A stretch of DNA of 64,000 nucleotides from Bryobacter aggregatus MPL3 (GTDB lineage: Bacteria > Acidobacteriota > Terriglobia > Bryobacterales > Bryobacteraceae): NCBI RefSeq assembly GCF_000702445.1, contig NZ_JNIF01000003.1:62001-126000 (forward strand), given 5' to 3'. The notes beneath the pieces were generated by a model. The model made no database searches, was not told the DNA's origin, and saw only the letters and a list, made by a program, of their open reading frames with translations. A program made the position numbers and the translations under genes. Shown here in pieces: positions 1 through 64,000 of the stretch (position 1 is its first letter; each line of letters opens with the position of its first letter).

Positions 1-161
1 GTGCGATAAACCACTTTCGTGTGCATCGTGCCCCCGTGCTGCGGGTGCGGATGGCACACCAGCGCGGCCGCAATCGGCTCGATGTCATCGGGCTCTTCGA
101 GAATTGCTTCGAGCTTGCCTGTCGGCCCCTCTAAGAGCAGTGTTTCGATGCGGCGCGGCAT
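1..161 (-). CDS. Alpha/beta hydrolase, N-terminal part (runs off left edge)
   Basis: The reading frame starts at ATG 159-161 and stays open to the left edge, giving 53 residues. It contains the block CHPHPQHGGTMHTKVV, which is characteristic of the N-terminal strand of small alpha/beta hydrolases of the dienelactone-hydrolase/YfhR type, where this loop forms part of the oxyanion hole. The catalytic Ser/Asp/His would lie outside the window, so activity and substrate cannot be judged. The start lies 3 bases after the stop of yajQ, so it is probably the distal gene of the same operon. Confidence 0.75.
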   Translation of the reverse strand, partial: MPRRIETLLLEGPTGKLEAILEEPDDIEPIAAALVCHPHPQHGGTMHTKVVYR

Positions 162-164
162 GGC

Positions 165-662
165 TTAGCGGTAGTTGGTGAACTGCAGTTCGACGCCGAA
201 ATCATGACCGCGCAACAATGCAATCACTTGCTGCAGCGTGTCGCGATCTTTGCTGGCGACACGGACATAGTCGCCCATGATCGAAGGAACAACTTTCAGC
301 TTTGAATCCTTGATCATCTTCACCACTTCTTTGGCCTTCTCGGTTTCCAAACCCTGCTTCAGCTTGATCTCCTGCTTCACCGTCGAGCCGGCGCTCGGGA
401 TCAGTGGACCATATTCGAGGTTGCCAATCGGCACACCGCGCTTCAGCATCTTCGTCTGCAGAATATCGTTGACGGCCTTCAGCTTGTAGTCGTCGGCAGA
501 AGCCAGCGTGATCTTCAGATCCTTCTCGTTCAGCTCGATCGAAGACTTCGAATCTTTCAGATCGTAACGGGCGATCACTTCTTTGAGCGCCTGGGAGATG
601 GCGTTTACCACCTCAGGCATTTCGATTTTCGAAACAACGTCGAATGAATTGTCAGATGCCAT
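165..662 (-). CDS. yajQ: YajQ family nucleotide-binding protein
   Basis: 165 residues, the usual length of YajQ/UPF0234. Family landmarks are the N-terminal DNSFDVVSKIEMPEVVNAI, the central GVPIGNLEYG, and the C-terminal DRDTLQQVIALLRGHDF. YajQ proteins have two ferredoxin-like folds and bind nucleotides; in Xanthomonas and Pseudomonas a member is a cyclic-di-GMP effector. The gene begins 2 bases after the stop of the receiver-protein gene, so a link to signalling is conceivable, but that is inference from position only. Confidence 0.92.
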   Translation of the reverse strand: MASDNSFDVVSKIEMPEVVNAISQALKEVIARYDLKDSKSSIELNEKDLKITLASADDYKLKAVNDILQTKMLKRGVPIGNLEYGPLIPSAGSTVKQEIKLKQGLETEKAKEVVKMIKDSKLKVVPSIMGDYVRVASKDRDTLQQVIALLRGHDFGVELQFTNYR

Positions 663-664
663 GA

Positions 665-1237
665 TTAATGACCCAAAGCGAGGAGCACTCGCTCGGTGAC
701 CTCCTTGATGATGGCGGGCATACTTGTCTTCAGCGCCAAGGATACAGCAGCGCGAATGCGTTCGGGATCCACTTCTGGTTTCGCCACCGGAGGAACAGGC
801 TGATTGGGGCGGGAAATCGGAGGAATTTGATCGTCGAACTCTTCGGCAAAAAGCCCGCGGGAATATTGTGCCGCCTCGGCAAGAGGGCGGATTGTGTTTA
901 AGACTTCGCTTGCCTCGAATGGCTTCTTGATGAATGCATCGCAGCCAGCGTTACGGGCTTCTTCTTCATTGAAGGGCTCCAGCAGGCCGGCTGTGAGCAC
1001 CACGCCCATCCCCTGATAGCGATAGTTGCTCTTGATCCAGTGGCAAATCTCATAGCCCGAGCGCGTCGGGAGAAAGACATCCACCAGCACCACATCGGGC
1101 ACAAAATGATCAAGCGCCTGATAGACAAGCTGTCCATCGGCGATCAATTCCACATCAAAGCCTTCTTCGGTCAGGATGCGGGCGCCCATACGCTGCGCGT
1201 GTGGGCTATCGTCGGCTAGAAGGACTCGAGCGATCAA
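665..1237 (-). CDS. Response regulator with C-terminal helical tail, no DNA-binding domain
   Basis: 190 residues. Residues 1-125 form a receiver domain: acidic pair in VLLADDSPHAQR, phospho-acceptor Asp in VVLVDVFLP, and the conserved Lys in DAFIKKPFEASE. After a proline-rich linker (about 140-155) comes a short helical region (SLALKTSMPAIIKEVTERVL) like the tail found in many acidobacterial and myxobacterial receiver proteins. No output domain is present. The ATG overlaps the stop of the bamD-like gene by 4 bases, indicating translational coupling. No kinase lies next to it. Confidence 0.85.
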   Translation of the reverse strand: MIARVLLADDSPHAQRMGARILTEEGFDVELIADGQLVYQALDHFVPDVVLVDVFLPTRSGYEICHWIKSNYRYQGMGVVLTAGLLEPFNEEEARNAGCDAFIKKPFEASEVLNTIRPLAEAAQYSRGLFAEEFDDQIPPISRPNQPVPPVAKPEVDPERIRAAVSLALKTSMPAIIKEVTERVLLALGH

Positions 1238-2529
1238 TTGGACTTCTTGGTTTCCTGTTGGGCCTTGGGCGTCTTCGGCGCCTTTGCCTTCTTCTGCTTC
1301 TTCGGCTTGATCAGCGTGCCCTTCGAAATAATCGGCGCATTCGCGTCCGTGGCGGCAGGCGTTTCCGCAGCCGGAGCGGCCTGCGAGGCAGGGGTTTCCG
1401 CGCTGGCCGCGCCAGGAGCCGCTGCATCGGGAGCAGCCGCGCCAGGAGCATTGCGGCGCGCATCCGGGCTCTGGTCAAGCGTCGATGAATCGTTCACCGT
1501 TGACACCGTCACATCAGTCGTTCCAGCCGTCACAGCAGCCGGAATTGGCACATTCACCGGAATCGTCGGGCGAATCGGCGTCATCGAAGGCGTCCCCGAC
1601 TTGGCCGCCAGATGCACGTCCGGACCGCGCTTCAACATGTTCATCACCGGCGCGGTGAGGCCGGGCTTGGTGCGATTCTCGAGCTCATACTTCATCCGCG
1701 CCACGGCAGTCGGGTCAGCATCCGGAACCACCAGTTCCATTTCTTGCAACCGCTTCTTCGCGTCATCGGCATAGGCACTCAGCGGAAACTCGCGTACGAC
1801 TTTTGCAAAAGCTTTGCCGGCACGGTCCTTAAAGCGGGCGCCCATCTTCTGATAAGCATCGCCCAGCTTGAAATTCGCCTCATCCGCACGCGAATACAGC
1901 GGATACTGATCGGCGAGCGCCTGGTAGCGATTGGAACTGGATGCCCAGGACTGCTTCTTGTAATAAAAATCACTGACGCGCATCTCGCCTTCGGCAAGTG
2001 CTTCCTGGATGTTCCGCACCAGTTGGGTGGCACGCGGGGCAAACTTCGAATTCGGAAACTGGATCAACAACTGGCGGCACTCTTCTTCCGCACGCAAGGC
2101 ATGGTTGTTGTCGCGATCAGCCTTTTCCATCTGACGATAGTGGATGGTGCACACCTTTTCTTGCGATTCGGCAGCCTCTTCCATAGTCGGGTAGAACAGA
2201 ATAAAGTCCTTGTACTCGGCCTCCGCCTGCGCCAGACCATTGGTGCCGCCTTCGCGGAACCAGCTATCGGCAATGGCAAGCTTCGCCTTGGCAAGAAATT
2301 CGCTGGTGTCGTAAGTATTGATGAGGGTCTGCAGAGTCAGGCGTGCTACTTCAAAGCGTCCGCGCTCAATGTCGGCAACGGCCTTATCGTAGAGAACCTT
2401 ATCGGGTTGCTGCGTATCCTTCGTGATGGGATTCTCGTACTTGCGCTTGCGGCAACCAGTCGAGAAGGTGAGAAGTGCCGTGAGCAGCACAAGACAACTC
2501 AGGCGGACGACGTAGAAAGAACTCATCAA
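1234..2529 (-). CDS. bamD: BamD-like outer membrane assembly lipoprotein with Ala/Pro/Lys-rich tail
   Basis: 431 residues. A lipoprotein signal peptide ends in the lipobox LTFSTGC. Residues about 45-270 carry TPR-type repeats of the BamD/YfiO kind (YDKAVADIERGRFEVA, EFPLSAYADDAKKRL). BamD is the essential lipoprotein partner of BamA in beta-barrel insertion at the outer membrane. Beyond residue 290 the protein has a low-complexity Ala/Pro-rich region and a very basic Lys-rich end not found in E. coli BamD (about 245 residues). It sits 34 bases downstream of rpe. ATG 2524-2526 is an alternative start one codon in. Confidence 0.85.
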   Translation of the reverse strand: MMSSFYVVRLSCLVLLTALLTFSTGCRKRKYENPITKDTQQPDKVLYDKAVADIERGRFEVARLTLQTLINTYDTSEFLAKAKLAIADSWFREGGTNGLAQAEAEYKDFILFYPTMEEAAESQEKVCTIHYRQMEKADRDNNHALRAEEECRQLLIQFPNSKFAPRATQLVRNIQEALAEGEMRVSDFYYKKQSWASSSNRYQALADQYPLYSRADEANFKLGDAYQKMGARFKDRAGKAFAKVVREFPLSAYADDAKKRLQEMELVVPDADPTAVARMKYELENRTKPGLTAPVMNMLKRGPDVHLAAKSGTPSMTPIRPTIPVNVPIPAAVTAGTTDVTVSTVNDSSTLDQSPDARRNAPGAAAPDAAAPGAASAETPASQAAPAAETPAATDANAPIISKGTLIKPKKQKKAKAPKTPKAQQETKKSN

Positions 2530-2563
2530 TTTACCTCTCGTAGTTTAACTCGCGGCGACGGGC

Positions 2564-3247
2564 TCATGCGAGGATCTGGCGGCCGGAGCAAGCGCGAGCG
2601 TGCAAACCACGCACGGCTGTGGCGGGAGATTCACTCCGGAATACCGAACTTCCGGCGACAAACCAGTCGCAGCCGGCCGTAGCGATATCCGCAATGTTTG
2701 TATGGTCCACTCCGCCATCGATTTCAATAGCATAGGTCAGGTTCCGCTGGCTCCTCAGTTGGTCCAGTTGGCGCACCTTATGCAGTGCACCGGGAATAAA
2801 CTTCTGGCCCCCGAAACCGGGATTCACACTCATCACAAGCACGAAGTCTGCCAAATCAAGAACGTCTTCGAGCGTCGACACCGGAGTTCCTGGATTCAGC
2901 ACCACTCCGGCCTGCGCCCCGGTCGACTTGATCAGCGATAGAGTGCGATGCAAATGAGGGCTCGCCTCCTGATGGATCGAGATCGAATCGGCACCGGCGT
3001 CGCGAAACGCCTCAACATACCGTTCCGGCTCCACAATCATCAGGTGCGCGTCGATATGACAACTGGTCGCCTTGCGCACCGCCTCGAGAATCGGCAGTCC
3101 CATTGAGATATTTGGCACAAATCGACCATCCATGACGTCGAAATGCAGCATATGGGTTCCGGCGGACTCGAGCATCGCGATGTCTTCCCCCATTCGGGAG
3201 AAGTCGCAGGAAAGAAGGCTGGGGAGAATTTGGATCGGGTGGCTCAT
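2564..3247 (-). CDS. rpe: Ribulose-phosphate 3-epimerase
   Basis: 227 residues, standard length. It interconverts ribulose-5-phosphate and xylulose-5-phosphate in the cytosolic pentose phosphate pathway. Typical TIM-barrel motifs are visible: PSLLSCDF, HFDVMDGRFVPNIS (metal-binding His and catalytic Asp), HLMI, MSVNPGFGGQKF, and the second catalytic Asp in IEIDGGV. The start overlaps the rsmB stop by 4 bases, so the two are cotranslated. The extreme C-terminus (after SSVFRSE) is slightly unusual but not truncated. Confidence 0.95.
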   Translation of the reverse strand: MSHPIQILPSLLSCDFSRMGEDIAMLESAGTHMLHFDVMDGRFVPNISMGLPILEAVRKATSCHIDAHLMIVEPERYVEAFRDAGADSISIHQEASPHLHRTLSLIKSTGAQAGVVLNPGTPVSTLEDVLDLADFVLVMSVNPGFGGQKFIPGALHKVRQLDQLRSQRNLTYAIEIDGGVDHTNIADIATAGCDWFVAGSSVFRSESPATAVRGLHARACSGRQILA

Positions 3248-4326
3248 GCTGGCTTGTGAATGACGGCTGCAAAAAATCCGTCGCCGGGGTCGCGCCCGGG
3301 GATGCGGTAATGCATGGGAATCGCCGTTTCACTCGACTCCCCGCATACGGCTCGAACGACATCTTCATTTTCCTCTTTTTCAAGCGAGCATGTCGAGTAC
3401 ACCAGCGTGCCGCCGGGCGCAACCGCTTCGAGACCATGCTTGAGGATGCCGATCTGCCGAGCCTGCTGGCGCAGCAGATCCTCGGGAGTCAGACGCCATT
3501 TGATCTCCGGGTTCCGTCCCAGCGTCCCCGTCCCCGAGCAAGGCGCATCGGCCAGGACGCAATCAAAAGGACGGCGGAAGGGCAAAGGTGCCGCCGCATC
3601 GAGATGCACCAGCGGAATGCCGATCTGCTGGAGCGGCAGCAGACGCTTGAAGCTTCGGTCGCAGGCAATGGCTTTGACGCCCAGATCGACGGCCTGGCGC
3701 GTCTTATTGCCCGGCGCCGCGCACAGATCGAGAAAGCTCTGTCCCGGCTTGGGATCAAGCAGCGGCACGATCGTCTGCGCGCCGGAATCCATGCGGTAGC
3801 CGGCACGATTCACTTTCTCGGGAGCCTGCATAAACGATTTCGCGATCAGCCGGGTCTGTTCCTTGCCGTAGTGCTGCAGCCAGCGCCGGTATAACCATTC
3901 GGGCAGGCAAAGCTCGATCGCCGGATCGGGAAACTTCAGTTCCTTCTTGTGCACCTTGCGCAGCACCGCGTTCACCAGGCCCGCAGCAGCCCGTTTCGAG
4001 GCGCGCTTGGCCAGTTCCACAGCTTCCATCACCGCCGCATGGGGCGGAATCTTGGTGAGATAGCGCATCTGATAGATGCCCATCCGCAGCAGGATTGCCG
4101 TCGGTTCATCAACCGTCAGGATCTGGCGTCCCGAGAAATGCTGTGCCAGCCAGTCCAATTGATTCTGATGCCGCAGAACGCCGTAAACAATTTCATGTGC
4201 AAGACCGGCATCGCGGGCAGCGAGAGGCCGGGCCATATCGAGAAGAAGCGCGTCCGAGAAGCCGCCACCATGCACGCGGCGGAGAACTTCATAGGCGACA
4301 CGGCGCGCTGGTGAGACTTGAGCCAT
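3244..4326 (-). CDS. rsmB: 16S rRNA (cytosine-967-C5)-methyltransferase
   Basis: 360 residues. The N-terminal third is a NusB-like RNA-binding domain (ARRVAYEVLRRV, IVYGVLRHQNQLDWL). The C-terminal two thirds form the SAM-dependent methyltransferase: SAM motif FLDLCAAPGNKT, motif IV LADAPCSGTGTLGRNPEIKW and motif VI YSTCSLEKEENE. The Cys of YSTCS is the nucleophile and that of DAPCSG the resolving Cys in this family. It is shorter than E. coli RsmB (429 aa), mainly between the domains. It heads the minus-strand operon with rpe and bamD. Confidence 0.93.
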   Translation of the reverse strand: MAQVSPARRVAYEVLRRVHGGGFSDALLLDMARPLAARDAGLAHEIVYGVLRHQNQLDWLAQHFSGRQILTVDEPTAILLRMGIYQMRYLTKIPPHAAVMEAVELAKRASKRAAAGLVNAVLRKVHKKELKFPDPAIELCLPEWLYRRWLQHYGKEQTRLIAKSFMQAPEKVNRAGYRMDSGAQTIVPLLDPKPGQSFLDLCAAPGNKTRQAVDLGVKAIACDRSFKRLLPLQQIGIPLVHLDAAAPLPFRRPFDCVLADAPCSGTGTLGRNPEIKWRLTPEDLLRQQARQIGILKHGLEAVAPGGTLVYSTCSLEKEENEDVVRAVCGESSETAIPMHYRIPGRDPGDGFFAAVIHKPA

Positions 4327-4510
4327 CCAGGTTTGAGGGTAACAGGTGAGCGGTTTTCACTGGCGATTTCCGGACAGATCCGCACAAGAATGATCGATTC
4401 CCATGCCGCGCAAGGCGAGATCGGCAATAGAAAACGTATGCAGCTTTACACAAATCAATCGAGCTTCGGAACAATTTTGCCCAAATACGTTCTCACCAGT
4501 AGACAACACT

Positions 4511-4942
4511 ATGTTGCATATACTTTTAGCCGAAGACAATAGTGGCGATGTGTATCTCGTACGATACGCATTGGCAGAAAATCAACTCCGGCACGAGTTG
4601 CACGTCGTCCGGGATGGAGAAGAGGCGCTTCGATACATTGCATCCATTGGGTCCCAAGAAGAAGCGCCTCGCCCGGACGTGATGCTCCTCGACCTGAATC
4701 TTCCTAAAGTCGACGGACCGCAGGTATTACGGGCTTTCCGCCAAAATCATAACTGCGCCGATGTCCCGGTCATTATCGTCACTTCGTCCGACTCGATTGA
4801 GGATCGTGCACAGGTGGCCGCTCTCGGTATCGCCAGATACTTTCGGAAGCCAATCAACATGGATGAATTTTTAAAGGTGGGAACAGTGGTGCGGGAAGTA
4901 ATTCGCGATACGGGCTGTGAACAACAAGCGATCCTCCAATAA
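4511..4942 (+). CDS. Single-domain response regulator (Rcp1/CheY-like)
   Basis: 143 residues from ATG 4511. The frame is open further upstream, but the receiver fold begins exactly here (MLHILLAEDNSGDVYLVRYA), which is why this start is chosen; no good ribosome-binding site is seen. Phospho-acceptor Asp lies in VMLLDLNLPKVDG, the Thr/Ser in VIIVTSSDS, and the Lys in ARYFRKPINMDEF. The extended loop and tail are typical of Rcp1-type receivers that pair with phytochrome-like or hybrid kinases. No kinase is adjacent, so it is an orphan. Confidence 0.88.
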   Translation: MLHILLAEDNSGDVYLVRYALAENQLRHELHVVRDGEEALRYIASIGSQEEAPRPDVMLLDLNLPKVDGPQVLRAFRQNHNCADVPVIIVTSSDSIEDRAQVAALGIARYFRKPINMDEFLKVGTVVREVIRDTGCEQQAILQ

Positions 4943-4950
4943 CGCAACCA

Positions 4951-5946
4951 TTAGCGGCCGCGAATCTTATTTTTGGAATCCCCGGTCGCCTCAAACTCAC
5001 TCACGTTATCAAGAGTTGTCATGGCGATCCCCTGCAGGGCTTCTTTTGTGAAAAAGGCTTGGTGCCCAGTAATGAGAACGTTGGGGAACGACAACAGCCG
5101 TGCGAAGACATCGTCTTCAATCACCTGGCCACTCAGGTCTTCAAAGAACAGATCGGCCTCTTCCTCATAGACATCCAGGCCCACCGCTCCAATGTGGCCG
5201 GACTTCAAAGCATCGATCAGGGCTTTCGCATCCACCAGACCGCCACGCGAGGTATTGATCAGCATCGCCCCCGGCTTCATCCGGGCCAGACTGTCGCCGT
5301 TGATCAGATGATGCGTGGCAGTCACCAGCGGACAATGCAGACTCACAATATCGCTCTTCCGTAACACGTCCCCCAGCGGCTGGTATTGCACACCCATTTC
5401 GCGGACGCTGTAGTTCGGCGCAATGTCATAGGCCAGCACTTCACAGCCAAAGCCGATCATGATTTTGGCGAAGACCTGTCCGATTTTCCCCGTACCGATC
5501 ACGCCCACCGTTTTCCCATGCAGATCGAATCCGAGCAGGCCATCCAGCGAAAAATTACCGTCCCGCACCCGGTTGAAAGCCCGGTGCGTCTTGCGATTCA
5601 AGGTGAGGATCAGCGCCACTGCATGCTCCGCCACGGCAAAGGGCGAGTAAGCCGGAACGCGGACCACAGGAATTCCCAGCCGCTTAGCGGCATCGAGATC
5701 GATGTGATTGAAGCCTGCGCTGCGTGCCGCAATCAATTGGATTCCCTGCTCTGCCAATAAACCAAGCACGGTGGCATCCACCGTGTCATTCACAAAGACG
5801 CAGACACAATCATGTCCGGCGGCAAGCACTGCGGTTTCCGGCCGGAGATGTTCCTCAAGAAAGGTGATTTCATGGCCTTTGCGAGCGTTATAGCGATCGA
5901 AAAACTCGCGCTCAAACTGATGTGCACCGAAGAAAGCGATCTTCAT
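4951..5946 (-). CDS. D-lactate dehydrogenase-type 2-hydroxyacid dehydrogenase
   Basis: 331 residues, the length of LdhA-type enzymes, which reduce pyruvate or another 2-oxoacid to the D-2-hydroxyacid with NADH. The nucleotide-binding motif [15 protein letters not shown] lies at about residue 150. Catalytic Arg is in NTSRGGLVD, Glu in [14 protein letters not shown], and His in ITGHQAFFT; the last two blocks are the LdhA hallmark that separates it from phosphoglycerate dehydrogenases. Its start overlaps the stop of the upstream ABC permease by 4 bases, an odd pairing with no obvious metabolic link. Confidence 0.85.
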
Positions 5947-6752
5947 AAGACGTCTGCAAAACCCTTTTTCAATTGCTTAAAGATGAGCCCACCGGCGAGG
6001 AAAGCGGTTGCGGCCCACAGCGTCAGCAAAGCCAGTTCGCCCCAATCCGGAGTGCGTGAGGTGAGCATGCGATCCCGGTAAGCCCGGACCAGGAAAGAGA
6101 GGGGATTGAACACCAGCAGAAAACGGAAGCGCTCCGGCACTCGTTCCAGATCAATGAAGATCGGCGTGATCCAAAACCAGAACGTCAATAAGACAGTGAC
6201 CACCTGCGCAGTATCGCGCAGGTACACCTGAAACGCAGCCACCATCCACGAGATCCCGATCGCAAACAGGCCCAGCAGCACCACATAGATCGGTAGCATC
6301 CAGGTAAAGAGGCTCACGCCGCCATCGAAATAAATGCAGGCAGCCACGGCAATCAGAAAAGTCAGCGCGTGGTTGATCAGCGAGGACAGAAAGACGCTCA
6401 CCGGAATGATCTCGCTCGGAAACACGGTCTTCGTGATCAGGTTTGCGTTCTCCAGTAGCGACATCGAACTCCGCAGCACCGTCTCATTAAAGAGCATCCA
6501 AGGCAGATATCCGGTGAACAGAAACACCGTATAGTTGCGGGTTCCCTGCCCCGGCGGCACCTCCATCTGCATGCACCAGTGAAAAACAAAGGTCCAGCTG
6601 AGCAGCAGAATCAGCGGTTGCAGCAGCCCCCAAAGCCAGCCCCCCATCGAGCCGACATAGCGCCGCTCAAAATCGCGCCGCACCATCTGGTAGAGAAGAC
6701 TGCGGCGTTCGATCAAATTCCGCAAAAAGCCGAAGCCGGGTAAACCAACCAT
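5943..6752 (-). CDS. ABC-2 type polysaccharide export permease (Wzm-like)
   Basis: 269 residues with about six hydrophobic segments. The N-terminal [19 protein letters not shown] leading into [16 protein letters not shown] is typical of Wzm/TagG/KpsM-type permeases that export O-antigen or capsule chains across the inner membrane. The [15 protein letters not shown] block near the C-terminus is also family-specific. The usual adjacent Wzt-type ATPase is missing here: downstream is a dehydrogenase and upstream a divergent kinase-like gene. Confidence 0.85.
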
Positions 6753-6798
6753 GATCCTTCAGGATAGTGGATATGGGATAAAAGAGAGGACCATCATC

Positions 6799-7277
6799 AT
6801 GGAGATCTTCAACGTTCCACTCCAAATCCCCGAAGGCGCCAACCTCATCTTCGGGCAAAGCCACTTCGTCAAAACCGTCGAGGACCTCTACGAAGCGATC
6901 ATCAACACCAATCCCAACATGGAATTTGGCATCGCTTTCTGCGAGGCTTCCGGAGACCGGCTCATTCGCGTCGAAGGCAACAACGAGACCATGAAAGAGG
7001 CCGCAATCCTCAATGCCGAAGCGGTCGGCGCGGGTCATACCTTCTTCATTTTTTTGCGCAAAGGCTTCCCCATCAATATCCTCACCCGTGTCAAGGAAGT
7101 GCCCGAGGTGGTCACCCTATTCTGCGCAACCGCGAATCCCGTCGAAGTCATCGTCGCCCAATCGGCGCAGGGCCGTGGCGTGCTTGGCGTGATCGACGGT
7201 GGTAGCCCGCTCGGTGTCGAAGGGGCAGACGGCATCGCCTGGCGCCACGGTCTGCTGCGGAAATTCGGATACAAGCG

Positions 7278-7281
<4 letters not shown>
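6799..7281 (+). CDS. Adenosine-specific kinase (DUF355 family)
   Basis: 160 residues from ATG 6799, chosen because a good Shine-Dalgarno (GAGAGGA, 6784-6790) sits about 8 bases upstream; an in-frame ATG at 6751 would overlap the divergent permease start. Sequence features such as FGQSHFVKTVEDLYEA, FGIAFCEASGDRLIR, VGAGHTFFIFL and GVIDGGSPLGVE match PF04008, for which an archaeal member was assigned adenosine-specific kinase activity. The substrate in this organism is not proven. It converges with, and overlaps by 4 bases, the LysE-type gene. Confidence 0.82.
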
Positions 7282-9212
<1,931 letters not shown>

Positions 9213-9512
9213 CTAGTCGAAGTCAAAAGGCTTCTTCGGCTTGTTCTTGTCCGGATCGGCCTGTGCCTGTTTGAGCAATTCGTCGAATTTACGATTCAGC
9301 ACACTCGACTGATTCTTGTTCGCCTCGAAGCTCTTCTGGAAGGCTTCTTCCCGTTTGGCGGCCTCGCCCTTCAGATTTTGCACTGCTTTGGCAAAGTCTT
9401 CGATCGGCGGGGCCTTCTTCTTTTCTTCCCAGGTGATCACGCTCTCGGTGACGATATCCACCTTCAGCTTCGCCTCGCAGCAGGGGCAGCTCAGCTCCAA
9501 TAGTTTCGCCAT
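9213..9512 (-). CDS. Small CxxC/coiled-coil protein of unknown function
   Basis: 99 residues. The N-terminus contains the compact cysteine pair LSCPCCEAKLKVD, like half of a zinc ribbon. The middle is highly charged and probably helical (PIEDFAKAVQNLKGEAAKREEAF), and the C-terminus is Lys/Pro/Asp-rich (PDKNKPKKPFDFD). Proteins with this arrangement occur in Acidobacteriota as uncharacterised metal-binding proteins; I do not recognise a function. It stops immediately next to the metY stop in convergent orientation. Confidence 0.7.
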   Translation of the reverse strand: MAKLLELSCPCCEAKLKVDIVTESVITWEEKKKAPPIEDFAKAVQNLKGEAAKREEAFQKSFEANKNQSSVLNRKFDELLKQAQADPDKNKPKKPFDFD

Positions 9513-9551
9513 AAAGAAATCCTATCGCACCGCCGATAAAGGGCTGTGCAG

Positions 9552-9575
9552 AAGAATGCCTTCGGGCATGTTCTT
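9552..9575 (+). other. UUCG-capped hairpin in the leader of the CpaE-like gene
   Basis: AAGAA-TGCC, a TTCG tetraloop, then GGCA-(TG)-TTCTT forms a nine-pair stem with a two-base bulge. It lies about 65 bases upstream of the CpaE-like start and about 40 bases upstream of the divergent small gene's ATG. It could be an mRNA leader structure for either gene; there is no strong U-tract, so a terminator is less likely. Confidence 0.4.
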
Positions 9576-9640
9576 AGTACTTTTGCGGTATTCCGGAGGG
9601 CCAATACTCCAGGGGAATATCTGATTTTGGAGGCGTGCCT

Positions 9641-10864
9641 GTGATTCTAAAAAGCATTGTAATTAGTCCGGATGGGGATCTGGTCAACCAACTCGACCTC
9701 GCCTTTCAGGACATAGGCGGCATTGTCATTCTGAAAGATATCGATCACTACCCTCACGAGCAGGAACTTTCGCGGCTCATCCGCACAAACTCTCCCCACG
9801 TCGTTTTCCTGGGGATCAGCGACTTTGAACGCAGCATCGGTGTAGTCCAGTGGCTCGAAAAGGAAGCTCCCGGCGTCCAGATTGCTGTTTTTGACCAACA
9901 AGTCGATAACAAGGCGCTATTGCGGCTGATGCAATTGGGCATCCGCGAATTCATCGCGCCTCCCTTCCACCATGGGTCCCTTTCCGACGTTCTCATTCGC
10001 ATTCGCGACAATGCGGAGAAACATCCGCCGGTCTCAGCGATGACCGATATGTTGTTCTCGTTCCTGCCGTCCAAGCCGGGTTCGGGCACCACCACGATTG
10101 CCGTCAATACCGCGCTTGCGATCGCCCGCCAGCCCGACACCAACGCGCTCCTGATGGACATGGACTTGAACAGCGGTTTAGTTCGCTTCATGTTGAAGAT
10201 TGAGAACAGTTATTCCGTGCTCGATGCCGCGGAACATGCGCTCAGCATGGACGACAATCTCTGGCCCCAGTTGGTCACCCACCGTGGCCGCCTCGATGTC
10301 CTGCATTCCGGCAAGATCAATCCCGGCGTACGCATGGAGGGGGCACAGGTCCACCACATGGTGGAGTATGCCCGCAAGCACTACAAGGCCATCTGCGTCG
10401 ATCTCTCCGGCAACATGGAGAAATACTCGATGGAGATCATGCAGGAATCCAAGCGCATCTTTCTCGTCTGCACGCCGGAGATTCCCTCCCTGCACCTCGC
10501 CCGGGAGAAATATCTGTTCCTGCAGCAAATGGATCTCGGCGACAAAGTCAGTATTCTGCTCAACCGCATGACCAAACGTCCGGTGATTGCACCCGCGCAG
10601 ATTGAGCAACTCCTCGGCCTGCCCATCGCGATGTCGATGCCCAATGACTATGCCGGGGTCCATCGCGCACTGACCGTTGGCACAGAAGTGGAACAGAACT
10701 CCGAACTCGGCAAACACTTCGCACAATTGGCAAACGCCATGCTTGAGCGGCGTCCCGCCGCCGAGCCCGAGAAAAAGAAGAAGGAGTCCAAAGGTTTTGC
10801 AGACCTCTTCCGCTTCTCAACTTCTAAATTTGCAACAGTTTCTGATGGCGAAAGCAAAAGCTAG
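9641..10864 (+). CDS. CpaE-like pilus assembly/MinD-superfamily ATPase
   Basis: 407 residues from GTG 9641. An in-frame GTG at 9635 lies only one base after the Shine-Dalgarno GGAGG (9629-9633), whereas 9641 has a 7-base spacing, so 9641 is preferred. Residues 1-125 form a receiver-like domain without a clear acidic pocket. The ATPase domain begins near residue 140 with KPGSGTTTIAVNTA, the deviant Walker A typical of CpaE, followed by LLMDMDLNSG. In CpaE/TadZ systems such proteins localise Flp pilus machinery, but no tad genes are nearby. The C-terminus is Lys-rich. Confidence 0.82.
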   Translation: MILKSIVISPDGDLVNQLDLAFQDIGGIVILKDIDHYPHEQELSRLIRTNSPHVVFLGISDFERSIGVVQWLEKEAPGVQIAVFDQQVDNKALLRLMQLGIREFIAPPFHHGSLSDVLIRIRDNAEKHPPVSAMTDMLFSFLPSKPGSGTTTIAVNTALAIARQPDTNALLMDMDLNSGLVRFMLKIENSYSVLDAAEHALSMDDNLWPQLVTHRGRLDVLHSGKINPGVRMEGAQVHHMVEYARKHYKAICVDLSGNMEKYSMEIMQESKRIFLVCTPEIPSLHLAREKYLFLQQMDLGDKVSILLNRMTKRPVIAPAQIEQLLGLPIAMSMPNDYAGVHRALTVGTEVEQNSELGKHFAQLANAMLERRPAAEPEKKKKESKGFADLFRFSTSKFATVSDGESKS

Positions 10865-10894
10865 CGGCTAAGATAAAATTCTTAGTCGAAGCCA

Positions 10895-11968
10895 ATGCCT
10901 TTATTCAGGAATATCTTTTGTTTTCTTAATGTTATTCCGATCCTCCTCGCTGCAAGTGATTACTCCCGGCTGAACGCCATGCTGGAGACCGAGCAGGTAA
11001 AAGACAAGATTCCTGGCTATGCGGCGGCGGCTTATTACAAAGGCGAGATCGTCTGGGGGAGTGTAGGGGGTTTCGCCGATCTGAAGGCCAAACGCCCGGT
11101 CAAGCGCGACACCCCCTTCCGGCTTGCTTCCATCTCAAAATCGATTTCCGCCGTCGCGATGCTGGAACTCTATGAGGCAAAAAAGCTTGCGCTCAGCGAC
11201 GACGTTCGCAAGTATTGCCCGGCCTTTCCTCCCAAAGACTATCCGATCACGCTGGCCCAACTGCTCGGCCACATCGGCGGCATCCGCCACTACAACACCG
11301 CCGACCCCTCTGACATGGACAATAGAGTCCACTACAATTCCGTCACCGATTCCCTGCGCAAGTTCGCCGGCGACCCGCTCGCCAGTGAACCGGGCACAAA
11401 ATACATTTACACCACCTATGGCTATAGCCTGGTCGGTTGTGCGATCGAAGGCGCCTCGGGAATGCCCTACGAGAAGTGGATCGAAGAACACATCCTGCTC
11501 CCCACTGGGATGAAGAACACGGCCCCGGACAACGGGAAAGGCATCTCCTCCCGCCGTTGCCTCGGCTATCGCAAAGTCGCCAAAGGGAAAATCGAAGATT
11601 GTGCGCTCAGTGACAATAGCGCGAAGATCCCCGGCGGTGGCCTGGTCTCGACCGTCGATGACTTACTGCTCTTTGTCGACGGTATCCTAAAGCATCACCT
11701 CTTAAAACCCGAGACCATCGACCTGATGTGGACCTCCGGACGGCTGAAGACTGGAAAACTCACCGGCTATGGCCTGGGCTGGAGCCTCTCCCGCAGCCCG
11801 GAAGGCGACCGTGAAATCTATCACACCGGCGGCCAGCAAGGCGCCAGCACGATTCTCTATTTGCGCCCGGATCAGAACTTTGCCTTCGTCTGGCTGGCCA
11901 ACCTCGAAGCGCTCGACAACCGGCTCCCGGTTTCCCGCAACGCCTACAAAATCGTCAGCGGCAAATAG
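10895..11968 (+). CDS. Secreted beta-lactamase-family serine hydrolase
   Basis: 357 residues with an N-terminal hydrophobic signal (FCFLNVIPILLAAS). The class C/EstB-like fold is indicated by the SxxK motif SISK (residues 79-82), the Tyr motif region YTTYGYSLVG, and HTGGQQGAST in the position of the KTG triad. These enzymes are usually peptidases or esterases rather than true beta-lactamases. It stands alone 30 bases after the CpaE-like gene; the substrate is unknown. A second member of the family is at 47999. Confidence 0.85.
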   Translation: MPLFRNIFCFLNVIPILLAASDYSRLNAMLETEQVKDKIPGYAAAAYYKGEIVWGSVGGFADLKAKRPVKRDTPFRLASISKSISAVAMLELYEAKKLALSDDVRKYCPAFPPKDYPITLAQLLGHIGGIRHYNTADPSDMDNRVHYNSVTDSLRKFAGDPLASEPGTKYIYTTYGYSLVGCAIEGASGMPYEKWIEEHILLPTGMKNTAPDNGKGISSRRCLGYRKVAKGKIEDCALSDNSAKIPGGGLVSTVDDLLLFVDGILKHHLLKPETIDLMWTSGRLKTGKLTGYGLGWSLSRSPEGDREIYHTGGQQGASTILYLRPDQNFAFVWLANLEALDNRLPVSRNAYKIVSGK

Positions 11969-12006
11969 TTTGTAACGAAGCGTGCCATGGCGCGTACCAC
12001 AAATGA

Positions 12007-12588
12007 TTGAATCCACAACGCCAGCTTCCGCAATCTGAGTCGATCGAATCGGACGAATCGATCATGGCCCGGGTGCGCGATGGCGATAGCGCGCAACTGA
12101 GCATCCTCTTTGAACGCCATGGAGAGCGTCTTTATCGCTACTGCTGGCGGATGAACCAGGATTCCCGTCTCAGTGAAGACCTCGTCCAGGAGGCCTTCTG
12201 CCGCATGCTGCGCTTCCGTTCCAGCTTCAAAGAGGGCCACGGTTTCCAGGCTTGGATGTATTCGATCACGCGCAATCTCCAGATGGATCATTGGCGCAAG
12301 AAGCGTTTTGAAGCGGAGTGGGAAGAGGGCTACGATGCCCCGGCTCCTCCGGGCGATCTGTTCGAGGGCAAACAGGAAGCAGCCTTGCTGCATGAGGCGT
12401 TGAGCCGCCTGTCCCCGTCCAAGAGAGAAATTCTCATCATGGCTCGCTTTGAAGAGATGCCACACGAGAAGATCGCCGAGATCCTCGGCTGCGAACCTGG
12501 TTCGGCGAGAGTTCGCCTGCACCGGGCCATTGCCAGCCTGCGCGAAACCTATCTGAATCTGTTGAACGAAAGGAAAAGCAGCTCATGA
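12007..12588 (+). CDS. ECF RNA polymerase sigma factor
   Basis: 193 residues from TTG 12007; an internal ATG at 12064 would remove the short N-terminal lead but keep region 2. Sigma region 2 spans about residues 25-95 (LSEDLVQEAFCRML, FQAWMYSITRNLQMDHWRKKR). Region 4 follows at about 130-180 (LSPSKREILIMARFEEMPHEKIAEILGCEPGSARVRLHRAI), whose helix-turn-helix reads the -35 element. The stop overlaps the start of the zinc-finger anti-sigma gene by 4 bases, the classic sigma/anti-sigma pairing. Confidence 0.93.
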   Translation: MNPQRQLPQSESIESDESIMARVRDGDSAQLSILFERHGERLYRYCWRMNQDSRLSEDLVQEAFCRMLRFRSSFKEGHGFQAWMYSITRNLQMDHWRKKRFEAEWEEGYDAPAPPGDLFEGKQEAALLHEALSRLSPSKREILIMARFEEMPHEKIAEILGCEPGSARVRLHRAIASLRETYLNLLNERKSSS

Positions 12589-13361
12589 AAGAAATGTCGT
12601 TTTGTCCGACAGGCGAACGCCAGTTGGCTGCCTATCTCGAGAAGCGTTTGAGCCCGCGAGACCGTGACGCATACGCCAGTCACGCGGCTGCCTGCAGCAT
12701 CTGCCAGGCAGAGATCGAGCTGTGGGAAAAGCTGTCGGCGCTCCCCACTCCGTCGCCCAGCCCTTATTTCCGCCGCGATTTCGACGCCATGATGACGCGG
12801 GAAACCGGCCGTGTGGCCGTCCAATCCATTCCCTTCTGGAAGCAGCCAATGATCGCCTGGGCCGCTGCGGCAGCCTTTGCGATTGGCGGCTTCTTCTCCG
12901 GCACTTACTTCGGCGGTCAAAAGCCCAAATCGGAATTGGGCGAACTCAGAGAGGAGATGCGAGGAATGCGCAGTATGGTGGCGATGAGCCTTCTCCAACA
13001 GCAGAGTGCAGTCGACCGGCTGCGCGGCGTCAATTATTCCGTCCGCCTCGACAACCCCGACGACGAGGTCGTCACTGCGCTCATTCAGACCCTCCGGGGC
13101 GACTCGAGCGTCGACGTACGCCTGGCCGCCGCCGACGCGCTCCGCAAATACAGCGGCCGTCCCAAGGTCCGCTCGGCCATCGTGGACTCGCTGACCATGC
13201 AGGATTCGCCGCTCATGCAACTCGCGCTCATTGATGCGCTGGTCGACTTCCGCGAACGCCGCGCCGAACCCCAGCTCGAACGTCTCGCAAGCGAAGGCGG
13301 CATCGATCCCACCGTCAAGCAGCGCATCGAAAAAGCACTCAAGGAGTTGAAAGTCCAATGA
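12585..13361 (+). CDS. Membrane anti-sigma factor with zinc finger and HEAT repeats
   Basis: 258 residues. The N-terminal 50 residues form a zf-HC2 anti-sigma domain (SHAAACSICQAEI, i.e. HxxxCxxC with an upstream Cys). A single membrane helix follows (IAWAAAAAFAIGGFFSGTYF, about 85-105), then a short coiled segment (ELREEMRGMRSMVAMSLLQQQ) and HEAT-like repeats to the end (VDVRLAAADALRKY, LMQLALIDALVDF). It should hold the upstream sigma factor at the membrane and sense envelope conditions through the HEAT part. HEAT repeats on a zf-HC2 anti-sigma are an uncommon but recurring acidobacterial design. Confidence 0.85.
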   Translation: MKEMSFCPTGERQLAAYLEKRLSPRDRDAYASHAAACSICQAEIELWEKLSALPTPSPSPYFRRDFDAMMTRETGRVAVQSIPFWKQPMIAWAAAAAFAIGGFFSGTYFGGQKPKSELGELREEMRGMRSMVAMSLLQQQSAVDRLRGVNYSVRLDNPDDEVVTALIQTLRGDSSVDVRLAAADALRKYSGRPKVRSAIVDSLTMQDSPLMQLALIDALVDFRERRAEPQLERLASEGGIDPTVKQRIEKALKELKVQ

Positions 13362-14038
13362 CCCGTCGTGGCATCCTGCTCACCCCGCTGGCCGCGCTTG
13401 GCGTACAGACCCACAGCTATCGCGTCGACCGCGAGTTCCCCGCAACCCGCGCCATCGACATCGAAGTTCCCAATGGCACAATTGCGGTCCGGGCCACCAA
13501 CCGGAAAAGCTTCCGGGTCGCCGCCGACATTGAACTTTCCGCCTCCATTCCAGAGGACCTCGAACTCGCCAAACGCGAAGTCCGCTTTGAACCCCGCCCC
13601 GACAACGATGTCTTCCGTGTGGGAGTGGAGAAGCCCGATTCGCGCTGGTCGCACTACAACTACCGCAGCAACGTGCAGGTCGAAATGCCTGCCGCCACGC
13701 GGCTGATTCTGCGCGGGGTCAACGGCAAAGTTCAGGTGGTCTATGAGGCCGCGCCCTCCACCAACATCTTCATCAAGAACGTGAACGGAGAGATCGAGAT
13801 CCAGTTCCCTCGCCCCCTCAACGCCGACTTCAAGATGAAGACAATGAACGGCCACATCTATTCGGCATTCGACATGTCCGACTTGCCAATCGAGCCGGAA
13901 ACACAGGTAACAGAGCGAGGCATGAAGCGTATTGTGAGCAGGAACCGCTATGCGGGCGGACGAGTTGGCCGAGGGGGAATTGAGGTCCAGATCGAAGGAC
14001 TCAACGGCGACATCCGCATCCTCGAACGAAAGGCATAA
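13358..14038 (+). CDS. DUF4097-type beta-strand repeat protein, secreted
   Basis: 226 residues, starting 4 bases before the anti-sigma stop. A short Tat-like or Sec-like N-terminus (MTRRGILLTPLAALG) is followed by repeated short beta-strand units of the DUF4097 adhesin-like family: IDIEVPNGTIAVRATN, LRGVNGKVQVVYEA, IKNVNGEIEIQF, GLNGDIRILERK. The repeated 'xNGxIxI' pattern builds a beta-helix-like solenoid. Function is unknown; cotranscription with a sigma/anti-sigma pair suggests an envelope-stress output or sensor. Confidence 0.8.
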   Translation: MTRRGILLTPLAALGVQTHSYRVDREFPATRAIDIEVPNGTIAVRATNRKSFRVAADIELSASIPEDLELAKREVRFEPRPDNDVFRVGVEKPDSRWSHYNYRSNVQVEMPAATRLILRGVNGKVQVVYEAAPSTNIFIKNVNGEIEIQFPRPLNADFKMKTMNGHIYSAFDMSDLPIEPETQVTERGMKRIVSRNRYAGGRVGRGGIEVQIEGLNGDIRILERKA

Positions 14039-14050
14039 AACAAAAACACA

Positions 14051-14866
14051 ATGAAAAATACACTGCTTGCAATTCTGATCGCCGCTGCAACGCTCGCCGC
14101 TCAAGGCGGAGAAAAACTTTCTATCGCGTTGCGCGATCCGTCCCGGCCCGGCACCGTCAAAATGAACACCATCCATGGCTCGATCCTCGTCAAAGTCCAC
14201 GCGGGCAAAGACATCATCGTCGAGACCGAGGCGCGTACTGAAAAGGAGCGGGAGCGTGAAGTCCCAGAGTCGGCTCGTGGGCTCCGGCGCCTCAACTCCA
14301 CCGGCCTCTCCATCACGCTTGAGGAAGAAAACAATGTCGTCACCATCTCAACTGGCATCCGCGCCCGGAGCGAAAACTTCGTCATCCTCGTCCCCGCCAA
14401 GACCTCGCTGAAACTCTCGGCGACCAACGGCAGAATGATCACCGTCGAAGGAGTGGACGGCGAGATGGAACTCAACGCCACCAACGGCGGCATCACCCTC
14501 ACAGATGTCTCCGGCAGCGTCGTCGCCCATGCACTCAATGGCAAGATCAATGCGAAGTTCAAACGCGTCGACTCGGACAAGCCAATGAGCTTCAGTTCCA
14601 TGAACGGCACCATTGACGTCACATTTCCAGCCTCAATCAAAGCAAATCTGAAGATGCAGACCAATAATGGCGATGTCTTCACCGACTTTGATGTCCAGAT
14701 GAAACCCAACACGGTCAAGATGGAAAAATCAGAGCCCGCCTCCAGCGACCGGGACCGGAACCGTGTGCGTATGGAGTCGCTCACCTCGGGAGCCATCAAC
14801 GGCGGCGGCCCCGATTATAGCTTTAAGAATTTCAACGGTAATATATATATCCGTAAAGGGAATTAA
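14051..14866 (+). CDS. DUF4097-type beta-strand repeat protein, secreted
   Basis: 271 residues with a Sec signal peptide (LLAILIAAATLAAQGG). Like its upstream neighbour it is built of short repeated strands carrying Asn-Gly turns: MNTIHGSILVKV, LSATNGRMITVEGVDGEMELNATNGGITLTDVSG, SMNGTIDVTF, TNNGDVFTDF and a last FNGNIYIRKGN. It follows the first DUF4097 gene by 12 bases. The pair probably arose by duplication and shares the sigma/anti-sigma operon; the biochemical role is unknown. Confidence 0.82.
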   Translation: MKNTLLAILIAAATLAAQGGEKLSIALRDPSRPGTVKMNTIHGSILVKVHAGKDIIVETEARTEKEREREVPESARGLRRLNSTGLSITLEEENNVVTISTGIRARSENFVILVPAKTSLKLSATNGRMITVEGVDGEMELNATNGGITLTDVSGSVVAHALNGKINAKFKRVDSDKPMSFSSMNGTIDVTFPASIKANLKMQTNNGDVFTDFDVQMKPNTVKMEKSEPASSDRDRNRVRMESLTSGAINGGGPDYSFKNFNGNIYIRKGN

Positions 14867-14955
14867 TTCTCGTTCTGATTCATGAACAGCGGCGGCAAAC
14901 TGGCTAACGTTTTATCATCGAGAATAGCTGACCTGTCGATAAGCCCTCTATAGGA

Positions 14956-17900
14956 TTGTCCGCCACGATTCGCAACTGGATATTCTTCGCGCTCCTCGCC
15001 CCTGCTCTGGCTCAGCCTGGTGGGGGCGTTGGTGCGTTTGCGGCTTCTACGCGCGCGCCCCTCATCCGCTCGGAAGTCAGCCTGAGTGAGGCCCTCCTCG
15101 AGTCCTGGCGCTGGGTGGAGTTCACAAAGGCCGACGGCCTGCCCAGTGTCGACATCCTGCAGATCATCGAAACCGGCAATGGCACCATCTGGGCCTCCAC
15201 GGCCGCTGGTCCTGTTTGGTACGACGGCTATCGCTGGTTTCCGGTGAAGGGAGTAGAGGCCTGCCCCTTCAATCATTCCGGACGCGCCCCCCGGCAGATC
15301 CAGCCCTATGGCGAGGACCGTATTTTCGTGGTCTGGTCAGAGCGGCTCTTCGTGGTCACGCCGGCACAATGCTCCGAACTCTCCCTTTCCGCGGCGGGAG
15401 AAAAGATCAAGGTCTATTCGATCGGCCCGCTCACCAAGGCCAGTGAGAGTAAAACTCTCGTTGAAGATACCGCGCACAATTTCTACGAATGGAACGGCGG
15501 CAGTCTGGATCTGGGCCCTCCGGTGCTCTCCGGCGATTTCACGGCGAGCGTTGGAACAATGAGAGGAAATGGGGGCACGGCCTTTGCCATCTCCCGCGAC
15601 GGACTCATCCGTTCGACTCCTGCCGGGTTTGAGGTCGCGCTCAACCGCGACACGCTGAAACACCCCATGCAGCTCTCGAGCACAACTCTACGCGCCTTAT
15701 CCGAGAATTCAAAAGGCGATGGGCTGCTGTCACTCTCCTTCCCTCAGGATTGGATCGGCATCTGGGAGTGGAGCCCCGGCAAACCCCTCCAACTGGTGCG
15801 GCGATCGAACGCACAGGTCGCGCGGCTGCTCGCCATCGCCGAAAACGGCGACGCCGTTGCCGTCTATAACTCGAATCAGGTTTGGGTGCGTGAGGGAGGC
15901 AACTGGACTTCACTCAAGCCGATTCCGATGGCGCTGCGCACGGCCACCGGCATCTATTTCGACAGCCACCACCGGCTCTGGGCCACCAGCACCAACGGAC
16001 TCCGGCTGCTGCGCGGCGATGACCAGCGCTGGCTCAAGATGATCTATCCCTTCCCGGACCTCAAGAATCATTTCGAGTCGCTTGCGGTCGATCGGGATGC
16101 GGCGCTTTGGATGGGAACCGCCGACGGGGTGATTGTTCTCCGGCCGGATGGCACGCGAGAGGAATTGGCAACGATCGGTAGCCAGCGTCTCGGCATTGTC
16201 ACCGGACTGGCCCACACCTCGAATCGTGATGTCTGGCTCAGTAGCGGTTCCAGCTTCACTGGAGTCTACCGGCGGACAGCGGGCCAGTGGAGACACTATG
16301 GCCCCCAGGAGGGGCTCCCCGACTCTCACATCCATAAGCTGGTGGTCGATTCCCATGCGGCGCTCTGGGCCTTGTCCACTGGCGGTGGCCGGGCCAACGA
16401 GGTTGCCGGCCCCTATCTCTGGAATGGCGTGCGCTTTGAGCCGTGGTCTGGAACCTCCAGTTTGATCGACCCACACGTCTACTCTGTCACCAGAACTGCG
16501 GACGGTGCGCTTTGGTTTGCCGCACACACCGCAATCAGCCGCCTGAAAAATGGGCAATGGAAACATTGGGGCACCGGCCAAGGCATCAAATCGCCCTATT
16601 TGTTCTTCATCACGGAGCGCCCCGGCGGGGGCGTTTACTTTCTGGATCGCACCAACGGACTTGGTGAAATCGACGGCAAGGACCAGATCCGGTACACCGC
16701 CATCGGGACCACGGCAGCCACCAACTCCGCCTGGGAACTACGCATCGCCCCGTCCGGCAATCTCTGGGTCTCCACTCGCGGCGGGCTCTTCGTCCGCAGA
16801 GACGGCGAGTGGAGTTGGATCGGCCAACCGGCGGGTCTCGACAATCAGGAACTTTGGCCCGTCGCCTTTTGGAACAATCGCGTCTGCACCGGTTCCGATG
16901 GCAATGGCCTTTTCTGTCTGAATGACAAAATGGCCTCCGGCCATCCGCCGCGCATCCAGTTCGATCCTCTCCACATGGATGGCACCTCGGCCACCACCAG
17001 TTGGCACGTCTTCACGTTTGGGGACTCGGCGACGACGGAACGCAGCTTTTCGCGCTACCGGCTCGACAACGGGCCCTGGTCCGAGTGGATCTCGGCTGGC
17101 AAGGTGACCTTTCCTTCGTTAGGCGCCGGATCACATCGTCTCGAAGTCGAAGCGAAAGATCAGTTCGGACTCCGCAGCAACCGCCCGGAACTGTTCGAGT
17201 TCACCGTACCCGCTCCGTTCTACCAACAATCCATCTTCCTGGTCCCGGTGGGCATCAGCATTGCCGCTACGTTGATCGCGATCCTCGCCTTCATCGCACG
17301 CAAGGTCGAACACAACCGGCAGTTGGCCGAGAAGGAAGAGCGCTTCCGGGCGCTCATTGAATACAGCTCGGTCGGGATTACCTTGCGGGACCGCAATCAC
17401 AGGGTTTTCTATGTCAGTCCCGCCGTCAGCGCCATCTTGGGATACGAGCCCGAAGAACTGATTGGCGACTACCGCGATGATATTCTGCATCCGGACGACG
17501 TCGATAGCGCCGACAGCCGCTCTCGCAGCCTGGTGGATATTCCCGGACAGACCTTGCGCTCACGCGTCCGCATGCGGCACAAGAACGGCGAATACCGCTG
17601 GATTGAGATCACAGACCGCAATCTCCTGCAGAACTCGGCGGTCGCTGCGATTGTGACGAACTTCCGCGACGTCACCGATTCCACCCGCGCCGAGTTTGCA
17701 GCCGCCGAAGCGCGCTCCCGTGCCGAGCAGGCCAATCAGGCTAAGAGCGACTTTCTGGCCATGATCAGCCATGAGATCCGTACGCCGATGAATGGCATCA
17801 CAGGGATGTGTCATCTGTTGCTCGATACCACGCTCAATAAAGAGCAGCAGGAATACGCCGAAACCATCGCCCACTCGGCACAGTCCCTCCTCGCGCTGAT

Positions 17901-18897
17901 CAACGACGTGCTCGACTTCTCCCGCATCGAAGCCGGTAAGCTGAGCATTGAGCGCGCGCCCATCGACGCCAAAGCGCTCGTCGAAGAGGTAGCGCAACTG
18001 ATGCGGGTCCGCGCCGATCAGAAACGCCTGCGCCTCATCACACGCTATCCGGAGGATGCCCCGCGCGGCTTCTACGGCGATGCACTGCGCATCCGCCAGG
18101 TACTCATCAACCTGGTGGGCAATGCCGTCAAGTTCACTCACGAGGGCGAGGTGCGCATGGAGGTGGAGATCAGCTATCAGGAAGGCAGCCAGTACAACGT
18201 CTGCATCCGTGTCAGCGACACCGGCATCGGCATTGCGCCCGAGAAGCTGCCGCTGGTGTTTGACAAGTTTACCCAGGCCGATCTCTCCACCACCCGCCGT
18301 TATGGGGGCAGTGGCTTGGGCCTCTCGATCTGCCGCCGCCTCACTGAACTGATGGGAGGAACGATTCAAGCCTCGAGCGGCATCGGAAAGGGGAGCGAAT
18401 TCCGCCTGGACCTGCCGATGGACATCGCCCCAGAAAGCGCGCTCGAGCGGCAGGACGCCTCACGCCAGGCGCTCCGCCCGTTGCCCGAATCCCTGGCCGT
18501 TCTGCTTGTCGAAGACAACACCGTGAACCAGAAGCTGGCCGTGCGCCTGCTGGAGCGCCTGGGCTGCACCGTCGCGGTGGCCAATAGCGGCGTGGAAGCA
18601 CTGGCCCAACTGGCCAAACACGATTACAACCTGATCCTGATGGATTGCCAGATGCCCGAAATGGACGGCTACGAGACCACGCGGCGCATCCGGGCCAGTG
18701 AACGCGGCAGCCAGCACATGCCGATTGTCGCGATCACCGCCAACGCCATGGAGAGCGACCTCGAACGGTGCATCTCCAGCGGCATGGATTCCTATCTCAC
18801 CAAGCCGATCGACTTCGTTAAGCTGCGGGATGCACTGGAGACGTGGGGAATAGATTCCCGCGGCCCAAAAGCCACTTCGGGTCCAAGCGAAGCTTAA
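14956..18897 (+). CDS. Hybrid sensor histidine kinase with propeller sensor (HTCS-like)
   Basis: 1313 residues. TTG 14956 is the only usable start downstream of an in-frame stop at 14929, and it gives a clean signal peptide. Residues about 50-660 are a two-component-regulator beta-propeller (repeats such as DIWASTAAGPVWYDGYRW-like units with LW.GT/ST motifs), then a Y_Y_Y domain, one membrane helix (about 755-780), a PAS domain (FRALIEYSSVGITLRDRNHR), HisKA with phospho-His 939 (MISHEIRTPMNG), HATPase_c (NLVGNAVKFT, DTGIGI, GGSGLGLSI) and a receiver with Asp about 1230 (ILMDCQMPEMDGYE). There is no DNA-binding domain, so a separate regulator must receive the signal. Confidence 0.92.
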   Translation: MSATIRNWIFFALLAPALAQPGGGVGAFAASTRAPLIRSEVSLSEALLESWRWVEFTKADGLPSVDILQIIETGNGTIWASTAAGPVWYDGYRWFPVKGVEACPFNHSGRAPRQIQPYGEDRIFVVWSERLFVVTPAQCSELSLSAAGEKIKVYSIGPLTKASESKTLVEDTAHNFYEWNGGSLDLGPPVLSGDFTASVGTMRGNGGTAFAISRDGLIRSTPAGFEVALNRDTLKHPMQLSSTTLRALSENSKGDGLLSLSFPQDWIGIWEWSPGKPLQLVRRSNAQVARLLAIAENGDAVAVYNSNQVWVREGGNWTSLKPIPMALRTATGIYFDSHHRLWATSTNGLRLLRGDDQRWLKMIYPFPDLKNHFESLAVDRDAALWMGTADGVIVLRPDGTREELATIGSQRLGIVTGLAHTSNRDVWLSSGSSFTGVYRRTAGQWRHYGPQEGLPDSHIHKLVVDSHAALWALSTGGGRANEVAGPYLWNGVRFEPWSGTSSLIDPHVYSVTRTADGALWFAAHTAISRLKNGQWKHWGTGQGIKSPYLFFITERPGGGVYFLDRTNGLGEIDGKDQIRYTAIGTTAATNSAWELRIAPSGNLWVSTRGGLFVRRDGEWSWIGQPAGLDNQELWPVAFWNNRVCTGSDGNGLFCLNDKMASGHPPRIQFDPLHMDGTSATTSWHVFTFGDSATTERSFSRYRLDNGPWSEWISAGKVTFPSLGAGSHRLEVEAKDQFGLRSNRPELFEFTVPAPFYQQSIFLVPVGISIAATLIAILAFIARKVEHNRQLAEKEERFRALIEYSSVGITLRDRNHRVFYVSPAVSAILGYEPEELIGDYRDDILHPDDVDSADSRSRSLVDIPGQTLRSRVRMRHKNGEYRWIEITDRNLLQNSAVAAIVTNFRDVTDSTRAEFAAAEARSRAEQANQAKSDFLAMISHEIRTPMNGITGMCHLLLDTTLNKEQQEYAETIAHSAQSLLALINDVLDFSRIEAGKLSIERAPIDAKALVEEVAQLMRVRADQKRLRLITRYPEDAPRGFYGDALRIRQVLINLVGNAVKFTHEGEVRMEVEISYQEGSQYNVCIRVSDTGIGIAPEKLPLVFDKFTQADLSTTRRYGGSGLGLSICRRLTELMGGTIQASSGIGKGSEFRLDLPMDIAPESALERQDASRQALRPLPESLAVLLVEDNTVNQKLAVRLLERLGCTVAVANSGVEALAQLAKHDYNLILMDCQMPEMDGYETTRRIRASERGSQHMPIVAITANAMESDLERCISSGMDSYLTKPIDFVKLRDALETWGIDSRGPKATSGPSEA

Positions 18898-20188
18898 CGG
18901 CCTGCATCGCCGCAATCTCGGCCGGCGAAAACATCAGTGGCAGAAAGTCGCGCTTGCGTTTGCCCAGCCCGTGCTCGGCCGCAATCGTGCCGCCGAGTTC
19001 CACGCTCTTCGCCGCAAAGTCCTGCATCAGCTTCTTGCCTTCGGCCACTTGCTCGTCATTGCCTGGAAACAGATTCACATGCACATGCGCATCACCGATA
19101 TGTCCGAAAATCACCGAGCGGCCGCCGAAGCCCGAAGCAATCCGGTTCCGGTAATACGCCATCATCTCGCGATTCTTTTCCACCGGCACTGAGAAGTCAG
19201 ACCCTAATTTCGGAAAGCCCAACTGCCGCACCAGCGCAATCACATGCTCGGCGAGCGAATGCCGGAACAACCGGAAACGCTCCCGGTCTGCCTCCGTCGA
19301 ACCGAACCAGCTCTGCTCAGCCAAGGCCTTCTGCGCCGTCAGCCGCTCCTCCCAGGCATCGAGCGCGGAATCATCTTCCAGGATCTGCTCGACGATCACA
19401 CAAGCAGCGGCTTGGCGCGGCAGATCGTCATACTTTGCACGAATCAACTCAAGCGAAGCCTGATCGGCATACTCGAGCATCCGCAGCCCCGGCACATGCC
19501 GCCAGGCTTCCACCGCGTTGATCGCATCTTCGTCGCTCGAGAAAAACACAATCCCGTTCAACAATTCCTTCGGCAAGGGCAACAGCTTCAGTTCCGCCTC
19601 GATGACGACGCCCAGTGTTCCCTCACTTCCGGTAAACAGATCGATCCAATCCATGCCCGGTGCGAGCGGGTAGCCTGCCGAATGCTTGCTCGATGCCGGC
19701 TTGTAGACGGCCGGCACCTCAAAATCGATCGCTTCGCCACGCCGGACATCGATCACCCGCCCATCCATCAGCGCCACCCGCAACCGCAGGATCCAGCGCC
19801 GCGTCGCTCCATAAAGAAAGCTCCGCGACCCAGAAGAGTTGCACGAGATCGTGCCGCCAATCGCGGCCATCGTCTCGGTCGGGTCCGGCGGATAGAACTG
19901 CCCCGTCTTGCGCGCCGCCGCATGCAGATCCCGCAGAATCGCACCGGCGCCACACACGGCAGAGCCGTCCCGGATCTCGATCGAGTTCAACTTCTCGAGC
20001 GAAATCGACCAGCCGCCTTCCGGCACCCGTCCTCCGGTCAGCCCGGACCCGGCTCCGGCAATCGTCACGGGAATCCCGCTCGCCTGCGCCTCAGTCAGCA
20101 TCGCGATCAGTTCCGCTTCGTTTTGCGGAATTTGAATCTTCTCCGCGAAACCCTTATAGTTCGAGGCGTCCTCGAGGTAATCCCACAT
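18818..20188 (-). CDS. GlcD-like FAD-binding oxidase (D-lactate/glycolate dehydrogenase type)
   Basis: 456 residues from ATG 20186-20188, selected because GGAGG at the end of the RNase J gene lies 9 bases upstream. The FAD-binding PCMH domain is seen in VTIAGAGSGLTGGRVPEGG, GAGAILRDLHAAARKTGQF YPPDP and GGTISCNSSGSRSFLYG; the C-terminal domain carries FGHIGDAHVHVNL and AAEHGLGKRKRDFL, the metal and substrate site of this oxidase family, and ends in LDPKWLLGRGNLF. It likely oxidises a 2-hydroxyacid. Its 3' end overlaps the convergent kinase gene by 80 bases. Confidence 0.88.
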   Translation of the reverse strand: MWDYLEDASNYKGFAEKIQIPQNEAELIAMLTEAQASGIPVTIAGAGSGLTGGRVPEGGWSISLEKLNSIEIRDGSAVCGAGAILRDLHAAARKTGQFYPPDPTETMAAIGGTISCNSSGSRSFLYGATRRWILRLRVALMDGRVIDVRRGEAIDFEVPAVYKPASSKHSAGYPLAPGMDWIDLFTGSEGTLGVVIEAELKLLPLPKELLNGIVFFSSDEDAINAVEAWRHVPGLRMLEYADQASLELIRAKYDDLPRQAAACVIVEQILEDDSALDAWEERLTAQKALAEQSWFGSTEADRERFRLFRHSLAEHVIALVRQLGFPKLGSDFSVPVEKNREMMAYYRNRIASGFGGRSVIFGHIGDAHVHVNLFPGNDEQVAEGKKLMQDFAAKSVELGGTIAAEHGLGKRKRDFLPLMFSPAEIAAMQAVKLRLDPKWLLGRGNLFPTSPVHPAA

Positions 20189-20192
20189 GGCG

Positions 20193-21866
20193 TTAAACCT
20201 CCAATACAACCGGCACGATCATCGGCCGGCGTTTTGTCTCTCGATTGAGGAAGCGCTTGAGGTCATTCCGGATCTTCTCCTTCATGACGCCCCAGTCCTT
20301 GCGCTCTTCCGCGTTCGAAGCTTCAATCGTCTTGATCACCACCTGCTTGGCAAAGGGCAGCAGTTCGCTCGATTCCTCCAGCGAAACAAAGCCGCGGCTG
20401 ATCAATTCAGGCGGTCCCTGCATCTGGCCTGTTCCCTGATCGATGCCAATCACAATAATGACGAAACCATCTTCCGACAGATGCCGGCGATCGCGGATGA
20501 TCATGTCTTCGACCACATCGCCAAGCGATCCGGAATCAATACAGATACGCCCCGCGTTGATCTTCTCGCCCTTGCGCGCGCCGCGCTCATCGATCATCAG
20601 ACTCTCGCCGTCTTCGACGATAAAGGTCGATTCCAGGCCCTGGCCCACCAGATGGCTGGCCAACTGCGCATGGCGGATCAACTGTAAGTACTCGCCATGA
20701 ACCGGCATGAAATACTTCGGCCGCACCAGGTTCAGGATCAGCTTCAATTCTTCGCGATACCCATGGCCGGAGACATGGATCGGCGGCGATCCGCCGCCAT
20801 AGATGATCTCGGCGCCACGGCGGGCAAAGTGATTCATCAAGCGGCCAATCGGTTTCTCATTGCCCGGGATAATGCGGCTCGACAACACAACCGTATCGCC
20901 CTGCTTCACCGACAAGCTCTTGTGGTTATCAACGGCCACGCGGGACAGGCTCGACATCGGCTCGCCCTGCGTGCCAGAGACGACACAGCACAGCCGGTGC
21001 GCCGGCGTGTCCATGATGTCTTGCGGCCGTAGCAGGATGTTATCCGGAATGTGCAGCAACCCGAGTTCGTGCGACAACTCAGTCGTTGCCAGCATGCTCC
21101 GGCCCAGGAAGGCGACCTTGCGGTCATACTTCTTGGCGACATCCATGATTTGCTGCAGACGATGGATCGAACTGGAGAAGGTCGAAAAGATCAGCCGTTT
21201 GGTTGCCGTCGCAAAGATCTGTTCGAGGCGCGGACGAACCGCACGCTCCGATTCCGAATACCCCGTGCGCTCGACGTTCGTCGAATCGCTCATCAGCAGC
21301 AGGACACCGCGCTTGCCGTATTCGGCAAAAGCATGCAGGTCAAAATGCTCGTCATCGATCGGGGTCTGGTCGATCTTGAAGTCCGCCGTATGCAACACCA
21401 CGCCGAGCGGCGTCGTGATCGCCAGCGCGACAGTCGACGGAATCGAGTGGGTCACCCGGATGAAATGGATCTTGAACGGCCCGATCTCGAACTTGCCGCC
21501 CGCCTCCACTTCGCGCAGATCGGTCTGCTTGAGAAGGTGGTGCTCCTCAAGACGCCGCTCGGCCATCGCCAAGGTGAAGGGCGTGCCGTAAACCGGAATG
21601 TTGACCTGAGAAATGAGATAAGGTACGCCACCGATATGGTCTTCATGACCGTGGGTCAGAATCAGGGCTCGGACCTTCTCTCGATGGTCCTTAAGGTAGG
21701 AGAAATCGGGCGTGACGATGTCGACGCCGAGCAACTCGGAGTCGGGGAACATCATGCCAGCGTCTATGACGATAATGTCGTCTTCATAGCGGAGAGCCAT
21801 GGAGTTCATACCGAACTCGCCAAGGCCTCCGAGGGGGATAACTTGCAGTTTGCCTGTTGGCATCAA
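20193..21866 (-). CDS. rnj: Ribonuclease J
   Basis: 557 residues, normal for RNase J, a metallo-beta-lactamase/beta-CASP endo- and 5'-exoribonuclease in mRNA decay and rRNA maturation. Motif 2 THGHEDHIGG (residues about 71-80) and the early GLGEFGMNSMAL, later LLMSDSTNVERTG, the beta-CASP part with SGTQGEPMSSLSR and the C-terminal GSPPIHVSGHGYREELK and FMPVHGEYLQLIRHA are all in place. It is the upstream gene of a two-gene unit with the FAD oxidase; its last codons contain the oxidase's ribosome-binding site. Confidence 0.95.
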   Translation of the reverse strand: MMPTGKLQVIPLGGLGEFGMNSMALRYEDDIIVIDAGMMFPDSELLGVDIVTPDFSYLKDHREKVRALILTHGHEDHIGGVPYLISQVNIPVYGTPFTLAMAERRLEEHHLLKQTDLREVEAGGKFEIGPFKIHFIRVTHSIPSTVALAITTPLGVVLHTADFKIDQTPIDDEHFDLHAFAEYGKRGVLLLMSDSTNVERTGYSESERAVRPRLEQIFATATKRLIFSTFSSSIHRLQQIMDVAKKYDRKVAFLGRSMLATTELSHELGLLHIPDNILLRPQDIMDTPAHRLCCVVSGTQGEPMSSLSRVAVDNHKSLSVKQGDTVVLSSRIIPGNEKPIGRLMNHFARRGAEIIYGGGSPPIHVSGHGYREELKLILNLVRPKYFMPVHGEYLQLIRHAQLASHLVGQGLESTFIVEDGESLMIDERGARKGEKINAGRICIDSGSLGDVVEDMIIRDRRHLSEDGFVIIVIGIDQGTGQMQGPPELISRGFVSLEESSELLPFAKQVVIKTIEASNAEERKDWGVMKEKIRNDLKRFLNRETKRRPMIVPVVLEV

Positions 21867-21902
21867 TAATCAGCTTCCCCCTAAGGATAAACTGTCGGGT
21901 GC

Positions 21903-22579
21903 ATGAGAATTCTGCTGCTCTTTTCTTTCGCGCTTTCCCTCCTCGGCCAGCCCAAGGGTTACACGGCCCTGTTCGACGGCAAAACCCTGAATGGATGGGA
22001 GAGCCGCGGCGATGGAATCTGGAATGTCATCGACGGCGGCATCCTTGTCGGCCAGCGGGATGTCGATCCGAAAAGCATCGCCCCCGGCAAGCGCTTCACC
22101 ACCGAAAAGGAATACCTCACCTGGCTGAACACCCAGGCCTGGCTCTATACCAGGGATAGTTTTGAGAACTTCGACCTCCACGTCGAGTTCTGGACCAAGG
22201 AACACGGCAACAGCGGCATCAGCCTGCACGACCCCTCCCGCGCCGCCGGCGCCATCGCCCCCACCCCGGACTTCACTAAGACTCCGGCGCGCATCGCCTA
22301 CGAAATCCAGATCAACAACAACTACCCCGATCCCCACCCCACCGGCAGCATCTACAGCTTCATGGACGCGCCCAAGGATGCGCTCCGCGAGAACCAATGG
22401 AACAGCATGGACATCGCCGTCCGCCGCGATTCGATCACCGTCAAGCTGAACGGACGCGAAGTCGCCAAGACCGCCCCGACCCCAAGCGCGCCACCAGCGG
22501 CCCCATCGGCTTGCAATTGCATGACCAGTTCAGCATCATCCAGTTCAAGAACATCTGGATCCGGAGAATTTCGAACTAA
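21903..22579 (+). pseudogene. DUF1080 (3-keto-disaccharide hydrolase-like) protein, frameshifted near the 3' end
   Basis: A signal peptide (ILLLFSFALSLLGQ) is followed by a DUF1080 lectin-like domain: FDGKTLNGWESRGDGIWNVIDGGILVG, FENFDLHVEFWTKEHGNSGI. In the original frame the protein after AKTAP becomes a Ser/Ala-rich nonsense tail ending at 22604. One frame over, from 22478, the family's normal ending appears (DPKRATSGPIGLQLHDQFSI, then IQFKNIWIR) with a TAA at 22577-22579. A single-base loss within 22473-22477 explains this. It is either a real mutation or a sequencing error; coordinates given are for the restored gene. Confidence 0.8.
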
Positions 22580-22615
22580 GGGCTTGCTAGCATGGCCTGA
22601 GTAGGCCATCGCACC

Positions 22616-23896
22616 ATGAAGTCCAACGCATTCCTCGTATTTCTCGCCGTCTCGCTCTCCGCCGAAACCCACAAGATGGACATGAAGTCCGCGCTCCAGC
22701 GCGCGCTCCAGCAGTCCCCCGAAGTGATTCTCAGCCGCATCGACGAGGCGAACTCACAGCAAAGCGTCCAGATCGCCCGCGACCCGTTCTTCCCGAAAGT
22801 AATCCTCGGCAGTGGCCTCGCGTACACGAACGGCTTCCCGATGAGCATCGAGGGCAGCGCCCCGTCCATCGTCCAGATCAAAGCCATCCAGAGCCTGATC
22901 AACCGGCCGCAGAGCTATTTGCTGGCCAAGGCAAAGGTCGATGCCAAGAGCGCGCAGCAGCTCGTGCAGATGAAACGGGATGAGGTTCTCGAAAAGACGG
23001 CCAAGCTCTACCTCGACGCCGACCGCGCCGCCCGCAACCTCAAGATCATCAGCGGGCAGATTGAGAATATGGAGAACGTCCTCGCCAGCGTCACCGCGCG
23101 CCGCGACGAAGGCCGCGCGCTCGCAATCGAGGTCCAACGCGCCGACATCAATCTCAAACGGTCGCGCCAGCGCCAGCGCGTGCTGGCCACGGAACTGAAA
23201 CAGACCGAACACGCCCTTGCCTATGTGCTCGGCTACGACGCGCAGGATTCCGTCGAAGCCAATTCGCAAGTGGCGATGGACATGTCTCTCGCCCCGGAAC
23301 CGGACATCGCGGTTCGAGAAGCGCTCGAGAACAGCCGCGAGTTGAAGAAGCTGCAGAGCGATCTGCAGGCCAAAAATCTGGAAGTGCAGTCCAACAAGGC
23401 GGCATGGCTCCCCCAGATGGATCTCGTGGCGCAGTACGGCCTGTTTTCAAGGTTCAACAACTACGACGTCTACTTCAAACACTTCCAGCAGAACAACACC
23501 CAGCTCGGCGTCAGCTTCAAGTTCCCGCTCATCCCCGGCACCGCGCCACGCGCCCAGGCCCAGCAGGCATTGAACGAGGTATCGCGGCTACGCCTCCAGG
23601 TGGCCAATGTCCGCAACCGCATTGAAATCGATACCCGTAAGCTCTTCGACGACCTCCAACTCCAACGCGAAGGCCGCGAACTGGCGAAGCTCGATCTCGA
23701 TGTCGCCCGTGAACAGATCAACATCTACCTCGTCCAACTCGAAGAAGGCAAAGCCAGCCGCCGCCAGGTGGAGGAGTCTCGCTTTCTGGAAGCAGAGAAA
23801 TGGCTGGCCTACTGGGATGCCCAATATCTCTACGATCGGGCTCGTGTTTCCCTGCTCGCCGCCACCGGCGGGCTCATGACCCTTGCTGCAAACTAA
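22616..23896 (+). CDS. TolC-family outer membrane efflux protein
   Basis: 426 residues with a short signal sequence (FLVFLAVSLSAETH). The two-fold repeat of long helices and short strands typical of TolC is seen: MKSALQRALQQSPEVILSRID, VEVQRADINLKRSRQRQRVL, and in the second half VSRLRLQVANVRNRIEIDTRKLFDDLQLQ. TolC proteins form outer-membrane/periplasmic tunnels for exporters. No RND or ABC pump and no membrane-fusion protein is next to it; instead a lipoprotein, a flavoprotein and hemL follow on the same strand. Confidence 0.87.
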   Translation: MKSNAFLVFLAVSLSAETHKMDMKSALQRALQQSPEVILSRIDEANSQQSVQIARDPFFPKVILGSGLAYTNGFPMSIEGSAPSIVQIKAIQSLINRPQSYLLAKAKVDAKSAQQLVQMKRDEVLEKTAKLYLDADRAARNLKIISGQIENMENVLASVTARRDEGRALAIEVQRADINLKRSRQRQRVLATELKQTEHALAYVLGYDAQDSVEANSQVAMDMSLAPEPDIAVREALENSRELKKLQSDLQAKNLEVQSNKAAWLPQMDLVAQYGLFSRFNNYDVYFKHFQQNNTQLGVSFKFPLIPGTAPRAQAQQALNEVSRLRLQVANVRNRIEIDTRKLFDDLQLQREGRELAKLDLDVAREQINIYLVQLEEGKASRRQVEESRFLEAEKWLAYWDAQYLYDRARVSLLAATGGLMTLAAN

Positions 23897-23922
23897 AGAA
23901 AACTTGAGCTGCCACCCTCCGA

Positions 23923-24306
23923 ATGTATAATTCCTTTGTGCGATTCGCTTTTCGACTCACTGCCCTGCTCTGCCTTTGCGTGTTCACGCTTTTGACACAG
24001 AGCTGTGCGAAGGACATCAACAATAAAGAAGCTGTAAAAGAGGCAGTGCTGAAACGTCTCGAAAGCGTCAGCGGATTGAACCTCGCCAATATGGATGTCG
24101 ACATCACGAGTGTCAGCTTCAGCGGCAATAGCGCCGATGCGAAGGTAGCCTTCAAGGCAAAGGGTTCCGGCGAAGCCATGTTGAACATGAGCTACAAGCT
24201 CGAACGCAAGGGCGACCTCTGGGAAGTGAAATCCTCCAGTGGCGGCATGGGCGGAGCCTCCCAACTGCCGGCAGGCCATCCTCCCGCTGCAGGCGGACAG
24301 AAGTGA
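23923..24306 (+). CDS. Small lipoprotein of unknown function
   Basis: 127 residues. The signal peptide LTALLCLCVFTLLTQSC ends in a lipobox (LTQSC), so the mature protein would begin at Cys 28 and be lipid-anchored. The mature part has an alternating beta/alpha pattern (VDITSVSFSGNSADAKVAF, MLNMSYKLERKGDLWEVKSS) resembling small SnoaL/NTF2-like or cystatin-like folds, and a Gly/Pro tail. No family recognised. Its stop overlaps the GTG start of the flavoprotein gene by 4 bases. Confidence 0.7.
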   Translation: MYNSFVRFAFRLTALLCLCVFTLLTQSCAKDINNKEAVKEAVLKRLESVSGLNLANMDVDITSVSFSGNSADAKVAFKAKGSGEAMLNMSYKLERKGDLWEVKSSSGGMGGASQLPAGHPPAAGGQK

Positions 24307-25502
24307 AGAAAGTCGCCGTATTGGGTGGCGGCCCTGCCGGTGCGCAAGCAGCGGAAATGCTTTCTGCGGCCGGGGTCAATACGATCCTGATCGACGAGAA
24401 ACTGGCTTGGGAAAAACCCTGCGGCGGCGGCATCACCTATAAGGCTTACGAAAAGTACCCTTATCTGTTTGAGAACGAGACGGCCAAAAAGGTCGTCACT
24501 GAAACCTACATTGGGGCGCACAAATCCCCCAGCATCAAGATGAATCTGAACCAGCCGATCCTCATCTATTCGCGGCTGGAGTTGAACAAGTTACTGCTCG
24601 AACGCGCAGACCGCGCCGGTGCGCAGATCGAACAAGAACGGGTCACCGCTATCGAGGAACGTGAGAAGGGCTGGAGTCTGAAGACTCGCTCAGGCTCGAT
24701 TGAAGCCGATTACGTCATCGTCGCCACCGGCGCGCGCAATCCATTGCGCGATGTCGGCACCCAATGGACGCCGGACGATACGATGGTCGCCCTCGGCTAC
24801 TACATCCCCACCACGCAGCCCCATATCGACATCCAGTTTCTCGATCGTCTCGAAGGCTATATCTGGGTGTTCCCCCGCCAGGGCCATCTCTCGGCAGGCA
24901 TTTGCGGACGGGGAGAAACGGCGCACCAACTGCGTGCCCGCCTCGAACGCTATCTCGACGAAAAGGGAATCAACTGGAAGCAGGGCCAACTCTACGCCCA
25001 CATGCTTCCCTCGCTGTCGCGCGCCCACTGGCGCAACAACCGCGTGGCCGGAAAGCGTTGGATGGCCGTCGGCGACGCAGCCGGCTTTGTCGACCCGATC
25101 ACCGGCGAAGGCATCTACTACGCGATCCGTTCCGGCGACCTCGCCAGCCAGGTGGTCTGCGCGGCCACGTTTGATCCCGTTACCGCAGGAGCCGCCTACC
25201 GGTCGCGCATCGAAGAAGACTTCATGCACGACCTCGAGTTTGGCGCCAGCTTCGCGCAGAAGCTCTACTTAGGCCGCTTCTTCTTCAAGAGCATCCCCGA
25301 TTGCATCGTGCAGTACATGCAGCGCAGTCCGAAGCTCTATGAGTTGATGCAGGACATCTTCTCCGGCACGCAGGACTATCTGAGCCTGCGCAACCGTCTC
25401 TTCCGCAATCTGAATGGCACGGTCAATGAGGCCGTCGTCAACTTTATCTTCCAACGCATCATTCCGGAGCCGCCGGTGGGCGCTCGAGTTCCAGCCCGTT
25501 AG
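24303..25502 (+). CDS. Geranylgeranyl reductase family FAD-dependent oxidoreductase
   Basis: 399 residues from GTG 24303, coupled to the lipoprotein gene by a 4-base overlap. N-terminal FAD-binding [21 protein letters not shown], then [15 protein letters not shown], a signature of geranylgeranyl/digeranylgeranyl reductases (ChlP type); [12 protein letters not shown] and the C-terminal FAD motif [23 protein letters not shown] follow. Family members reduce isoprenoid double bonds in quinones, lipids or chlorophyll side chains. In a non-phototrophic context the substrate is probably a prenyl lipid or quinone. Confidence 0.85.
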
Positions 25503-25504
25503 CC

Positions 25505-26764
25505 ATGAATAAATCCCGTTCCACAAGCCTGCTCGAACGAGCAAGGCAGATCATCCCTGGTGGCGTCAATTCGCCGGTCCGCGCCTTCCGCAGTGTCGGC
25601 GGCGGGCCCCTCTTTATCAAGCGCGGCGACGGCTGCCGCATGACGGACGAAGACGGCAACTCCTTCATCGACTATGTCGGCAGTTGGGGGCCACTGATCC
25701 TCGGACACAAGCCGAAGTGTGTCATCGAAGCGCTCGAAGCGGTGCTCGAGATCGGCACCAGCTTTGGCGCGCCAACCGAGCGGGAAATCGTACTCGCCGA
25801 AGCGATTCGCGATGCAGTGCCGTCGATGGAGATGCTCCGCCTGGTCAACAGCGGCACTGAGGCGACAATGAGCGCCCTGCGTGTCGCGCGTGGCTTCACC
25901 GGCCGCGACCTCTGCATCAAGTTCGAGGGTTGCTACCACGGCCACGTCGATTCCCTGCTCGTCAAAGCAGGCTCGGGTCTGGCCACCTTTGGCCTCAGCG
26001 ATAGCGCTGGCGTCCCCGCCGCCTTCGCCGCCACCACCATCTCTGTCCCCTTCAACAACCTCGCCGCTGTCGAGCAGGCTTTTGACAATTACGACGGCCA
26101 GATCGCCTCGATCATTGTCGAGCCCGTGGCTGGCAACATGGGTTGCATCCCACCCGCGCCCGGCTTTCTCGAAGGGCTACGCACACTGTGCACCCGTCAC
26201 GGCGCTCTGCTGATTTTCGATGAAGTCATGACTGGCTTCCGGGTTGCCTATGGCGGTGCGCAAGCCCGCTTTGGCGTCAAGCCCGACCTCACCGCGCTCG
26301 GCAAAATCATCGGCGGTGGTCTGCCGATTGCCGCCTACGGTGGCCGCGCCGATGTGATGAGTCATGTCTCGCCCACCGGCCCCATCTACCAGGCCGGAAC
26401 CTTATCGGGCAACCCGCTCGCCGTCTCGGCTGGCATCGCGATGCTGCAATACCTGAAGGCGCATCCGGAAGTGTATACGACAATCGAAGAGCGCACAGCG
26501 GCTCTCTGCGCCGATCCGCTCCCGGGAGTAACGGTCAACCGCGTTGGGTCGATGTTCACCTTCTTCTTTACGAACGAGCCGGTCTTTGACTACGACTCGG
26601 CAAAGAAGAGCAACACTGTTCGTTTTGGCCAATTCTTCCATCACATGCTCGAACGCGGTGTCTATCTGGCGCCTTCGCAGTTTGAAGCGGGCTTTGTCGG
26701 CTACGCTCACTCGGCGGAAGACATCGAAGCCACCAAGCAGGCTGCCGCTCAGTTCAGCGCGTAG
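25505..26764 (+). CDS. hemL: Glutamate-1-semialdehyde 2,1-aminomutase
   Basis: 419 residues. It makes 5-aminolevulinate from glutamate-1-semialdehyde in the C5 route to haem. Motifs: [73 protein letters not shown], and PLP-lysine block [16 protein letters not shown] with Lys 267. The N-terminal [19 protein letters not shown] is also standard. The start follows the flavoprotein stop by 2 bases, so it is in the same operon. The 3' end overlaps the convergent amidohydrolase gene by 16 bases. Confidence 0.95.
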
Positions 26765-28368
26765 ACCCGCTTGCCGCCGACATAGGTCGCACGGATCTTG
26801 GTGCCAAGGACATCCTTCGGGGCAATCGTCATGATGTCGCGGTCGAGGATGAGGAAGTCTGCCAGCTTTCCAACCGTGATCGAACCCTTCTGATTCTCCT
26901 CAAAAGCAGCCCGGGCGGGCGTCAGCGTAAAGCTCTCTAAAGCTTCGGCCCGGGTGAGCGCCTCCTCGGGAATCCAGCCGCCCTTCGGTTCTCCATTGTG
27001 ATCCTGGCGAGTGAAGGTGGCATAGAAGCCCCAAAGCGGATTCGGGTCTTCCACCGGGAAATCGCTGCCGTTCGCAATCTTGATGCCCATCTTCAAAAAA
27101 CGCCTCCAGGCATAGGCTCCGGCCATACGATCTGGGCCCAAACGCTGTGCGGCCCAGCGCATGTCACTCGTAGCATGCGTCGCCTGCATCGAAGGAATGA
27201 TGTCGAAGTCCTTGAAGCGTTGGAAGTCCGGCAGCGAGATCACCTGCGCATGCTCGACGCGGAAACGGCGGTCATTCTTACCCGCTAAGACCTTCGCATA
27301 GCTGTCCAGTACAATGCGGTTCGCGCGGTCGCCAATGGCGTGCGTGCAAACTTGAAACTGCTTCGCGGCCACTTCGGCAATCTGGTCTTCGAGGGTCTCT
27401 TGGGTGGTGACCAGTAGTCCGTTCGTCGATTTGTCGTCGGAATAAGGCTGCCACAAAGCCGCGCCGCGCGAGCCGAGCGCGCCGTCCGCATAGAGCTTCA
27501 CGCTACGGACGGTCAGGTGATCGCCAATCTCAGGGCCGCTCTTTGCGTACTCCTGCCAAAGGCTGCCCGTGCCGCCGATCATGGCGTAGACACGTAAGGG
27601 GAGAGCATTCTCGCGGATCAGTTCGCGGTAGGCATCGCGCTCCGGCGTGCCGATGCCTGCGTCATGAACGCTGGTGAGCCCGAGTTTCACGCTGGCTTCA
27701 GCAGCCAGCTTCAGCCGGCGCTTTACCTGTTCGAAACTGAGATCTGGAATCTTGCGAGTGACCAGGCCTTGCGCCGCGTCGACAAAGACTCCGGTCGGGT
27801 TGCCGTCTTTGTCGCGGACAATTTGGCCTCCTGGAGGATCTGGCGTCGCCTTACTGACGCCAGCCAGTTCGAGCGCGCGGCGGTTTGCCCAACCGGCATG
27901 CCCATCGACGCGGGTGAGATAGACCGGGCGGTCGTTGACCACTTTACTGATGTCGTCCGCGTTGGGAAACTCCCCGCCCCAGTTTGTCTGGTCCCAATTG
28001 CGGCCGCGCACCCATTCCCCGGCAGGCAGTTTCGCCGCAGCCTGCTTCACTTGTTGCGCGACTTCTTCCTTTGTTTTGGTAAAGCGCATGTCGAAGGTTT
28101 CGAGCAAATCGCCGAGCCCGCGAAGGTGGACGTGAGCATCGATCAAGCCGGGGATGATCGCGGCGCCATGGGCATCGATGCGCTGTGTTTTCGGGCCGAT
28201 ATGCTTCTTCATGTCTCCGCCAACAGCGAGGAATTTCCCGTCCTTGATGGCAAGACTCTTCGCGCCAGGCTTCGTCTGATCTACTGTGTAGACGGTGGCA
28301 TTTTCGATCACAAGATCAGCTACCTGACCGAATGCCGAAAAGGCGACGAGGACTAGAATAAGAAACAT
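26749..28368 (-). CDS. Secreted YtcJ-type amidohydrolase
   Basis: 539 residues from ATG 28366-28368, which gives a signal peptide ([15 protein letters not shown]); the frame continues upstream but that stretch is antisense to the divergent gene. Amidohydro_3 features: [33 protein letters not shown] with the metal-binding Hx[37 protein letters not shown] and [20 protein letters not shown]. Such enzymes hydrolyse amides or imides; the substrate is not predictable. The start codon overlaps head-to-head with the start of the plus-strand gene. Confidence 0.85.
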
Positions 28369-29278
28369 GGAACACAGTATGCCACAGCCCCAAAAATGGA
28401 AAGGAGCTGTGGCCTGGACGGGTGCGGTGCTCGCGGCAGCCCTGTTTTTATTGGCTGGAATCTGGAAAATGACCGATCCGATCGAGGCCGGAGCACGCCT
28501 TGCACAGGCCCGCGTCCCAGGAATGTTGAGTGAGTTTGCCGCCGTCTCTTTTGGCATCGCCGAGACCTTTGCCGCCATCCTGATCCTGATCCCGCGCTAT
28601 CGCAAACTCGGCGCTTATCTGATCGGTTTGATGCTGGTCGCCTTCATGATCTGGGTCGGCTACTTCTATCAGGAGTTGCAGGGCAAGGAGTGCAGTTGCT
28701 TCCCCTGGATCAAGCGGGCGGTGGGTCCTGGTTTCTTCATCGGCGACGGCATCATGCTGGCAGGCGCGGTAGCGGCCGGGTGGTGGGCGCGGTGGAATAC
28801 AGAGTGGAAGCTGCCTGCGGTGCTGCTGGTGGCGCTGAGTGTGTTTGGGGTATCGAGCTATGTCTATGCTCTGAGCAAACAGAGCGGCGCGGTTGCGCCC
28901 GAGAGCGTCCAGATGGTGAATGGCGAGACGCACAATCTGCGCGAAGGCCGGCAGGCAATCTACTTCTTCGATCCGCAGTGCATGCACTGCTTCCATGCGG
29001 CGCAGGCCATGTCGAAGCTCGATTTTAATGGGACGAAAGTGCTGGCCGTCCCAACGGAAGTGAAGCAGTTTGCCGGACAGTTTCTAACCGACACCAAGTT
29101 CAGCGTCGCCCAGATCTCCAATGATACGGACAAGTTGAAGAAGGCTTTCCCGTTTGGCGATCCGCCGTTCCTGGTGCTGCTTGAGAACGGCCGGCAGAAG
29201 GCGGCGATCAATCAATTTGACGAACCGGCGTTCCCCAAGCGGATCATCGACCTGGGGTTCGCTACAGTGAAAGAATGA
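28367..29278 (+). CDS. DoxX/MauE-type membrane protein fused to a thioredoxin-like domain
   Basis: 303 residues; ATG 28379 is a possible shorter start. Residues 15-165 hold four hydrophobic helices resembling MauE/DoxX-like proteins (AVLAAALFLLAGIWKMTDP, LGAYLIGLMLVAFMIWVGYFY) with the motif GKECSCFPW between helices 3 and 4. A further helix precedes a periplasmic thioredoxin-like domain with CxxC in FFDPQCMHCFHA. The arrangement suggests disulfide or redox-partner transfer across the inner membrane. It is followed with a 4-base overlap by an aminotransferase gene. Confidence 0.75.
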   Translation: MEHSMPQPQKWKGAVAWTGAVLAAALFLLAGIWKMTDPIEAGARLAQARVPGMLSEFAAVSFGIAETFAAILILIPRYRKLGAYLIGLMLVAFMIWVGYFYQELQGKECSCFPWIKRAVGPGFFIGDGIMLAGAVAAGWWARWNTEWKLPAVLLVALSVFGVSSYVYALSKQSGAVAPESVQMVNGETHNLREGRQAIYFFDPQCMHCFHAAQAMSKLDFNGTKVLAVPTEVKQFAGQFLTDTKFSVAQISNDTDKLKKAFPFGDPPFLVLLENGRQKAAINQFDEPAFPKRIIDLGFATVKE

Positions 29279-30462
29279 AGCTGGATGAGATCCAAGAGCT
29301 AGAGAAATCCTACCTCTTACAAAACTACGCCCGCTATCCGCTGGCTTTGGCAAGCGGTAAGGGCGTGTATGTTTATGACGTCGAAGGCAACAAGTACCTC
29401 GACCTTCTCTCCGGAATTGGCGTCAATTCCCTTGGGCACAATCACCCACGTATCACCAAGGTGATCCGGGAGCAGAGCGCAAAGCTGCTGCATACCTCGA
29501 ACCTCTACTACCACGAGTATCAGGGTAAGCTGGCCAAGAAATTGACGGAAGTGAGCGGCATGGACCGCGCCTTCTTTTGCAACTCCGGAACCGAGGCCGT
29601 GGAGGGCGCTCTCAAGATTGCCCGTTCCCATGGGCGCAAGATCCGTCCTGAGAAGTTTCATCTGATTGCCCTTGAGAACTCCTTCCATGGGCGCACCTTT
29701 GGCGCGCTCAGCGTGACGGGGCAACCGAAGTATCGGCATGACTTTGAACCGCTGTTGCCGGGCGTGACCTTCATCCAACGCGACGATGAGGCGGCACTCG
29801 AGGCGGCCTTCCATGAGAACACGGCGGGCATCATCCTTGAAGGGATCCAAGGCGAAGGCGGCGTGTTGCCGGTGTCGAACAGCTTCCTTGAGAAGGCGCG
29901 CGCGCTTTGCGACCAGTTTGACGCGATCCTGATCCATGACGGCATCCAGTGCGGCGTCGGGCGTCCGGGGACTTACTTCTCCTATCAGAACCTCGAGCGT
30001 CCGGTGTTTCCAGACGTGGTCGCCTTTGCGAAGCCAATCTCTTGCGGCTTGCCGATGGGCGGCATTCTCATGAAGCAGCGCGCAGCCGATTCGCTCGGCG
30101 CGGGCATGCATGGAACGACCTTTGGCGGCGGGCCGCTGGTTTGCCGGGTGGCACTTGAGTTCTTCGACATCCTCGATGACCTGTTGCCGCATATCCGCAA
30201 GACTGGCGAGTACTTCCGTGAGGAGCTGCGCGAGTTGGGGAAGAAGCATAGCTTTGTCAAAGAGGTGCGCGGCGCGGGTCTCATCATCGGCGTGGAACTC
30301 GATATGGAGTGCAAGAAGATGGTGACCGACGGCTTTGAGCAGGGCCTCTTGTTCAACGTCACGCACGACACGGTGCTGCGCTTCCTGCCTGCTTACATCC
30401 TCAAGGAGAAGCATGTCGATAAGGCGATCAAGGGCCTGAAGAAGATCTTCGCCAAGTACTAG
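29275..30462 (+). CDS. ArgD-like class III aminotransferase with variant active-site block
   Basis: 395 residues, the length of acetylornithine transaminase. Features: LDLLSGIGVNSLGHNHPRI, FFCNSGTEAVEGALKIAR, ENSFHGRTFGALSVTGQPKY, ILEGIQGEGGV. The PLP-lysine is Lys 253 in FAKPISCGLPMGG, where the family normally has AK-G-L-GGG-PIGA. The pyridine-nitrogen Asp is Asp 222 in IHDGIQCGVGRPG, but the usual following Glu of DEVQ is Gly 223. Most likely an acetylornithine/succinyldiaminopimelate transaminase or related enzyme; the altered blocks leave the substrate open. Its 3' end overlaps the convergent rhamnosidase by 4 bases. Confidence 0.8.
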   Translation: MKLDEIQELEKSYLLQNYARYPLALASGKGVYVYDVEGNKYLDLLSGIGVNSLGHNHPRITKVIREQSAKLLHTSNLYYHEYQGKLAKKLTEVSGMDRAFFCNSGTEAVEGALKIARSHGRKIRPEKFHLIALENSFHGRTFGALSVTGQPKYRHDFEPLLPGVTFIQRDDEAALEAAFHENTAGIILEGIQGEGGVLPVSNSFLEKARALCDQFDAILIHDGIQCGVGRPGTYFSYQNLERPVFPDVVAFAKPISCGLPMGGILMKQRAADSLGAGMHGTTFGGGPLVCRVALEFFDILDDLLPHIRKTGEYFREELRELGKKHSFVKEVRGAGLIIGVELDMECKKMVTDGFEQGLLFNVTHDTVLRFLPAYILKEKHVDKAIKGLKKIFAKY

Positions 30463-32972
30463 TCGAGCTGGACCACGAAGTGGTGGTGGCCGCCAGAGAG
30501 TTCATACTCCAGCCCGTTCTTCGGGTAGGGGAGGAATCGCCTGGCGGCCTCTTCATTTCCGTTGTGCAGAACCTTCGGCGAGTCGCGATTGATCTTGGGG
30601 AGGATCATCGTTGCAGTTGCGTTCGGTGGCACTTGGGCCTCGATCTCGTAGCCTCTTGCAGTGCGATGCCAGTTGATCTGGATGCGGCCTTGCGGCGTGT
30701 CGAGCGAGCCGGAGGCGTGCTTCAGTTCGCGGGTGATTTGTGGGGCGAGGGTGAAGTGGGTGTAGCCGGGCTTGGATTCGTCGAGCTGGATGCCGGCGGT
30801 GGATTCGACAAAGAAGGCGGCGATGGCGGCGAAGGCCGGGTGGTTGTGCGAGTTGGTGCGCGAGCCGACTTTGTACTGCCAGATCTCCCAGATGGTAGTA
30901 GCTCCTTTGTCGATCATGTAGCCGTAGCTGGGGTATTCGCGGGTGTTGAGCAGGTCGTGGGCTAGCTCGGGGTGAGACATCTCTGTCAGCAGCGGGAAGA
31001 GATAACGCGTAGCGTGGATGCCGGTGGTGAGGTGGGTGTTGTGGTAGTAAATGATGCTCTTGTTGGTCTCATCCATAATGCGCTTGCGTTGGTCAGCAGG
31101 GGTGATACCGAAGGCGAGCGGGAGGACCTTCGCGGCTTGGGAGCCGCCGCTGTACTTTGCGTTGATAGCGGCGGCGATGGACTCAGCCCTTTGGCTGTAG
31201 AGCTTCGCATCGCTATCGTTGCCGAGGATCGCAGCGGACTTCGCGACGATGGAGGTGGCGAGGTAGTAGTAACAGGAGGAGACGAGTTCACCGGGGGTGT
31301 TCTCGAGCGCCATCCAGTCGCCGTACAGCGAATCGGCTACGAGGTTGTCCTTCGCGCGAGTGGAGAGGAAGTCGACCCAGCGCTTGATGTTTGCGTAGTG
31401 ATCGGATAGGGCGCGCTTGTCGGCGTGGCGGGTGTAGAGGTTCCAGGCGATGACGGGGTAGGCGGCGGCCCAGGCGGGGTCGCCGGACTTCTGGCCGAAG
31501 GTGCGGTGCGGGGCGACGTCGGGGACTTCGCCGTTGGGGCCGAGTTCGTCGGCGATGAGGCGGAGGAAATTCTCATAGAGAGGCACGGCGGCAAAGTGCA
31601 TCATCGAGGCGGCGCTGGCCAGGTGCGCGTCGGCAAGCCAGCCCATGCGCTCGTCCCGCTGCGCGCCATCGGTGGGGATCGACATGAGGTTGCCCTTGAG
31701 CGTCCAGAGGGCGGCGCTGTGGATCTGGTTGAAGAGGGCGTTTGAACTGGTGAAGGTGGCGGCCGGGGCCATTTGCGAGTGGATGAGGATGGCTTGCACA
31801 GAGTCGAGGGTGGGAGGGGTGAGACGGTGGGGGGCGTCGGGAATGGAGACTTCGGCGTAGCGGAAGCCGTGGTAGGTGAAGCGGGGTTGCCAGTCTTCGC
31901 CATCGGCATTGCCAGCGAAGACGTAGGTGTCAGTGCAGCGGGCGTAGCGCAGATTCTCGACATTCAGGTTGCCGTCGGGGTAGAGGCTTTCGGCGTAGCG
32001 GATGCGGAGCTTCGTGCCTCGGGGAGCTTGCAAGTGGATCTTTGCCCAACCGGTGAGGTTCTGGCCGAAGTCGAAGACATAGGCGCCAGGGCTGGGTTGG
32101 TTGAGGGACAGCGCGGGGCGGATCTGCTGGACCTCGATCGGGTCCATGGGCTGCGCGCTCAGGATGGGGCTGAGCTTGGGCAGGGTGAGAGTCTTGGCCG
32201 TGAGGGGGCGGGTGGCGTCGTAGTCTTCGCCGGCGTAGACCGAGTCGCTGACATGGGGGCCGTCGAAGGCTTGCCAGCCGTTGCCGGTTTTTAAAGCCAC
32301 TGCTCCGTCGATGCGGAACTCGGCGATGGCCGCAGGCTGGCCTGCCCAAGCTTGCCCGTACCAGCCATTGCCGAGCGTAATCTCGACTTCGTTGCCGCCG
32401 GTGCGAAGGTAGGGCGCGATGTCGTAGGTGGAGTAGAGGACGCGCTTGTCGTAATTGGTGAAGCCGGGATCGAGCACGCTCTTGCCAACCCGTTGGCCAT
32501 TGATGCGGAGCTCGTAATAGCCGATGCCCGAGATGTAGGCGCGGGCGTTGCGGGGGATGCGCTCGAGCGGGAGATTTGCTTTGAGGATGCGGCCGCCGGA
32601 GATCCATTGGGCTTGCCAGGTGGAGCCGGGAAGGGCGGCGGTTTCAAAGTGCGCGACCGGGGATTGGGTGGAGGGTTCGTCGTCCTGATTCCAGAGCTGG
32701 ACGCGCCAGGAGTATTGGGTGTATGGACGGAGCGCGGGACCGGAATATTCGATGTGGACACTCGAGGCGGAGGCCTGCTTGCCGGAATCCCAGATGGTGG
32801 CCTGGCACTTGGGGTCGCGGCAGAGGGTGAGGCGGTAGCTGCTTTGGGGATGGGGCGCCCACCAGGAAAAACGAGGCTTGGGGGTATCGATCCCGATGGG
32901 ATTCTCGCGGTACTCCGTCTGGAGGTGAGATGGGACAAGGGAGGACACCGCAAGGGCGAAAGCAAGGAGCAT
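30459..32972 (-). CDS. Secreted GH78 alpha-L-rhamnosidase
   Basis: 837 residues from ATG 32970-32972, which begins a signal peptide (LLAFALAVSSLVPSHLQ); the longer open frame upstream is antisense to the HEAT gene. Early Bac_rhamnosid_N-type part (NPIGIDTPKPRFSWW, TQYSWRVQLWNQ), beta-sandwich with RIRYAESLYPDGNLN, then the (alpha/alpha)6 catalytic domain containing SIPTDGAQRDERMGWLADAH, where the Asp/Glu cluster is the GH78 catalytic region, and a C-terminal beta-sandwich (LPYPKNGLEYELSGGHHHF). It would release L-rhamnose from plant or microbial polysaccharides or glycosides. Confidence 0.9.
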   Translation of the reverse strand: MLLAFALAVSSLVPSHLQTEYRENPIGIDTPKPRFSWWAPHPQSSYRLTLCRDPKCQATIWDSGKQASASSVHIEYSGPALRPYTQYSWRVQLWNQDDEPSTQSPVAHFETAALPGSTWQAQWISGGRILKANLPLERIPRNARAYISGIGYYELRINGQRVGKSVLDPGFTNYDKRVLYSTYDIAPYLRTGGNEVEITLGNGWYGQAWAGQPAAIAEFRIDGAVALKTGNGWQAFDGPHVSDSVYAGEDYDATRPLTAKTLTLPKLSPILSAQPMDPIEVQQIRPALSLNQPSPGAYVFDFGQNLTGWAKIHLQAPRGTKLRIRYAESLYPDGNLNVENLRYARCTDTYVFAGNADGEDWQPRFTYHGFRYAEVSIPDAPHRLTPPTLDSVQAILIHSQMAPAATFTSSNALFNQIHSAALWTLKGNLMSIPTDGAQRDERMGWLADAHLASAASMMHFAAVPLYENFLRLIADELGPNGEVPDVAPHRTFGQKSGDPAWAAAYPVIAWNLYTRHADKRALSDHYANIKRWVDFLSTRAKDNLVADSLYGDWMALENTPGELVSSCYYYLATSIVAKSAAILGNDSDAKLYSQRAESIAAAINAKYSGGSQAAKVLPLAFGITPADQRKRIMDETNKSIIYYHNTHLTTGIHATRYLFPLLTEMSHPELAHDLLNTREYPSYGYMIDKGATTIWEIWQYKVGSRTNSHNHPAFAAIAAFFVESTAGIQLDESKPGYTHFTLAPQITRELKHASGSLDTPQGRIQINWHRTARGYEIEAQVPPNATATMILPKINRDSPKVLHNGNEEAARRFLPYPKNGLEYELSGGHHHFVVQLD

Positions 32973-33002
32973 TCCTTTGACTGTATACGCGATGATGTCC
33001 GT

Positions 33003-33821
33003 ATGAGAAGTCTTTGCCTTTTTCTTCTTGGAGCCTGCCTCTGGGCTGGGACCGTTGAGGATGCCCGGAAGGTGTTGAGCGACGCCGCACATGGGAAGGA
33101 TGGCGACGAGCGACGCGAAACGGCACTTGCCTTGAGTCTTGTATATGCGAAGGATCCCGCCGCCTCTCTGCTCGACGAGATGCTGCGGGATAAGGATTAT
33201 CTGGTGCGCGTAGCCGCAGTGGACACGCTGGGGGAGCTGAACGATAAGAGCCGTCTTGGCTTGCTGAAGACCGCGCTCTCGGACGATGTGCCGGAGGTGG
33301 CCTTTGCGGCCGCAAAGGCGCTGTACGCATTGAAGACCCCAGAGGGCCGCGAGGCCTTGCAGTCTGTCTATGAGGGTGATCTCAAGGCGAAGAGCAACTA
33401 TGTCAAGAAAGAGATGATGAACAGTTGGCGGCGCTTGAAGTCGCCGAAGAGCGCGTTTCTGTTTACGGTGCAACAGGGCATTGGCTTCGTTCCGGTGCCG
33501 GGCATTGGGGCCGGCTACAACGCGATGATGGGCATCTTTGGCGATGCGGAGTTCAGCGCGCGGGCGGTGAGCCTGCTGATGCTGTGCGGCGATCGAGGCA
33601 AGGCCTGCAATGAGATGCTGGGCGCTGCCTTTAGCGACGAGGATTGGACGGTGCGCGCGGCGGCCGTGCATGTGGCGGCGACCCGGAACCTGACGGCGCT
33701 GAAAGGCCAGCTCGCCGTGTTGCTCAACGATAAGAAAGAAAAAGTAAGATTGCGGGCAGCAGCCGGATATTTGCGGATGGAGGCGGGGGTTCCGGCGAAG
33801 GCGTTGCCGAAGAAGCTCTAG
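33003..33821 (+). CDS. Secreted HEAT-repeat protein
   Basis: 272 residues from ATG 33003, giving a signal peptide (LCLFLLGACLWAGT). HEAT-like helical pairs occur at about 60-130 (YLVRVAAVDTLGELNDKS, VPEVAFAAAKALYALKTPEGR) and again at 205-265 (DWTVRAAAVHVAATRN, KVRLRAAAGYLRM), separated by a Gly-rich hydrophobic stretch (TVQQGIGFVPVPGIGAGYNAMMG) that may insert in a membrane. Function unknown; likely a scaffold in the periplasm. It diverges from the rhamnosidase with 30 bases between start codons. Confidence 0.78.
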   Translation: MRSLCLFLLGACLWAGTVEDARKVLSDAAHGKDGDERRETALALSLVYAKDPAASLLDEMLRDKDYLVRVAAVDTLGELNDKSRLGLLKTALSDDVPEVAFAAAKALYALKTPEGREALQSVYEGDLKAKSNYVKKEMMNSWRRLKSPKSAFLFTVQQGIGFVPVPGIGAGYNAMMGIFGDAEFSARAVSLLMLCGDRGKACNEMLGAAFSDEDWTVRAAAVHVAATRNLTALKGQLAVLLNDKKEKVRLRAAAGYLRMEAGVPAKALPKKL

Positions 33822-34354
33822 AACGGTTTGCTGGCCGCTTCGCTGTCTTTTCGCATTTGCTCGGCGGCCTCTTGGACTTCCTCGGTTTGGTAGAGGAGGA
33901 ACTGAGCGAGGTAATTTGGGTTCGTTCGTTGCAAATTTGATTTGCGCAGTTCGGTGATGGGGAGGCTCTTCGGGATTTCAACCTCGCGGCCCATGGCGCA
34001 GAGCTCCGCGTAAACTTCGTAGGCGGCGAAACGGTCTTTTTGGAGTTGGCGCAATTCCTTGAAGGCTCTGCCGGCGCGGCGTTCCTGCAGGTTGGCAATT
34101 TTGAGGGTTCGCTCCCAGTGGGAGAAGAGGGACGCGTCGCCGGGATTGGAACAGGAACGGCTTTCGGCCAGCAGCTCCAGTTTTCTCGCCCGCTTGGCCT
34201 GGAAACTGGCCCAAGCGTAGCGCTCGAAGGCCTCTTCTTCGATGGCGGAATCGGGTTGGCAATCTTTGCGCAGTGCAAGCGCGTAGGCCTGGTAGGCCTG
34301 TTCCTGTTCGGCCAAGAAACCTGGATTCGCTTCGTTTTGTTCTTGGGTGGGCAT
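33818..34354 (-). CDS. Acidobacterial hypothetical protein, helical, Glu/Arg-rich
   Basis: 178 residues from ATG 34352-34354, supported by AGGAAG 4-9 bases upstream. The N-terminus MPTQEQNEAN and the helix-rich middle (AIEEEAFERYAWASFQAKRARKLE-type segment) resemble a large acidobacterial family whose members usually begin with TQEQIEANR followed by a S-x-GP-x-T-x-EGK segment; that segment is absent here, so this may be a shortened member. No function is known. The stop overlaps the HEAT gene stop by 4 bases, convergent. A terminator-like hairpin sits just upstream of its ribosome-binding site. Confidence 0.6.
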   Translation of the reverse strand: MPTQEQNEANPGFLAEQEQAYQAYALALRKDCQPDSAIEEEAFERYAWASFQAKRARKLELLAESRSCSNPGDASLFSHWERTLKIANLQERRAGRAFKELRQLQKDRFAAYEVYAELCAMGREVEIPKSLPITELRKSNLQRTNPNYLAQFLLYQTEEVQEAAEQMRKDSEAASKPF

Positions 34355-34373
34355 GGGCTTCCTCTCGTTGTCC

Positions 34374-34403
34374 AAAATAGAAAAGCCCGCAATTGCTTGC
34401 GGG
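34374..34403 (-). terminator. Rho-independent terminator-like hairpin in the leader of the 33818 gene
   Basis: On the minus strand CCCGCAA-GCAA-TTGCGGG forms a perfect 7-bp GC-rich stem and is followed by CTTTTCTATTTT. It ends about 10 bases before the Shine-Dalgarno of the 33818-34354 gene. No minus-strand gene was found immediately upstream that it could terminate, so it may act as a transcription attenuator or end a short leader RNA. Confidence 0.6.
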
Positions 34404-34554
34404 ATCTCGCCATTACAGTAGCAGCCGGAAGAAAGGGGACGGCTGCGCATTGGGATTTGCCGGCCGCTCTCTTTGTTCGAAACACAGGGCTTAGCCCGGT
34501 ATTATTAATTTTTGTTAGCCCGTGACCGAGTGATGGCATGGCGAGAATTGCAGC

Positions 34555-35438
34555 ATGCTGGTTTTGGTTTGGCTTGCGTTCTGCTGGCACGACTTCTTCT
34601 ATTGCGTCGAACAGCCGCTTTGGGAAGACCTTGATGAGTGGGGCATTTTGCCGTCACCCAGGAGTTGCCGCAACAGGATGCTTCCCTGCCCGGGATGCGC
34701 TAATTTCGAACCAGATCCAGGAATCACAGCTGCTCCTGCCGCCTGCCGCTTCGCGCGCAGCCTTCTCTGCCGAAACGGTCACGCATGACTCCTATTGGAA
34801 GCTTGCGCCAGAGGAAAGCTTGCGGCGCGAAGAGGCACTGCGAGGCTTGCGCGATTGGCCCCCGCCACGAATCTGATTGGCTCGGCGACTGCTGGTGCGG
34901 AGCTGGATGTACCGGGGATGTGGCTGGCGGCGATTCTGGCGATCTTGGGATTGCTGCGTTTGGCCTGGCGGCGCGGCGTGAGCCTGGAGTTGCGCATTCT
35001 GCTGAGCGCGCCGGTGGCCTATCATTCGCTGGTGATTGCTCTCCCACAGCATGTGACAACAGGGATTGGCTGGTATCTGTGCTCAGTGATTGCGGCGGAG
35101 GCCGCCCTGGTGGAATTGGGATTGTACGAACTCGTGGGCAGACGCCGGGTACCTGGCCTCTGCTGGCTGTTTGTTGCTCTTGACTGTATGTGATGCACTT
35201 TCTACTGGCACCTTATTACTGGGGAATGATTGCGCATCGCAGTACCGGCGGCTTAGAGCCGTTTTATCTTAAGACACTATTGGGCCAATGGGGGGGGGAG
35301 ATTTGCCAGAGGTTCGCCGTACATGAGGCAAACGGCGTGGGCACAAGAACAGTGGGACTGCTTTGGTTCAGTTACTTGTGTTCGACGCTGGGGTTGGGTG
35401 TGATTGCCGTAACCGAGGCGCGGCGGAAGGCATCGTAG
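34555..35438 (+). pseudogene. Membrane protein gene broken by several frameshifts
   Basis: Fragments in different frames line up as one protein. A first segment begins MLVLVWLAFCWHDFFY at 34555. A second, in another frame, ends with LRREEALRGLRDWPPP at about 34866 just as a C5 run occurs. The next frame continues LIGSATAGAELDVPGMWLAA, then LRILLSAPVAYHSLVIALPQ up to VALDCM and a stop at 35191. Restoring one base near 35184 would join it to HFLLAPYYWGMIAH, which runs to 35438 with a final membrane helix. At least four membrane helices are implied. Its end overlaps the ribosome-binding site of the secreted propeller gene at 35444. Confidence 0.6.
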
Positions 35439-35443
35439 GAGAC

Positions 35444-36424
35444 ATGCTTCGATCATGGTTCTCCACTTACTCGGTTTGGTTGCTGCTTGCTTCGGCAATT
35501 GGATTTGCTCAGCCTGGAAGGATCGCTTATGAACGTGCCCCGGACGGAAAACCCGTCTGGCCGGCGCGGGATGTATACCGGATGAATGCGGATGGGTCGG
35601 GAGATACGGCGCTGACTACAGATGGACATAGCCATACGCCGAGTTGGTCGCCAGACGGGAAGCAGATTCTGTTTGTCCATGATGCGGCGCTGCGCGAACC
35701 ACGGCAGGGTCCGCCGTCGACTCATCATCCGGTGGAGTTGCAGGTGATGGATGCGGACGGCAAGAATCGCCGCCTGCTACTGCGGACCGAGGCGCCGATT
35801 TACTCGGCGAGGTGGTCGCCAGATGGGAAGGCGATTGCGGTGAGTGCAGCGCTGCAGCAAAGGAGTGAGAGTGGCGAGGAGATGCGGGGCGGGCTGTACC
35901 TGATTCCGGCCAGTGGGGGGACACCGAAGTTGCTGTATGCCAATGGTTGGAGCGCAGCATGGTCACCGGACGGGAAGCGGCTGGCCTTCACGGTGGAGCG
36001 ACCACGAGGCGAGTGGTCGATCTATGTTGGGAATGCGGATGGGTCGGACGCGGTGCCGATGCAAGATCTGCCTCGCTATGCGGGTTTGCCTGCCTGGTCG
36101 CCAGATGGGGAGTGGCTGGCTTTTGCTTCAGACAGGCAAGTGTTTGTGTCGCGCCCGGATGGGACAGAGAGGCGCGAGGTGGCGCCGCCGTCTGGCTGGA
36201 GTTGCCAGCGCATCGCTTGGAGCGGCGAAGGAGATGGCCTGGTGCTGGGTTGCTATTCGTCTTCCAAACCGTGCGGGTTTCTGGGAAACGTATCGTCCAC
36301 CGGCACCGTGTTACCGGATTGCGAGCGGCGGCTGTTTGGGATCGCTACGGTTGCCGGAGTGCGGGAAGTTCGGCAACTTGGGGAACATGATGCGACGGCT
36401 CCGGCGGTGAGCTTGCGGGAGTAG
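35444..36424 (+). CDS. Secreted TolB-like WD40/PD40 propeller protein (copy 1)
   Basis: 326 residues from ATG 35444 with AGGAG just upstream; a signal peptide (WFSTYSVWLLLASAIGFAQ) follows. At least five PD40 units carry the W-SPDG motif (PSWSPDGKQILFV, ARWSPDGKAIAV, AAWSPDGKRLAFT, PAWSPDGEWLAFA). The C-terminal SSTGTVLPDCERRLFGI and final LRE closely match the second copy at 38117, so the two are paralogues. Likely a periplasmic or surface propeller; no catalytic motif is visible. Confidence 0.82.
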   Translation: MLRSWFSTYSVWLLLASAIGFAQPGRIAYERAPDGKPVWPARDVYRMNADGSGDTALTTDGHSHTPSWSPDGKQILFVHDAALREPRQGPPSTHHPVELQVMDADGKNRRLLLRTEAPIYSARWSPDGKAIAVSAALQQRSESGEEMRGGLYLIPASGGTPKLLYANGWSAAWSPDGKRLAFTVERPRGEWSIYVGNADGSDAVPMQDLPRYAGLPAWSPDGEWLAFASDRQVFVSRPDGTERREVAPPSGWSCQRIAWSGEGDGLVLGCYSSSKPCGFLGNVSSTGTVLPDCERRLFGIATVAGVREVRQLGEHDATAPAVSLRE

Positions 36425-36468
36425 GTCGCATTGCGCCTGATGCGCAACGGCAAACTACTTATGATTTT

Positions 36469-37118
36469 TCAGAAGAAAGAAAGTTCTTTGGATCGGTCTT
36501 TGCCTGTAGTTGTGGCATATTCGATCCCACGAGCATCCAGCAAGGTGGTCAGGTCGGACACCACGGTCGGACGAGCCCACTCAAACCTCTTTTCATACAC
36601 ATCCATTGAACGATCCTTTGCAATGGACAGCCTTCTGCCGCAAATTGCGTCGAGCACCGCAAGCCATGCATTCGCAGTGTGGCTTAGAAGACTTAGGCTC
36701 TTGTAGACGCCCGCTCCGCAGCGGCCGCAGATTTCATCCGGACCAATAGCTGACCAGCGTCTTGCCCCAAGGCTGAGCCGTCCTCAAAAACTACTGCGTC
36801 TATCTGGATCGAGACCGAAACCATTTCTGAGAGCCATTCCATTGCGCTCTCCACTCGACTTTGCGCAGGCATGACCAGTGAGCCATTGTACTGAGAGAGC
36901 GCGCCCACCAGTGATATGAATTCTGTTGCGTCGGCTGCAACCACTGACTTAAGGTCGCTCGTGTCGGCAAAGATCTGAAAGCTACGTTTGACCATTCCAT
37001 CCTTGGCCGTGCTGACCCACACCACCGTAAATCCGATCAGCGGCTGCGGCGAACGATTCCAGAGCAACACAGAAAACGGCGCGAGCGTAGCCAGTTCGGG
37101 GCTCGTTTCAGAACTCAC
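36469..37118 (-). pseudogene. Frameshifted acidobacterial hypothetical gene
   Basis: The first segment (GTG 37118 to TAA 36693, 141 residues) contains FSVLLWNRSPQPLIGFTVVW and a later IDAVVFEDGSALGQDAG, a pattern shared with the intact gene at 51415 (FVIVNNNNLPVIAMTIRW, IDSVLFSNGSVIGLD). At about 36705 the frame ends in SAAAAERASTRA; one frame over, the natural continuation VYKSLSLLSHTANAWLAV runs to TGA 36469. The N-terminus also lacks a signal peptide and begins right after an in-frame stop. I read it as a decayed copy of that family; function unknown. Confidence 0.55.
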
Positions 37119-37212
37119 TCTTGCCTAGAATTCGGAACTGGAACGGGCAAACAGCGTGAGTCCACCAAGGCTTCGTCTGTCCACTGCGAGGGAGAGATTC
37201 ATGAGTTCTGGT

Positions 37213-38058
37213 TTAGGCCTCAGCCTGACTGGATCCTTCCACCTGGCTAAGCCAGCCTATGGCGAGCCAGGCTCCTAAGACAAAACTGACACCATAGCCA
37301 GCGAGCGGCACCGGAAAGGCGCCAAAGAAACAAGAGCATCCGATGCCTGCAAAATAGCCTGTCAACGCGACGGCTCCGGGCCGTTGGGCGTCGAGTAGCG
37401 GCGCCGCCATGCAGGCCACCAGCGCCAGGACTAGCAGGATTGCCATTGCGGGGTAGGTTGCCCAGGCTAGTTGGATGATGCCTTCTACGGCCGGCACCGG
37501 CAGCAAGGGATCGGGTCGCATCCAGACCCAGGCGAGGTAAGCCAGGAGGGCTCCTGTGCCGAGCAGTTTGTGGACTAGCAGCAGTCGCTTGCTCCAAAGA
37601 AGGATGCCCATGCCGAGCGTGAAACCGCTGGCTTGCGAGGCGTCTGGCTGGAGCAGGAGGATTGTCGCGATGACCGCGGCACTGAGTACCCTGCCGAGGC
37701 CAGGGACTTGGGTGCTGTCCAGAATCAAGATCGCAGTAGGCAGGAGCAGCGCGGCGGCATTGAGCTGGATGGGGCCGCAATCGAGCCAGCGTCTGACACC
37801 AGAGATACCTTCCTCATGGAGAGTGGCTGCCAGTGTTGCCATGGCGAGAACGAGCAGGGCCGTCGCATGCAACGAATTGGAGCGCATTCTTGAAAGAGCA
37901 AAGGCGAGTACGAGGCCGAGGAGCCAGGCGACTCCGTTGCGCACCCATAAGGAAAGCGGCAGCCCGGACAGCGCCATCGTCATCGCGCCGAGTGCGACGG
38001 CCAGCAAGGAAACAGCAGCGAAACTGAGGAACAACTGGAGGCGAGGAGCCCGGTGCAA
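37213..38058 (-). CDS. Polytopic membrane protein (FtsW/RodA-like appearance)
   Basis: 281 residues if started at TTG 38056-38058, which has GAGGCGG upstream and avoids overlapping the divergent gene; ATG 38125-38127 is the alternative. Eight or nine hydrophobic segments. The stretch GLGRVLSAAVIATILLLQPDASQASGF recalls the LQPD motif of FtsW/RodA glycosyltransferases, but the rest is not clearly SEDS-like, so this is only a resemblance. It diverges from the second propeller gene. A broken membrane-protein gene precedes the first propeller gene, but the two membrane proteins do not look alike. Confidence 0.6.
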   Translation of the reverse strand: MHRAPRLQLFLSFAAVSLLAVALGAMTMALSGLPLSLWVRNGVAWLLGLVLAFALSRMRSNSLHATALLVLAMATLAATLHEEGISGVRRWLDCGPIQLNAAALLLPTAILILDSTQVPGLGRVLSAAVIATILLLQPDASQASGFTLGMGILLWSKRLLLVHKLLGTGALLAYLAWVWMRPDPLLPVPAVEGIIQLAWATYPAMAILLVLALVACMAAPLLDAQRPGAVALTGYFAGIGCSCFFGAFPVPLAGYGVSFVLGAWLAIGWLSQVEGSSQAEA

Positions 38059-38116
38059 ATATTTCCGCCTCTCTTGCTTGTGGGAACAAGGTGCAGCAGC
38101 CTGGTGTCGGAGGGGA

Positions 38117-39037
38117 ATGGGCCGCATTTCGTTTCTGCTCTCCATTGTCGTAACTGCCACAGCGATCGCGCAAGAAGGCCGGATTGTGTACACGAAGTTC
38201 GATGGGCTGCCTCCGTGGCACAGCGATCTTTATCGTATGAATGGCGATGGATCGGAACGTGTCGCGCTGACCCGGGACGGGCAGAGCCGGAACCCACGCT
38301 GGTCGCCAGATGGGAAACGGATTGTCTTTGTACAGTCGTTTGCGATGGATTCCTCTCAGCTGGTGGTGATGGATGCGGATGGGAAGAAGCGACAGGTGCT
38401 GGCGAGGATGTCCTGGATCGGAAGCGCGACCTGGTCGCCCGACGGAAGCAGTTTCGCCATGGTGGCACGGACGCCATCGCTGGCCACACTTTCGCAAGAT
38501 CCGATCTGGTCTGGGTTGTATCTTTTGCCTGCTAACGGCAAGGGGAAGCTGCGACTGCTGTTTCCTTCTGTTGCCACAGCGTCCTGGTCGCCAGATGGGA
38601 AGAAGATCGCGTTTGCGAAGGAGGGGCCACGAGGGCAGTGGTCAGTTTGGGTTTCGCTTGCCGATGGGACGGGAGATCTGCGATTGACGGCGCCGGAACC
38701 GGATCTTGGAAATGTGGCCTGGTCGCCAGATGGGGCGTGGATCAGTGCGCAGACTGAGGGCAAGATTTTTGTGATTCGAGAGGATGGCAGGGGACGCAAA
38801 GCGGTGCCGATGCCGCGAGGCTGGTTGTGCAGGAGCACGGCCTGGACGCCGGATGCGAGGCATCTGGTGGCGAGTTGCTCAGCGGGCCCGGTGGGGTGCG
38901 GCGGCCCCTCGTCGACTGGCCAGATTCTGCCGCCTTGCGAGTTGCGATTGTTTCGCCTGCCGCTTGACGGGAAGAGCGCAGCTGTCCGGCTGGGTGATCC
39001 GCAGGCGAGGGAGGCAGATGTGAGCCTGCGGGAGTAG
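38117..39037 (+). CDS. Secreted TolB-like WD40/PD40 propeller protein (copy 2)
   Basis: 306 residues from ATG 38117, preceded by GGAGGGGA; signal peptide FLLSIVVTATAIAQ. PD40 repeats: PRWSPDGKRIVFV, ATWSPDGSSFAMV, ASWSPDGKKIAFA, VAWSPDGAWISAQ. The body and the C-terminal SSTGQILPPCELRLFRL match copy 1 at 35444, so the two arose by duplication and then diverged. The role is unknown; such propellers often scaffold envelope complexes or bind ligands. Confidence 0.82.
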   Translation: MGRISFLLSIVVTATAIAQEGRIVYTKFDGLPPWHSDLYRMNGDGSERVALTRDGQSRNPRWSPDGKRIVFVQSFAMDSSQLVVMDADGKKRQVLARMSWIGSATWSPDGSSFAMVARTPSLATLSQDPIWSGLYLLPANGKGKLRLLFPSVATASWSPDGKKIAFAKEGPRGQWSVWVSLADGTGDLRLTAPEPDLGNVAWSPDGAWISAQTEGKIFVIREDGRGRKAVPMPRGWLCRSTAWTPDARHLVASCSAGPVGCGGPSSTGQILPPCELRLFRLPLDGKSAAVRLGDPQAREADVSLRE

Positions 39038-39086
39038 ACGGGTTGGGTTTCGGAGCGGTTGGGAATCTGCTACGCTACGACTTTCT

Positions 39087-39105
39087 GTTGCAAGTGGATT
39101 GCAAC
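39087..39105. promoter_or_regulatory. Perfect 7-5-7 inverted repeat upstream of the kelch gene
   Basis: GTTGCAA-GTGGA-TTGCAAC, a perfect palindrome with a 5-base spacer, lies 41 bases before ATG 39146. Its size suits a dimeric repressor site. It has no U-tract and is too short for a terminator of the upstream propeller gene. Confidence 0.45.
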
Positions 39106-39145
39106 TTTAATCGATCATCGCCAAGATCGCAGCTCCGAGGAAACT

Positions 39146-40708
39146 ATGAAGAATCGCCTTCTGTTCGTGCTCTCTCTGCTTTGCGCTATCAGCCTCGCGC
39201 AGGCGCATTTTGTTTGGGTGTTATCTGAGGCAGGAGGGACCCGCGCGAAGGTGATCCTCAGTGAGGATCTGAAGACCACTGCAGAAGTGGATGTCGCACT
39301 CATTCAGGGCGCGAAACTTAGCGTTCGGGATGCGAAGGGGGTGGAGAACCCTTTGCAGCTCACCAAGGCGGGCGACTCGTATGTTGCGAGCCTGAGTGGG
39401 CACGGCCAGCGCGTGATTCATGGGGTGGTGAATCTGGGAGTGATGCAACGGGGGAATTCTCCGGAGCATGTTCTGATCTATTACCCGAAGGCGATTGTCG
39501 GCGATGCTTTTGATCCGTCGAGCCGGCTGGCAGCTGCGGTGCCGGTGGAACTGGTTCCGGTGCCAGCAACGGGCGGGTTGCAATTGCAGATGCTCGCGCT
39601 GGGTAAGCCGCTCGCCGATGCTGAGATCCAAGTGATTGAACCGGACGGAATGCAGCGGAAGATTCGCACCAATGCGCAGGGCTTGAGCGAGGTGTTGACC
39701 CAGAAGGGCCGCTATGGAGCGTGGTCCCGTTATTGGGAGACGAAGAGCGGCGAGCAGGACGGGAAGCAGTATGTACAGTTGCGGCATTACGCAACGCTGG
39801 TTTTTGATACGCCGCAGAATGTTGCGAAGCTCCCTTCCCTGCCCGAGGCGACTTCGAGCTTTGGCGCAGTGGTGAGCGAGGGCTGGTTGTATGTGTATGG
39901 CGGCCATATCTCACCGACACATTCCTATTCAACCGCTGCTGTGTCGGGGCAGTTTCATCGTTTGCAGCTGTCGCAACCGGAGACGTGGGAGAGGCTGGAG
40001 GCGGGTCCGGGACTGCAGGGGATGAATCTGGCGGCACATCAGGGGAAGATTTATCGCATCGGCGGGATGGAGCCACGCAATGCGCCGGGGACGCCTTCGG
40101 ACCTCTATTCAACTGCCGATTGTGCTCGCTTTGATCCTGCAAAGAAGCGATGGGAGAGTTTGCCGCCGCTGCCGCAGCCACGCTCGTCGCATGACGTGGT
40201 GGTGATCGGGAATCAGTTGTATGTCGTAGGGGGATGGGAGCTGCAGGGGAAGGCCGGGCAGAAGTGGCCGCAGACGATGGAAGTGATGGATCTGTCGGCG
40301 AAAACGCTGGCCTGGAAGAGCGTGAAGCAGCCGTTTCTCCGCCGGGCATTGATTGCCGCGGCGCATGAGGGCAAGGTGTATGTAATGGGTGGCTTCACGG
40401 ACCGGTCCAGCATTAGCGCCGAGGTGAATATTTATGATCCGAAGACGGGGGAGTGGAGCAAGGGTCCAGAGATGCCGGGAGGGAAAGAGGAAGCGTTTGC
40501 GCCAGCCGCTGTCGAGCATGGGCAACGCTTGTTTGTGAGCATTGCGAATGGGGCGCTGTATCGGCTGGGGAAGCAGTGGGAGAAAGTTGCGGAGACGACG
40601 CCGCGGATTGCGCATCGCATGGCTTCCGATGGGACACGGATTTATGTGATGGGTGGGGCTGAGAAGGGGAAGAATCTGGATTTGATCGAGGTCGTGACGA
40701 TTCCGTAA
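39146..40708 (+). CDS. Secreted fusion of DUF4198-like and kelch-propeller domains
   Basis: 520 residues from ATG 39146 with GAGG upstream; signal peptide LLFVLSLLCAISLAQA. The N-terminal part (AHFVWVLSEAGG, VILSEDLKTTAEVDVAL, later ADAEIQVIEPDGMQRKIRTNAQG) resembles DUF4198, a family linked to cobalt/nickel uptake in Proteobacteria. From about residue 250 kelch motifs follow: GAVVSEGWLYVYGGH, SSHDVVVIGNQLYVVGGW, ALIAAAHEGKVYVMGGFTD, RMASDGTRIYVMGGAE. I do not recognise this fusion as characterised; a periplasmic binding role is inferred. Confidence 0.8.
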   Translation: MKNRLLFVLSLLCAISLAQAHFVWVLSEAGGTRAKVILSEDLKTTAEVDVALIQGAKLSVRDAKGVENPLQLTKAGDSYVASLSGHGQRVIHGVVNLGVMQRGNSPEHVLIYYPKAIVGDAFDPSSRLAAAVPVELVPVPATGGLQLQMLALGKPLADAEIQVIEPDGMQRKIRTNAQGLSEVLTQKGRYGAWSRYWETKSGEQDGKQYVQLRHYATLVFDTPQNVAKLPSLPEATSSFGAVVSEGWLYVYGGHISPTHSYSTAAVSGQFHRLQLSQPETWERLEAGPGLQGMNLAAHQGKIYRIGGMEPRNAPGTPSDLYSTADCARFDPAKKRWESLPPLPQPRSSHDVVVIGNQLYVVGGWELQGKAGQKWPQTMEVMDLSAKTLAWKSVKQPFLRRALIAAAHEGKVYVMGGFTDRSSISAEVNIYDPKTGEWSKGPEMPGGKEEAFAPAAVEHGQRLFVSIANGALYRLGKQWEKVAETTPRIAHRMASDGTRIYVMGGAEKGKNLDLIEVVTIP

Positions 40709-40709
40709 A

Positions 40710-41150
40710 TCAGGAGCGGGCCTTCTCGATTGCAATGAGCATGGGCTCGGGCTTGCGGAGCAGATCGGCGAGGGTCCATTGGTCGAGCTGTGTCAGGAAG
40801 GCTTCGGTCGCCCGGGAGAGCGCGCCGCGCAGCAGGCAGGGATCGTAGATGGGACAGGCGTCGCTTGTGGGGGACATGCAGGGGGCCATGTAGAAGTCTG
40901 GCTCCGTGACGCGGGCAATGGCGCCGAGCCGAATGGTTTCGGGGTCGCAGGCGAGTTCGAGACCACCGGAACGGCCACGATGGGTGCGGAGATAGCCGTG
41001 TGCGGCAAGGGTTTGGGCCACCTTATTGAGGTGTGTGGAAGAGAGTCCGAAGTCTTCGGCGATCTCGCCGACGGTGGTGAGGGCAGGCGCCCGGAGAGCC
41101 GCATGGATCAGCATGCGGTAAGCGTATTCGGAATGAAGAGAAAGACGCAA
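40710..41150 (-). CDS. Rrf2 family regulator, NsrR-like
   Basis: 146 residues. N-terminal winged helix LTTVGEIAEDFGLSSTHLNKVAQTLAAHGYLRTHRG, the arrangement of NsrR/Rrf2 proteins. Three cysteines in APCMSPTSDACPIYDPCLLRG match the NsrR [Fe-S] ligand pattern, so it is probably a nitric-oxide-sensing repressor. The acidic-aromatic TEPDFYM block preceding the Cys cluster is also NsrR-like. It is divergent from the truncated hemoglobin gene, whose promoter carries a matching dyad; regulation of that gene is a strong contextual inference. Confidence 0.87.
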   Translation of the reverse strand: MRLSLHSEYAYRMLIHAALRAPALTTVGEIAEDFGLSSTHLNKVAQTLAAHGYLRTHRGRSGGLELACDPETIRLGAIARVTEPDFYMAPCMSPTSDACPIYDPCLLRGALSRATEAFLTQLDQWTLADLLRKPEPMLIAIEKARS

Positions 41151-41179
41151 CCAGACTCCAATTTAAAGTGGCATTTTAG

Positions 41180-41229
41180 TTGACAGTTTCATTTGCCAGA
41201 TGAGATAACTGGTATTCTATATTCCACTT
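41180..41229 (+). promoter_or_regulatory. Candidate promoter with Rrf2/NsrR-type operator for the hemoglobin gene
   Basis: A perfect -35 TTGACA (41180-41185) is followed after 18 bases by GATAAC as a possible -10. Immediately downstream an imperfect 10-3-10 dyad, AACTGGTATT-CTA-TATTCCACTT (41207-41229), matches in 8 of 10 paired positions, the size of NsrR-type sites. A longer-range 9-bp inverted repeat TTAAAGTGG/CCACTTTAA (41163-41171 and 41224-41232) flanks the whole element. Confidence 0.55.
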
Positions 41230-41280
41230 TAACGCTTCCGATGCGGCATTTGCAGACGCGGGGTGGAATTGGGTCCAGTT

Positions 41281-41736
41281 ATGTATAACAAAACGTGGCG
41301 CGCCACTGGCGTCGCCTTGATCCTTAGTGCCAGTATGGCATTTTGTCTTTCGGCTGCAGATGGCGAGAAGTCGCTATATCAGAGATTGGGAGGAGAGCCT
41401 GCGGTGCGCGCCGTGGCGGGCGGACTTGTCGATGCTATTCTGGCCGACAATCGAGTGAACCGCTGGTTTGCCCATGCGGCTTCGAGTGCAGCCAATACCG
41501 CCGCCTATAAGGCCAAACTGGCGGATTTCATTTGTCAGAATACGGGCGGGCCTTGCAAGTATAAAGGGAGCGATATGGTGTCGGCTCATACGGGGCGGGC
41601 AGTGACCGGAGAAGCATTCGATGCCGTGGTGGAGGATCTGATTGGGGTGCTCAATCATCACAAGGTTCCGGCGAAGGAGAAGGCCGAGCTGCTGGGGATT
41701 CTGGGTCCGCTGAAGTCTTCGATCGTACAGAAATAA
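41281..41736 (+). CDS. Exported group 1 truncated hemoglobin
   Basis: 151 residues from ATG 41281 (an in-frame GTG at 41263 is less likely). A clear Sec signal peptide precedes the globin (GVALILSASMAFCLSAADG), so the protein is predicted periplasmic. Globin features: SLYQRLGGEPAVRAVAGGLVDAILAD, FICQNTGGPCKYKG and SAHTGRAVTGEAFDAVVEDL, with the proximal haem His in the AHTG block. Truncated hemoglobins bind O2 and NO; next to an NsrR-like repressor, NO detoxification or sensing is likely. Confidence 0.88.
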   Translation: MYNKTWRATGVALILSASMAFCLSAADGEKSLYQRLGGEPAVRAVAGGLVDAILADNRVNRWFAHAASSAANTAAYKAKLADFICQNTGGPCKYKGSDMVSAHTGRAVTGEAFDAVVEDLIGVLNHHKVPAKEKAELLGILGPLKSSIVQK

Positions 41737-41785
41737 GAAGGATCGTCCTGCCTTGAGCGCAGGAGAGTCGATTCCAAAGTTTCTC

Positions 41786-41820
41786 GCCTCAAGGTCGTTT
41801 CCTCAATTCGACCTTGAGGC
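41786..41820. terminator. 12-bp hairpin between convergent genes
   Basis: GCCTCAAGGTCG (41786-41797) and CGACCTTGAGGC (41809-41820) form a perfect 12-bp stem with an 11-base loop between the hemoglobin stop and the convergent membrane-protein stop. It can terminate in both directions, though no long U-tract follows on either side. Confidence 0.6.
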
Positions 41821-41875
41821 AACATTCTTCGCTTTTCCGCATGAGGGGCGGCGGATCATTTCAGGGAATTCTGCC

Positions 41876-42526
41876 TTATTGATGTCCTCCTCCGGCGGCA
41901 ACCGGAAGCCTCCAGCGATACCGGATTGCCATAAAACGGAGACCAAAACAGAGCAGTGCGCCAATCGTCGCCGCGGCAGAGGACGGAAGATGTAACATCT
42001 GTCCGGTCACTACAACCGCAGCGCCAGCCAGAGCAGCAACGGCGTACAGGTCCGCGCGTAACACCACCGGAACCTCTGTGATGAGGATGTCACGCATCAT
42101 GCCGCCGCCGACTCCCGTCAGCATCCCCAGCAGCGCCGCCGCGATCGGATCCAAATGATAGGCCAGGGCCTTTGTCGCGCCCGTGACAGCGAAAAGAGCC
42201 AAACCGGCAGCATCGAAGATCAGGACCGAGCTACTCAAACGATCCATCAACGGATAGCAATAGAAGGTCAGTAGCCCCGCTGGCAGCGAAACCGCAATAT
42301 ACCGCCAATCGCTGAGCGCTGCCACCGGAGTGGCCCCAATCATGATGTCGCGTGCGATTCCCCCCGCATTGGCTGCCGCGAAGGACAACACGAGCACGCC
42401 AAAGAGATCCAGCCTGTGCTTGACTCCAGCCATGCCTCCGCTGAGGGCAAATACGAAGGTGCCGCTGAGATCGAGGATGACTTGAAACGTGTCCATCCGG
42501 ATTCCAAAGGGAAAAGGCTCCGCCAT
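41876..42526 (-). CDS. TRIC-type/UPF0126 seven-helix membrane protein
   Basis: 216 residues; an internal ATG at 42496 (MDTFQVILDLSG) is an alternative start. Duplicated three-helix unit with Gly-rich motifs: GTFVFALSGGMAGVKHRLDLFGV, AANAGGIARDIMIGATPV in the first half and GATKALAYHLDPIAAALLGM, GVGGGMMRDILITEVPVVLR in the second. This is the UPF0126/YadS family, structurally related to trimeric intracellular cation channels and possibly a K+ or amino-acid channel. It is preceded by the peptidase gene with a 17-base gap. Confidence 0.85.
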   Translation of the reverse strand: MAEPFPFGIRMDTFQVILDLSGTFVFALSGGMAGVKHRLDLFGVLVLSFAAANAGGIARDIMIGATPVAALSDWRYIAVSLPAGLLTFYCYPLMDRLSSSVLIFDAAGLALFAVTGATKALAYHLDPIAAALLGMLTGVGGGMMRDILITEVPVVLRADLYAVAALAGAAVVVTGQMLHLPSSAAATIGALLCFGLRFMAIRYRWRLPVAAGGGHQ

Positions 42527-42543
42527 TCTTTTTCGCTAACGCC

Positions 42544-43809
42544 TTACTTTCCCAGCCAGGCCAGCGTGGCGACAACCAGAGTTTCGACGCCAACCTCCAG
42601 AGTGGGATGGAGGACCGGGGCGAAATACGGGCTGTGATTCGTTGGCAGTGCACCAAGCGTGCCAGCCTTCTCTGCCTTCGCGTACACGTCACGATCCACA
42701 CCCCCAACGAACCAGAAGACCGACGGAACCTGCCACTCGGCTCCAAAACATCCAAAATCCTCGCTTGCCATCGTGGGATTGGTCTCCTCGACGCTATCGG
42801 CCGGAAAATGCGCGCGCAGCGCATCCCGCACTCGCCTGGCCGCATCCGGATCATTCTTTGTCAGGGAATAGTGGTCCAGTGGCGTGATCTCGGGCTTCCT
42901 CGGCGCACCTGAGGCCTCCGCTTCCGCATTCACAATCCTCTCGATGGCAGCAAGCACCAGCTTGCGCACGCCCTCATCGAAAGTGCGTACATTCAGCTTG
43001 ATGATGGCCTCGTCCGGGATGACGTTTTCCTTTGTGCCTGCCTGTAAGACGCCGATCGTAACGACGGCGGACTCCGTGGGTGGTACTTCACGCGAGACAA
43101 TGCCTTGCAGCCGCAGCACTGTTGCAGCGGCCATCACAACAGGATCGACGCTCGCCTCGGGCATGGAGCCGTGAGCGCCACGCCCGAATAATTTGATTTG
43201 CAGACTGTCCGCCGCTGAGGTCGTCACGCCGATGCGGCCGCCAATCACGCCAGCGGGCATGCACATCACATGCTGGCCGAGGATGACATCCGGCTTGGGG
43301 AATCGTTGGAACAGTCCATCGTCAATCATGGCCTGCGCGCCCTGGGCCGTCTCCTCCGCCGGTTGAAAGACGGCGAGCAGCGTTCCCTTCCAGGAATCGC
43401 GAGACTTCGCAAAGAGTCTGGCCGCACCGATCAGCCAGGTGACGTGCATGTCGTGACCACAGGCATGCATCACCGGCACACTCTTCCCATTGCTATCCGT
43501 CGTAGTGATCTTGCTGGCATAGGGGAGGCCGGTGGCTTCCAGAACCGGCAGCGCATCCATGTCGGCGCGGAGCATCACGGTGGGCCCCTCGCCGTTGCGC
43601 AGCAAACCAACGACGCCGGTCTTGCCAACTCCGGTGGTCACTTCATAGCCTGCGGTCCGCAAGTGGTCCGCGGCTAGGCCGGCTGTCCTCTTCTCCTGCA
43701 TCGAGAGTTCGGGATGAGAATGGATGTCTTGATAGATCATCTCCAGTTCTGCAAGCAAGCCATCGAGATTTGCCAGTACGGGATCGGACAGCGGGGATTT
43801 TACAACCAT
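42544..43809 (-). CDS. M20D family metallopeptidase/amidohydrolase
   Basis: 421 residues from ATG 43807-43809, supported by GAGGTG upstream. M20 metal ligands are seen in HPELSMQEKRTA, MHACGHDMHVTWLIGAARL, VFQPAEETAQGAQAMI and SEDFGCFG; dimerisation domain in the middle (GRGAHGSMPEASVDPVVMAA). Members include hippurate and N-acyl amino acid hydrolases; the exact substrate is not evident. There is no signal peptide, so it is cytosolic. Confidence 0.88.
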   Translation of the reverse strand: MVVKSPLSDPVLANLDGLLAELEMIYQDIHSHPELSMQEKRTAGLAADHLRTAGYEVTTGVGKTGVVGLLRNGEGPTVMLRADMDALPVLEATGLPYASKITTTDSNGKSVPVMHACGHDMHVTWLIGAARLFAKSRDSWKGTLLAVFQPAEETAQGAQAMIDDGLFQRFPKPDVILGQHVMCMPAGVIGGRIGVTTSAADSLQIKLFGRGAHGSMPEASVDPVVMAAATVLRLQGIVSREVPPTESAVVTIGVLQAGTKENVIPDEAIIKLNVRTFDEGVRKLVLAAIERIVNAEAEASGAPRKPEITPLDHYSLTKNDPDAARRVRDALRAHFPADSVEETNPTMASEDFGCFGAEWQVPSVFWFVGGVDRDVYAKAEKAGTLGALPTNHSPYFAPVLHPTLEVGVETLVVATLAWLGK

Positions 43810-44089
43810 TGCTCGGCACACCTCACACAAATGAGAGTAAACGTCGACCGGAGCTATTATTGCACTCCTCGACCTTCCGCCGCGCTCTCACAGACGCGCC
43901 GTTACGCTCGCCCAGAGCGAAACGGCCAGGCCCGCAGCAGGTCAGAAGACGCCAAAGACAATCTGGCATGCAACATTAGGGTCCAACTGATGGGAGTTTG
44001 ACACAGACTGAGCCATTTGATGCCAATTTGGTGGGGCTAGCGGTATCGGAAATTTAGAAAGTGGTTTAAAATCAAAGAACCAGCAAAGT

Positions 44090-44166
44090 CGGGGCGTAGC
44101 GCAGCCTGGTAGCGCACCTGCCTTGGGCGCAGGGGGTCGCGAGTTCGAATCCCGCCGCCCCGACCA
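44090..44166 (+). tRNA. tRNA-Pro (anticodon TGG)
   Basis: The 77 bases fold as a complete cloverleaf: acceptor CGGGGCG/CGCCCCG, D-arm GCGC..GCGC around AGCCTGGTA, anticodon stem CCTGC/GCAGG with loop CTTGGGC (anticodon TGG at 44124-44126), variable GGGTC-region, T-stem GCGAG..  with loop TTCGAAT, and an encoded CCA at 44164-44166. The last 22 bases before the terminal A recur at 46261-46282, which marks it as an integration target. Confidence 0.95.
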
Positions 44167-44303
44167 ATTCCTGAACTTACAACACCTAAGCTCAAAATGA
44201 AGGCTTGCTAGAGCCTCCGAATCGAGTTTTTAGGCAATCCGTCGAAAACCCCTCTTCCCCTGTACCGGTGCGCGCGGAAACACAATGTGATATCCCGTAC
44301 ACC

Positions 44304-44552
44304 ATGAGTTTTGGTTTCCGCAAGAGTTTCAGCTCCGGTCCGTTTCGGATGACGTTCTCGAAATCGGGCATCAGTCTCTCAGCAGGCGCTGGAGGCACGC
44401 GCCTCACGGCAGGGCCGCGCGGTACACACGTCTCCTTCTCAAAGGGAGGCTTTTCCTACCGGACGCGCGTGGACACACCAGGGCGGAACCCCATAGCTTC
44501 GCAGCCCACGCCGAGGCAACAGGAACCAACTGAACGCCCTGCCCGTCAGTAG
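44304..44552 (+). CDS. DUF4236 protein
   Basis: 82 residues from ATG 44304. The N-terminus SFGFRKSFSSGPFRMTFSKSGISLSAGAGG is the DUF4236 signature (normally FRFRK, LNLSKSG, S-G-G), and FSKGGFSYRTR continues it. DUF4236 domains are found in phage- and plasmid-associated proteins; the function is unknown. The C-terminus is Pro/Gln-rich. It precedes the J-domain protein by 69 bases, probably in one transcript, inside the tRNA-Pro att interval. Confidence 0.72.
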   Translation: MSFGFRKSFSSGPFRMTFSKSGISLSAGAGGTRLTAGPRGTHVSFSKGGFSYRTRVDTPGRNPIASQPTPRQQEPTERPARQ

Positions 44553-44621
44553 AAGCGCCCACTGTGGTTCCCACCCCCGAGATCTTCGGTGATATTCCGG
44601 CGGGATGCTGTCGTCGACGCA

Positions 44622-46304
44622 ATGAACCGGCGGATTCATCGACGGAACTACGCGCTACCTGCTGGCGTTGTCGTTTCCGGCGGGTTACTCGCAGCCTCCG
44701 CGCCCTGGCTGGTTGTTGCCGTGGTTGGTCTCTTCGTAACGATTCTCGTTGCGCTACAGCATAGCCGGTCCAGGTACAGCACCCTCTTGTATGGTGGCGA
44801 GGAAGAAACGACTCAACGGCTCGCGGCCGTCCACAGGGCAATCGCCGGTTTGCGCTCCGCTGATTCTCTGTGGTCAATCCGAGAGGTGAATCACGCAAAT
44901 GGACTCACTGCGCACCCTCCGACCTTGGGCCGGTTAAGAATTGACGGCAACGTTTCGCCTTTGCCGAAATACCTTCGGACAAATATCGTGCCCGCAACCC
45001 TGCAACTGAGCGACGGCACTCTTTACTTCTTTCCCGACCAGCTTTTCATTTGGCATGCTGGCCGGTTCGCCGCAATCGATTACCACGATCTCAAACTGCG
45101 ATTCAGGCGCATTCATTTTCTGGAGCGAGAGAGACAGCCGCCGGATGCAATCGTCAAAAGCCAAATGCGGCGCTCCCCCTCGGGAGGCAGCACAATCCCG
45201 GTGCTCTACTACGGTCTTGTGGAGCTTGCCGCCTCCGGCCTGGAGGTGCGGTTGATGACATCGCGCGTTGAAAGCGCTGAAGAGTTCGTGGCCCAAATGC
45301 AGGCGGTAACGGGCAGCCCGGAACCGGCTGGAACGGCAGACGAAAAGGAGGCGCTTTACACGAATTTCGACGCATGTGTACCGCTCTTCTACAACTTGGA
45401 CCCATCAGGCTTCAGACGGCTCCAGGCTCTTCGCGAGGCGTTCTCGATTATTGAGCAGTGCGATTGCGTCTGGCGGTATGTGGGTGAAGAGCGCGCAGAA
45501 GATTGGAAGCGCAACGCAGGAGCCGGGGCACTAATTACCCGATCCCGGATATCTCCGGCGCTTGTAGATCAATCTGCAGAGTTCGATTCAAACGTGGCAT
45601 TTGGCTTCTCCTTCGGAGGCCCGATTCTCTTTCTACTTCCGGACGGCGTTGTGCTTCGGACTGGAGAGCACTACCAGTCCCTTGGAAAAAACCTTGAGGT
45701 GAACGCGAGCAAAACGAACTTTCGAGAGGAAGAGTTTTCCCCGAGAGATGCGCAGGTGATCGGTCGAACGTGGCGCTACGTGAATCAGTCTGGCGGTCCC
45801 GACCGCCGCTTCAACCACAACCACCAGATTCCGATACACCTCTACGGACAACTAGAGATTCGCTGTGGCAGATGGAGAATCCGGCTCTGTTTGTCGCGCG
45901 CTGATGCGGCGGCTGAGTTCGCAACGGCACTCCAGTCCGCAATGAAAGACCAGTCCCATGAGACTCACACAGATCGGGCCGAGGCACCGCCGCCCAAGAC
46001 CGCGACGCCACCAACAAGTTTCACTTCAGCGCTCTCGAAATTGGGTCTCCAACCCGGAGCGTCCTTCGAGGAAGCCTCAGCCGCGTACAAGAACATGGCG
46101 GCGCAGAGTCATCCTGACAAAGTAGCGCACATGGCTCCAGAGTTCCGGGAGCTTGCCGAGCGGAAGATGCGTGAGTTGAATGCCGCATTCGAACAAATTC
46201 GGGGGGGGTTACAAGCAGCGCTGATACGGTATCAAAACAAATTGGGGCCAGGGCGGTGCATTCGAATCCCGTCGCCCCGACCGAGTCTCCGTTTGTTCGT
46301 ATGA
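44622..46304 (+). CDS. Membrane-anchored J-domain protein with internally duplicated unknown domain
   Basis: 560 residues from ATG 44622 (GTG 44589 is in frame upstream). A hydrophobic hairpin (LPAGVVVSGGLLAASAPWLV, VAVVGLFVTILVAL) sits at the N-terminus. Two copies of a roughly 180-residue domain follow: copy 1 about 60-240 and copy 2 about 265-465, sharing an LxAxxxA..I.....W start, a (F)LPD/FPD strand, a yGxxEl strand and a final (S)RxxaAxEFxxxlQ helix. The C-terminus is a J domain (YKNMAAQSHPDKVAHMAPEF; HPD motif intact), which should recruit DnaK. A G8 run (46201-46208) ends the J domain; with G7 the protein would stop as RGGYKQR at 46224, before the att repeat it now reads through. Confidence 0.78.
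   Translation: MNRRIHRRNYALPAGVVVSGGLLAASAPWLVVAVVGLFVTILVALQHSRSRYSTLLYGGEEETTQRLAAVHRAIAGLRSADSLWSIREVNHANGLTAHPPTLGRLRIDGNVSPLPKYLRTNIVPATLQLSDGTLYFFPDQLFIWHAGRFAAIDYHDLKLRFRRIHFLERERQPPDAIVKSQMRRSPSGGSTIPVLYYGLVELAASGLEVRLMTSRVESAEEFVAQMQAVTGSPEPAGTADEKEALYTNFDACVPLFYNLDPSGFRRLQALREAFSIIEQCDCVWRYVGEERAEDWKRNAGAGALITRSRISPALVDQSAEFDSNVAFGFSFGGPILFLLPDGVVLRTGEHYQSLGKNLEVNASKTNFREEEFSPRDAQVIGRTWRYVNQSGGPDRRFNHNHQIPIHLYGQLEIRCGRWRIRLCLSRADAAAEFATALQSAMKDQSHETHTDRAEAPPPKTATPPTSFTSALSKLGLQPGASFEEASAAYKNMAAQSHPDKVAHMAPEFRELAERKMRELNAAFEQIRGGLQAALIRYQNKLGPGRCIRIPSPRPSLRLFV
46261..46282 (+). repeat. Downstream copy of the tRNA-Pro 3' end (att site)
   Basis: TTCGAATCCCGTCGCCCCGA plus CC, 21 of 22 bases identical to tRNA-Pro positions 44144-44165. 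The 5' half of a tRNA is absent here, so it is not a second tRNA gene. The J-domain reading frame currently runs through it. Confidence 0.8.
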
Positions 46305-46823
46305 CTCAGCTCTGCCGGCTATTCCCGTTTGCTCTTGGATGCTGGGGTGGCTATGCACAGTGGTGAGGCCTGATCCGTTGGATCACGAATGAGGATTCCT
46401 TGCAAAGACGATTCCCGAAAGGGATGAGAGGGTCAATCCGTTCCAAGAAGGACTTGCCGCCGTCCACTTTGATGGAAAACAGCTCTTCGGACGCAATTTC
46501 TCGATCGCAACGCGTTTGCGTCAGGTTTGGCTCACTTATCTCAATCACGATGGGAAAGTCGCGTACGAATATTCCACGCGTCAATGATTTGTATCGCCTT
46601 TGTGGCCCAAATTGGGCACGCGTGACGCTGTCCTTTTGAGCTTGGTGTGTCGCTATTTATGTTGTTGAAACATTTTTGCGACGTAAGAATCTTCAGGTAG
46701 CGTGTCTTTCTGTGCTCGCTCTGTTGCGCGCGGTGAAAGCGATTGTATTTATTTTTTCGGGAATCTCTTTCTAGCGGTCGAATTTCCATTTGCGACCCGG
46801 GTTCCGGACTCAGGAGTTTGAAG
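46305..46823. other. Intergenic stretch with no convincing gene
   Basis: About 520 bases between the island and the DUF481 gene. Short open frames on both strands (for example 46351-46584 minus and 46400-46639 plus) overlap each other and show no family motifs, signal peptide or ribosome-binding site. Base composition is lower in GC than the surroundings. Probably flanking junk of the integration event plus the promoter region of the DUF481 gene. Confidence 0.5.
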
Positions 46824-47894
46824 ATGTTACATCTGCTGAAAGCAGTTTATGGGAAGCAGGGGGCAAGCCGGAAAGGTGCGCTGATCCTGGCATTTACGAC
46901 GGCGCTTTGCGCAGATCAGGTGGTACTCAAAAATGGCGACCGGGTGACAGGTAGTATCGTCAAGAAGGACGCGAAAGAAATCACAATCAAGACCGATAAG
47001 TTCGGATTAGTAACGACGGCGTGGGATGAGGTGGCCTCCATTATCGCGGACAAGCCGCTCACCGTTGTGCTGCCAGACAAGACGGTTTCAGGAACGCTGC
47101 GGGAAGAAAACGGCAGAGTACAGATTGCGACGGGTACCGGGACAGTGACCGTGGCGCCGGCAGACATTACGGCGCTGCGTGACGCCGACGAGCAGAAGGC
47201 GTTTCAACGCCTGGATCATCCGGGCTGGCTTCAATTGTGGGCGGGCACGGCCACAATTGGCTTTGCGGGCACGGCCGGCAACGCGCGGACCAGCACTTTT
47301 ACGACCGCGGTGACAGCCGCACGCGCCACCCGCACAGATAAGACCTCGATCTACTTCAATACGATTCGCGCCTCTGCATTCGTGAATGGGCAAAACTCTG
47401 ACACGGCAGAAGCTGTTCGTGGGGGTGTGGGGTACTCACGAAACATCCGGCCGCGAGTGTTTTTAAATGTCTTCAATGACTATGAATACGATCGTTTTCA
47501 GAATCTCGATCTGCGCGCTGTCTTTGGCGGCGGCATCGGATTCCATGCGATCAAGACGGATCGGATGATGTTGGATCTGCTGGGGGGCGCCGATTACAAT
47601 TACTCGAAGTTCAGCACTTTTACCCGAAATAATGCGGAACTCTATTGGGGCGACGACTTCACTTATAAGCTCAAGGGATCGACTTCGATCGTGCAGTCCT
47701 ACCGCATGTTTAACGATCTGAATTCCCTCGGCGACTACCGTGTCAATTTCGATATCGGAATGACAACGAAGATTGCGAAATGGTTGAACTGGAATGTGTC
47801 CTTCAGCGATCGCTATCTGACCAATCCGGCACCAGGGCGCAAGACAAATGATCTGCTATACACAACGGGATTGGGCGTGAACTTCGCACACTAA
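46824..47894 (+). CDS. DUF481 outer-membrane beta-barrel protein
   Basis: 356 residues from ATG 46824 with AGGAG 8 bases upstream. A signal peptide (ILAFTTALCADQ) is followed by a small SH3-like repeat region (LKNGDRVTGSIVKKDAKEIT, VLPDKTVSGTLREENGRVQI) and then the DUF481 barrel: alternating strands such as TRTDKTSIYFNTIRAS, RVFLNVFNDYEYDRFQNLDL, LNWNVSFSDRYLTNP ending LGVNFAH. YdiY/DUF481 proteins are salt- or acid-induced outer-membrane proteins in enteric bacteria. It stands alone with its own terminator. Confidence 0.88.
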   Translation: MLHLLKAVYGKQGASRKGALILAFTTALCADQVVLKNGDRVTGSIVKKDAKEITIKTDKFGLVTTAWDEVASIIADKPLTVVLPDKTVSGTLREENGRVQIATGTGTVTVAPADITALRDADEQKAFQRLDHPGWLQLWAGTATIGFAGTAGNARTSTFTTAVTAARATRTDKTSIYFNTIRASAFVNGQNSDTAEAVRGGVGYSRNIRPRVFLNVFNDYEYDRFQNLDLRAVFGGGIGFHAIKTDRMMLDLLGGADYNYSKFSTFTRNNAELYWGDDFTYKLKGSTSIVQSYRMFNDLNSLGDYRVNFDIGMTTKIAKWLNWNVSFSDRYLTNPAPGRKTNDLLYTTGLGVNFAH

Positions 47895-47920
47895 CTGTGG
47901 TGCATCTAGCGTTGATCTCC

Positions 47921-47951
47921 AAGCCGGAAGATGAAATCTTCCGGCTTCTTT
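47921..47951 (+). terminator. Strong hairpin terminator after the DUF481 gene
   Basis: AAGCCGGAAGAT-GAA-ATCTTCCGGCTT (47921-47947) is a perfect 12-bp stem with a 3-base loop, followed by CTTTG. It lies 27 bases after the DUF481 stop. Confidence 0.75.
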
Positions 47952-47998
47952 GCAGAGAGACAATCGATCCGATTTGATTTCGGCTAAGCTCTTTCAAG

Positions 47999-49960
47999 AT
48001 GAAACAACTTTTCGCTTTGTTTCTACTCCCAGCCTTTGCTGCTTCACAGGCACCAGCGGAGTTCGATACTTGTCCGGCAGCGGTCCAAGAGTTGGCCGGG
48101 ACGCTGCGCACCCAACAAGGCCTCGATGGGATCCAGATTGCTTATGCCACCAATGGGAGATTGGCTTGTGCCGGGGCTCTGGGATATGCAGATGCGTCGA
48201 CACAACGGGCGATGACTTCAGGAACCCTACTCCGGGTGGGGAGTATCTCGAAAACGATCACCGCCATGGCGATTCTGAAGCTGTATGAGGATGGAAAACT
48301 TGGACTCGATGACAAGCTGGTGCAGCATCTGCGGGATCTGATTCCGGCTGCGGGTGTGGGGGATGCCCGCTGGAATGCAGTGACCATTCGGCAGATGTTA
48401 CAGCATTCGATGGGGTGGGACCGGGCGATCGGGGGAGAGCCGGCGCAGAACAGCATCGCGATCTCAAAAGCCTTGGGCATTCGGGGACCGGCGACGACAA
48501 GCGATGTTGCGCGCTGGATTCTACAGCAGAAGTTGCATTTTGATCCCGGGACCAAGGGGAGCTATACGGGAGTGGCCTATGGGCTGCTGTCGCTGCTTGT
48601 CGAACGCGCGGGTGGGCTGCCGTATGAGCAGTATGTCTTAGAGAAGGTGCTGGAGCCGATGGGGATTCGGACGTCGATGCGGGTGGGACGAACCTTGCCG
48701 GAAGGCCGCCTCTATCCGGAGGATGCACGTGCCGCCGAGGGTGTTTATCGCAGCGATCCTTCGTTGGGCTTGGCGGTGAACGTCTTTCCTTATTTGACGA
48801 ACCCGGCGCCACGGCCTTATGGGGAGTGGTATCAGGAGGGGCTGGAGGGTTCGGGAGGATGGGTGGCGACGGCGCCGGCATTGGTGCGGTTCATTGACCG
48901 AGTGTTTGGACGGAGCGGGATTCCGGCATTTTTCAAGGCAGCAACGCTGGCAGAGTTGCAGGCGAGGCCGGGCTATGAGAGTGCGAGTGCAACAGACTGG
49001 TATGGATTGGGGTGGCAGGTGATTCCGGTGGCGGCCGGATATCGTTATCGATTTGCCGGAGAGTTGCGGGGGACGCTTTCGGAAGTTTATTACTTGCCGA
49101 ACGGCGTTAGCTTTGCCTATATCGTGAATTCGACGCCGGCCGATCCGAATGCGGGGACGGCAGTGTCGACTGCCGCTTTTCCGGTGCTGTCACAGCAAGC
49201 AGCGCAGGCTGGGGACTTGTTTGCGAGTGCAAAGTATAGTGATGGGGCGATCGGGAGTCCGCGGGTTCGGGCGCAGCGGGGAGTGGTTCATGGGGCTTCG
49301 TTTGAAGCAGGGGTGACGCCAGGATCCTGGGTGACGATTCTGGGTTGGAATCTGGCCACAACGACGCGGTTGTGGACGGGAGCCGATTTTCAGGAGGATC
49401 GGTTGCCGACGGTGCTCGATGGGGTGGAAGTGAAGATCAACGGAAAGGCGGCCGCTGTCTATTACATCAGCCCGACCCAGATCAATGCGCAGGTTCCGGA
49501 GTTGGCTGTAACGGGGACAGCGACGCTGCAGGTGATTCGGAATGGGGTGGCGAGCCAGCCGGAGCCGATGGAGATTCGCGCAAGTTCACCGGAGTTCTTT
49601 CGCTATGCAGCGGGAGGCCTGAACTTTGTTGCGGCCGTGCATCTCAATGGAAGCGTAGTGGCCGATCCGGCACTGATTCCAGGGCTGCGTGCGGCGCAGG
49701 CGGGAGAGACATTGCAGATCTTTGGAACTGGCTTTGCAGTGGCACCTGCCGGACAGGTGGTGACGAGCGTTGTGCCCGTCGCGGAGACAGTGATTCGCGT
49801 GGGGAACCAAGCGGCGCGGGTGAGCTTTAGCGGACTGGTGGGGACGGGACTGTTTCAGGCGAACCTGACCGTGCCAACACTGCCGCCGGGAGATTATCCG
49901 GTGAGCTTGTCCGTGGGAGGAGTGGGGAGTTTGGCGTTGGGGGTTTTGCCGGTGAGGTAG
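47999..49960 (+). CDS. Secreted serine hydrolase with TIGR03437-like C-terminal domain
   Basis: 653 residues with a signal peptide (LFALFLLPAFAAS). Residues 25-410 are a beta-lactamase/EstB-type domain with SxxK at 82-85 (GSISKTITAM) and YTGVAYGLLSLLVER at the Tyr motif. From about 425 comes the domain typical of Solibacter/Bryobacter secreted proteins (TIGR03437): VVHGASFEAGVTPGSWVTIL, VLDGVEVKINGKAAAVYYIS, PTQINAQVP, GETLQIFGTGFAV and the final strand LPPGDYPVSLSVGGV. The C-terminal part probably aids surface retention or carbohydrate binding. Confidence 0.9.
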   Translation: MKQLFALFLLPAFAASQAPAEFDTCPAAVQELAGTLRTQQGLDGIQIAYATNGRLACAGALGYADASTQRAMTSGTLLRVGSISKTITAMAILKLYEDGKLGLDDKLVQHLRDLIPAAGVGDARWNAVTIRQMLQHSMGWDRAIGGEPAQNSIAISKALGIRGPATTSDVARWILQQKLHFDPGTKGSYTGVAYGLLSLLVERAGGLPYEQYVLEKVLEPMGIRTSMRVGRTLPEGRLYPEDARAAEGVYRSDPSLGLAVNVFPYLTNPAPRPYGEWYQEGLEGSGGWVATAPALVRFIDRVFGRSGIPAFFKAATLAELQARPGYESASATDWYGLGWQVIPVAAGYRYRFAGELRGTLSEVYYLPNGVSFAYIVNSTPADPNAGTAVSTAAFPVLSQQAAQAGDLFASAKYSDGAIGSPRVRAQRGVVHGASFEAGVTPGSWVTILGWNLATTTRLWTGADFQEDRLPTVLDGVEVKINGKAAAVYYISPTQINAQVPELAVTGTATLQVIRNGVASQPEPMEIRASSPEFFRYAAGGLNFVAAVHLNGSVVADPALIPGLRAAQAGETLQIFGTGFAVAPAGQVVTSVVPVAETVIRVGNQAARVSFSGLVGTGLFQANLTVPTLPPGDYPVSLSVGGVGSLALGVLPVR

Positions 49961-49967
49961 AGAAGCG

Positions 49968-51182
49968 CTAGGACTTGGCGATCGCTTCGATCGCGCGGCC
50001 GAAGCGATCGATGTCTTCGAGCGAGGAATAGACGTTTGGACTGACGCGGATGCAATCGAATTCATTCGGCTGGGTGCGGGCACGGACGTGGATCTTGTAC
50101 TTGCGGTATAGCGTGTCTGTGATTGCAGGCCCAGTGAGTCCGTCGATGCTGAGCGCGCCGATGCCGCAGGATTGTTCGGGGGTATCGGCGTTGAGGAGTT
50201 TGACGCGGGGGATATTGCGGACCGCTGCTTCCCAGCGGCGCCGGAGGTAGCGTAGCCGCTCCTGCTTGCGGTGCGCGCCGATGGCACGGTGGAAGGCGAG
50301 CGCGTCAGCAATCGCGTTGCGCATTGCGACCGGTTGGGTGCCGAAGCTGTCGAACTTGCGAATGCTGTTGGCCATGCCGGCCGGGGTTCCGACGAGCGGC
50401 CAGACCTTGGGGATGTGTTCCCGGCGGACATAGAGGAAGCCGGTGCCGAGCGGCGCGGTGAGCCATTTGTGGAGGCTGGTGGCGTAGAAATCGCAATCGA
50501 TGTCGTCGCGCTTGAAGACGAGGTGGGCGAAGCCGTGTGCTCCGTCAACGATGGTCAGAATGCCACGCTTGCGGGCTTCGCGACAGATCTCGGCGAGGGG
50601 AAAGATTTGCCCCGTGGTGTAGGTCATGTGCGAGACGAGGATCGCTTTGGTGCGCGGGGTGACGTTGGCGAAGAAAAGTTCGGTGAGTTGTTTGGGAGAC
50701 TTGGGCGGCGTGGGGTAGGAGAACTTCTTGACGACGATGCCATCGCGCGCCGCGCGGCGCTCAAGGCTGAAGAACATGCTGGGGTAGTCCTGAGTAGTGG
50801 TGACGACTTCGTCGCCTTTTTGGAAGTCGAGACCGAGGAGGATGGTGTGGAGGCCTTCGCTGGTGTTGCGGGTGAGGGCAAGTTCATCGGAGCCACAGCC
50901 GAATTCGCGGGCCAACTCTTCGCGGATGATTTCAGCCTCGGGAGCGAGGAGGTCTTCGACGTAGCGCGAAGGCGACATGTTGGTCATGGTCCAATAGCGC
51001 TCCATCGATTCCTGCACGATTTTGGGGGCCGGAGAGACGGTTCCGTTGTTGAAGTTGAGCAGGTTGCGATCGAGGGTGAAGGCGAGGCGGGTGGAGGTCC
51101 AGAAGTCTTCGTTGGAGGCGACTTGCTCGGGAGTTTGGGCCTGGAGGGCTGTGGTGAGAGCAAGGAGAGTGCGCCGGGTCAT
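49968..51182 (-). CDS. Class V aminotransferase (isopenicillin-N-epimerase-like), exported
   Basis: 404 residues beginning MTRRTLLALTTALQAQ, a short Tat/Sec-like leader. The body matches class V PLP enzymes: NNGTVSPAPKIV, LALTRNTSEGLHTILLGLDF, VSHMTYTTGQIFPL, IVDGAHGFAHL, and the PLP-lysine block ATSLHKWLTAPLGTGFLYVR. Such proteins act as epimerases, desulfurases or transaminases; in Acidobacteriota they often carry export signals. The stop is 7 bases from the convergent hydrolase stop. Confidence 0.85.
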   Translation of the reverse strand: MTRRTLLALTTALQAQTPEQVASNEDFWTSTRLAFTLDRNLLNFNNGTVSPAPKIVQESMERYWTMTNMSPSRYVEDLLAPEAEIIREELAREFGCGSDELALTRNTSEGLHTILLGLDFQKGDEVVTTTQDYPSMFFSLERRAARDGIVVKKFSYPTPPKSPKQLTELFFANVTPRTKAILVSHMTYTTGQIFPLAEICREARKRGILTIVDGAHGFAHLVFKRDDIDCDFYATSLHKWLTAPLGTGFLYVRREHIPKVWPLVGTPAGMANSIRKFDSFGTQPVAMRNAIADALAFHRAIGAHRKQERLRYLRRRWEAAVRNIPRVKLLNADTPEQSCGIGALSIDGLTGPAITDTLYRKYKIHVRARTQPNEFDCIRVSPNVYSSLEDIDRFGRAIEAIAKS

Positions 51183-51414
51183 TGCTTTAGTTTCGCGCAG
51201 TGGAAACCACCGTCACGCGCCGTAACTCTTGCCATGACATCCCTCTACCCAAAGTACCGACATACCGTGGCCTTCATATACCACAAGATACTGTTAACTC
51301 AACACACTTCACCTCAAGTCCTTCACCTTTTACTTGAATTCAATACGAATCCGGCCTAGGATCTAAGTGACAGCCAGATGACATGAACAATTATCTCCAT
51401 TTGGCGAATGCTGG

Positions 51415-52233
51415 ATGCTGACTCTACCGAAATCAAAGGACATTCAAATACTCAAAGGATATGTATCTACATTTTTCATATGTTGCACTATTTCCAATTT
51501 ATCGATGATCAATGCACTAGCTAACCAAACAAATATGATTCAGATCAACTACACGGGCGACTCAAGACTCTCCATACTAACCGGAGACTCGATAGCGGCC
51601 ACTCTCGAGAGAGCATCGGGAACCAACCCTGTACCCGATAATGCAAAGCGCCTATCTTTTGTTATCGTCAACAACAATAATCTTCCTGTCATTGCGATGA
51701 CAATCAGATGGACATGGACAGACGCAAATGGTAGACCCCGAACACACGATCAACGAAGCGATTCCCTCTTCCTTACATCTTCGCCAGTACTAAACTCATA
51801 TCAGCAACTAGTGGTACTTCCGGGAGCATTTGCAACTGATGCTCCCTCAGGATTAGGAATACAAGGCCTACCTCTCCAAGACACGATGAATCAGTTCAAG
51901 GGCGGCTCCTCGATCATTGCCACAATTGATAGCGTACTATTCAGCAATGGATCTGTGATTGGCCTTGACAAAAGTATGATGATCAAGAGCTTGAGCATTC
52001 GTCGAACTATAGCATCCGAACTAGTCGGAGCTATCGAGAATGCGGCCAGGCTTGGCAAGGGGGCGAATGAGGCGTCAGAATCTTACGGGCGTTCTTTTGC
52101 CGGCATGGGTGATATCGAGGAGCAGCGCTGGCGTGCCAGATTGGTGCAACTTGTGAAGAATAGAAAAACTGGAGTTCAACAACTCCTTAACACGCTCAAG
52201 AACCTACCTGCCATTCCAACTGAGTCTCACTAG
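51415..52233 (+). CDS. Secreted hypothetical protein of low-GC patch
   Basis: 272 residues from ATG 51415; a hydrophobic segment (YVSTFFICCTISNLSMINALA) is a probable signal peptide. The conserved parts FVIVNNNNLPVIAMTIRWTW, QQLVVLPGAFA and IATIDSVLFSNGSVIGLDKS match the pattern of an acidobacterial secreted family that also includes the broken gene at 36469. The C-terminal half is helical and charged (RARLVQLVKNRKTGVQQLLN). Function unknown. Codons are AT-rich compared with neighbours. Confidence 0.65.
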   Translation: MLTLPKSKDIQILKGYVSTFFICCTISNLSMINALANQTNMIQINYTGDSRLSILTGDSIAATLERASGTNPVPDNAKRLSFVIVNNNNLPVIAMTIRWTWTDANGRPRTHDQRSDSLFLTSSPVLNSYQQLVVLPGAFATDAPSGLGIQGLPLQDTMNQFKGGSSIIATIDSVLFSNGSVIGLDKSMMIKSLSIRRTIASELVGAIENAARLGKGANEASESYGRSFAGMGDIEEQRWRARLVQLVKNRKTGVQQLLNTLKNLPAIPTESH

Positions 52234-52235
52234 AA

Positions 52236-52700
52236 TTGAAGAACAAAACTATATTACTACGATCACTACTTTTCTGCCTTCTATCTGATTCCGCCATCAG
52301 TCAAAATTGGTGGTAACTTATTTTATATTCCTGCACGCCTAACAGCTGCAACATGTTTCTAACAGGCATCAATACGGCCTCGGTGTATATCAACGGAACA
52401 TGTGGCGGAGCCTTTGAGGTTCGGGCAGGAGCGTCTGTCTCTTCTACTTGTTCGAATGCACTCATTGATGCCGAGGCCTATACCTATAGTTATCGTTCAG
52501 CTGTCTATACCAGTCGTGGCTGGGTATACCGTTGGATTGAAGGCGTCCAAGCTTCCGCTAATTTCAACTGGAGAGCCACTCGTCCATGCAGGCCAGCTTC
52601 CAGTGAGTTGGTAAAACTCAAGAGCAAGAAAGTACGACGATCCAGGGGGGCGCAGTTCTTCCACCTTCATGGGGTGGCAATATCGGTTGGTGGGGCATGA
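52236..52700 (+). pseudogene. Small secreted Cys-containing protein gene with in-frame stop
   Basis: TTG 52236, two bases after the preceding stop, begins a signal peptide (KNKTILLRSLLFCLLSDS AISQNWW) that is cut by TAA at 52314-52316. The same frame then continues LILYSCTPNSCNMFLTGI, VYINGTCGGAFEVRAG and further without stops to 52700. The cysteines and the signal peptide fit one secreted protein interrupted by a nonsense mutation. The C-terminal third (SKKVRRSRGAQFF) may be out of frame. No family recognised. Confidence 0.5.
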
Positions 52701-52734
52701 GTGCATGTCCCTTCCTTCGGTTGATCTTAGTCTT

Positions 52735-53403
52735 TCAGAGAGCAAGGGAGGGGTGACGATGAAAAGGGAGGGCCGCAACGGCAACCAGAGAAAGAGTAGC
52801 GGGCTCTGGAACCTGGGAGGGATCGCTGGATCCGGCGGTCTGAAACTCTATATCGTCGATGGCGATTTGGTCCCATTCCCCAGCCAGCACGAAGGACTTT
52901 GCAATGCCGTCAAAGGAAATGGATATTTTTTCGAAGGGGCAGTATCCTGCACCCAAGCAGGCTGAGGTGGAACTACCATCGGCCGTTCCAGCCAGCACTA
53001 AGGTTTTCAGCAGTGTGCCGGTTCCGTTCAGGCCACTCCAGAGTTCAACGCTGTTGCGTGCCCAAGTAGGATTTGTATAGAAGAATGATAATGTCGTTTC
53101 GAATCCAGCGGCCACGTTCATGAACATTGGACTGCCAGACGCTGTCATCGCAGTGAACCCAGATCCCGCTTCGCAAACTTCCCCCTTCGAGGCCTCTGTG
53201 CAATTGACACCTGCCGTATTGAGGCAAATTGCGAGGGCCGAAGAAAATGAAACTCCGTAATCCACGCCGAGGGCGTTATTACTGGCTCTGCCTCCGTTGT
53301 AGTATTCGCCTACACTCGCAAATCCTGCATCCGCGGCATGAGCTTGGATGCCCTCGAAGTTTATTTTGATGGTGGCTGCCTGGGAAAGAGAAGCAGCAAG
53401 CAA
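52735..53403 (-). CDS. PEP-CTERM-like secreted protein, possibly degraded at both ends
   Basis: 222 residues as an open frame. The body is a beta-rich secreted domain (IKINFEGIQAHAADAGFASV, FMNVAAGFETTLSFFYTNP, LWSGLNGTGTLLKTLVLAG, EWDQIAIDDIEFQTAG). The end has the sorting signal VPEPATLSLVAVAAL, but the usual Arg cluster is replaced by PFHRHPSLAL. At the other end only TTG 53401-53403 is available and it leaves a very short hydrophobic signal. It may be a decaying PEP-CTERM protein; no exosortase is in the window. Confidence 0.6.
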   Translation of the reverse strand: MLAASLSQAATIKINFEGIQAHAADAGFASVGEYYNGGRASNNALGVDYGVSFSSALAICLNTAGVNCTEASKGEVCEAGSGFTAMTASGSPMFMNVAAGFETTLSFFYTNPTWARNSVELWSGLNGTGTLLKTLVLAGTADGSSTSACLGAGYCPFEKISISFDGIAKSFVLAGEWDQIAIDDIEFQTAGSSDPSQVPEPATLSLVAVAALPFHRHPSLAL

Positions 53404-53519
53404 GAGGGAAAAGCGGACCGTAACGCTTTCAGGACCTAGGCGCGCAATCTCGATTGCAGAAAGATTTCTGCCTCGGACGCCACCGGGTTGCCGCCTACGG
53501 CGTGTTTTCGTCGAAGAGA

Positions 53520-54605
53520 TTATTTCAGGATTTTGCGGAGTGCTTTCTCGAACTCTTTCGCTTGGCGCATGAAGCCGAGATCGGTGGGGTGGGAGCCGTC
53601 GATGGTCGCTTCTCCGTCGTGACCTAAGAGATCGTCGGCCTTCAGGTAGTGGAGGTTCGGGATCTTTTCGGCTTTCATCTTTGCGTAGACTTCGCGCATC
53701 GCGGCGTGGTTTGTTTCATTGCGCTCGAGACGAGACTTGTTGAAGATGTTGTCGTCGTAGTTGCGGTCTTCGACCAAGAGAATCGGCGTGGTGGGGTGGG
53801 CGGCGCGAAGGGTCTTGACACAATTTGCAGCGTCCTTGTGGATGTCCTTGGCGGTCATGTTCGGGAGACAGTCGAGGATGAAGACCGCGGGGTCCAGTTC
53901 GGCAAGGAACTTTGTCACTTCCGGCTCCATTTTGCCATTGCCCGAGAAGCCGAGGTTGATGATTTCGCGATCGAAGACGCGGCCGAGGATGGCCGGGTGG
54001 GTCATGCCGGGACGGGAAGCCGAGATGCCGTGGGTGATGGAGGTTGCATAGAAGGCGATCGGCTTTTTGCCTGCGGGACGGGCGGCGCCGGGGGAGATGG
54101 CCGCGCCTTTGCTGACACCGATTTCAAGCGAGCTGACACCATTGCGCAGGGGCAGGTAGATCGCGTATTCGCGCTGGCCCGGAGGGAGAGCGCTTGAGAG
54201 GACGTCTTGATTGTCCGGAAATTTGGTGGGCTTGCCGATGCTGAGCCAGTGCCACTTTCCAGCGTCGGTCTTGGCGTAGACGTCAAGACCGCTTGAGGCA
54301 ACCGCTGTGATGGTAGGAGCGGCGAGGTTTTTATTGGTGAGGGTCCAGCGGGCGTGGAGGATTCCGGTATTGGAGGTGAAGCGGACGAGGACGCCGGAGG
54401 AGTCGCGACTGAGATCCCAGACCGCTTGCCGGACGACGCCTTCGGCGCGCAGCGGGAGGCGGTCATAGGGAGACTTCAGGTCCTTGAAGCCGAGGCCTTC
54501 GACGGTGAACTTTTTGGCGTCGTGCCAGTCGAGATCGGGGGCAGTTTGGGCAAGAAGAGGAGCGGCGAGGAGAGTCGAGAATTGACGACGGTTGATACGG
54601 GACAC
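53520..54605 (-). CDS. SGNH/GDSL hydrolase with jelly-roll N-terminal domain, exported
   Basis: 361 residues with a Tat/Sec-like leader (RINRRQFSTLLAAPLLAQT). N-terminal beta-sandwich region (RLPLRAEGVVRQAVWDLS, LHARWTLTNKNL) precedes the SGNH hydrolase fold: nucleophile Ser in FYATSITHG, Gly in NLGFSGNGKM, Asn in DCLPNMTAKD, and Asp/His in TIDGSHPTDLGFM. Such enzymes are carbohydrate esterases (acetyl-xylan-type) or lipases. It stands alone between the low-GC patch and HigBA. Confidence 0.85.
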   Translation of the reverse strand: MSRINRRQFSTLLAAPLLAQTAPDLDWHDAKKFTVEGLGFKDLKSPYDRLPLRAEGVVRQAVWDLSRDSSGVLVRFTSNTGILHARWTLTNKNLAAPTITAVASSGLDVYAKTDAGKWHWLSIGKPTKFPDNQDVLSSALPPGQREYAIYLPLRNGVSSLEIGVSKGAAISPGAARPAGKKPIAFYATSITHGISASRPGMTHPAILGRVFDREIINLGFSGNGKMEPEVTKFLAELDPAVFILDCLPNMTAKDIHKDAANCVKTLRAAHPTTPILLVEDRNYDDNIFNKSRLERNETNHAAMREVYAKMKAEKIPNLHYLKADDLLGHDGEATIDGSHPTDLGFMRQAKEFEKALRKILK

Positions 54606-54637
54606 CGTTCTAGTAGATCAGAGATTCGGGGGCTTCC

Positions 54638-54952
54638 TCAATGTCGGGATACCGGGTGTGAAGGGGGAACCTCAACTCGCCGGGGGAGTCGCTGGATCGT
54701 CTTGCCAAGTTGCTGGCGGGCCAAGTCGAGCTCATAGGCAGATTGGAGGTTCATCCAAAAGTTGGGTGAGGTGCCAAAATACTGCGCGAGGCGAAGGGCA
54801 GTGTCGGCCGTAAGATTTCGCTTGCCCGCGACGATCTGGTAGAGCCGATTGGGCGGAACTTCGATCAGGTCAGCTAATTTTTTCGCGGACATGGCGAGTG
54901 ATTCCAGTTCATCGGCGAGAATCTCTCCGGGATGAATCGGGTTCCGTGTCAT
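54638..54952 (-). CDS. higA: HigA-type antitoxin
   Basis: 104 residues. It starts with the HigA hallmark NPIHPGEILADELESLAMSA, followed by the XRE helix-turn-helix KKLADLIEVPPNRLYQIVAGKR and LRLAQYFGTSPNFWMNLQSAYEL. HigA binds and inhibits HigB and represses the operon. It follows the toxin gene by 42 bases, the reversed toxin-first order typical of higBA. The C-terminal RRVEVPPSH tail is slightly extended. Confidence 0.93.
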   Translation of the reverse strand: MTRNPIHPGEILADELESLAMSAKKLADLIEVPPNRLYQIVAGKRNLTADTALRLAQYFGTSPNFWMNLQSAYELDLARQQLGKTIQRLPRRVEVPPSHPVSRH

Positions 54953-54994
54953 ACGTTCTCAATCCCAGCGCCCACGAGGGGCGCGATCTTTCAT

Positions 54995-55279
54995 TTAGTG
55001 ATAGTCCACAATTTCAACGTTGAGTGGCCCTAGTTCGCCCTTGGGCCACTCGAAGCAAATCCACCACTTGTCATGGATGCGAATCGAGTGCTCTCCGTTG
55101 CGGTCTCCACTCAAGGCTTCCAGTCGGTTGGAGTTGAGCGCCGCAAGGTCGCCGAGAGAGGTTGCGGCATCGAGGATTCGCAATCGCTTCTCCGCCTGTT
55201 GCCGAAATGTCTCCCATGATCGAACCATCTCACCTGTGGCAAAACGCTCCGTGGTTTTATCACGATAAGCTCCGATCAT
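54995..55279 (-). CDS. higB: HigB-type mRNA interferase toxin
   Basis: 94 residues from ATG 55277-55279, the normal size; the frame extends upstream but without family similarity. Motifs: MIGAYRDKTTERFATG, AEKRLRILDAATSLGDLAAL, NRLEALSGDRNGEHSIRI and KWWICFEW, followed by VEIVDYH with the catalytic-site His. HigB is a RelE-superfamily ribosome-dependent RNase. Paired with the HigA gene downstream it forms a type II toxin-antitoxin system that stabilises this region or acts in stress or phage response. Confidence 0.92.
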   Translation of the reverse strand: MIGAYRDKTTERFATGEMVRSWETFRQQAEKRLRILDAATSLGDLAALNSNRLEALSGDRNGEHSIRIHDKWWICFEWPKGELGPLNVEIVDYH

Positions 55280-55390
55280 CGTCTTCCAGTACCAATATGG
55301 ACGGTTGACGTCACACGTACAAAAATACTGTGACTTGCGTGCGATTGCGAGGCTGTGCATCGATTTGGGAGAGATCGCATCTAAAGTTTT

Positions 55391-56254
55391 ATGAGCAAGA
55401 AAGTGTTGGGCGTCTATGGCGCTGGCTCGAATCATTGGGTTGGCGATGGGTTTCCGGTGCGGAATCTGATTCCTTCTTCTGGTGTGGGAGATGCGATCAA
55501 TCCGTTTTTGATGCTGGACTATGCGGGGCCAGCAACTTTTCCTCCGTCAAACAAAGCGCGCGGCGTCGAGGAACATCCACATCGCGGCTTTGAGACTGTC
55601 ACTATTGCTTATCAGGGTTCCGTCGATCATCGGGATTCCGGCGGAAACAAGGGGACCATTCATCCCGGAGATGTGCAGTGGATGACCGCGGCCTCCGGTG
55701 TGGTGCATGAAGAGAAACATGGCCAGGCGTTTACCGAAGCCGGTGGCACCTTTGAGATGGTGCAGCTTTGGGTGAATCTGCCGAAGGCCTGGAAGATGTC
55801 GCCTCCGAAGTATCAGGAGATTTTGAATGCGAAGATTCCGGTTGTCGCATTGGGCGATGGCGCGAGCGCGCGGGTGATCGCGGGAGAGCTACTCGGCACC
55901 AAAGGCGCGGCGACTACCTTTACTCCGATCAATGTGTTTGACATGAAGCTACTCTCGGGAAGCACGGCCACAGTCCCTCTGCCTGTGGGCCATAACAGCA
56001 GTGTCGTGTTGCTTCGCGGCGAGGTCACTGTGAATGGCAAGGTGCTGCAAGGCGAGGCGCAGATTGCGCTGCTGAGTCCGCAGGGAGACAGCGTCACGAT
56101 TGCGGCTCAGGCAGAGAGTACGTTGTTGATTCTGAGTGGGGAACCCATTGATGAGCCCGTGGCGAGTTATGGTCCCTTTGTGATGAATACTCGCGAGGAA
56201 CTGGTGCAGGCGATGGAGGACTTCCGCGCCGGGAAGATGGGACGGCTTCCCTAA
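55391..56254 (+). CDS. Pirin family protein (copy 1)
   Basis: 287 residues. N-terminal cupin with the metal-binding set HPHRGFETVTIAYQGSVDHRD and MTAASGVVHEEKH; second cupin contains VPLPVGHNSSVVLLRGEV. Bacterial pirins include quercetinases and redox-linked cofactors. The start MSKKVLGVYGAGSNHWVGDGF is typical of the DUF1255-free bacterial subgroup. It is followed, in convergent orientation with a 4-base overlap, by a second and quite different pirin. Confidence 0.88.
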   Translation: MSKKVLGVYGAGSNHWVGDGFPVRNLIPSSGVGDAINPFLMLDYAGPATFPPSNKARGVEEHPHRGFETVTIAYQGSVDHRDSGGNKGTIHPGDVQWMTAASGVVHEEKHGQAFTEAGGTFEMVQLWVNLPKAWKMSPPKYQEILNAKIPVVALGDGASARVIAGELLGTKGAATTFTPINVFDMKLLSGSTATVPLPVGHNSSVVLLRGEVTVNGKVLQGEAQIALLSPQGDSVTIAAQAESTLLILSGEPIDEPVASYGPFVMNTREELVQAMEDFRAGKMGRLP

Positions 56255-57120
56255 TCGCGGGGGAGCACTCGCCCGAGCAGATCTGGGGCTGACAGACGCG
56301 GCCCATCATAGCCTGGAACTTCGCCGAAGCGTTCGCGCAAGTCCCAGGCTTTTTTTGCGGCTTCAATCTCTTCAGAAGTGCGGGCGACGAAGTTCCACCA
56401 CATGACGATGCGTTCGCCGAAGGGGGCGCCACCGATGAGGATCAGCTTCGCGCCTCCGATGGTGGCGAGGCTGAGTTGGGTGCTGCCGGGTTCGAGGTAA
56501 TAGAGACTGCCTTCTGTGAGGGGGCCGTCCTTGAAGCTCGCGTCCCCGTGAACCAGGAGGAGACCGTACTCAAAGGCCGCCTCGAGCGGGAGTTCGATCT
56601 CGGAATGGGGATGGATGCGGAGATCGATGCCGGTGGCCGGACTGTAGAGCGTTCCTTGAGATGGGCCACCGAGGATGTGCGTGAGAGTACCGCCCGGGAC
56701 TTCGAGACGGGGTTGCTGCTCGATGCATTGGTAGTGCGGGGCGAGATCGCGCGCCGCTTGCGGGAGTGCGACCCAGAACTGAATGCCTTCGAGTTGTCCG
56801 GAGTTCTTGCGCGGCGTTTGTTCGGTGTGAGCGATTCCCCGCCCTGCCGTCATGAGGCTGAGTTGGCCAGGGCGAATGAGGCATTCGCTGCCGAGGCTGT
56901 CGTTGTGGAGGACTTCTCCGGAGTGCAGCCAGGTGACGGTTTGGAGTCCGATGTGGGGATGCGGGGCAACATCCATTGGTTTGCCTTCTGCAAAGCTGAG
57001 CGGGCCGTAGCGATCGAAGAAACACCAGGGGCCAATTAGCCGCCGCCCGCGGACTGGCAGCAAGCGTTGGACAGCGAGTGCGCCCACTTGCGCGGCGTGG
57101 TGAGGAAGAAGGATACTCAC
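56251..57120 (-). CDS. Pirin family protein (copy 2)
   Basis: 289 residues from ATG 57118-57120. Metal-binding cupin motif HPHIGLQTVTWLHSGEVLHND and LMTAGRGIAHTEQTP, then a C-terminal cupin (SEIELPLEAAFEYGLLLVHG) and the final GRVLPRD. Sequence is well diverged from copy 1 (RLIGPWCFFDRYGP is typical of the YhhW-like group), so they are not a recent duplication. Function may be quercetinase-like or regulatory. Confidence 0.87.
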   Translation of the reverse strand: MSILLPHHAAQVGALAVQRLLPVRGRRLIGPWCFFDRYGPLSFAEGKPMDVAPHPHIGLQTVTWLHSGEVLHNDSLGSECLIRPGQLSLMTAGRGIAHTEQTPRKNSGQLEGIQFWVALPQAARDLAPHYQCIEQQPRLEVPGGTLTHILGGPSQGTLYSPATGIDLRIHPHSEIELPLEAAFEYGLLLVHGDASFKDGPLTEGSLYYLEPGSTQLSLATIGGAKLILIGGAPFGERIVMWWNFVARTSEEIEAAKKAWDLRERFGEVPGYDGPRLSAPDLLGRVLPRD

Positions 57121-57202
57121 GGTCCTTCCAGGATAGTGGAAGCCTGGGGCGGGATCGCTGTAGCGCAGCCGTGCCTTGTGTTCGATCCATCTTTAAGTAA
57201 AA

Positions 57203-57215
57203 TATACAAGGTATA
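57203..57215. promoter_or_regulatory. Palindromic candidate operator upstream of the DHFR/TetR operon
   Basis: TATAC-AAG-GTATA, a perfect 5-3-5 inverted repeat embedded in an AT-rich promoter-like stretch, 14 bases before ATG 57230. The operon's second gene is a TetR regulator, so autoregulation through this site is plausible. Confidence 0.45.
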
Positions 57216-57229
57216 AATAAAAACGCCCA

Positions 57230-57766
57230 ATGATCACCGCACACGTTTTCATCGCCATCAGTTTGGATGGATTCATCGCCCGCCTCGATGGCGACATCGA
57301 CTGGCTTTTGCAGCGCGATGATCCGACGGAGGACCATGGCTATGCCGCCTTCATTGCCGACATAGACATGATCGTGATGGGTCGGGGGAGCTATGAGAAG
57401 GTTCTGACCTTCGACACATGGCCCTATCTGTTGCCAGTGCTGGTGCTGTCCGAACAACTGGCCGATGGACCGGTGCCCGAGGCGCTTGAGGGCAAGGTTC
57501 AGTTCTCCAACAGTACACCCAAGGAGACGATGAAGAAACTGGCAGGGCAGAAGGTGCGGCGGGTTTATGTCGATGGAGGGCAACTCGTGCAGTCCTTCCT
57601 GCGCGATGGGCTGATTGCCGACATGGTGATCACCACCGTTCCGGTGTTGATCGGGTCGGGAAGGCCGCTGTTCGGTGCGCTCACACAGGACATTGATTTG
57701 AAACTGGTATCTAGCTGTCGCTTTCCTTCGGGGCTGGTGCAATCCACCTATCGACTGGCCGCATGA
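57230..57766 (+). CDS. Dihydrofolate reductase-like (RibD C-terminal domain) protein
   Basis: 178 residues. HVFIAISLDGFIARLDGDIDWL at the N-terminus and DMIVMGRGSYEKVLTFDTWPY, KKLAGQKVRRVYVDGGQLVQ and LIADMVITTVPVLIGSGRPLF define the RibD_C/DHFR-like family. These reductases bind NADPH; many are of unknown function and are not true DfrA. First gene of a three-gene operon in which stops and starts overlap by 4 bases. Confidence 0.88.
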   Translation: MITAHVFIAISLDGFIARLDGDIDWLLQRDDPTEDHGYAAFIADIDMIVMGRGSYEKVLTFDTWPYLLPVLVLSEQLADGPVPEALEGKVQFSNSTPKETMKKLAGQKVRRVYVDGGQLVQSFLRDGLIADMVITTVPVLIGSGRPLFGALTQDIDLKLVSSCRFPSGLVQSTYRLAA

Positions 57767-58335
57767 GCCGACCGCGTGGACGTCCGACCCACGGGAATGG
57801 TGTAACTCGTGACGACATCCTGACTGCGGCGCTGACTCTGTTAGATGAAGGCGGCGGACAAGGGTTGACGATGCGCGCTCTTGCCATTCGGCTGGGTGTC
57901 ACCCCGATGAGTCTTTACCACCATGTCAAAGACCGCGCCGGGCTACTGCGAGCCCTATCGGATCGGGTCCATGCCGAGGTGCTGGAGGATAGGGGTGGGC
58001 TCGTAGACCCTCGGGCAGAAGTTCGGGCGATTCTGATTCGCTATTACGAGGCCGTCAGCCGTCACTCACAACTGACGCTGGCCATCTTTGCCACGCCTGA
58101 AGCCTTTGCCGGGGTGACTCGCCAGATCACCGAACGCCTGACTGCACTGCTGGCAGAGATCACGACCGAGCCCCACTTGTGGCGCGACATTCTGGTTGAC
58201 CATGCCCATGGCAGCGGCCTGTCTCTTGCCTCGGCGCACGGCGATCCAGGGCTGCAAGAACAGTATCGCCAGGCCCTCGATCGATTGCTGCGTGTTTGCG
58301 ACGATTGTGAGGAGGAGGGGAGACCACGAAGATGA
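57763..58335 (+). CDS. TetR/AcrR family regulator
   Basis: 190 residues. N-terminal helix-turn-helix: RDDILTAALTLLDEGGGQ, LTMRALAIRLGVTPMSLYHHV and KDRAGLLRALSD; the C-terminal ligand domain is of the TetR_C type. It overlaps its neighbours by 4 bases on both sides, so it controls its own operon, probably through the palindrome at 57203. The inducer is unknown. Confidence 0.9.
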   Translation: MSRPRGRPTHGNGVTRDDILTAALTLLDEGGGQGLTMRALAIRLGVTPMSLYHHVKDRAGLLRALSDRVHAEVLEDRGGLVDPRAEVRAILIRYYEAVSRHSQLTLAIFATPEAFAGVTRQITERLTALLAEITTEPHLWRDILVDHAHGSGLSLASAHGDPGLQEQYRQALDRLLRVCDDCEEEGRPRR

Positions 58336-58784
58336 CCAGCACGGCGAAGACAGTTGCGGAGTATCTGGAGTCCTTAACGCCCGAGCGGCGCGAGGCGATC
58401 TCGGCGGTGCGGGATTTGATTCTCGAAAATATCGATCCTGCTTTTGAAGAGGGCATGTCTTACGGGATGATCGGTTATTGGGTGCCGCATCGCTTGTATC
58501 CGGCGGGCTATCATTGCAATCCGTCGCAGCCGCTGCCCTTTGCCAATCTTGCTTCGCAGAAGAACTATATGTCCTTGTATCTCATGTCGTTGTACCTGGG
58601 AGAAGACCCGGAATGGTTTGAGCGTGAGTGGGCGAAATCGGGCAAGAAGAAACTTGATCGGGGTAAGTGTTGCCTTCGCTTCAAGAAGCTGGCGGATCTC
58701 GATCTGGGAATTGCCGGCGAGGCCATCCGGCGGATGACGGCCCAGCAGTATATCGCCTGCTATGAAGCGAGCCGGAAGAAGTAA
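58332..58784 (+). CDS. DUF1801 domain protein
   Basis: 150 residues. TVAEYLESLTPERREAISAVRDLI at the N-terminus, EEGMSYGMIGYWVP, and later FANLASQKNYMSLYLM are typical of the DUF1801/YdhG-like family, a small alpha-beta fold of unknown function. It is the last gene of the DHFR/TetR operon and abuts the convergent ABC permease stop directly. Confidence 0.88.
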   Translation: MTSTAKTVAEYLESLTPERREAISAVRDLILENIDPAFEEGMSYGMIGYWVPHRLYPAGYHCNPSQPLPFANLASQKNYMSLYLMSLYLGEDPEWFEREWAKSGKKKLDRGKCCLRFKKLADLDLGIAGEAIRRMTAQQYIACYEASRKK

Positions 58785-61436
58785 CTATTCTTCGCGCAGC
58801 GCGGACATCGGATCGAGACGCGCGGCGCGGCGGGCGGGGATGAAAGCCGCAAGCGCCGCGACGACGGCCAGCAACAACGCCGTGAGCGCGTAGGTTTGGG
58901 GATCGTCCGGGGTGACGTTGAAGAGCAGCGTCTTCACATAGCGGGAGAGGGCGAGCGAGCCCAGCACGCCGACGATGAGGCCGAAGACCAGCAGCAGCGC
59001 GGTGTCTTTGAGGACCAGCCAAACAAGGGCCGATTGGCGGGCACCGAGCGCCGTGCGGATGCCAAGCTCCGCCTTGCGCTGGGTGACCGCGTAGGAGGTG
59101 AGGCCAAAGACTCCGATGATCGATAGCAGCAGAGCGATGGCGCCGAAGAACATCGAGAGTTGCGCGACGGCGCGCGGCTGCGTGAGGGATTCGCTCACGC
59201 GACTCTCGAAGCTGTGGAACTCGAGCGCGAGATCGGGCGCTGCCGCAACAATTGCGGCACGGAGTGCGGGGATTTGTGCGTTGAGATCCCGGTCGGTACG
59301 GATGTGAAAGTGGGCCGAAGCGGACGGCGCCGCGTCTTGCGCCGCAGTCAGGTAGCCGACAGGACGCGGCGCTTCATCGATGCGATTGTATTTGCTATCG
59401 CGAGCGACACCGATGACCTGGTAGGGCACTTTGCGGATGCTGATGGTTTTGCCGAGCGGGTTTGCGTTGGGGAAGAACTTGCGGGCCGCCGTCTCATTCA
59501 GGATGATGACAAGGTTCGAGGCCAGGGTGTCGCGATCGTTGAAATCGCGGCCGTGGAGGATGGGCGTGCGGAGCGTTTCGAAGTAACCCGGCGACAGACG
59601 GTTGAAGAAAATGGCGCTGTCGCGGCGGCTTTTGGGGACATAGCCTTCGGGCTCTGTCGCCTCGAGCCAGCCCGCGGGACCGATGGGCGCGAGCAGCGAG
59701 GTGGCGGCGGAACGGACTCCCGGTTCGGATCGGAGACGATCGAGAATGTCTGCGATGACGCGACCCCGGCGCAGCGGCGCAATTGAATTATCGCGGAACT
59801 TTGCGCTGACGAGCACGACGTTCTGCGGGAGGAAGCCGGTGTCGACCGCGAGCAGATTGCGGAAGGTGGACAAGAAGAGCCCGGTGCCGATGAGCAGGAT
59901 GAGCGACAGGGCGAGTTGAAACGCGAGGAGAGCTTTGCGGAGATCAAAGCGCGACGCACCACGGATGGCGCCTTTCTCATTTTCTTTGAGGACACGGCTG
60001 ACCGAGAAGCGCGTGGAACGGAGCGCGGGCGCGAGACCGAAGAGGAGCGCCGTCGCCAGGCTCAGCAGGGCGGCAAAGCCCAGCAGGCGGGCGTCCGGAG
60101 TGACATTCAGTTCGAGCGGGTTGCCCGCCGTTGAGATCAAGCGGACGAGTCCCCGGCTGCCCCAGATGGCGAAGAAGAAGCCGAGCGCAGTGCCGGCAGA
60201 GGCGAGGATTAGACTCTCGGTCATCAGTTGGCGCACGATGCGGAAGCGCCCGGCACCGATCGCCATGCGAACAGACAGCTCCCGCTGCCGGGCGCTGGAG
60301 CGGGCGAGCAGAAGATTCGCAATGTTTGCGCAGGCGATGAGGAGCAACAGAGCAACGGTGGCCATGAGCACGTAGAGCGCGGTCCTGTAGCGGGTGCGGG
60401 TGGGCGAGAAGCCCAGCGCAGCGGGCTTGAGGAGGAACTTCGCATGGGCGAGGTCTTCAGCGGTTTGATTCGGACGGCTGAGGCGAAAGACTTCGGGGGC
60501 GATGGTGGCCAGTTGGTCTTTGGCTTGCGCCATGCTAACCCCGGGAGCGAGACGACCGAGGATGCGGAGCCACCAGCGGAAAACTTCGTCTTCCGGCTTG
60601 CGGGAAGGATCGAAGACAGAGACGGCGCCGATCGGAATCGCGACCTGATACTGGTGATCGATATCGAGCCCAGTGAACCAGGGCGGCGTGACGCCGACGA
60701 TGGCCGCCGGCTGCCGGTTCAGGTTGACCGTCTTGCCGAGCACGTCGGGGGAACCGAGGAACTGGCTTTGCCAGAAGGCGTAGCTGATGACGGCGACCGG
60801 CGGTTTGCCCCATCGATCGTCAGCGGCTTCAATGCCACGGCCGATGTACATGGGAACGCCCAGTGCTTCAAAAGCGCCGCCACTCACCCACATGCCCTGG
60901 ACGAGGCGGGTGTCGCTGGTGCTTGAGAGATCGAAACGGTCTGGGGCGTAGGCGAGCATACGCGAGAAGACTTGCTGGTCGGCACGGAGGTTCTGCCAGA
61001 AGGGAAGATTCAGTTCATCGTCGGCTTCGCTGGTTTGGACCTGCACGAGTGCCTGCGGATCCTCAAGGGGGAGCGAGCGGAAGAGAACGGTATCGACGAG
61101 GCTGAAGATGGCGGTGTTGGCGCCAATGCCGAGGGCGAGGGTGAGGATGGCGGTCCAGGTGAAGCTGGGGTTTGCGGCGAGCGCGCGGATGCCGTAGCGG
61201 ATGTCCTGGCTGAGGGTATCGACGAAGGTGGAGGTGAAGGCGCCGCGGCTCGATTCCTGAACGAGAGTGGTGTTGCCGAAGCGCTGCCGGGCGTGGGCAC
61301 GGGCTTGCTCGGGGGATTCGCCGTTGGCCATGTGCTGCTCGGTGCGCAAGTCGATGTGGAGGCGCATCTCTTCGGCGAGATCGTCTTCGAGAGGCTGTTT
61401 GGTGATGCGGCGCCAGATTTCGGTGAGCCAGTTCAT
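58785..61436 (-). CDS. ADOP-type ABC permease (acidobacterial duplicated orphan permease)
   Basis: 883 residues. N-terminal cytosolic prefix ([31 protein letters not shown]) is the PadR-linked permease prefix. Then a MacB-like periplasmic domain and FtsX core, duplicated: first set [35 protein letters not shown], second [22 protein letters not shown]; about eight membrane helices and a C-terminal [19 protein letters not shown]. No ATPase is encoded nearby, as is usual for ADOPs. The function is likely macrolide/lipoprotein-type efflux or signalling; it is cotranscribed with the PadR gene 13 bases upstream. Confidence 0.92.
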
Positions 61437-61449
61437 GGGTTGCTCCTTG

Positions 61450-61791
61450 TTAGGCCAGTTGCAGGATTTTTTGGATGGCGCCGCTCACGCGCTGGTATTG
61501 GCTGAGTTCGGCGTCGAGACGCTGGCGGCCGTCCTCGGTCAGTTTGTAGTAGCGGGCGCGGCGGTTGCCTGCAGTGACGCCCCATTGGGCAGTGACCCAG
61601 CCTTTGACGAGCATGCGCTGGAGGGCGGGATAGAGAGAGCCTTCTTCGACGCGGAGGATTTCTTCCGAGACTTGCTCGATGTGATTCGCAATCTCAAAAC
61701 CATGCAGTTCGCCGTGACGGGCGAGCATTTTGAGGATCAGCATGTAGAGGGTGCCGGGAGGGATCTCGTCGCGGGTGAGGCTCTCTTGCAT
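61450..61791 (-). CDS. PadR family transcriptional regulator
   Basis: 113 residues, normal for the PadR-s1 subfamily. Winged helix: [56 protein letters not shown], then [19 protein letters not shown] and a short dimerisation helix. It precedes the ADOP permease by 13 bases; this PadR/ADOP pairing is very common in Acidobacteriota, and PadR is expected to repress the permease gene. Confidence 0.93.
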
Positions 61792-62039
61792 AGTTAGACT
61801 ATGTCAGCGGATTGGGATTTCGTCAACCGGGTGGGGAGGATTGTGGGGATGAGGCGGCGGGGTGCCGTATTTGCCAGTCTGCGCCAGCGAAGAGGCCTCC
61901 TTCGCTCGAGCGCAAGATAGATACACCAGCCAAGCCTGACTAGAAGCATCGCAAACAATTTAGCCGGGGGCACTGGATTCACCGGCCAGGGTAACGCTTC
62001 GACCCGATTCCAACGGGTTCCCCATATCTGCGACTACGA

Positions 62040-62683
62040 AGGAATCTGGATCTTCCTCACCAGCTTCCCAGCCCTCCCAGGACGGTTCCCAGTTCGCGAG
62101 TCTCAGACAGGCTCTGTTCCAGAGAGAACAAGGAACGGGCCTTGCCGCACACACCGTCCACCTTGTGAGCACTCCGATTGTCCATCACCACTCCATCTCC
62201 GGGTTGCATACGACAGGAAGATCTCTCCGGCGGTGGCCGCTTCGATCGTCATCAAGGCCACCCACCCAGAGCTGCGGATCGCGCAAAGCGTCCGTAGCCA
62301 CGCCACTTTCGTCCAGAAAGATCAGCTTCTCCGGGTCGACTAGGCGGACTCGTTCCCTCCATTGGAGCCGCCGGATTGACCTTCGAAGGTAGCCCGACGG
62401 CTCCATCTCTTGCAGCACCACTCCCAGCCGCGCCACGCTTGCTTCCACAGCGCCGTTGGATTTGACCAGCGTTCAGTCAGACTGTTCGCCCATCCACCGG
62501 CCCATCGGATGGCGGATCTCCGGCGTCAGTTTGCTCGCAGGACCGCGCTGGCCTCCCCGGCCGGGTTCACTTCTCGACCCATGCGGCTCTCCCGAAACTT
62601 TGTGCCAGCTTTTCCAGGCTCCCTCGCCCCGCTGGTAGCTTCGGGGAATTTACTCCGCAAGTCGTCCGGGTATAGGCTGCCAC
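62040..62683 (-). mobile_element. Decayed IS630-type transposase
   Basis: Pieces of one transposase lie in several frames on the minus strand, in order. The N-terminal end near 62683 reads SLEKLAQSFG and WVEK in one frame and ASAVLRAN in another. The central catalytic Asp lies in LIFLDESGVATDALR (Asp at about 62313); then WVALMTIEAATAGEIFL, and VMDNRSAHK (62162-62189) carrying the second catalytic Asp. The final Glu region was not found. Multiple frameshifts make it inactive. Terminal inverted repeats were not identified, so the limits are approximate. Confidence 0.7.
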
Positions 62684-62814
62684 CGACAGTTCCACCAGAG
62701 CCTGGCAGTTCGTTGCGGAAGCGAGAGTGCCCTCTGCTGGAGCGCATTCCTCCTTGGCAAAAGGAACGACACGGATTGAGTGTGAGTTGATCCAGAGGAT
62801 TCTCGCCAGCAATA

Positions 62815-62848
62815 AAAAAGCGCCGCTTCGGAGTATCGAAGCGGCGCC
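62815..62848 (-). terminator. Rho-independent terminator of the NHL-repeat gene
   Basis: On the minus strand GCGCCGCTTCG-(6-base loop)-CGAAGCGGCGC forms a perfect 11-bp GC-rich stem directly followed by TTTTTT, 9 bases past the NHL gene stop. Confidence 0.9.
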
Positions 62849-62857
62849 ATGGATTGC

Positions 62858-64000
62858 TTATTGAATCCGGCTGAGCAGTTTGATTTGCCCTTCGCTGCGG
62901 ACCGCGTAGAGCAAAGTACCGTCTGGGTTCCAGAGGAGGCAATCGGCATCAAAGAGAGGCTCGTTCAGGAAGGTGACGGTTTCGTCGTCTGCCTGCGAAC
63001 GGTAGCCGGTGAGGATGGTGAGGATTCCATCGGAGGAGATCCGGGTGAGGCGGCGGGATTCGGAGATGTAGATGTTATCGCCAGAATCAACCGCGAGCCC
63101 TTCCATGGGAGCGAAGCCGGTTTGCTTCGAGGAATCGCCCGTGATGTCGGCGTAGCTAAAGGGAAGTCCGTTGCCAACGACGGTGGTGATGTTGCCGTTG
63201 GTGAGCAGCTTGCGGATGCGGCGGTTGCCACGATCGGCAATCAGGATGTTGCCTTGGGAATCGTAAGCGAGATCACCGGGGTTGTTGAGCTGCGCCGCGG
63301 TGGCGGCGGCACCGTCGCCGCTGAAGCCTGCGCCCTTGCCACCTGCGAGCACGGTGGCGACGCCGGTGGAGAGGTTTAAGCGCATGACGCGGTGGCTGCC
63401 GGCTTCCGAATAGATGAGACGATCGCTCGAATCAAAGAGCAGGCCGCTGGGGCTGTTGAGATTCGCCCGGGCGGTTTTGAGGATGCCAGCCGGGGTGAGT
63501 ACGCGGATCTTGGTGGCTTCGGCAATGTAGATTTCTCCGTTGCCGCGCTCGGCGATGCGGACGGGGTTGTCGAGAGTGGCCTCGAGCGCCGGGCCACCGT
63601 CGCCTTTGGCGAAACCAGCCGGGAAGGCCGTGCCTGCCAGTGCGGTGAGGGTGCCATCGGTGTTCTGGCGGAGGAGACGATTGGCGCCGGTGTCGAGAAC
63701 CAGCAGCGAGCCATCGTGGGCGCGGAGGATGCCGCGCGGCTGGAGCAGCAAGAGCGGCTTATCGGCAGGGTAGTTGTCCGGCTGGGGCCAGGTGCCGGCA
63801 AAGACGCTCATCTGGATGCCCTGGAGACGGTAGACGTGATAAGCAGAGGGCGAGGCGACGAGCAGGCCCTGGGTGGGGGATTGGAAGAGGACGCTTGCGT
63901 CGTTGACCGGGAAGTCGAGGGGATTCACCGGCTCCGCGTTGCCTGCCTTGCCGTTGCCGATGATTGGGACGAGGCGGTTCTCGTTGATGTTGTAGCGCAG
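62858..64000 (-). CDS. NHL-repeat beta-propeller protein (runs off right edge)
   Basis: At least 381 residues; the frame stays open to the right edge, so the start lies outside the window. Repeats: LQPRGILRAHDGSLLVLDTGANRLLR, LDNPVRIAERGNGEIYIAEATKIRVLT, LNSPSGLLFDSSDRLIYSEAGSHRVMRL, LNNPGDLAYDSQGNILIADRGNRRIRK and MEGLAVDSGDNIYISESRRLTRIS are classic NHL blades, separated by AGTG/GDGG-containing loops. The N-terminal part visible (LVPIIGNGKAGN) is a further blade. Such proteins are usually secreted in Acidobacteriota and often carry TIGR03437, which is not seen here. A strong terminator follows. Confidence 0.85.
   Translation of the reverse strand: MRYNINENRLVPIIGNGKAGNAEPVNPLDFPVNDASVLFQSPTQGLLVASPSAYHVYRLQGIQMSVFAGTWPQPDNYPADKPLLLLQPRGILRAHDGSLLVLDTGANRLLRQNTDGTLTALAGTAFPAGFAKGDGGPALEATLDNPVRIAERGNGEIYIAEATKIRVLTPAGILKTARANLNSPSGLLFDSSDRLIYSEAGSHRVMRLNLSTGVATVLAGGKGAGFSGDGAAATAAQLNNPGDLAYDSQGNILIADRGNRRIRKLLTNGNITTVVGNGLPFSYADITGDSSKQTGFAPMEGLAVDSGDNIYISESRRLTRISSDGILTILTGYRSQADDETVTFLNEPLFDADCLLWNPDGTLLYAVRSEGQIKLLSRIQ

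Follow-up and report, generated by a model that had tools for sequence, protein, structure and literature searches.

Genomic islands at tRNA genes, as mapped in Islander, carry an intact tRNA gene at one end and a displaced fragment of its 3′ end at the other (PMC4383910). The window, as we call the whole stretch of 64,000 nucleotides from Bryobacter aggregatus MPL3 that was analyzed, shows both of these ends at a tRNA-Pro gene, but the locus between them differs from the Islander islands in having no recognized integrase and one gene only, within 2.1 kb. Cis-mobilizable elements (CIMEs) are defined by att copies that are kept while the genes for integration and transfer are absent (PMC5704250). 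This combination was also found at the window locus; no ancestral ICE or IME with the same gene was identified, and the descent from such an element is presumed. Regarding the gene itself, the DUF4236/core proteins of phrog_17982 share DUF4236, a membrane stretch and a core domain with it, and both halves of the window gene match them, whereas the window gene has the core twice, carries a J-like domain in addition and shows a break in its linker. A related core also stands in front of six SngA proteins of Shango, a system of TerB, ATPase and helicase whose action against phages has been shown by experiment (PMC10250203); the two window ORFs differ from it by the absence of a TerB domain and of a PADLOC match. 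DjlA-like membrane co-chaperones, finally, resemble the window protein in their membrane stretch and C-terminal J-like domain, but the window protein has PH-like cores, no TerB match and a score far below the cut-off of the DjlA model.

On balance, the locus probably represents an integrase-less, CIME-like remnant at tRNA-Pro(TGG) with one broken gene of a membrane PH-like/J-domain protein that may have served as a sensor in defence or stress. The DUF4236/J-domain pair had seemed unfamiliar as a described system to an earlier, sequence-only reading of this DNA, and this impression was borne out by a literature search, which yielded no published description among the matches listed. Neither did these matches contain a description of the one-gene origin, the two-core J form, the tRNA-end habit in Bryobacterales or a core common to SngA.

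The tRNA-Pro(TGG) end and its displaced copy

ARAGORN recognized a single tRNA in the window, namely tRNA-Pro(TGG), and the following features define the footprint around it:

44090..44166, + strand: tRNA-Pro(TGG), the putative integration target (ARAGORN; Rfam RF00005, 62.8 bits)
44144..44165, + strand: att-like repeat, the proximal copy, within the tRNA 3′ end (repeat search, pattern search)
46261..46282, + strand: distal att-like repeat, a displaced 3′ fragment of the tRNA with one mismatch (repeat search, pattern search)

The two copies comprise 22 bases with 1 mismatch, have the same orientation and are spaced by 2117 bases. The recurrence of the tRNA 3′ end about 2.1 kb downstream with a single mismatch, as noted in the sequence-only reading, was hence confirmed by both the repeat and the pattern search. 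When the 22-base pattern was searched for in the 5.75-Mb genome at up to 3 mismatches, it was found at four places, two of them being the window copies and the remaining two, with 2 mismatches each, lying inside other tRNA-Pro-like genes; the same pattern read backward as a control had no match in the genome. At 1 mismatch or less, the expectation for random bases is 4e-5 per genome and 2e-8 per 5 kb.

An intact tRNA with a displaced 3′ fragment beyond it, i.e., the outline of a tRNA island in the Islander sense, was therefore found, whereas the integrase expected inside was not. No such ORF was recognized between 44166 and 46261 when ORFs of at least 60 aa were judged by eye and Pfam families were scanned for the two main ORFs only, and within this scope the earlier statement that no integrase lies between the copies still stands. 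As a possible history, recombination at the 3′ end of the tRNA by a tyrosine integrase that worked in trans or was later lost would have left the two att-like copies 2.1 kb apart.

Reading frames between the repeats

Two cargo genes, one for a DUF4236 protein and one for a membrane J-domain protein, had been proposed to lie between the copies. The features detected there are:

44304..44552, + strand: DUF4236 half of the gene (PF14020, 46.5 bits, above the cut-off of 27; ATG at 44304, homologues start at the same Met)
44543..44603, + strand, limits approximate: linker with an in-frame stop and a stretch matching the linker of the relative G592 better in another frame (score 50)
44589..46304, + strand: second half of the gene, a 571-aa open frame (GTG start assigned by the tool, later starts possible)
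44661..44768, + strand: hydrophobic membrane stretch, residues 25-60 of the second ORF (Kyte-Doolittle scan)
44736..45368 (stretch modelled), + strand: core domain copy 1, without GGPDRRF (second phrog_17982 match; AlphaFold; Foldseek with PH domains ranked first, E 1.4e-3)
45366..45983, + strand: core domain copy 2, with GGPDRRF (phrog_17982, E 1.5e-33; AlphaFold)
46041..46193, + strand: J-like domain with HPD motif (PF00226, a weak match of 24.2 bits, below the cut-off of 27.8; Foldseek)

The 571-aa ORF reads through the distal repeat and has its stop at 46302-46304. Both ORFs are in one frame and are divided by a single TAG at 44550-44552. The phrog_17982 profile (390 positions) matches both of them, with positions 1-75 in the first and 183-384 in the second ORF, in which the core is found twice; the parts typical of phrog_17982 (DUF4236, membrane stretch and core) are all present in one window frame, with the in-frame stop between them. 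A tblastn search with L106-L109 likewise crosses the TAG in one frame. In four homologues from Acidobacteriota (L107, L108, L109, and L112), DUF4236 and J-domain lie in a single protein and both exceed the Pfam cut-offs; the J-domain cut-off is passed by L107-L110 and L112. Further one-frame members of the family, recognized by sequence and HPD motif in a scan of genome contigs, are L157, L159, L160, and L198 (the sequence of L156 is that of L109, and L164 is truncated by the end of its contig).

The closest relative is G592 (L295). On its reverse strand, a single open frame covers DUF4236, the linker, the membrane stretch and two cores, with an identity to the window of 69% over 80 codons in the first half and 63% over 381 codons in the second. 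The G592 copy stops before any J-domain, and a distal repeat was not found in this genome. In a tree of 86 cores whose bootstrap had not settled, a long branch, separate from the main J-fusion group, unites window and G592 (100/100). The score of 50 between the G592 linker and the window linker stretch in another frame was reached by 3 out of 2000 shuffles, which indicates that the window linker contains a frame excursion besides the stop. In another relative, G542 (L296 8534-9687), DUF4236 and core are located in two overlapping frames, suggesting that the linker has been broken or split more than once in the DUF4236/core family.

Since G592 has a single open frame and the two window ORFs share one frame with one TAG between them, the DUF4236 ORF and the J-domain ORF are, to judge from the sequence, two halves of one interrupted or derived split gene. 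As far as the reading frames tell, the gene is therefore either broken in the window or split in a derived way, and this genome probably does not produce it as a single protein any more. Of the proposed two-gene cargo, the presence of a DUF4236 ORF and of an ORF with a weak J-domain match between the copies can be retained, whereas the two-gene module gives way to one gene in two pieces, given the shared frame and the unbroken G592 copy.

A working split gene, with a DUF4236 peptide and a membrane core/J protein that are made apart and act together, could account for the same arrangement. It would fit the differences between window and G592, which fall mostly at third codon positions in both halves, the presence of start codons past the stop in the second ORF, and the two overlapping frames of G542. 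Nevertheless, one-frame homologues are common, the linker carries a frame excursion as well, and the selection seen against G592 may largely predate the break. In addition, no sigma-70-type promoter-like site was found in 44000-46800 (by consensus scan only), and altogether we consider a working split unlikely. Even less likely appears an intact gene in the cell, with the stop and frame changes being assembly errors. In favour of such errors, this one gene has several frame problems and, close to its end, a G homopolymer, yet five conserved window genes (24303-30459) each align in one piece and over nearly their full length to the congener G003, and a sixth aligns over part of its length, when the best piece per gene is compared. 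As these genes align unbroken, frame errors are not general in the window; moreover, G592 and G542 show that family copies decay or split elsewhere, too.

Relatives of the gene and their position at tRNA ends

The window gene was missing from all 40 relatives compared, six of which match in the J-domain only. The core of the second ORF was present in 7 of 237 genomes of the family (own genome included), and the phrog_17982 profile matched in 22/257 genomes of the order and 20/396 of the phylum, many of them by DUF4236 alone. A search of genome contigs with the second ORF alone gave 29 pattern matches, none of which was confirmed. The search with alignment A1 yielded 343 relatives, the best 80 of which served as genome loci, plus 31 viral relatives. 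According to these searches, the DUF4236/core family spans phyla and occurs on chromosomes, plasmids and phages.

Within the order (Bryobacterales), the gene lies 138-532 bp past the 3′ end of a tRNA in four of the seven core-bearing genomes, counting that of the window:

window: 138 bp (tRNA-Pro)
G592: 461 bp (tRNA-Thr)
G583: 388 bp (tRNA-Pro(TGG), opposite strand)
G582: 532 bp (tRNA-Lys)

With respect to the suggestion to search beside other tRNA genes, family genes were hence found just 3′ of tRNA-Thr, tRNA-Lys and another tRNA-Pro. In the other three genomes (G556, G461, and G542), the core gene is not found beyond a tRNA 3′ end, with G556 and G461 being represented by contigs of 5-6 kb. 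None of 17 DUF4236-only loci of the order (15 genomes) was near a tRNA 3′ end, some of their flanks being cut by contig ends; the comparison with the core-bearing genomes other than that of the window (3/6 vs. 0/17) gave a Fisher p of 0.011. Across the 80 genome loci, many of which have flanks that are short or cut by contig ends, a tRNA was detected in the examined flank at 14, and in 12 of these 14 its 3′ end faces the gene (p 0.006). Two loci are counted in both of these tests (L164 is G583 and L198 is G582), and the tRNA-Pro calls of ARAGORN in L188 and L234 look odd, with lengths of 92-93 bases. Among control loci, a nearby tRNA was found for 0/19 DUF481, 0/6 J-domain and 3/19 M20-peptidase loci, the latter representing one tRNA-Gly place in three congeners. 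At the phylum level, two DUF4236 loci without a core also adjoin a tRNA. Considering these and the M20-peptidase loci, the habit is not special to the core.

Repeats of a tRNA end enclose a family gene in three islands from other phyla. In L161 and L213, the repeats measure 17 and 18 bases, respectively, and an integrase is present in both. In L165 4607-17660 (Glaciihabitans), an exact tRNA-Met repeat of 36 bases bounds a 12.9-kb island in which a DUF4236/core gene and a kinase-like ORF are located; no integrase was found among the four ORFs scanned. At the same tRNA-Pro as in the window, G011, a member of the same family (L068 5044-13227), harbors a complete island of 8.1 kb with a Phage_integrase (tyrosine integrase). 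Its repeats of ~50 bases are nearly identical, which makes it probable that this island is recent.

A comparison with the tRNA-Pro loci of five congeners (G001, G003, G004, G005, and G007) did not reveal an empty site with matching flanks. In all five, the gene block found at 24.2-30.46 kb of the window precedes tRNA-Pro by 0.1-5.2 kb; the downstream side differs, and the right flank of the window had no real match at these loci. Similarly, no tRNA was detected within flanks of up to 1.5 kb at 19 loci with DUF481 homologues (one of them an own paralogue). At the loci compared, the check for an empty site has come out negative. About 13.6 kb lie between the end of the conserved block (30.46 kb) and tRNA-Pro in the window (30460-44089), in comparison to the 0.1-5.2 kb of the five congeners, and we read this gap 5′ of tRNA-Pro as a second insertion or rearrangement. 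ORFs at 33132-34390 of the window share 36-44% identity with hypothetical proteins encoded next to tRNA-Pro in G001, G006, and G007.

With no integrase and no empty site, little contrast in G+C between island and flanks, and a gene content past tRNA-Pro that varies among congeners, it might be argued that no island exists, i.e., that a rearrangement left the distal copy as a tRNA scrap and that the gene came to lie there by chance. Against this, the gene lies between the copies and beside a tRNA end, as do its relatives at tRNA-Thr, tRNA-Lys and another tRNA-Pro, and the same site holds the complete island of G011. We regard such a coincidence as very improbable. The proposal of a tRNA-end island is thus supported in part, by the footprint, the rarity of the gene, the same-site island and the relatives 3′ of other tRNAs, whereas an empty site with matching flanks was not found among the loci compared, and the missing distal repeat of G592 also counts against it.

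Folds, links to defence and possible function

The core domain has neither a Pfam match nor a sequence relative in the PDB. AlphaFold modelled copy 2 together with the J-domain (45366-46220) at a pLDDT of 90 and copy 1 at a pLDDT of 86. In Foldseek searches with the core models, PH domains rank first among solved chains (best E 1.4e-3, probability 0.99); the match is remote, with no E of 1e-3 or below, TM of at most 0.45 and an rmsd mostly near 10. These predicted structures are suggestive, though no proof, of a PH-like core. Compared with solved J domains, the model of the J-like domain gave a probability of 1.0 at E of 0.08 or more, and the second ORF shows the HPD motif in this J fold. Viral models matched by Foldseek are mostly J-domain proteins; one match, at E 0.036, is annotated as ‘Bacterial PH domain protein’. 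Among the 91 family proteins listed, the majority have neither the HPD motif nor the length of SngA.

PADLOC was run on 14 proteins, picked mostly for their length, TerB or J-domains. SngA was matched in six of these (L111, L155, L184, L211, L222, and L223) and PDC-S48, a candidate defence protein, in one (L176); one more match was SngB, in the ORF after SngA in L155. In these proteins the related core stands in front of SngA and, in L176, in front of PDC-S48. The family match begins at DUF4236 in L184, L211, L222, L223, and L176, while in L111 and L155 the core was seen and Pfam gave no DUF4236. For the two window ORFs, PADLOC gave no match and Pfam no TerB, and the Shango trio of SngA (TerB), SngB and helicase was not found. 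As a separate observation, the DUF4236/core part in L176 10001-12658 (Mycobacterium) is joined to PDC-S48 with a DEDDh exonuclease match.

The neighbourhood of the family loci was also scanned for defence genes. At 69 loci, with near-duplicates dropped first, 117 adjacent ORFs were compared with 93 ORFs at more than 6.5 kb, and the families matched numbered 221 vs. 85, with the listed ones having 1-3 members each; no clear excess of defence neighbours was apparent. The suggestion that the cargo is a defence or stress module consequently has indirect support, from the joining of the core to SngA and PDC-S48. Since the neighbour scan gave no clear excess, a defence role of the DUF4236/core/J protein stays a tentative proposal, less likely than not.

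Ordinary envelope proteostasis by a membrane co-chaperone of the DjlA type, unconnected with defence, a reading that competes with the functional part of our interpretation only, would agree with a J-like domain on a membrane protein and with the best NCBIfam match of the second ORF, the co-chaperone DjlA (E 5.2e-8, 32.8 bits vs. a cut-off of 162). A patchy spread (seven of 237 family genomes), the mobile settings and the same core joined to SngA and PDC-S48 speak against this reading, and we consider it possible, if rather doubtful.

For the interrupted gene as the remaining content of the island, now in two pieces with DUF4236, membrane stretch, two PH-like cores and J-like domain, the following function might be envisaged. 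Anchored at the inner membrane by its membrane stretch, the protein may bind a membrane ligand or partner through the PH-like domains, as modelled, and its J-domain could bring DnaK/Hsp70 to a membrane client. Such a protein might sense phage attack or envelope stress or act as an effector in them, with a presumed loss of function in the window copy. DnaJ takes part in phage sensing by bNACHT25 (PMC12169576). Together with the fusions to SngA and PDC-S48 and the anti-phage activity of Shango, this leads us to infer a membrane-held sensor or scaffold with Hsp70 recruitment as its output. Speculatively, and with low expectation, membrane stretch and PH-like core, usually with DUF4236 first, may constitute a portable membrane sensor module of phage-defence proteins, to which the single-gene units at tRNA ends would add a J-domain output, their Hsp70 recruitment being parallel to the SngA/TerB output of Shango.

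The DUF4236/core family can be put to the test: it has a conserved domain that is without a Pfam match, extends across phyla, is found several times at tRNA ends and is joined to SngA, which belongs to a defence system shown by experiment. If the module does sense infection, it would reveal the way in which some Shango proteins contact the membrane. The J-domain would then be a built-in part of a defence protein and not a host helper, as DnaJ is for bNACHT25 (PMC12169576).
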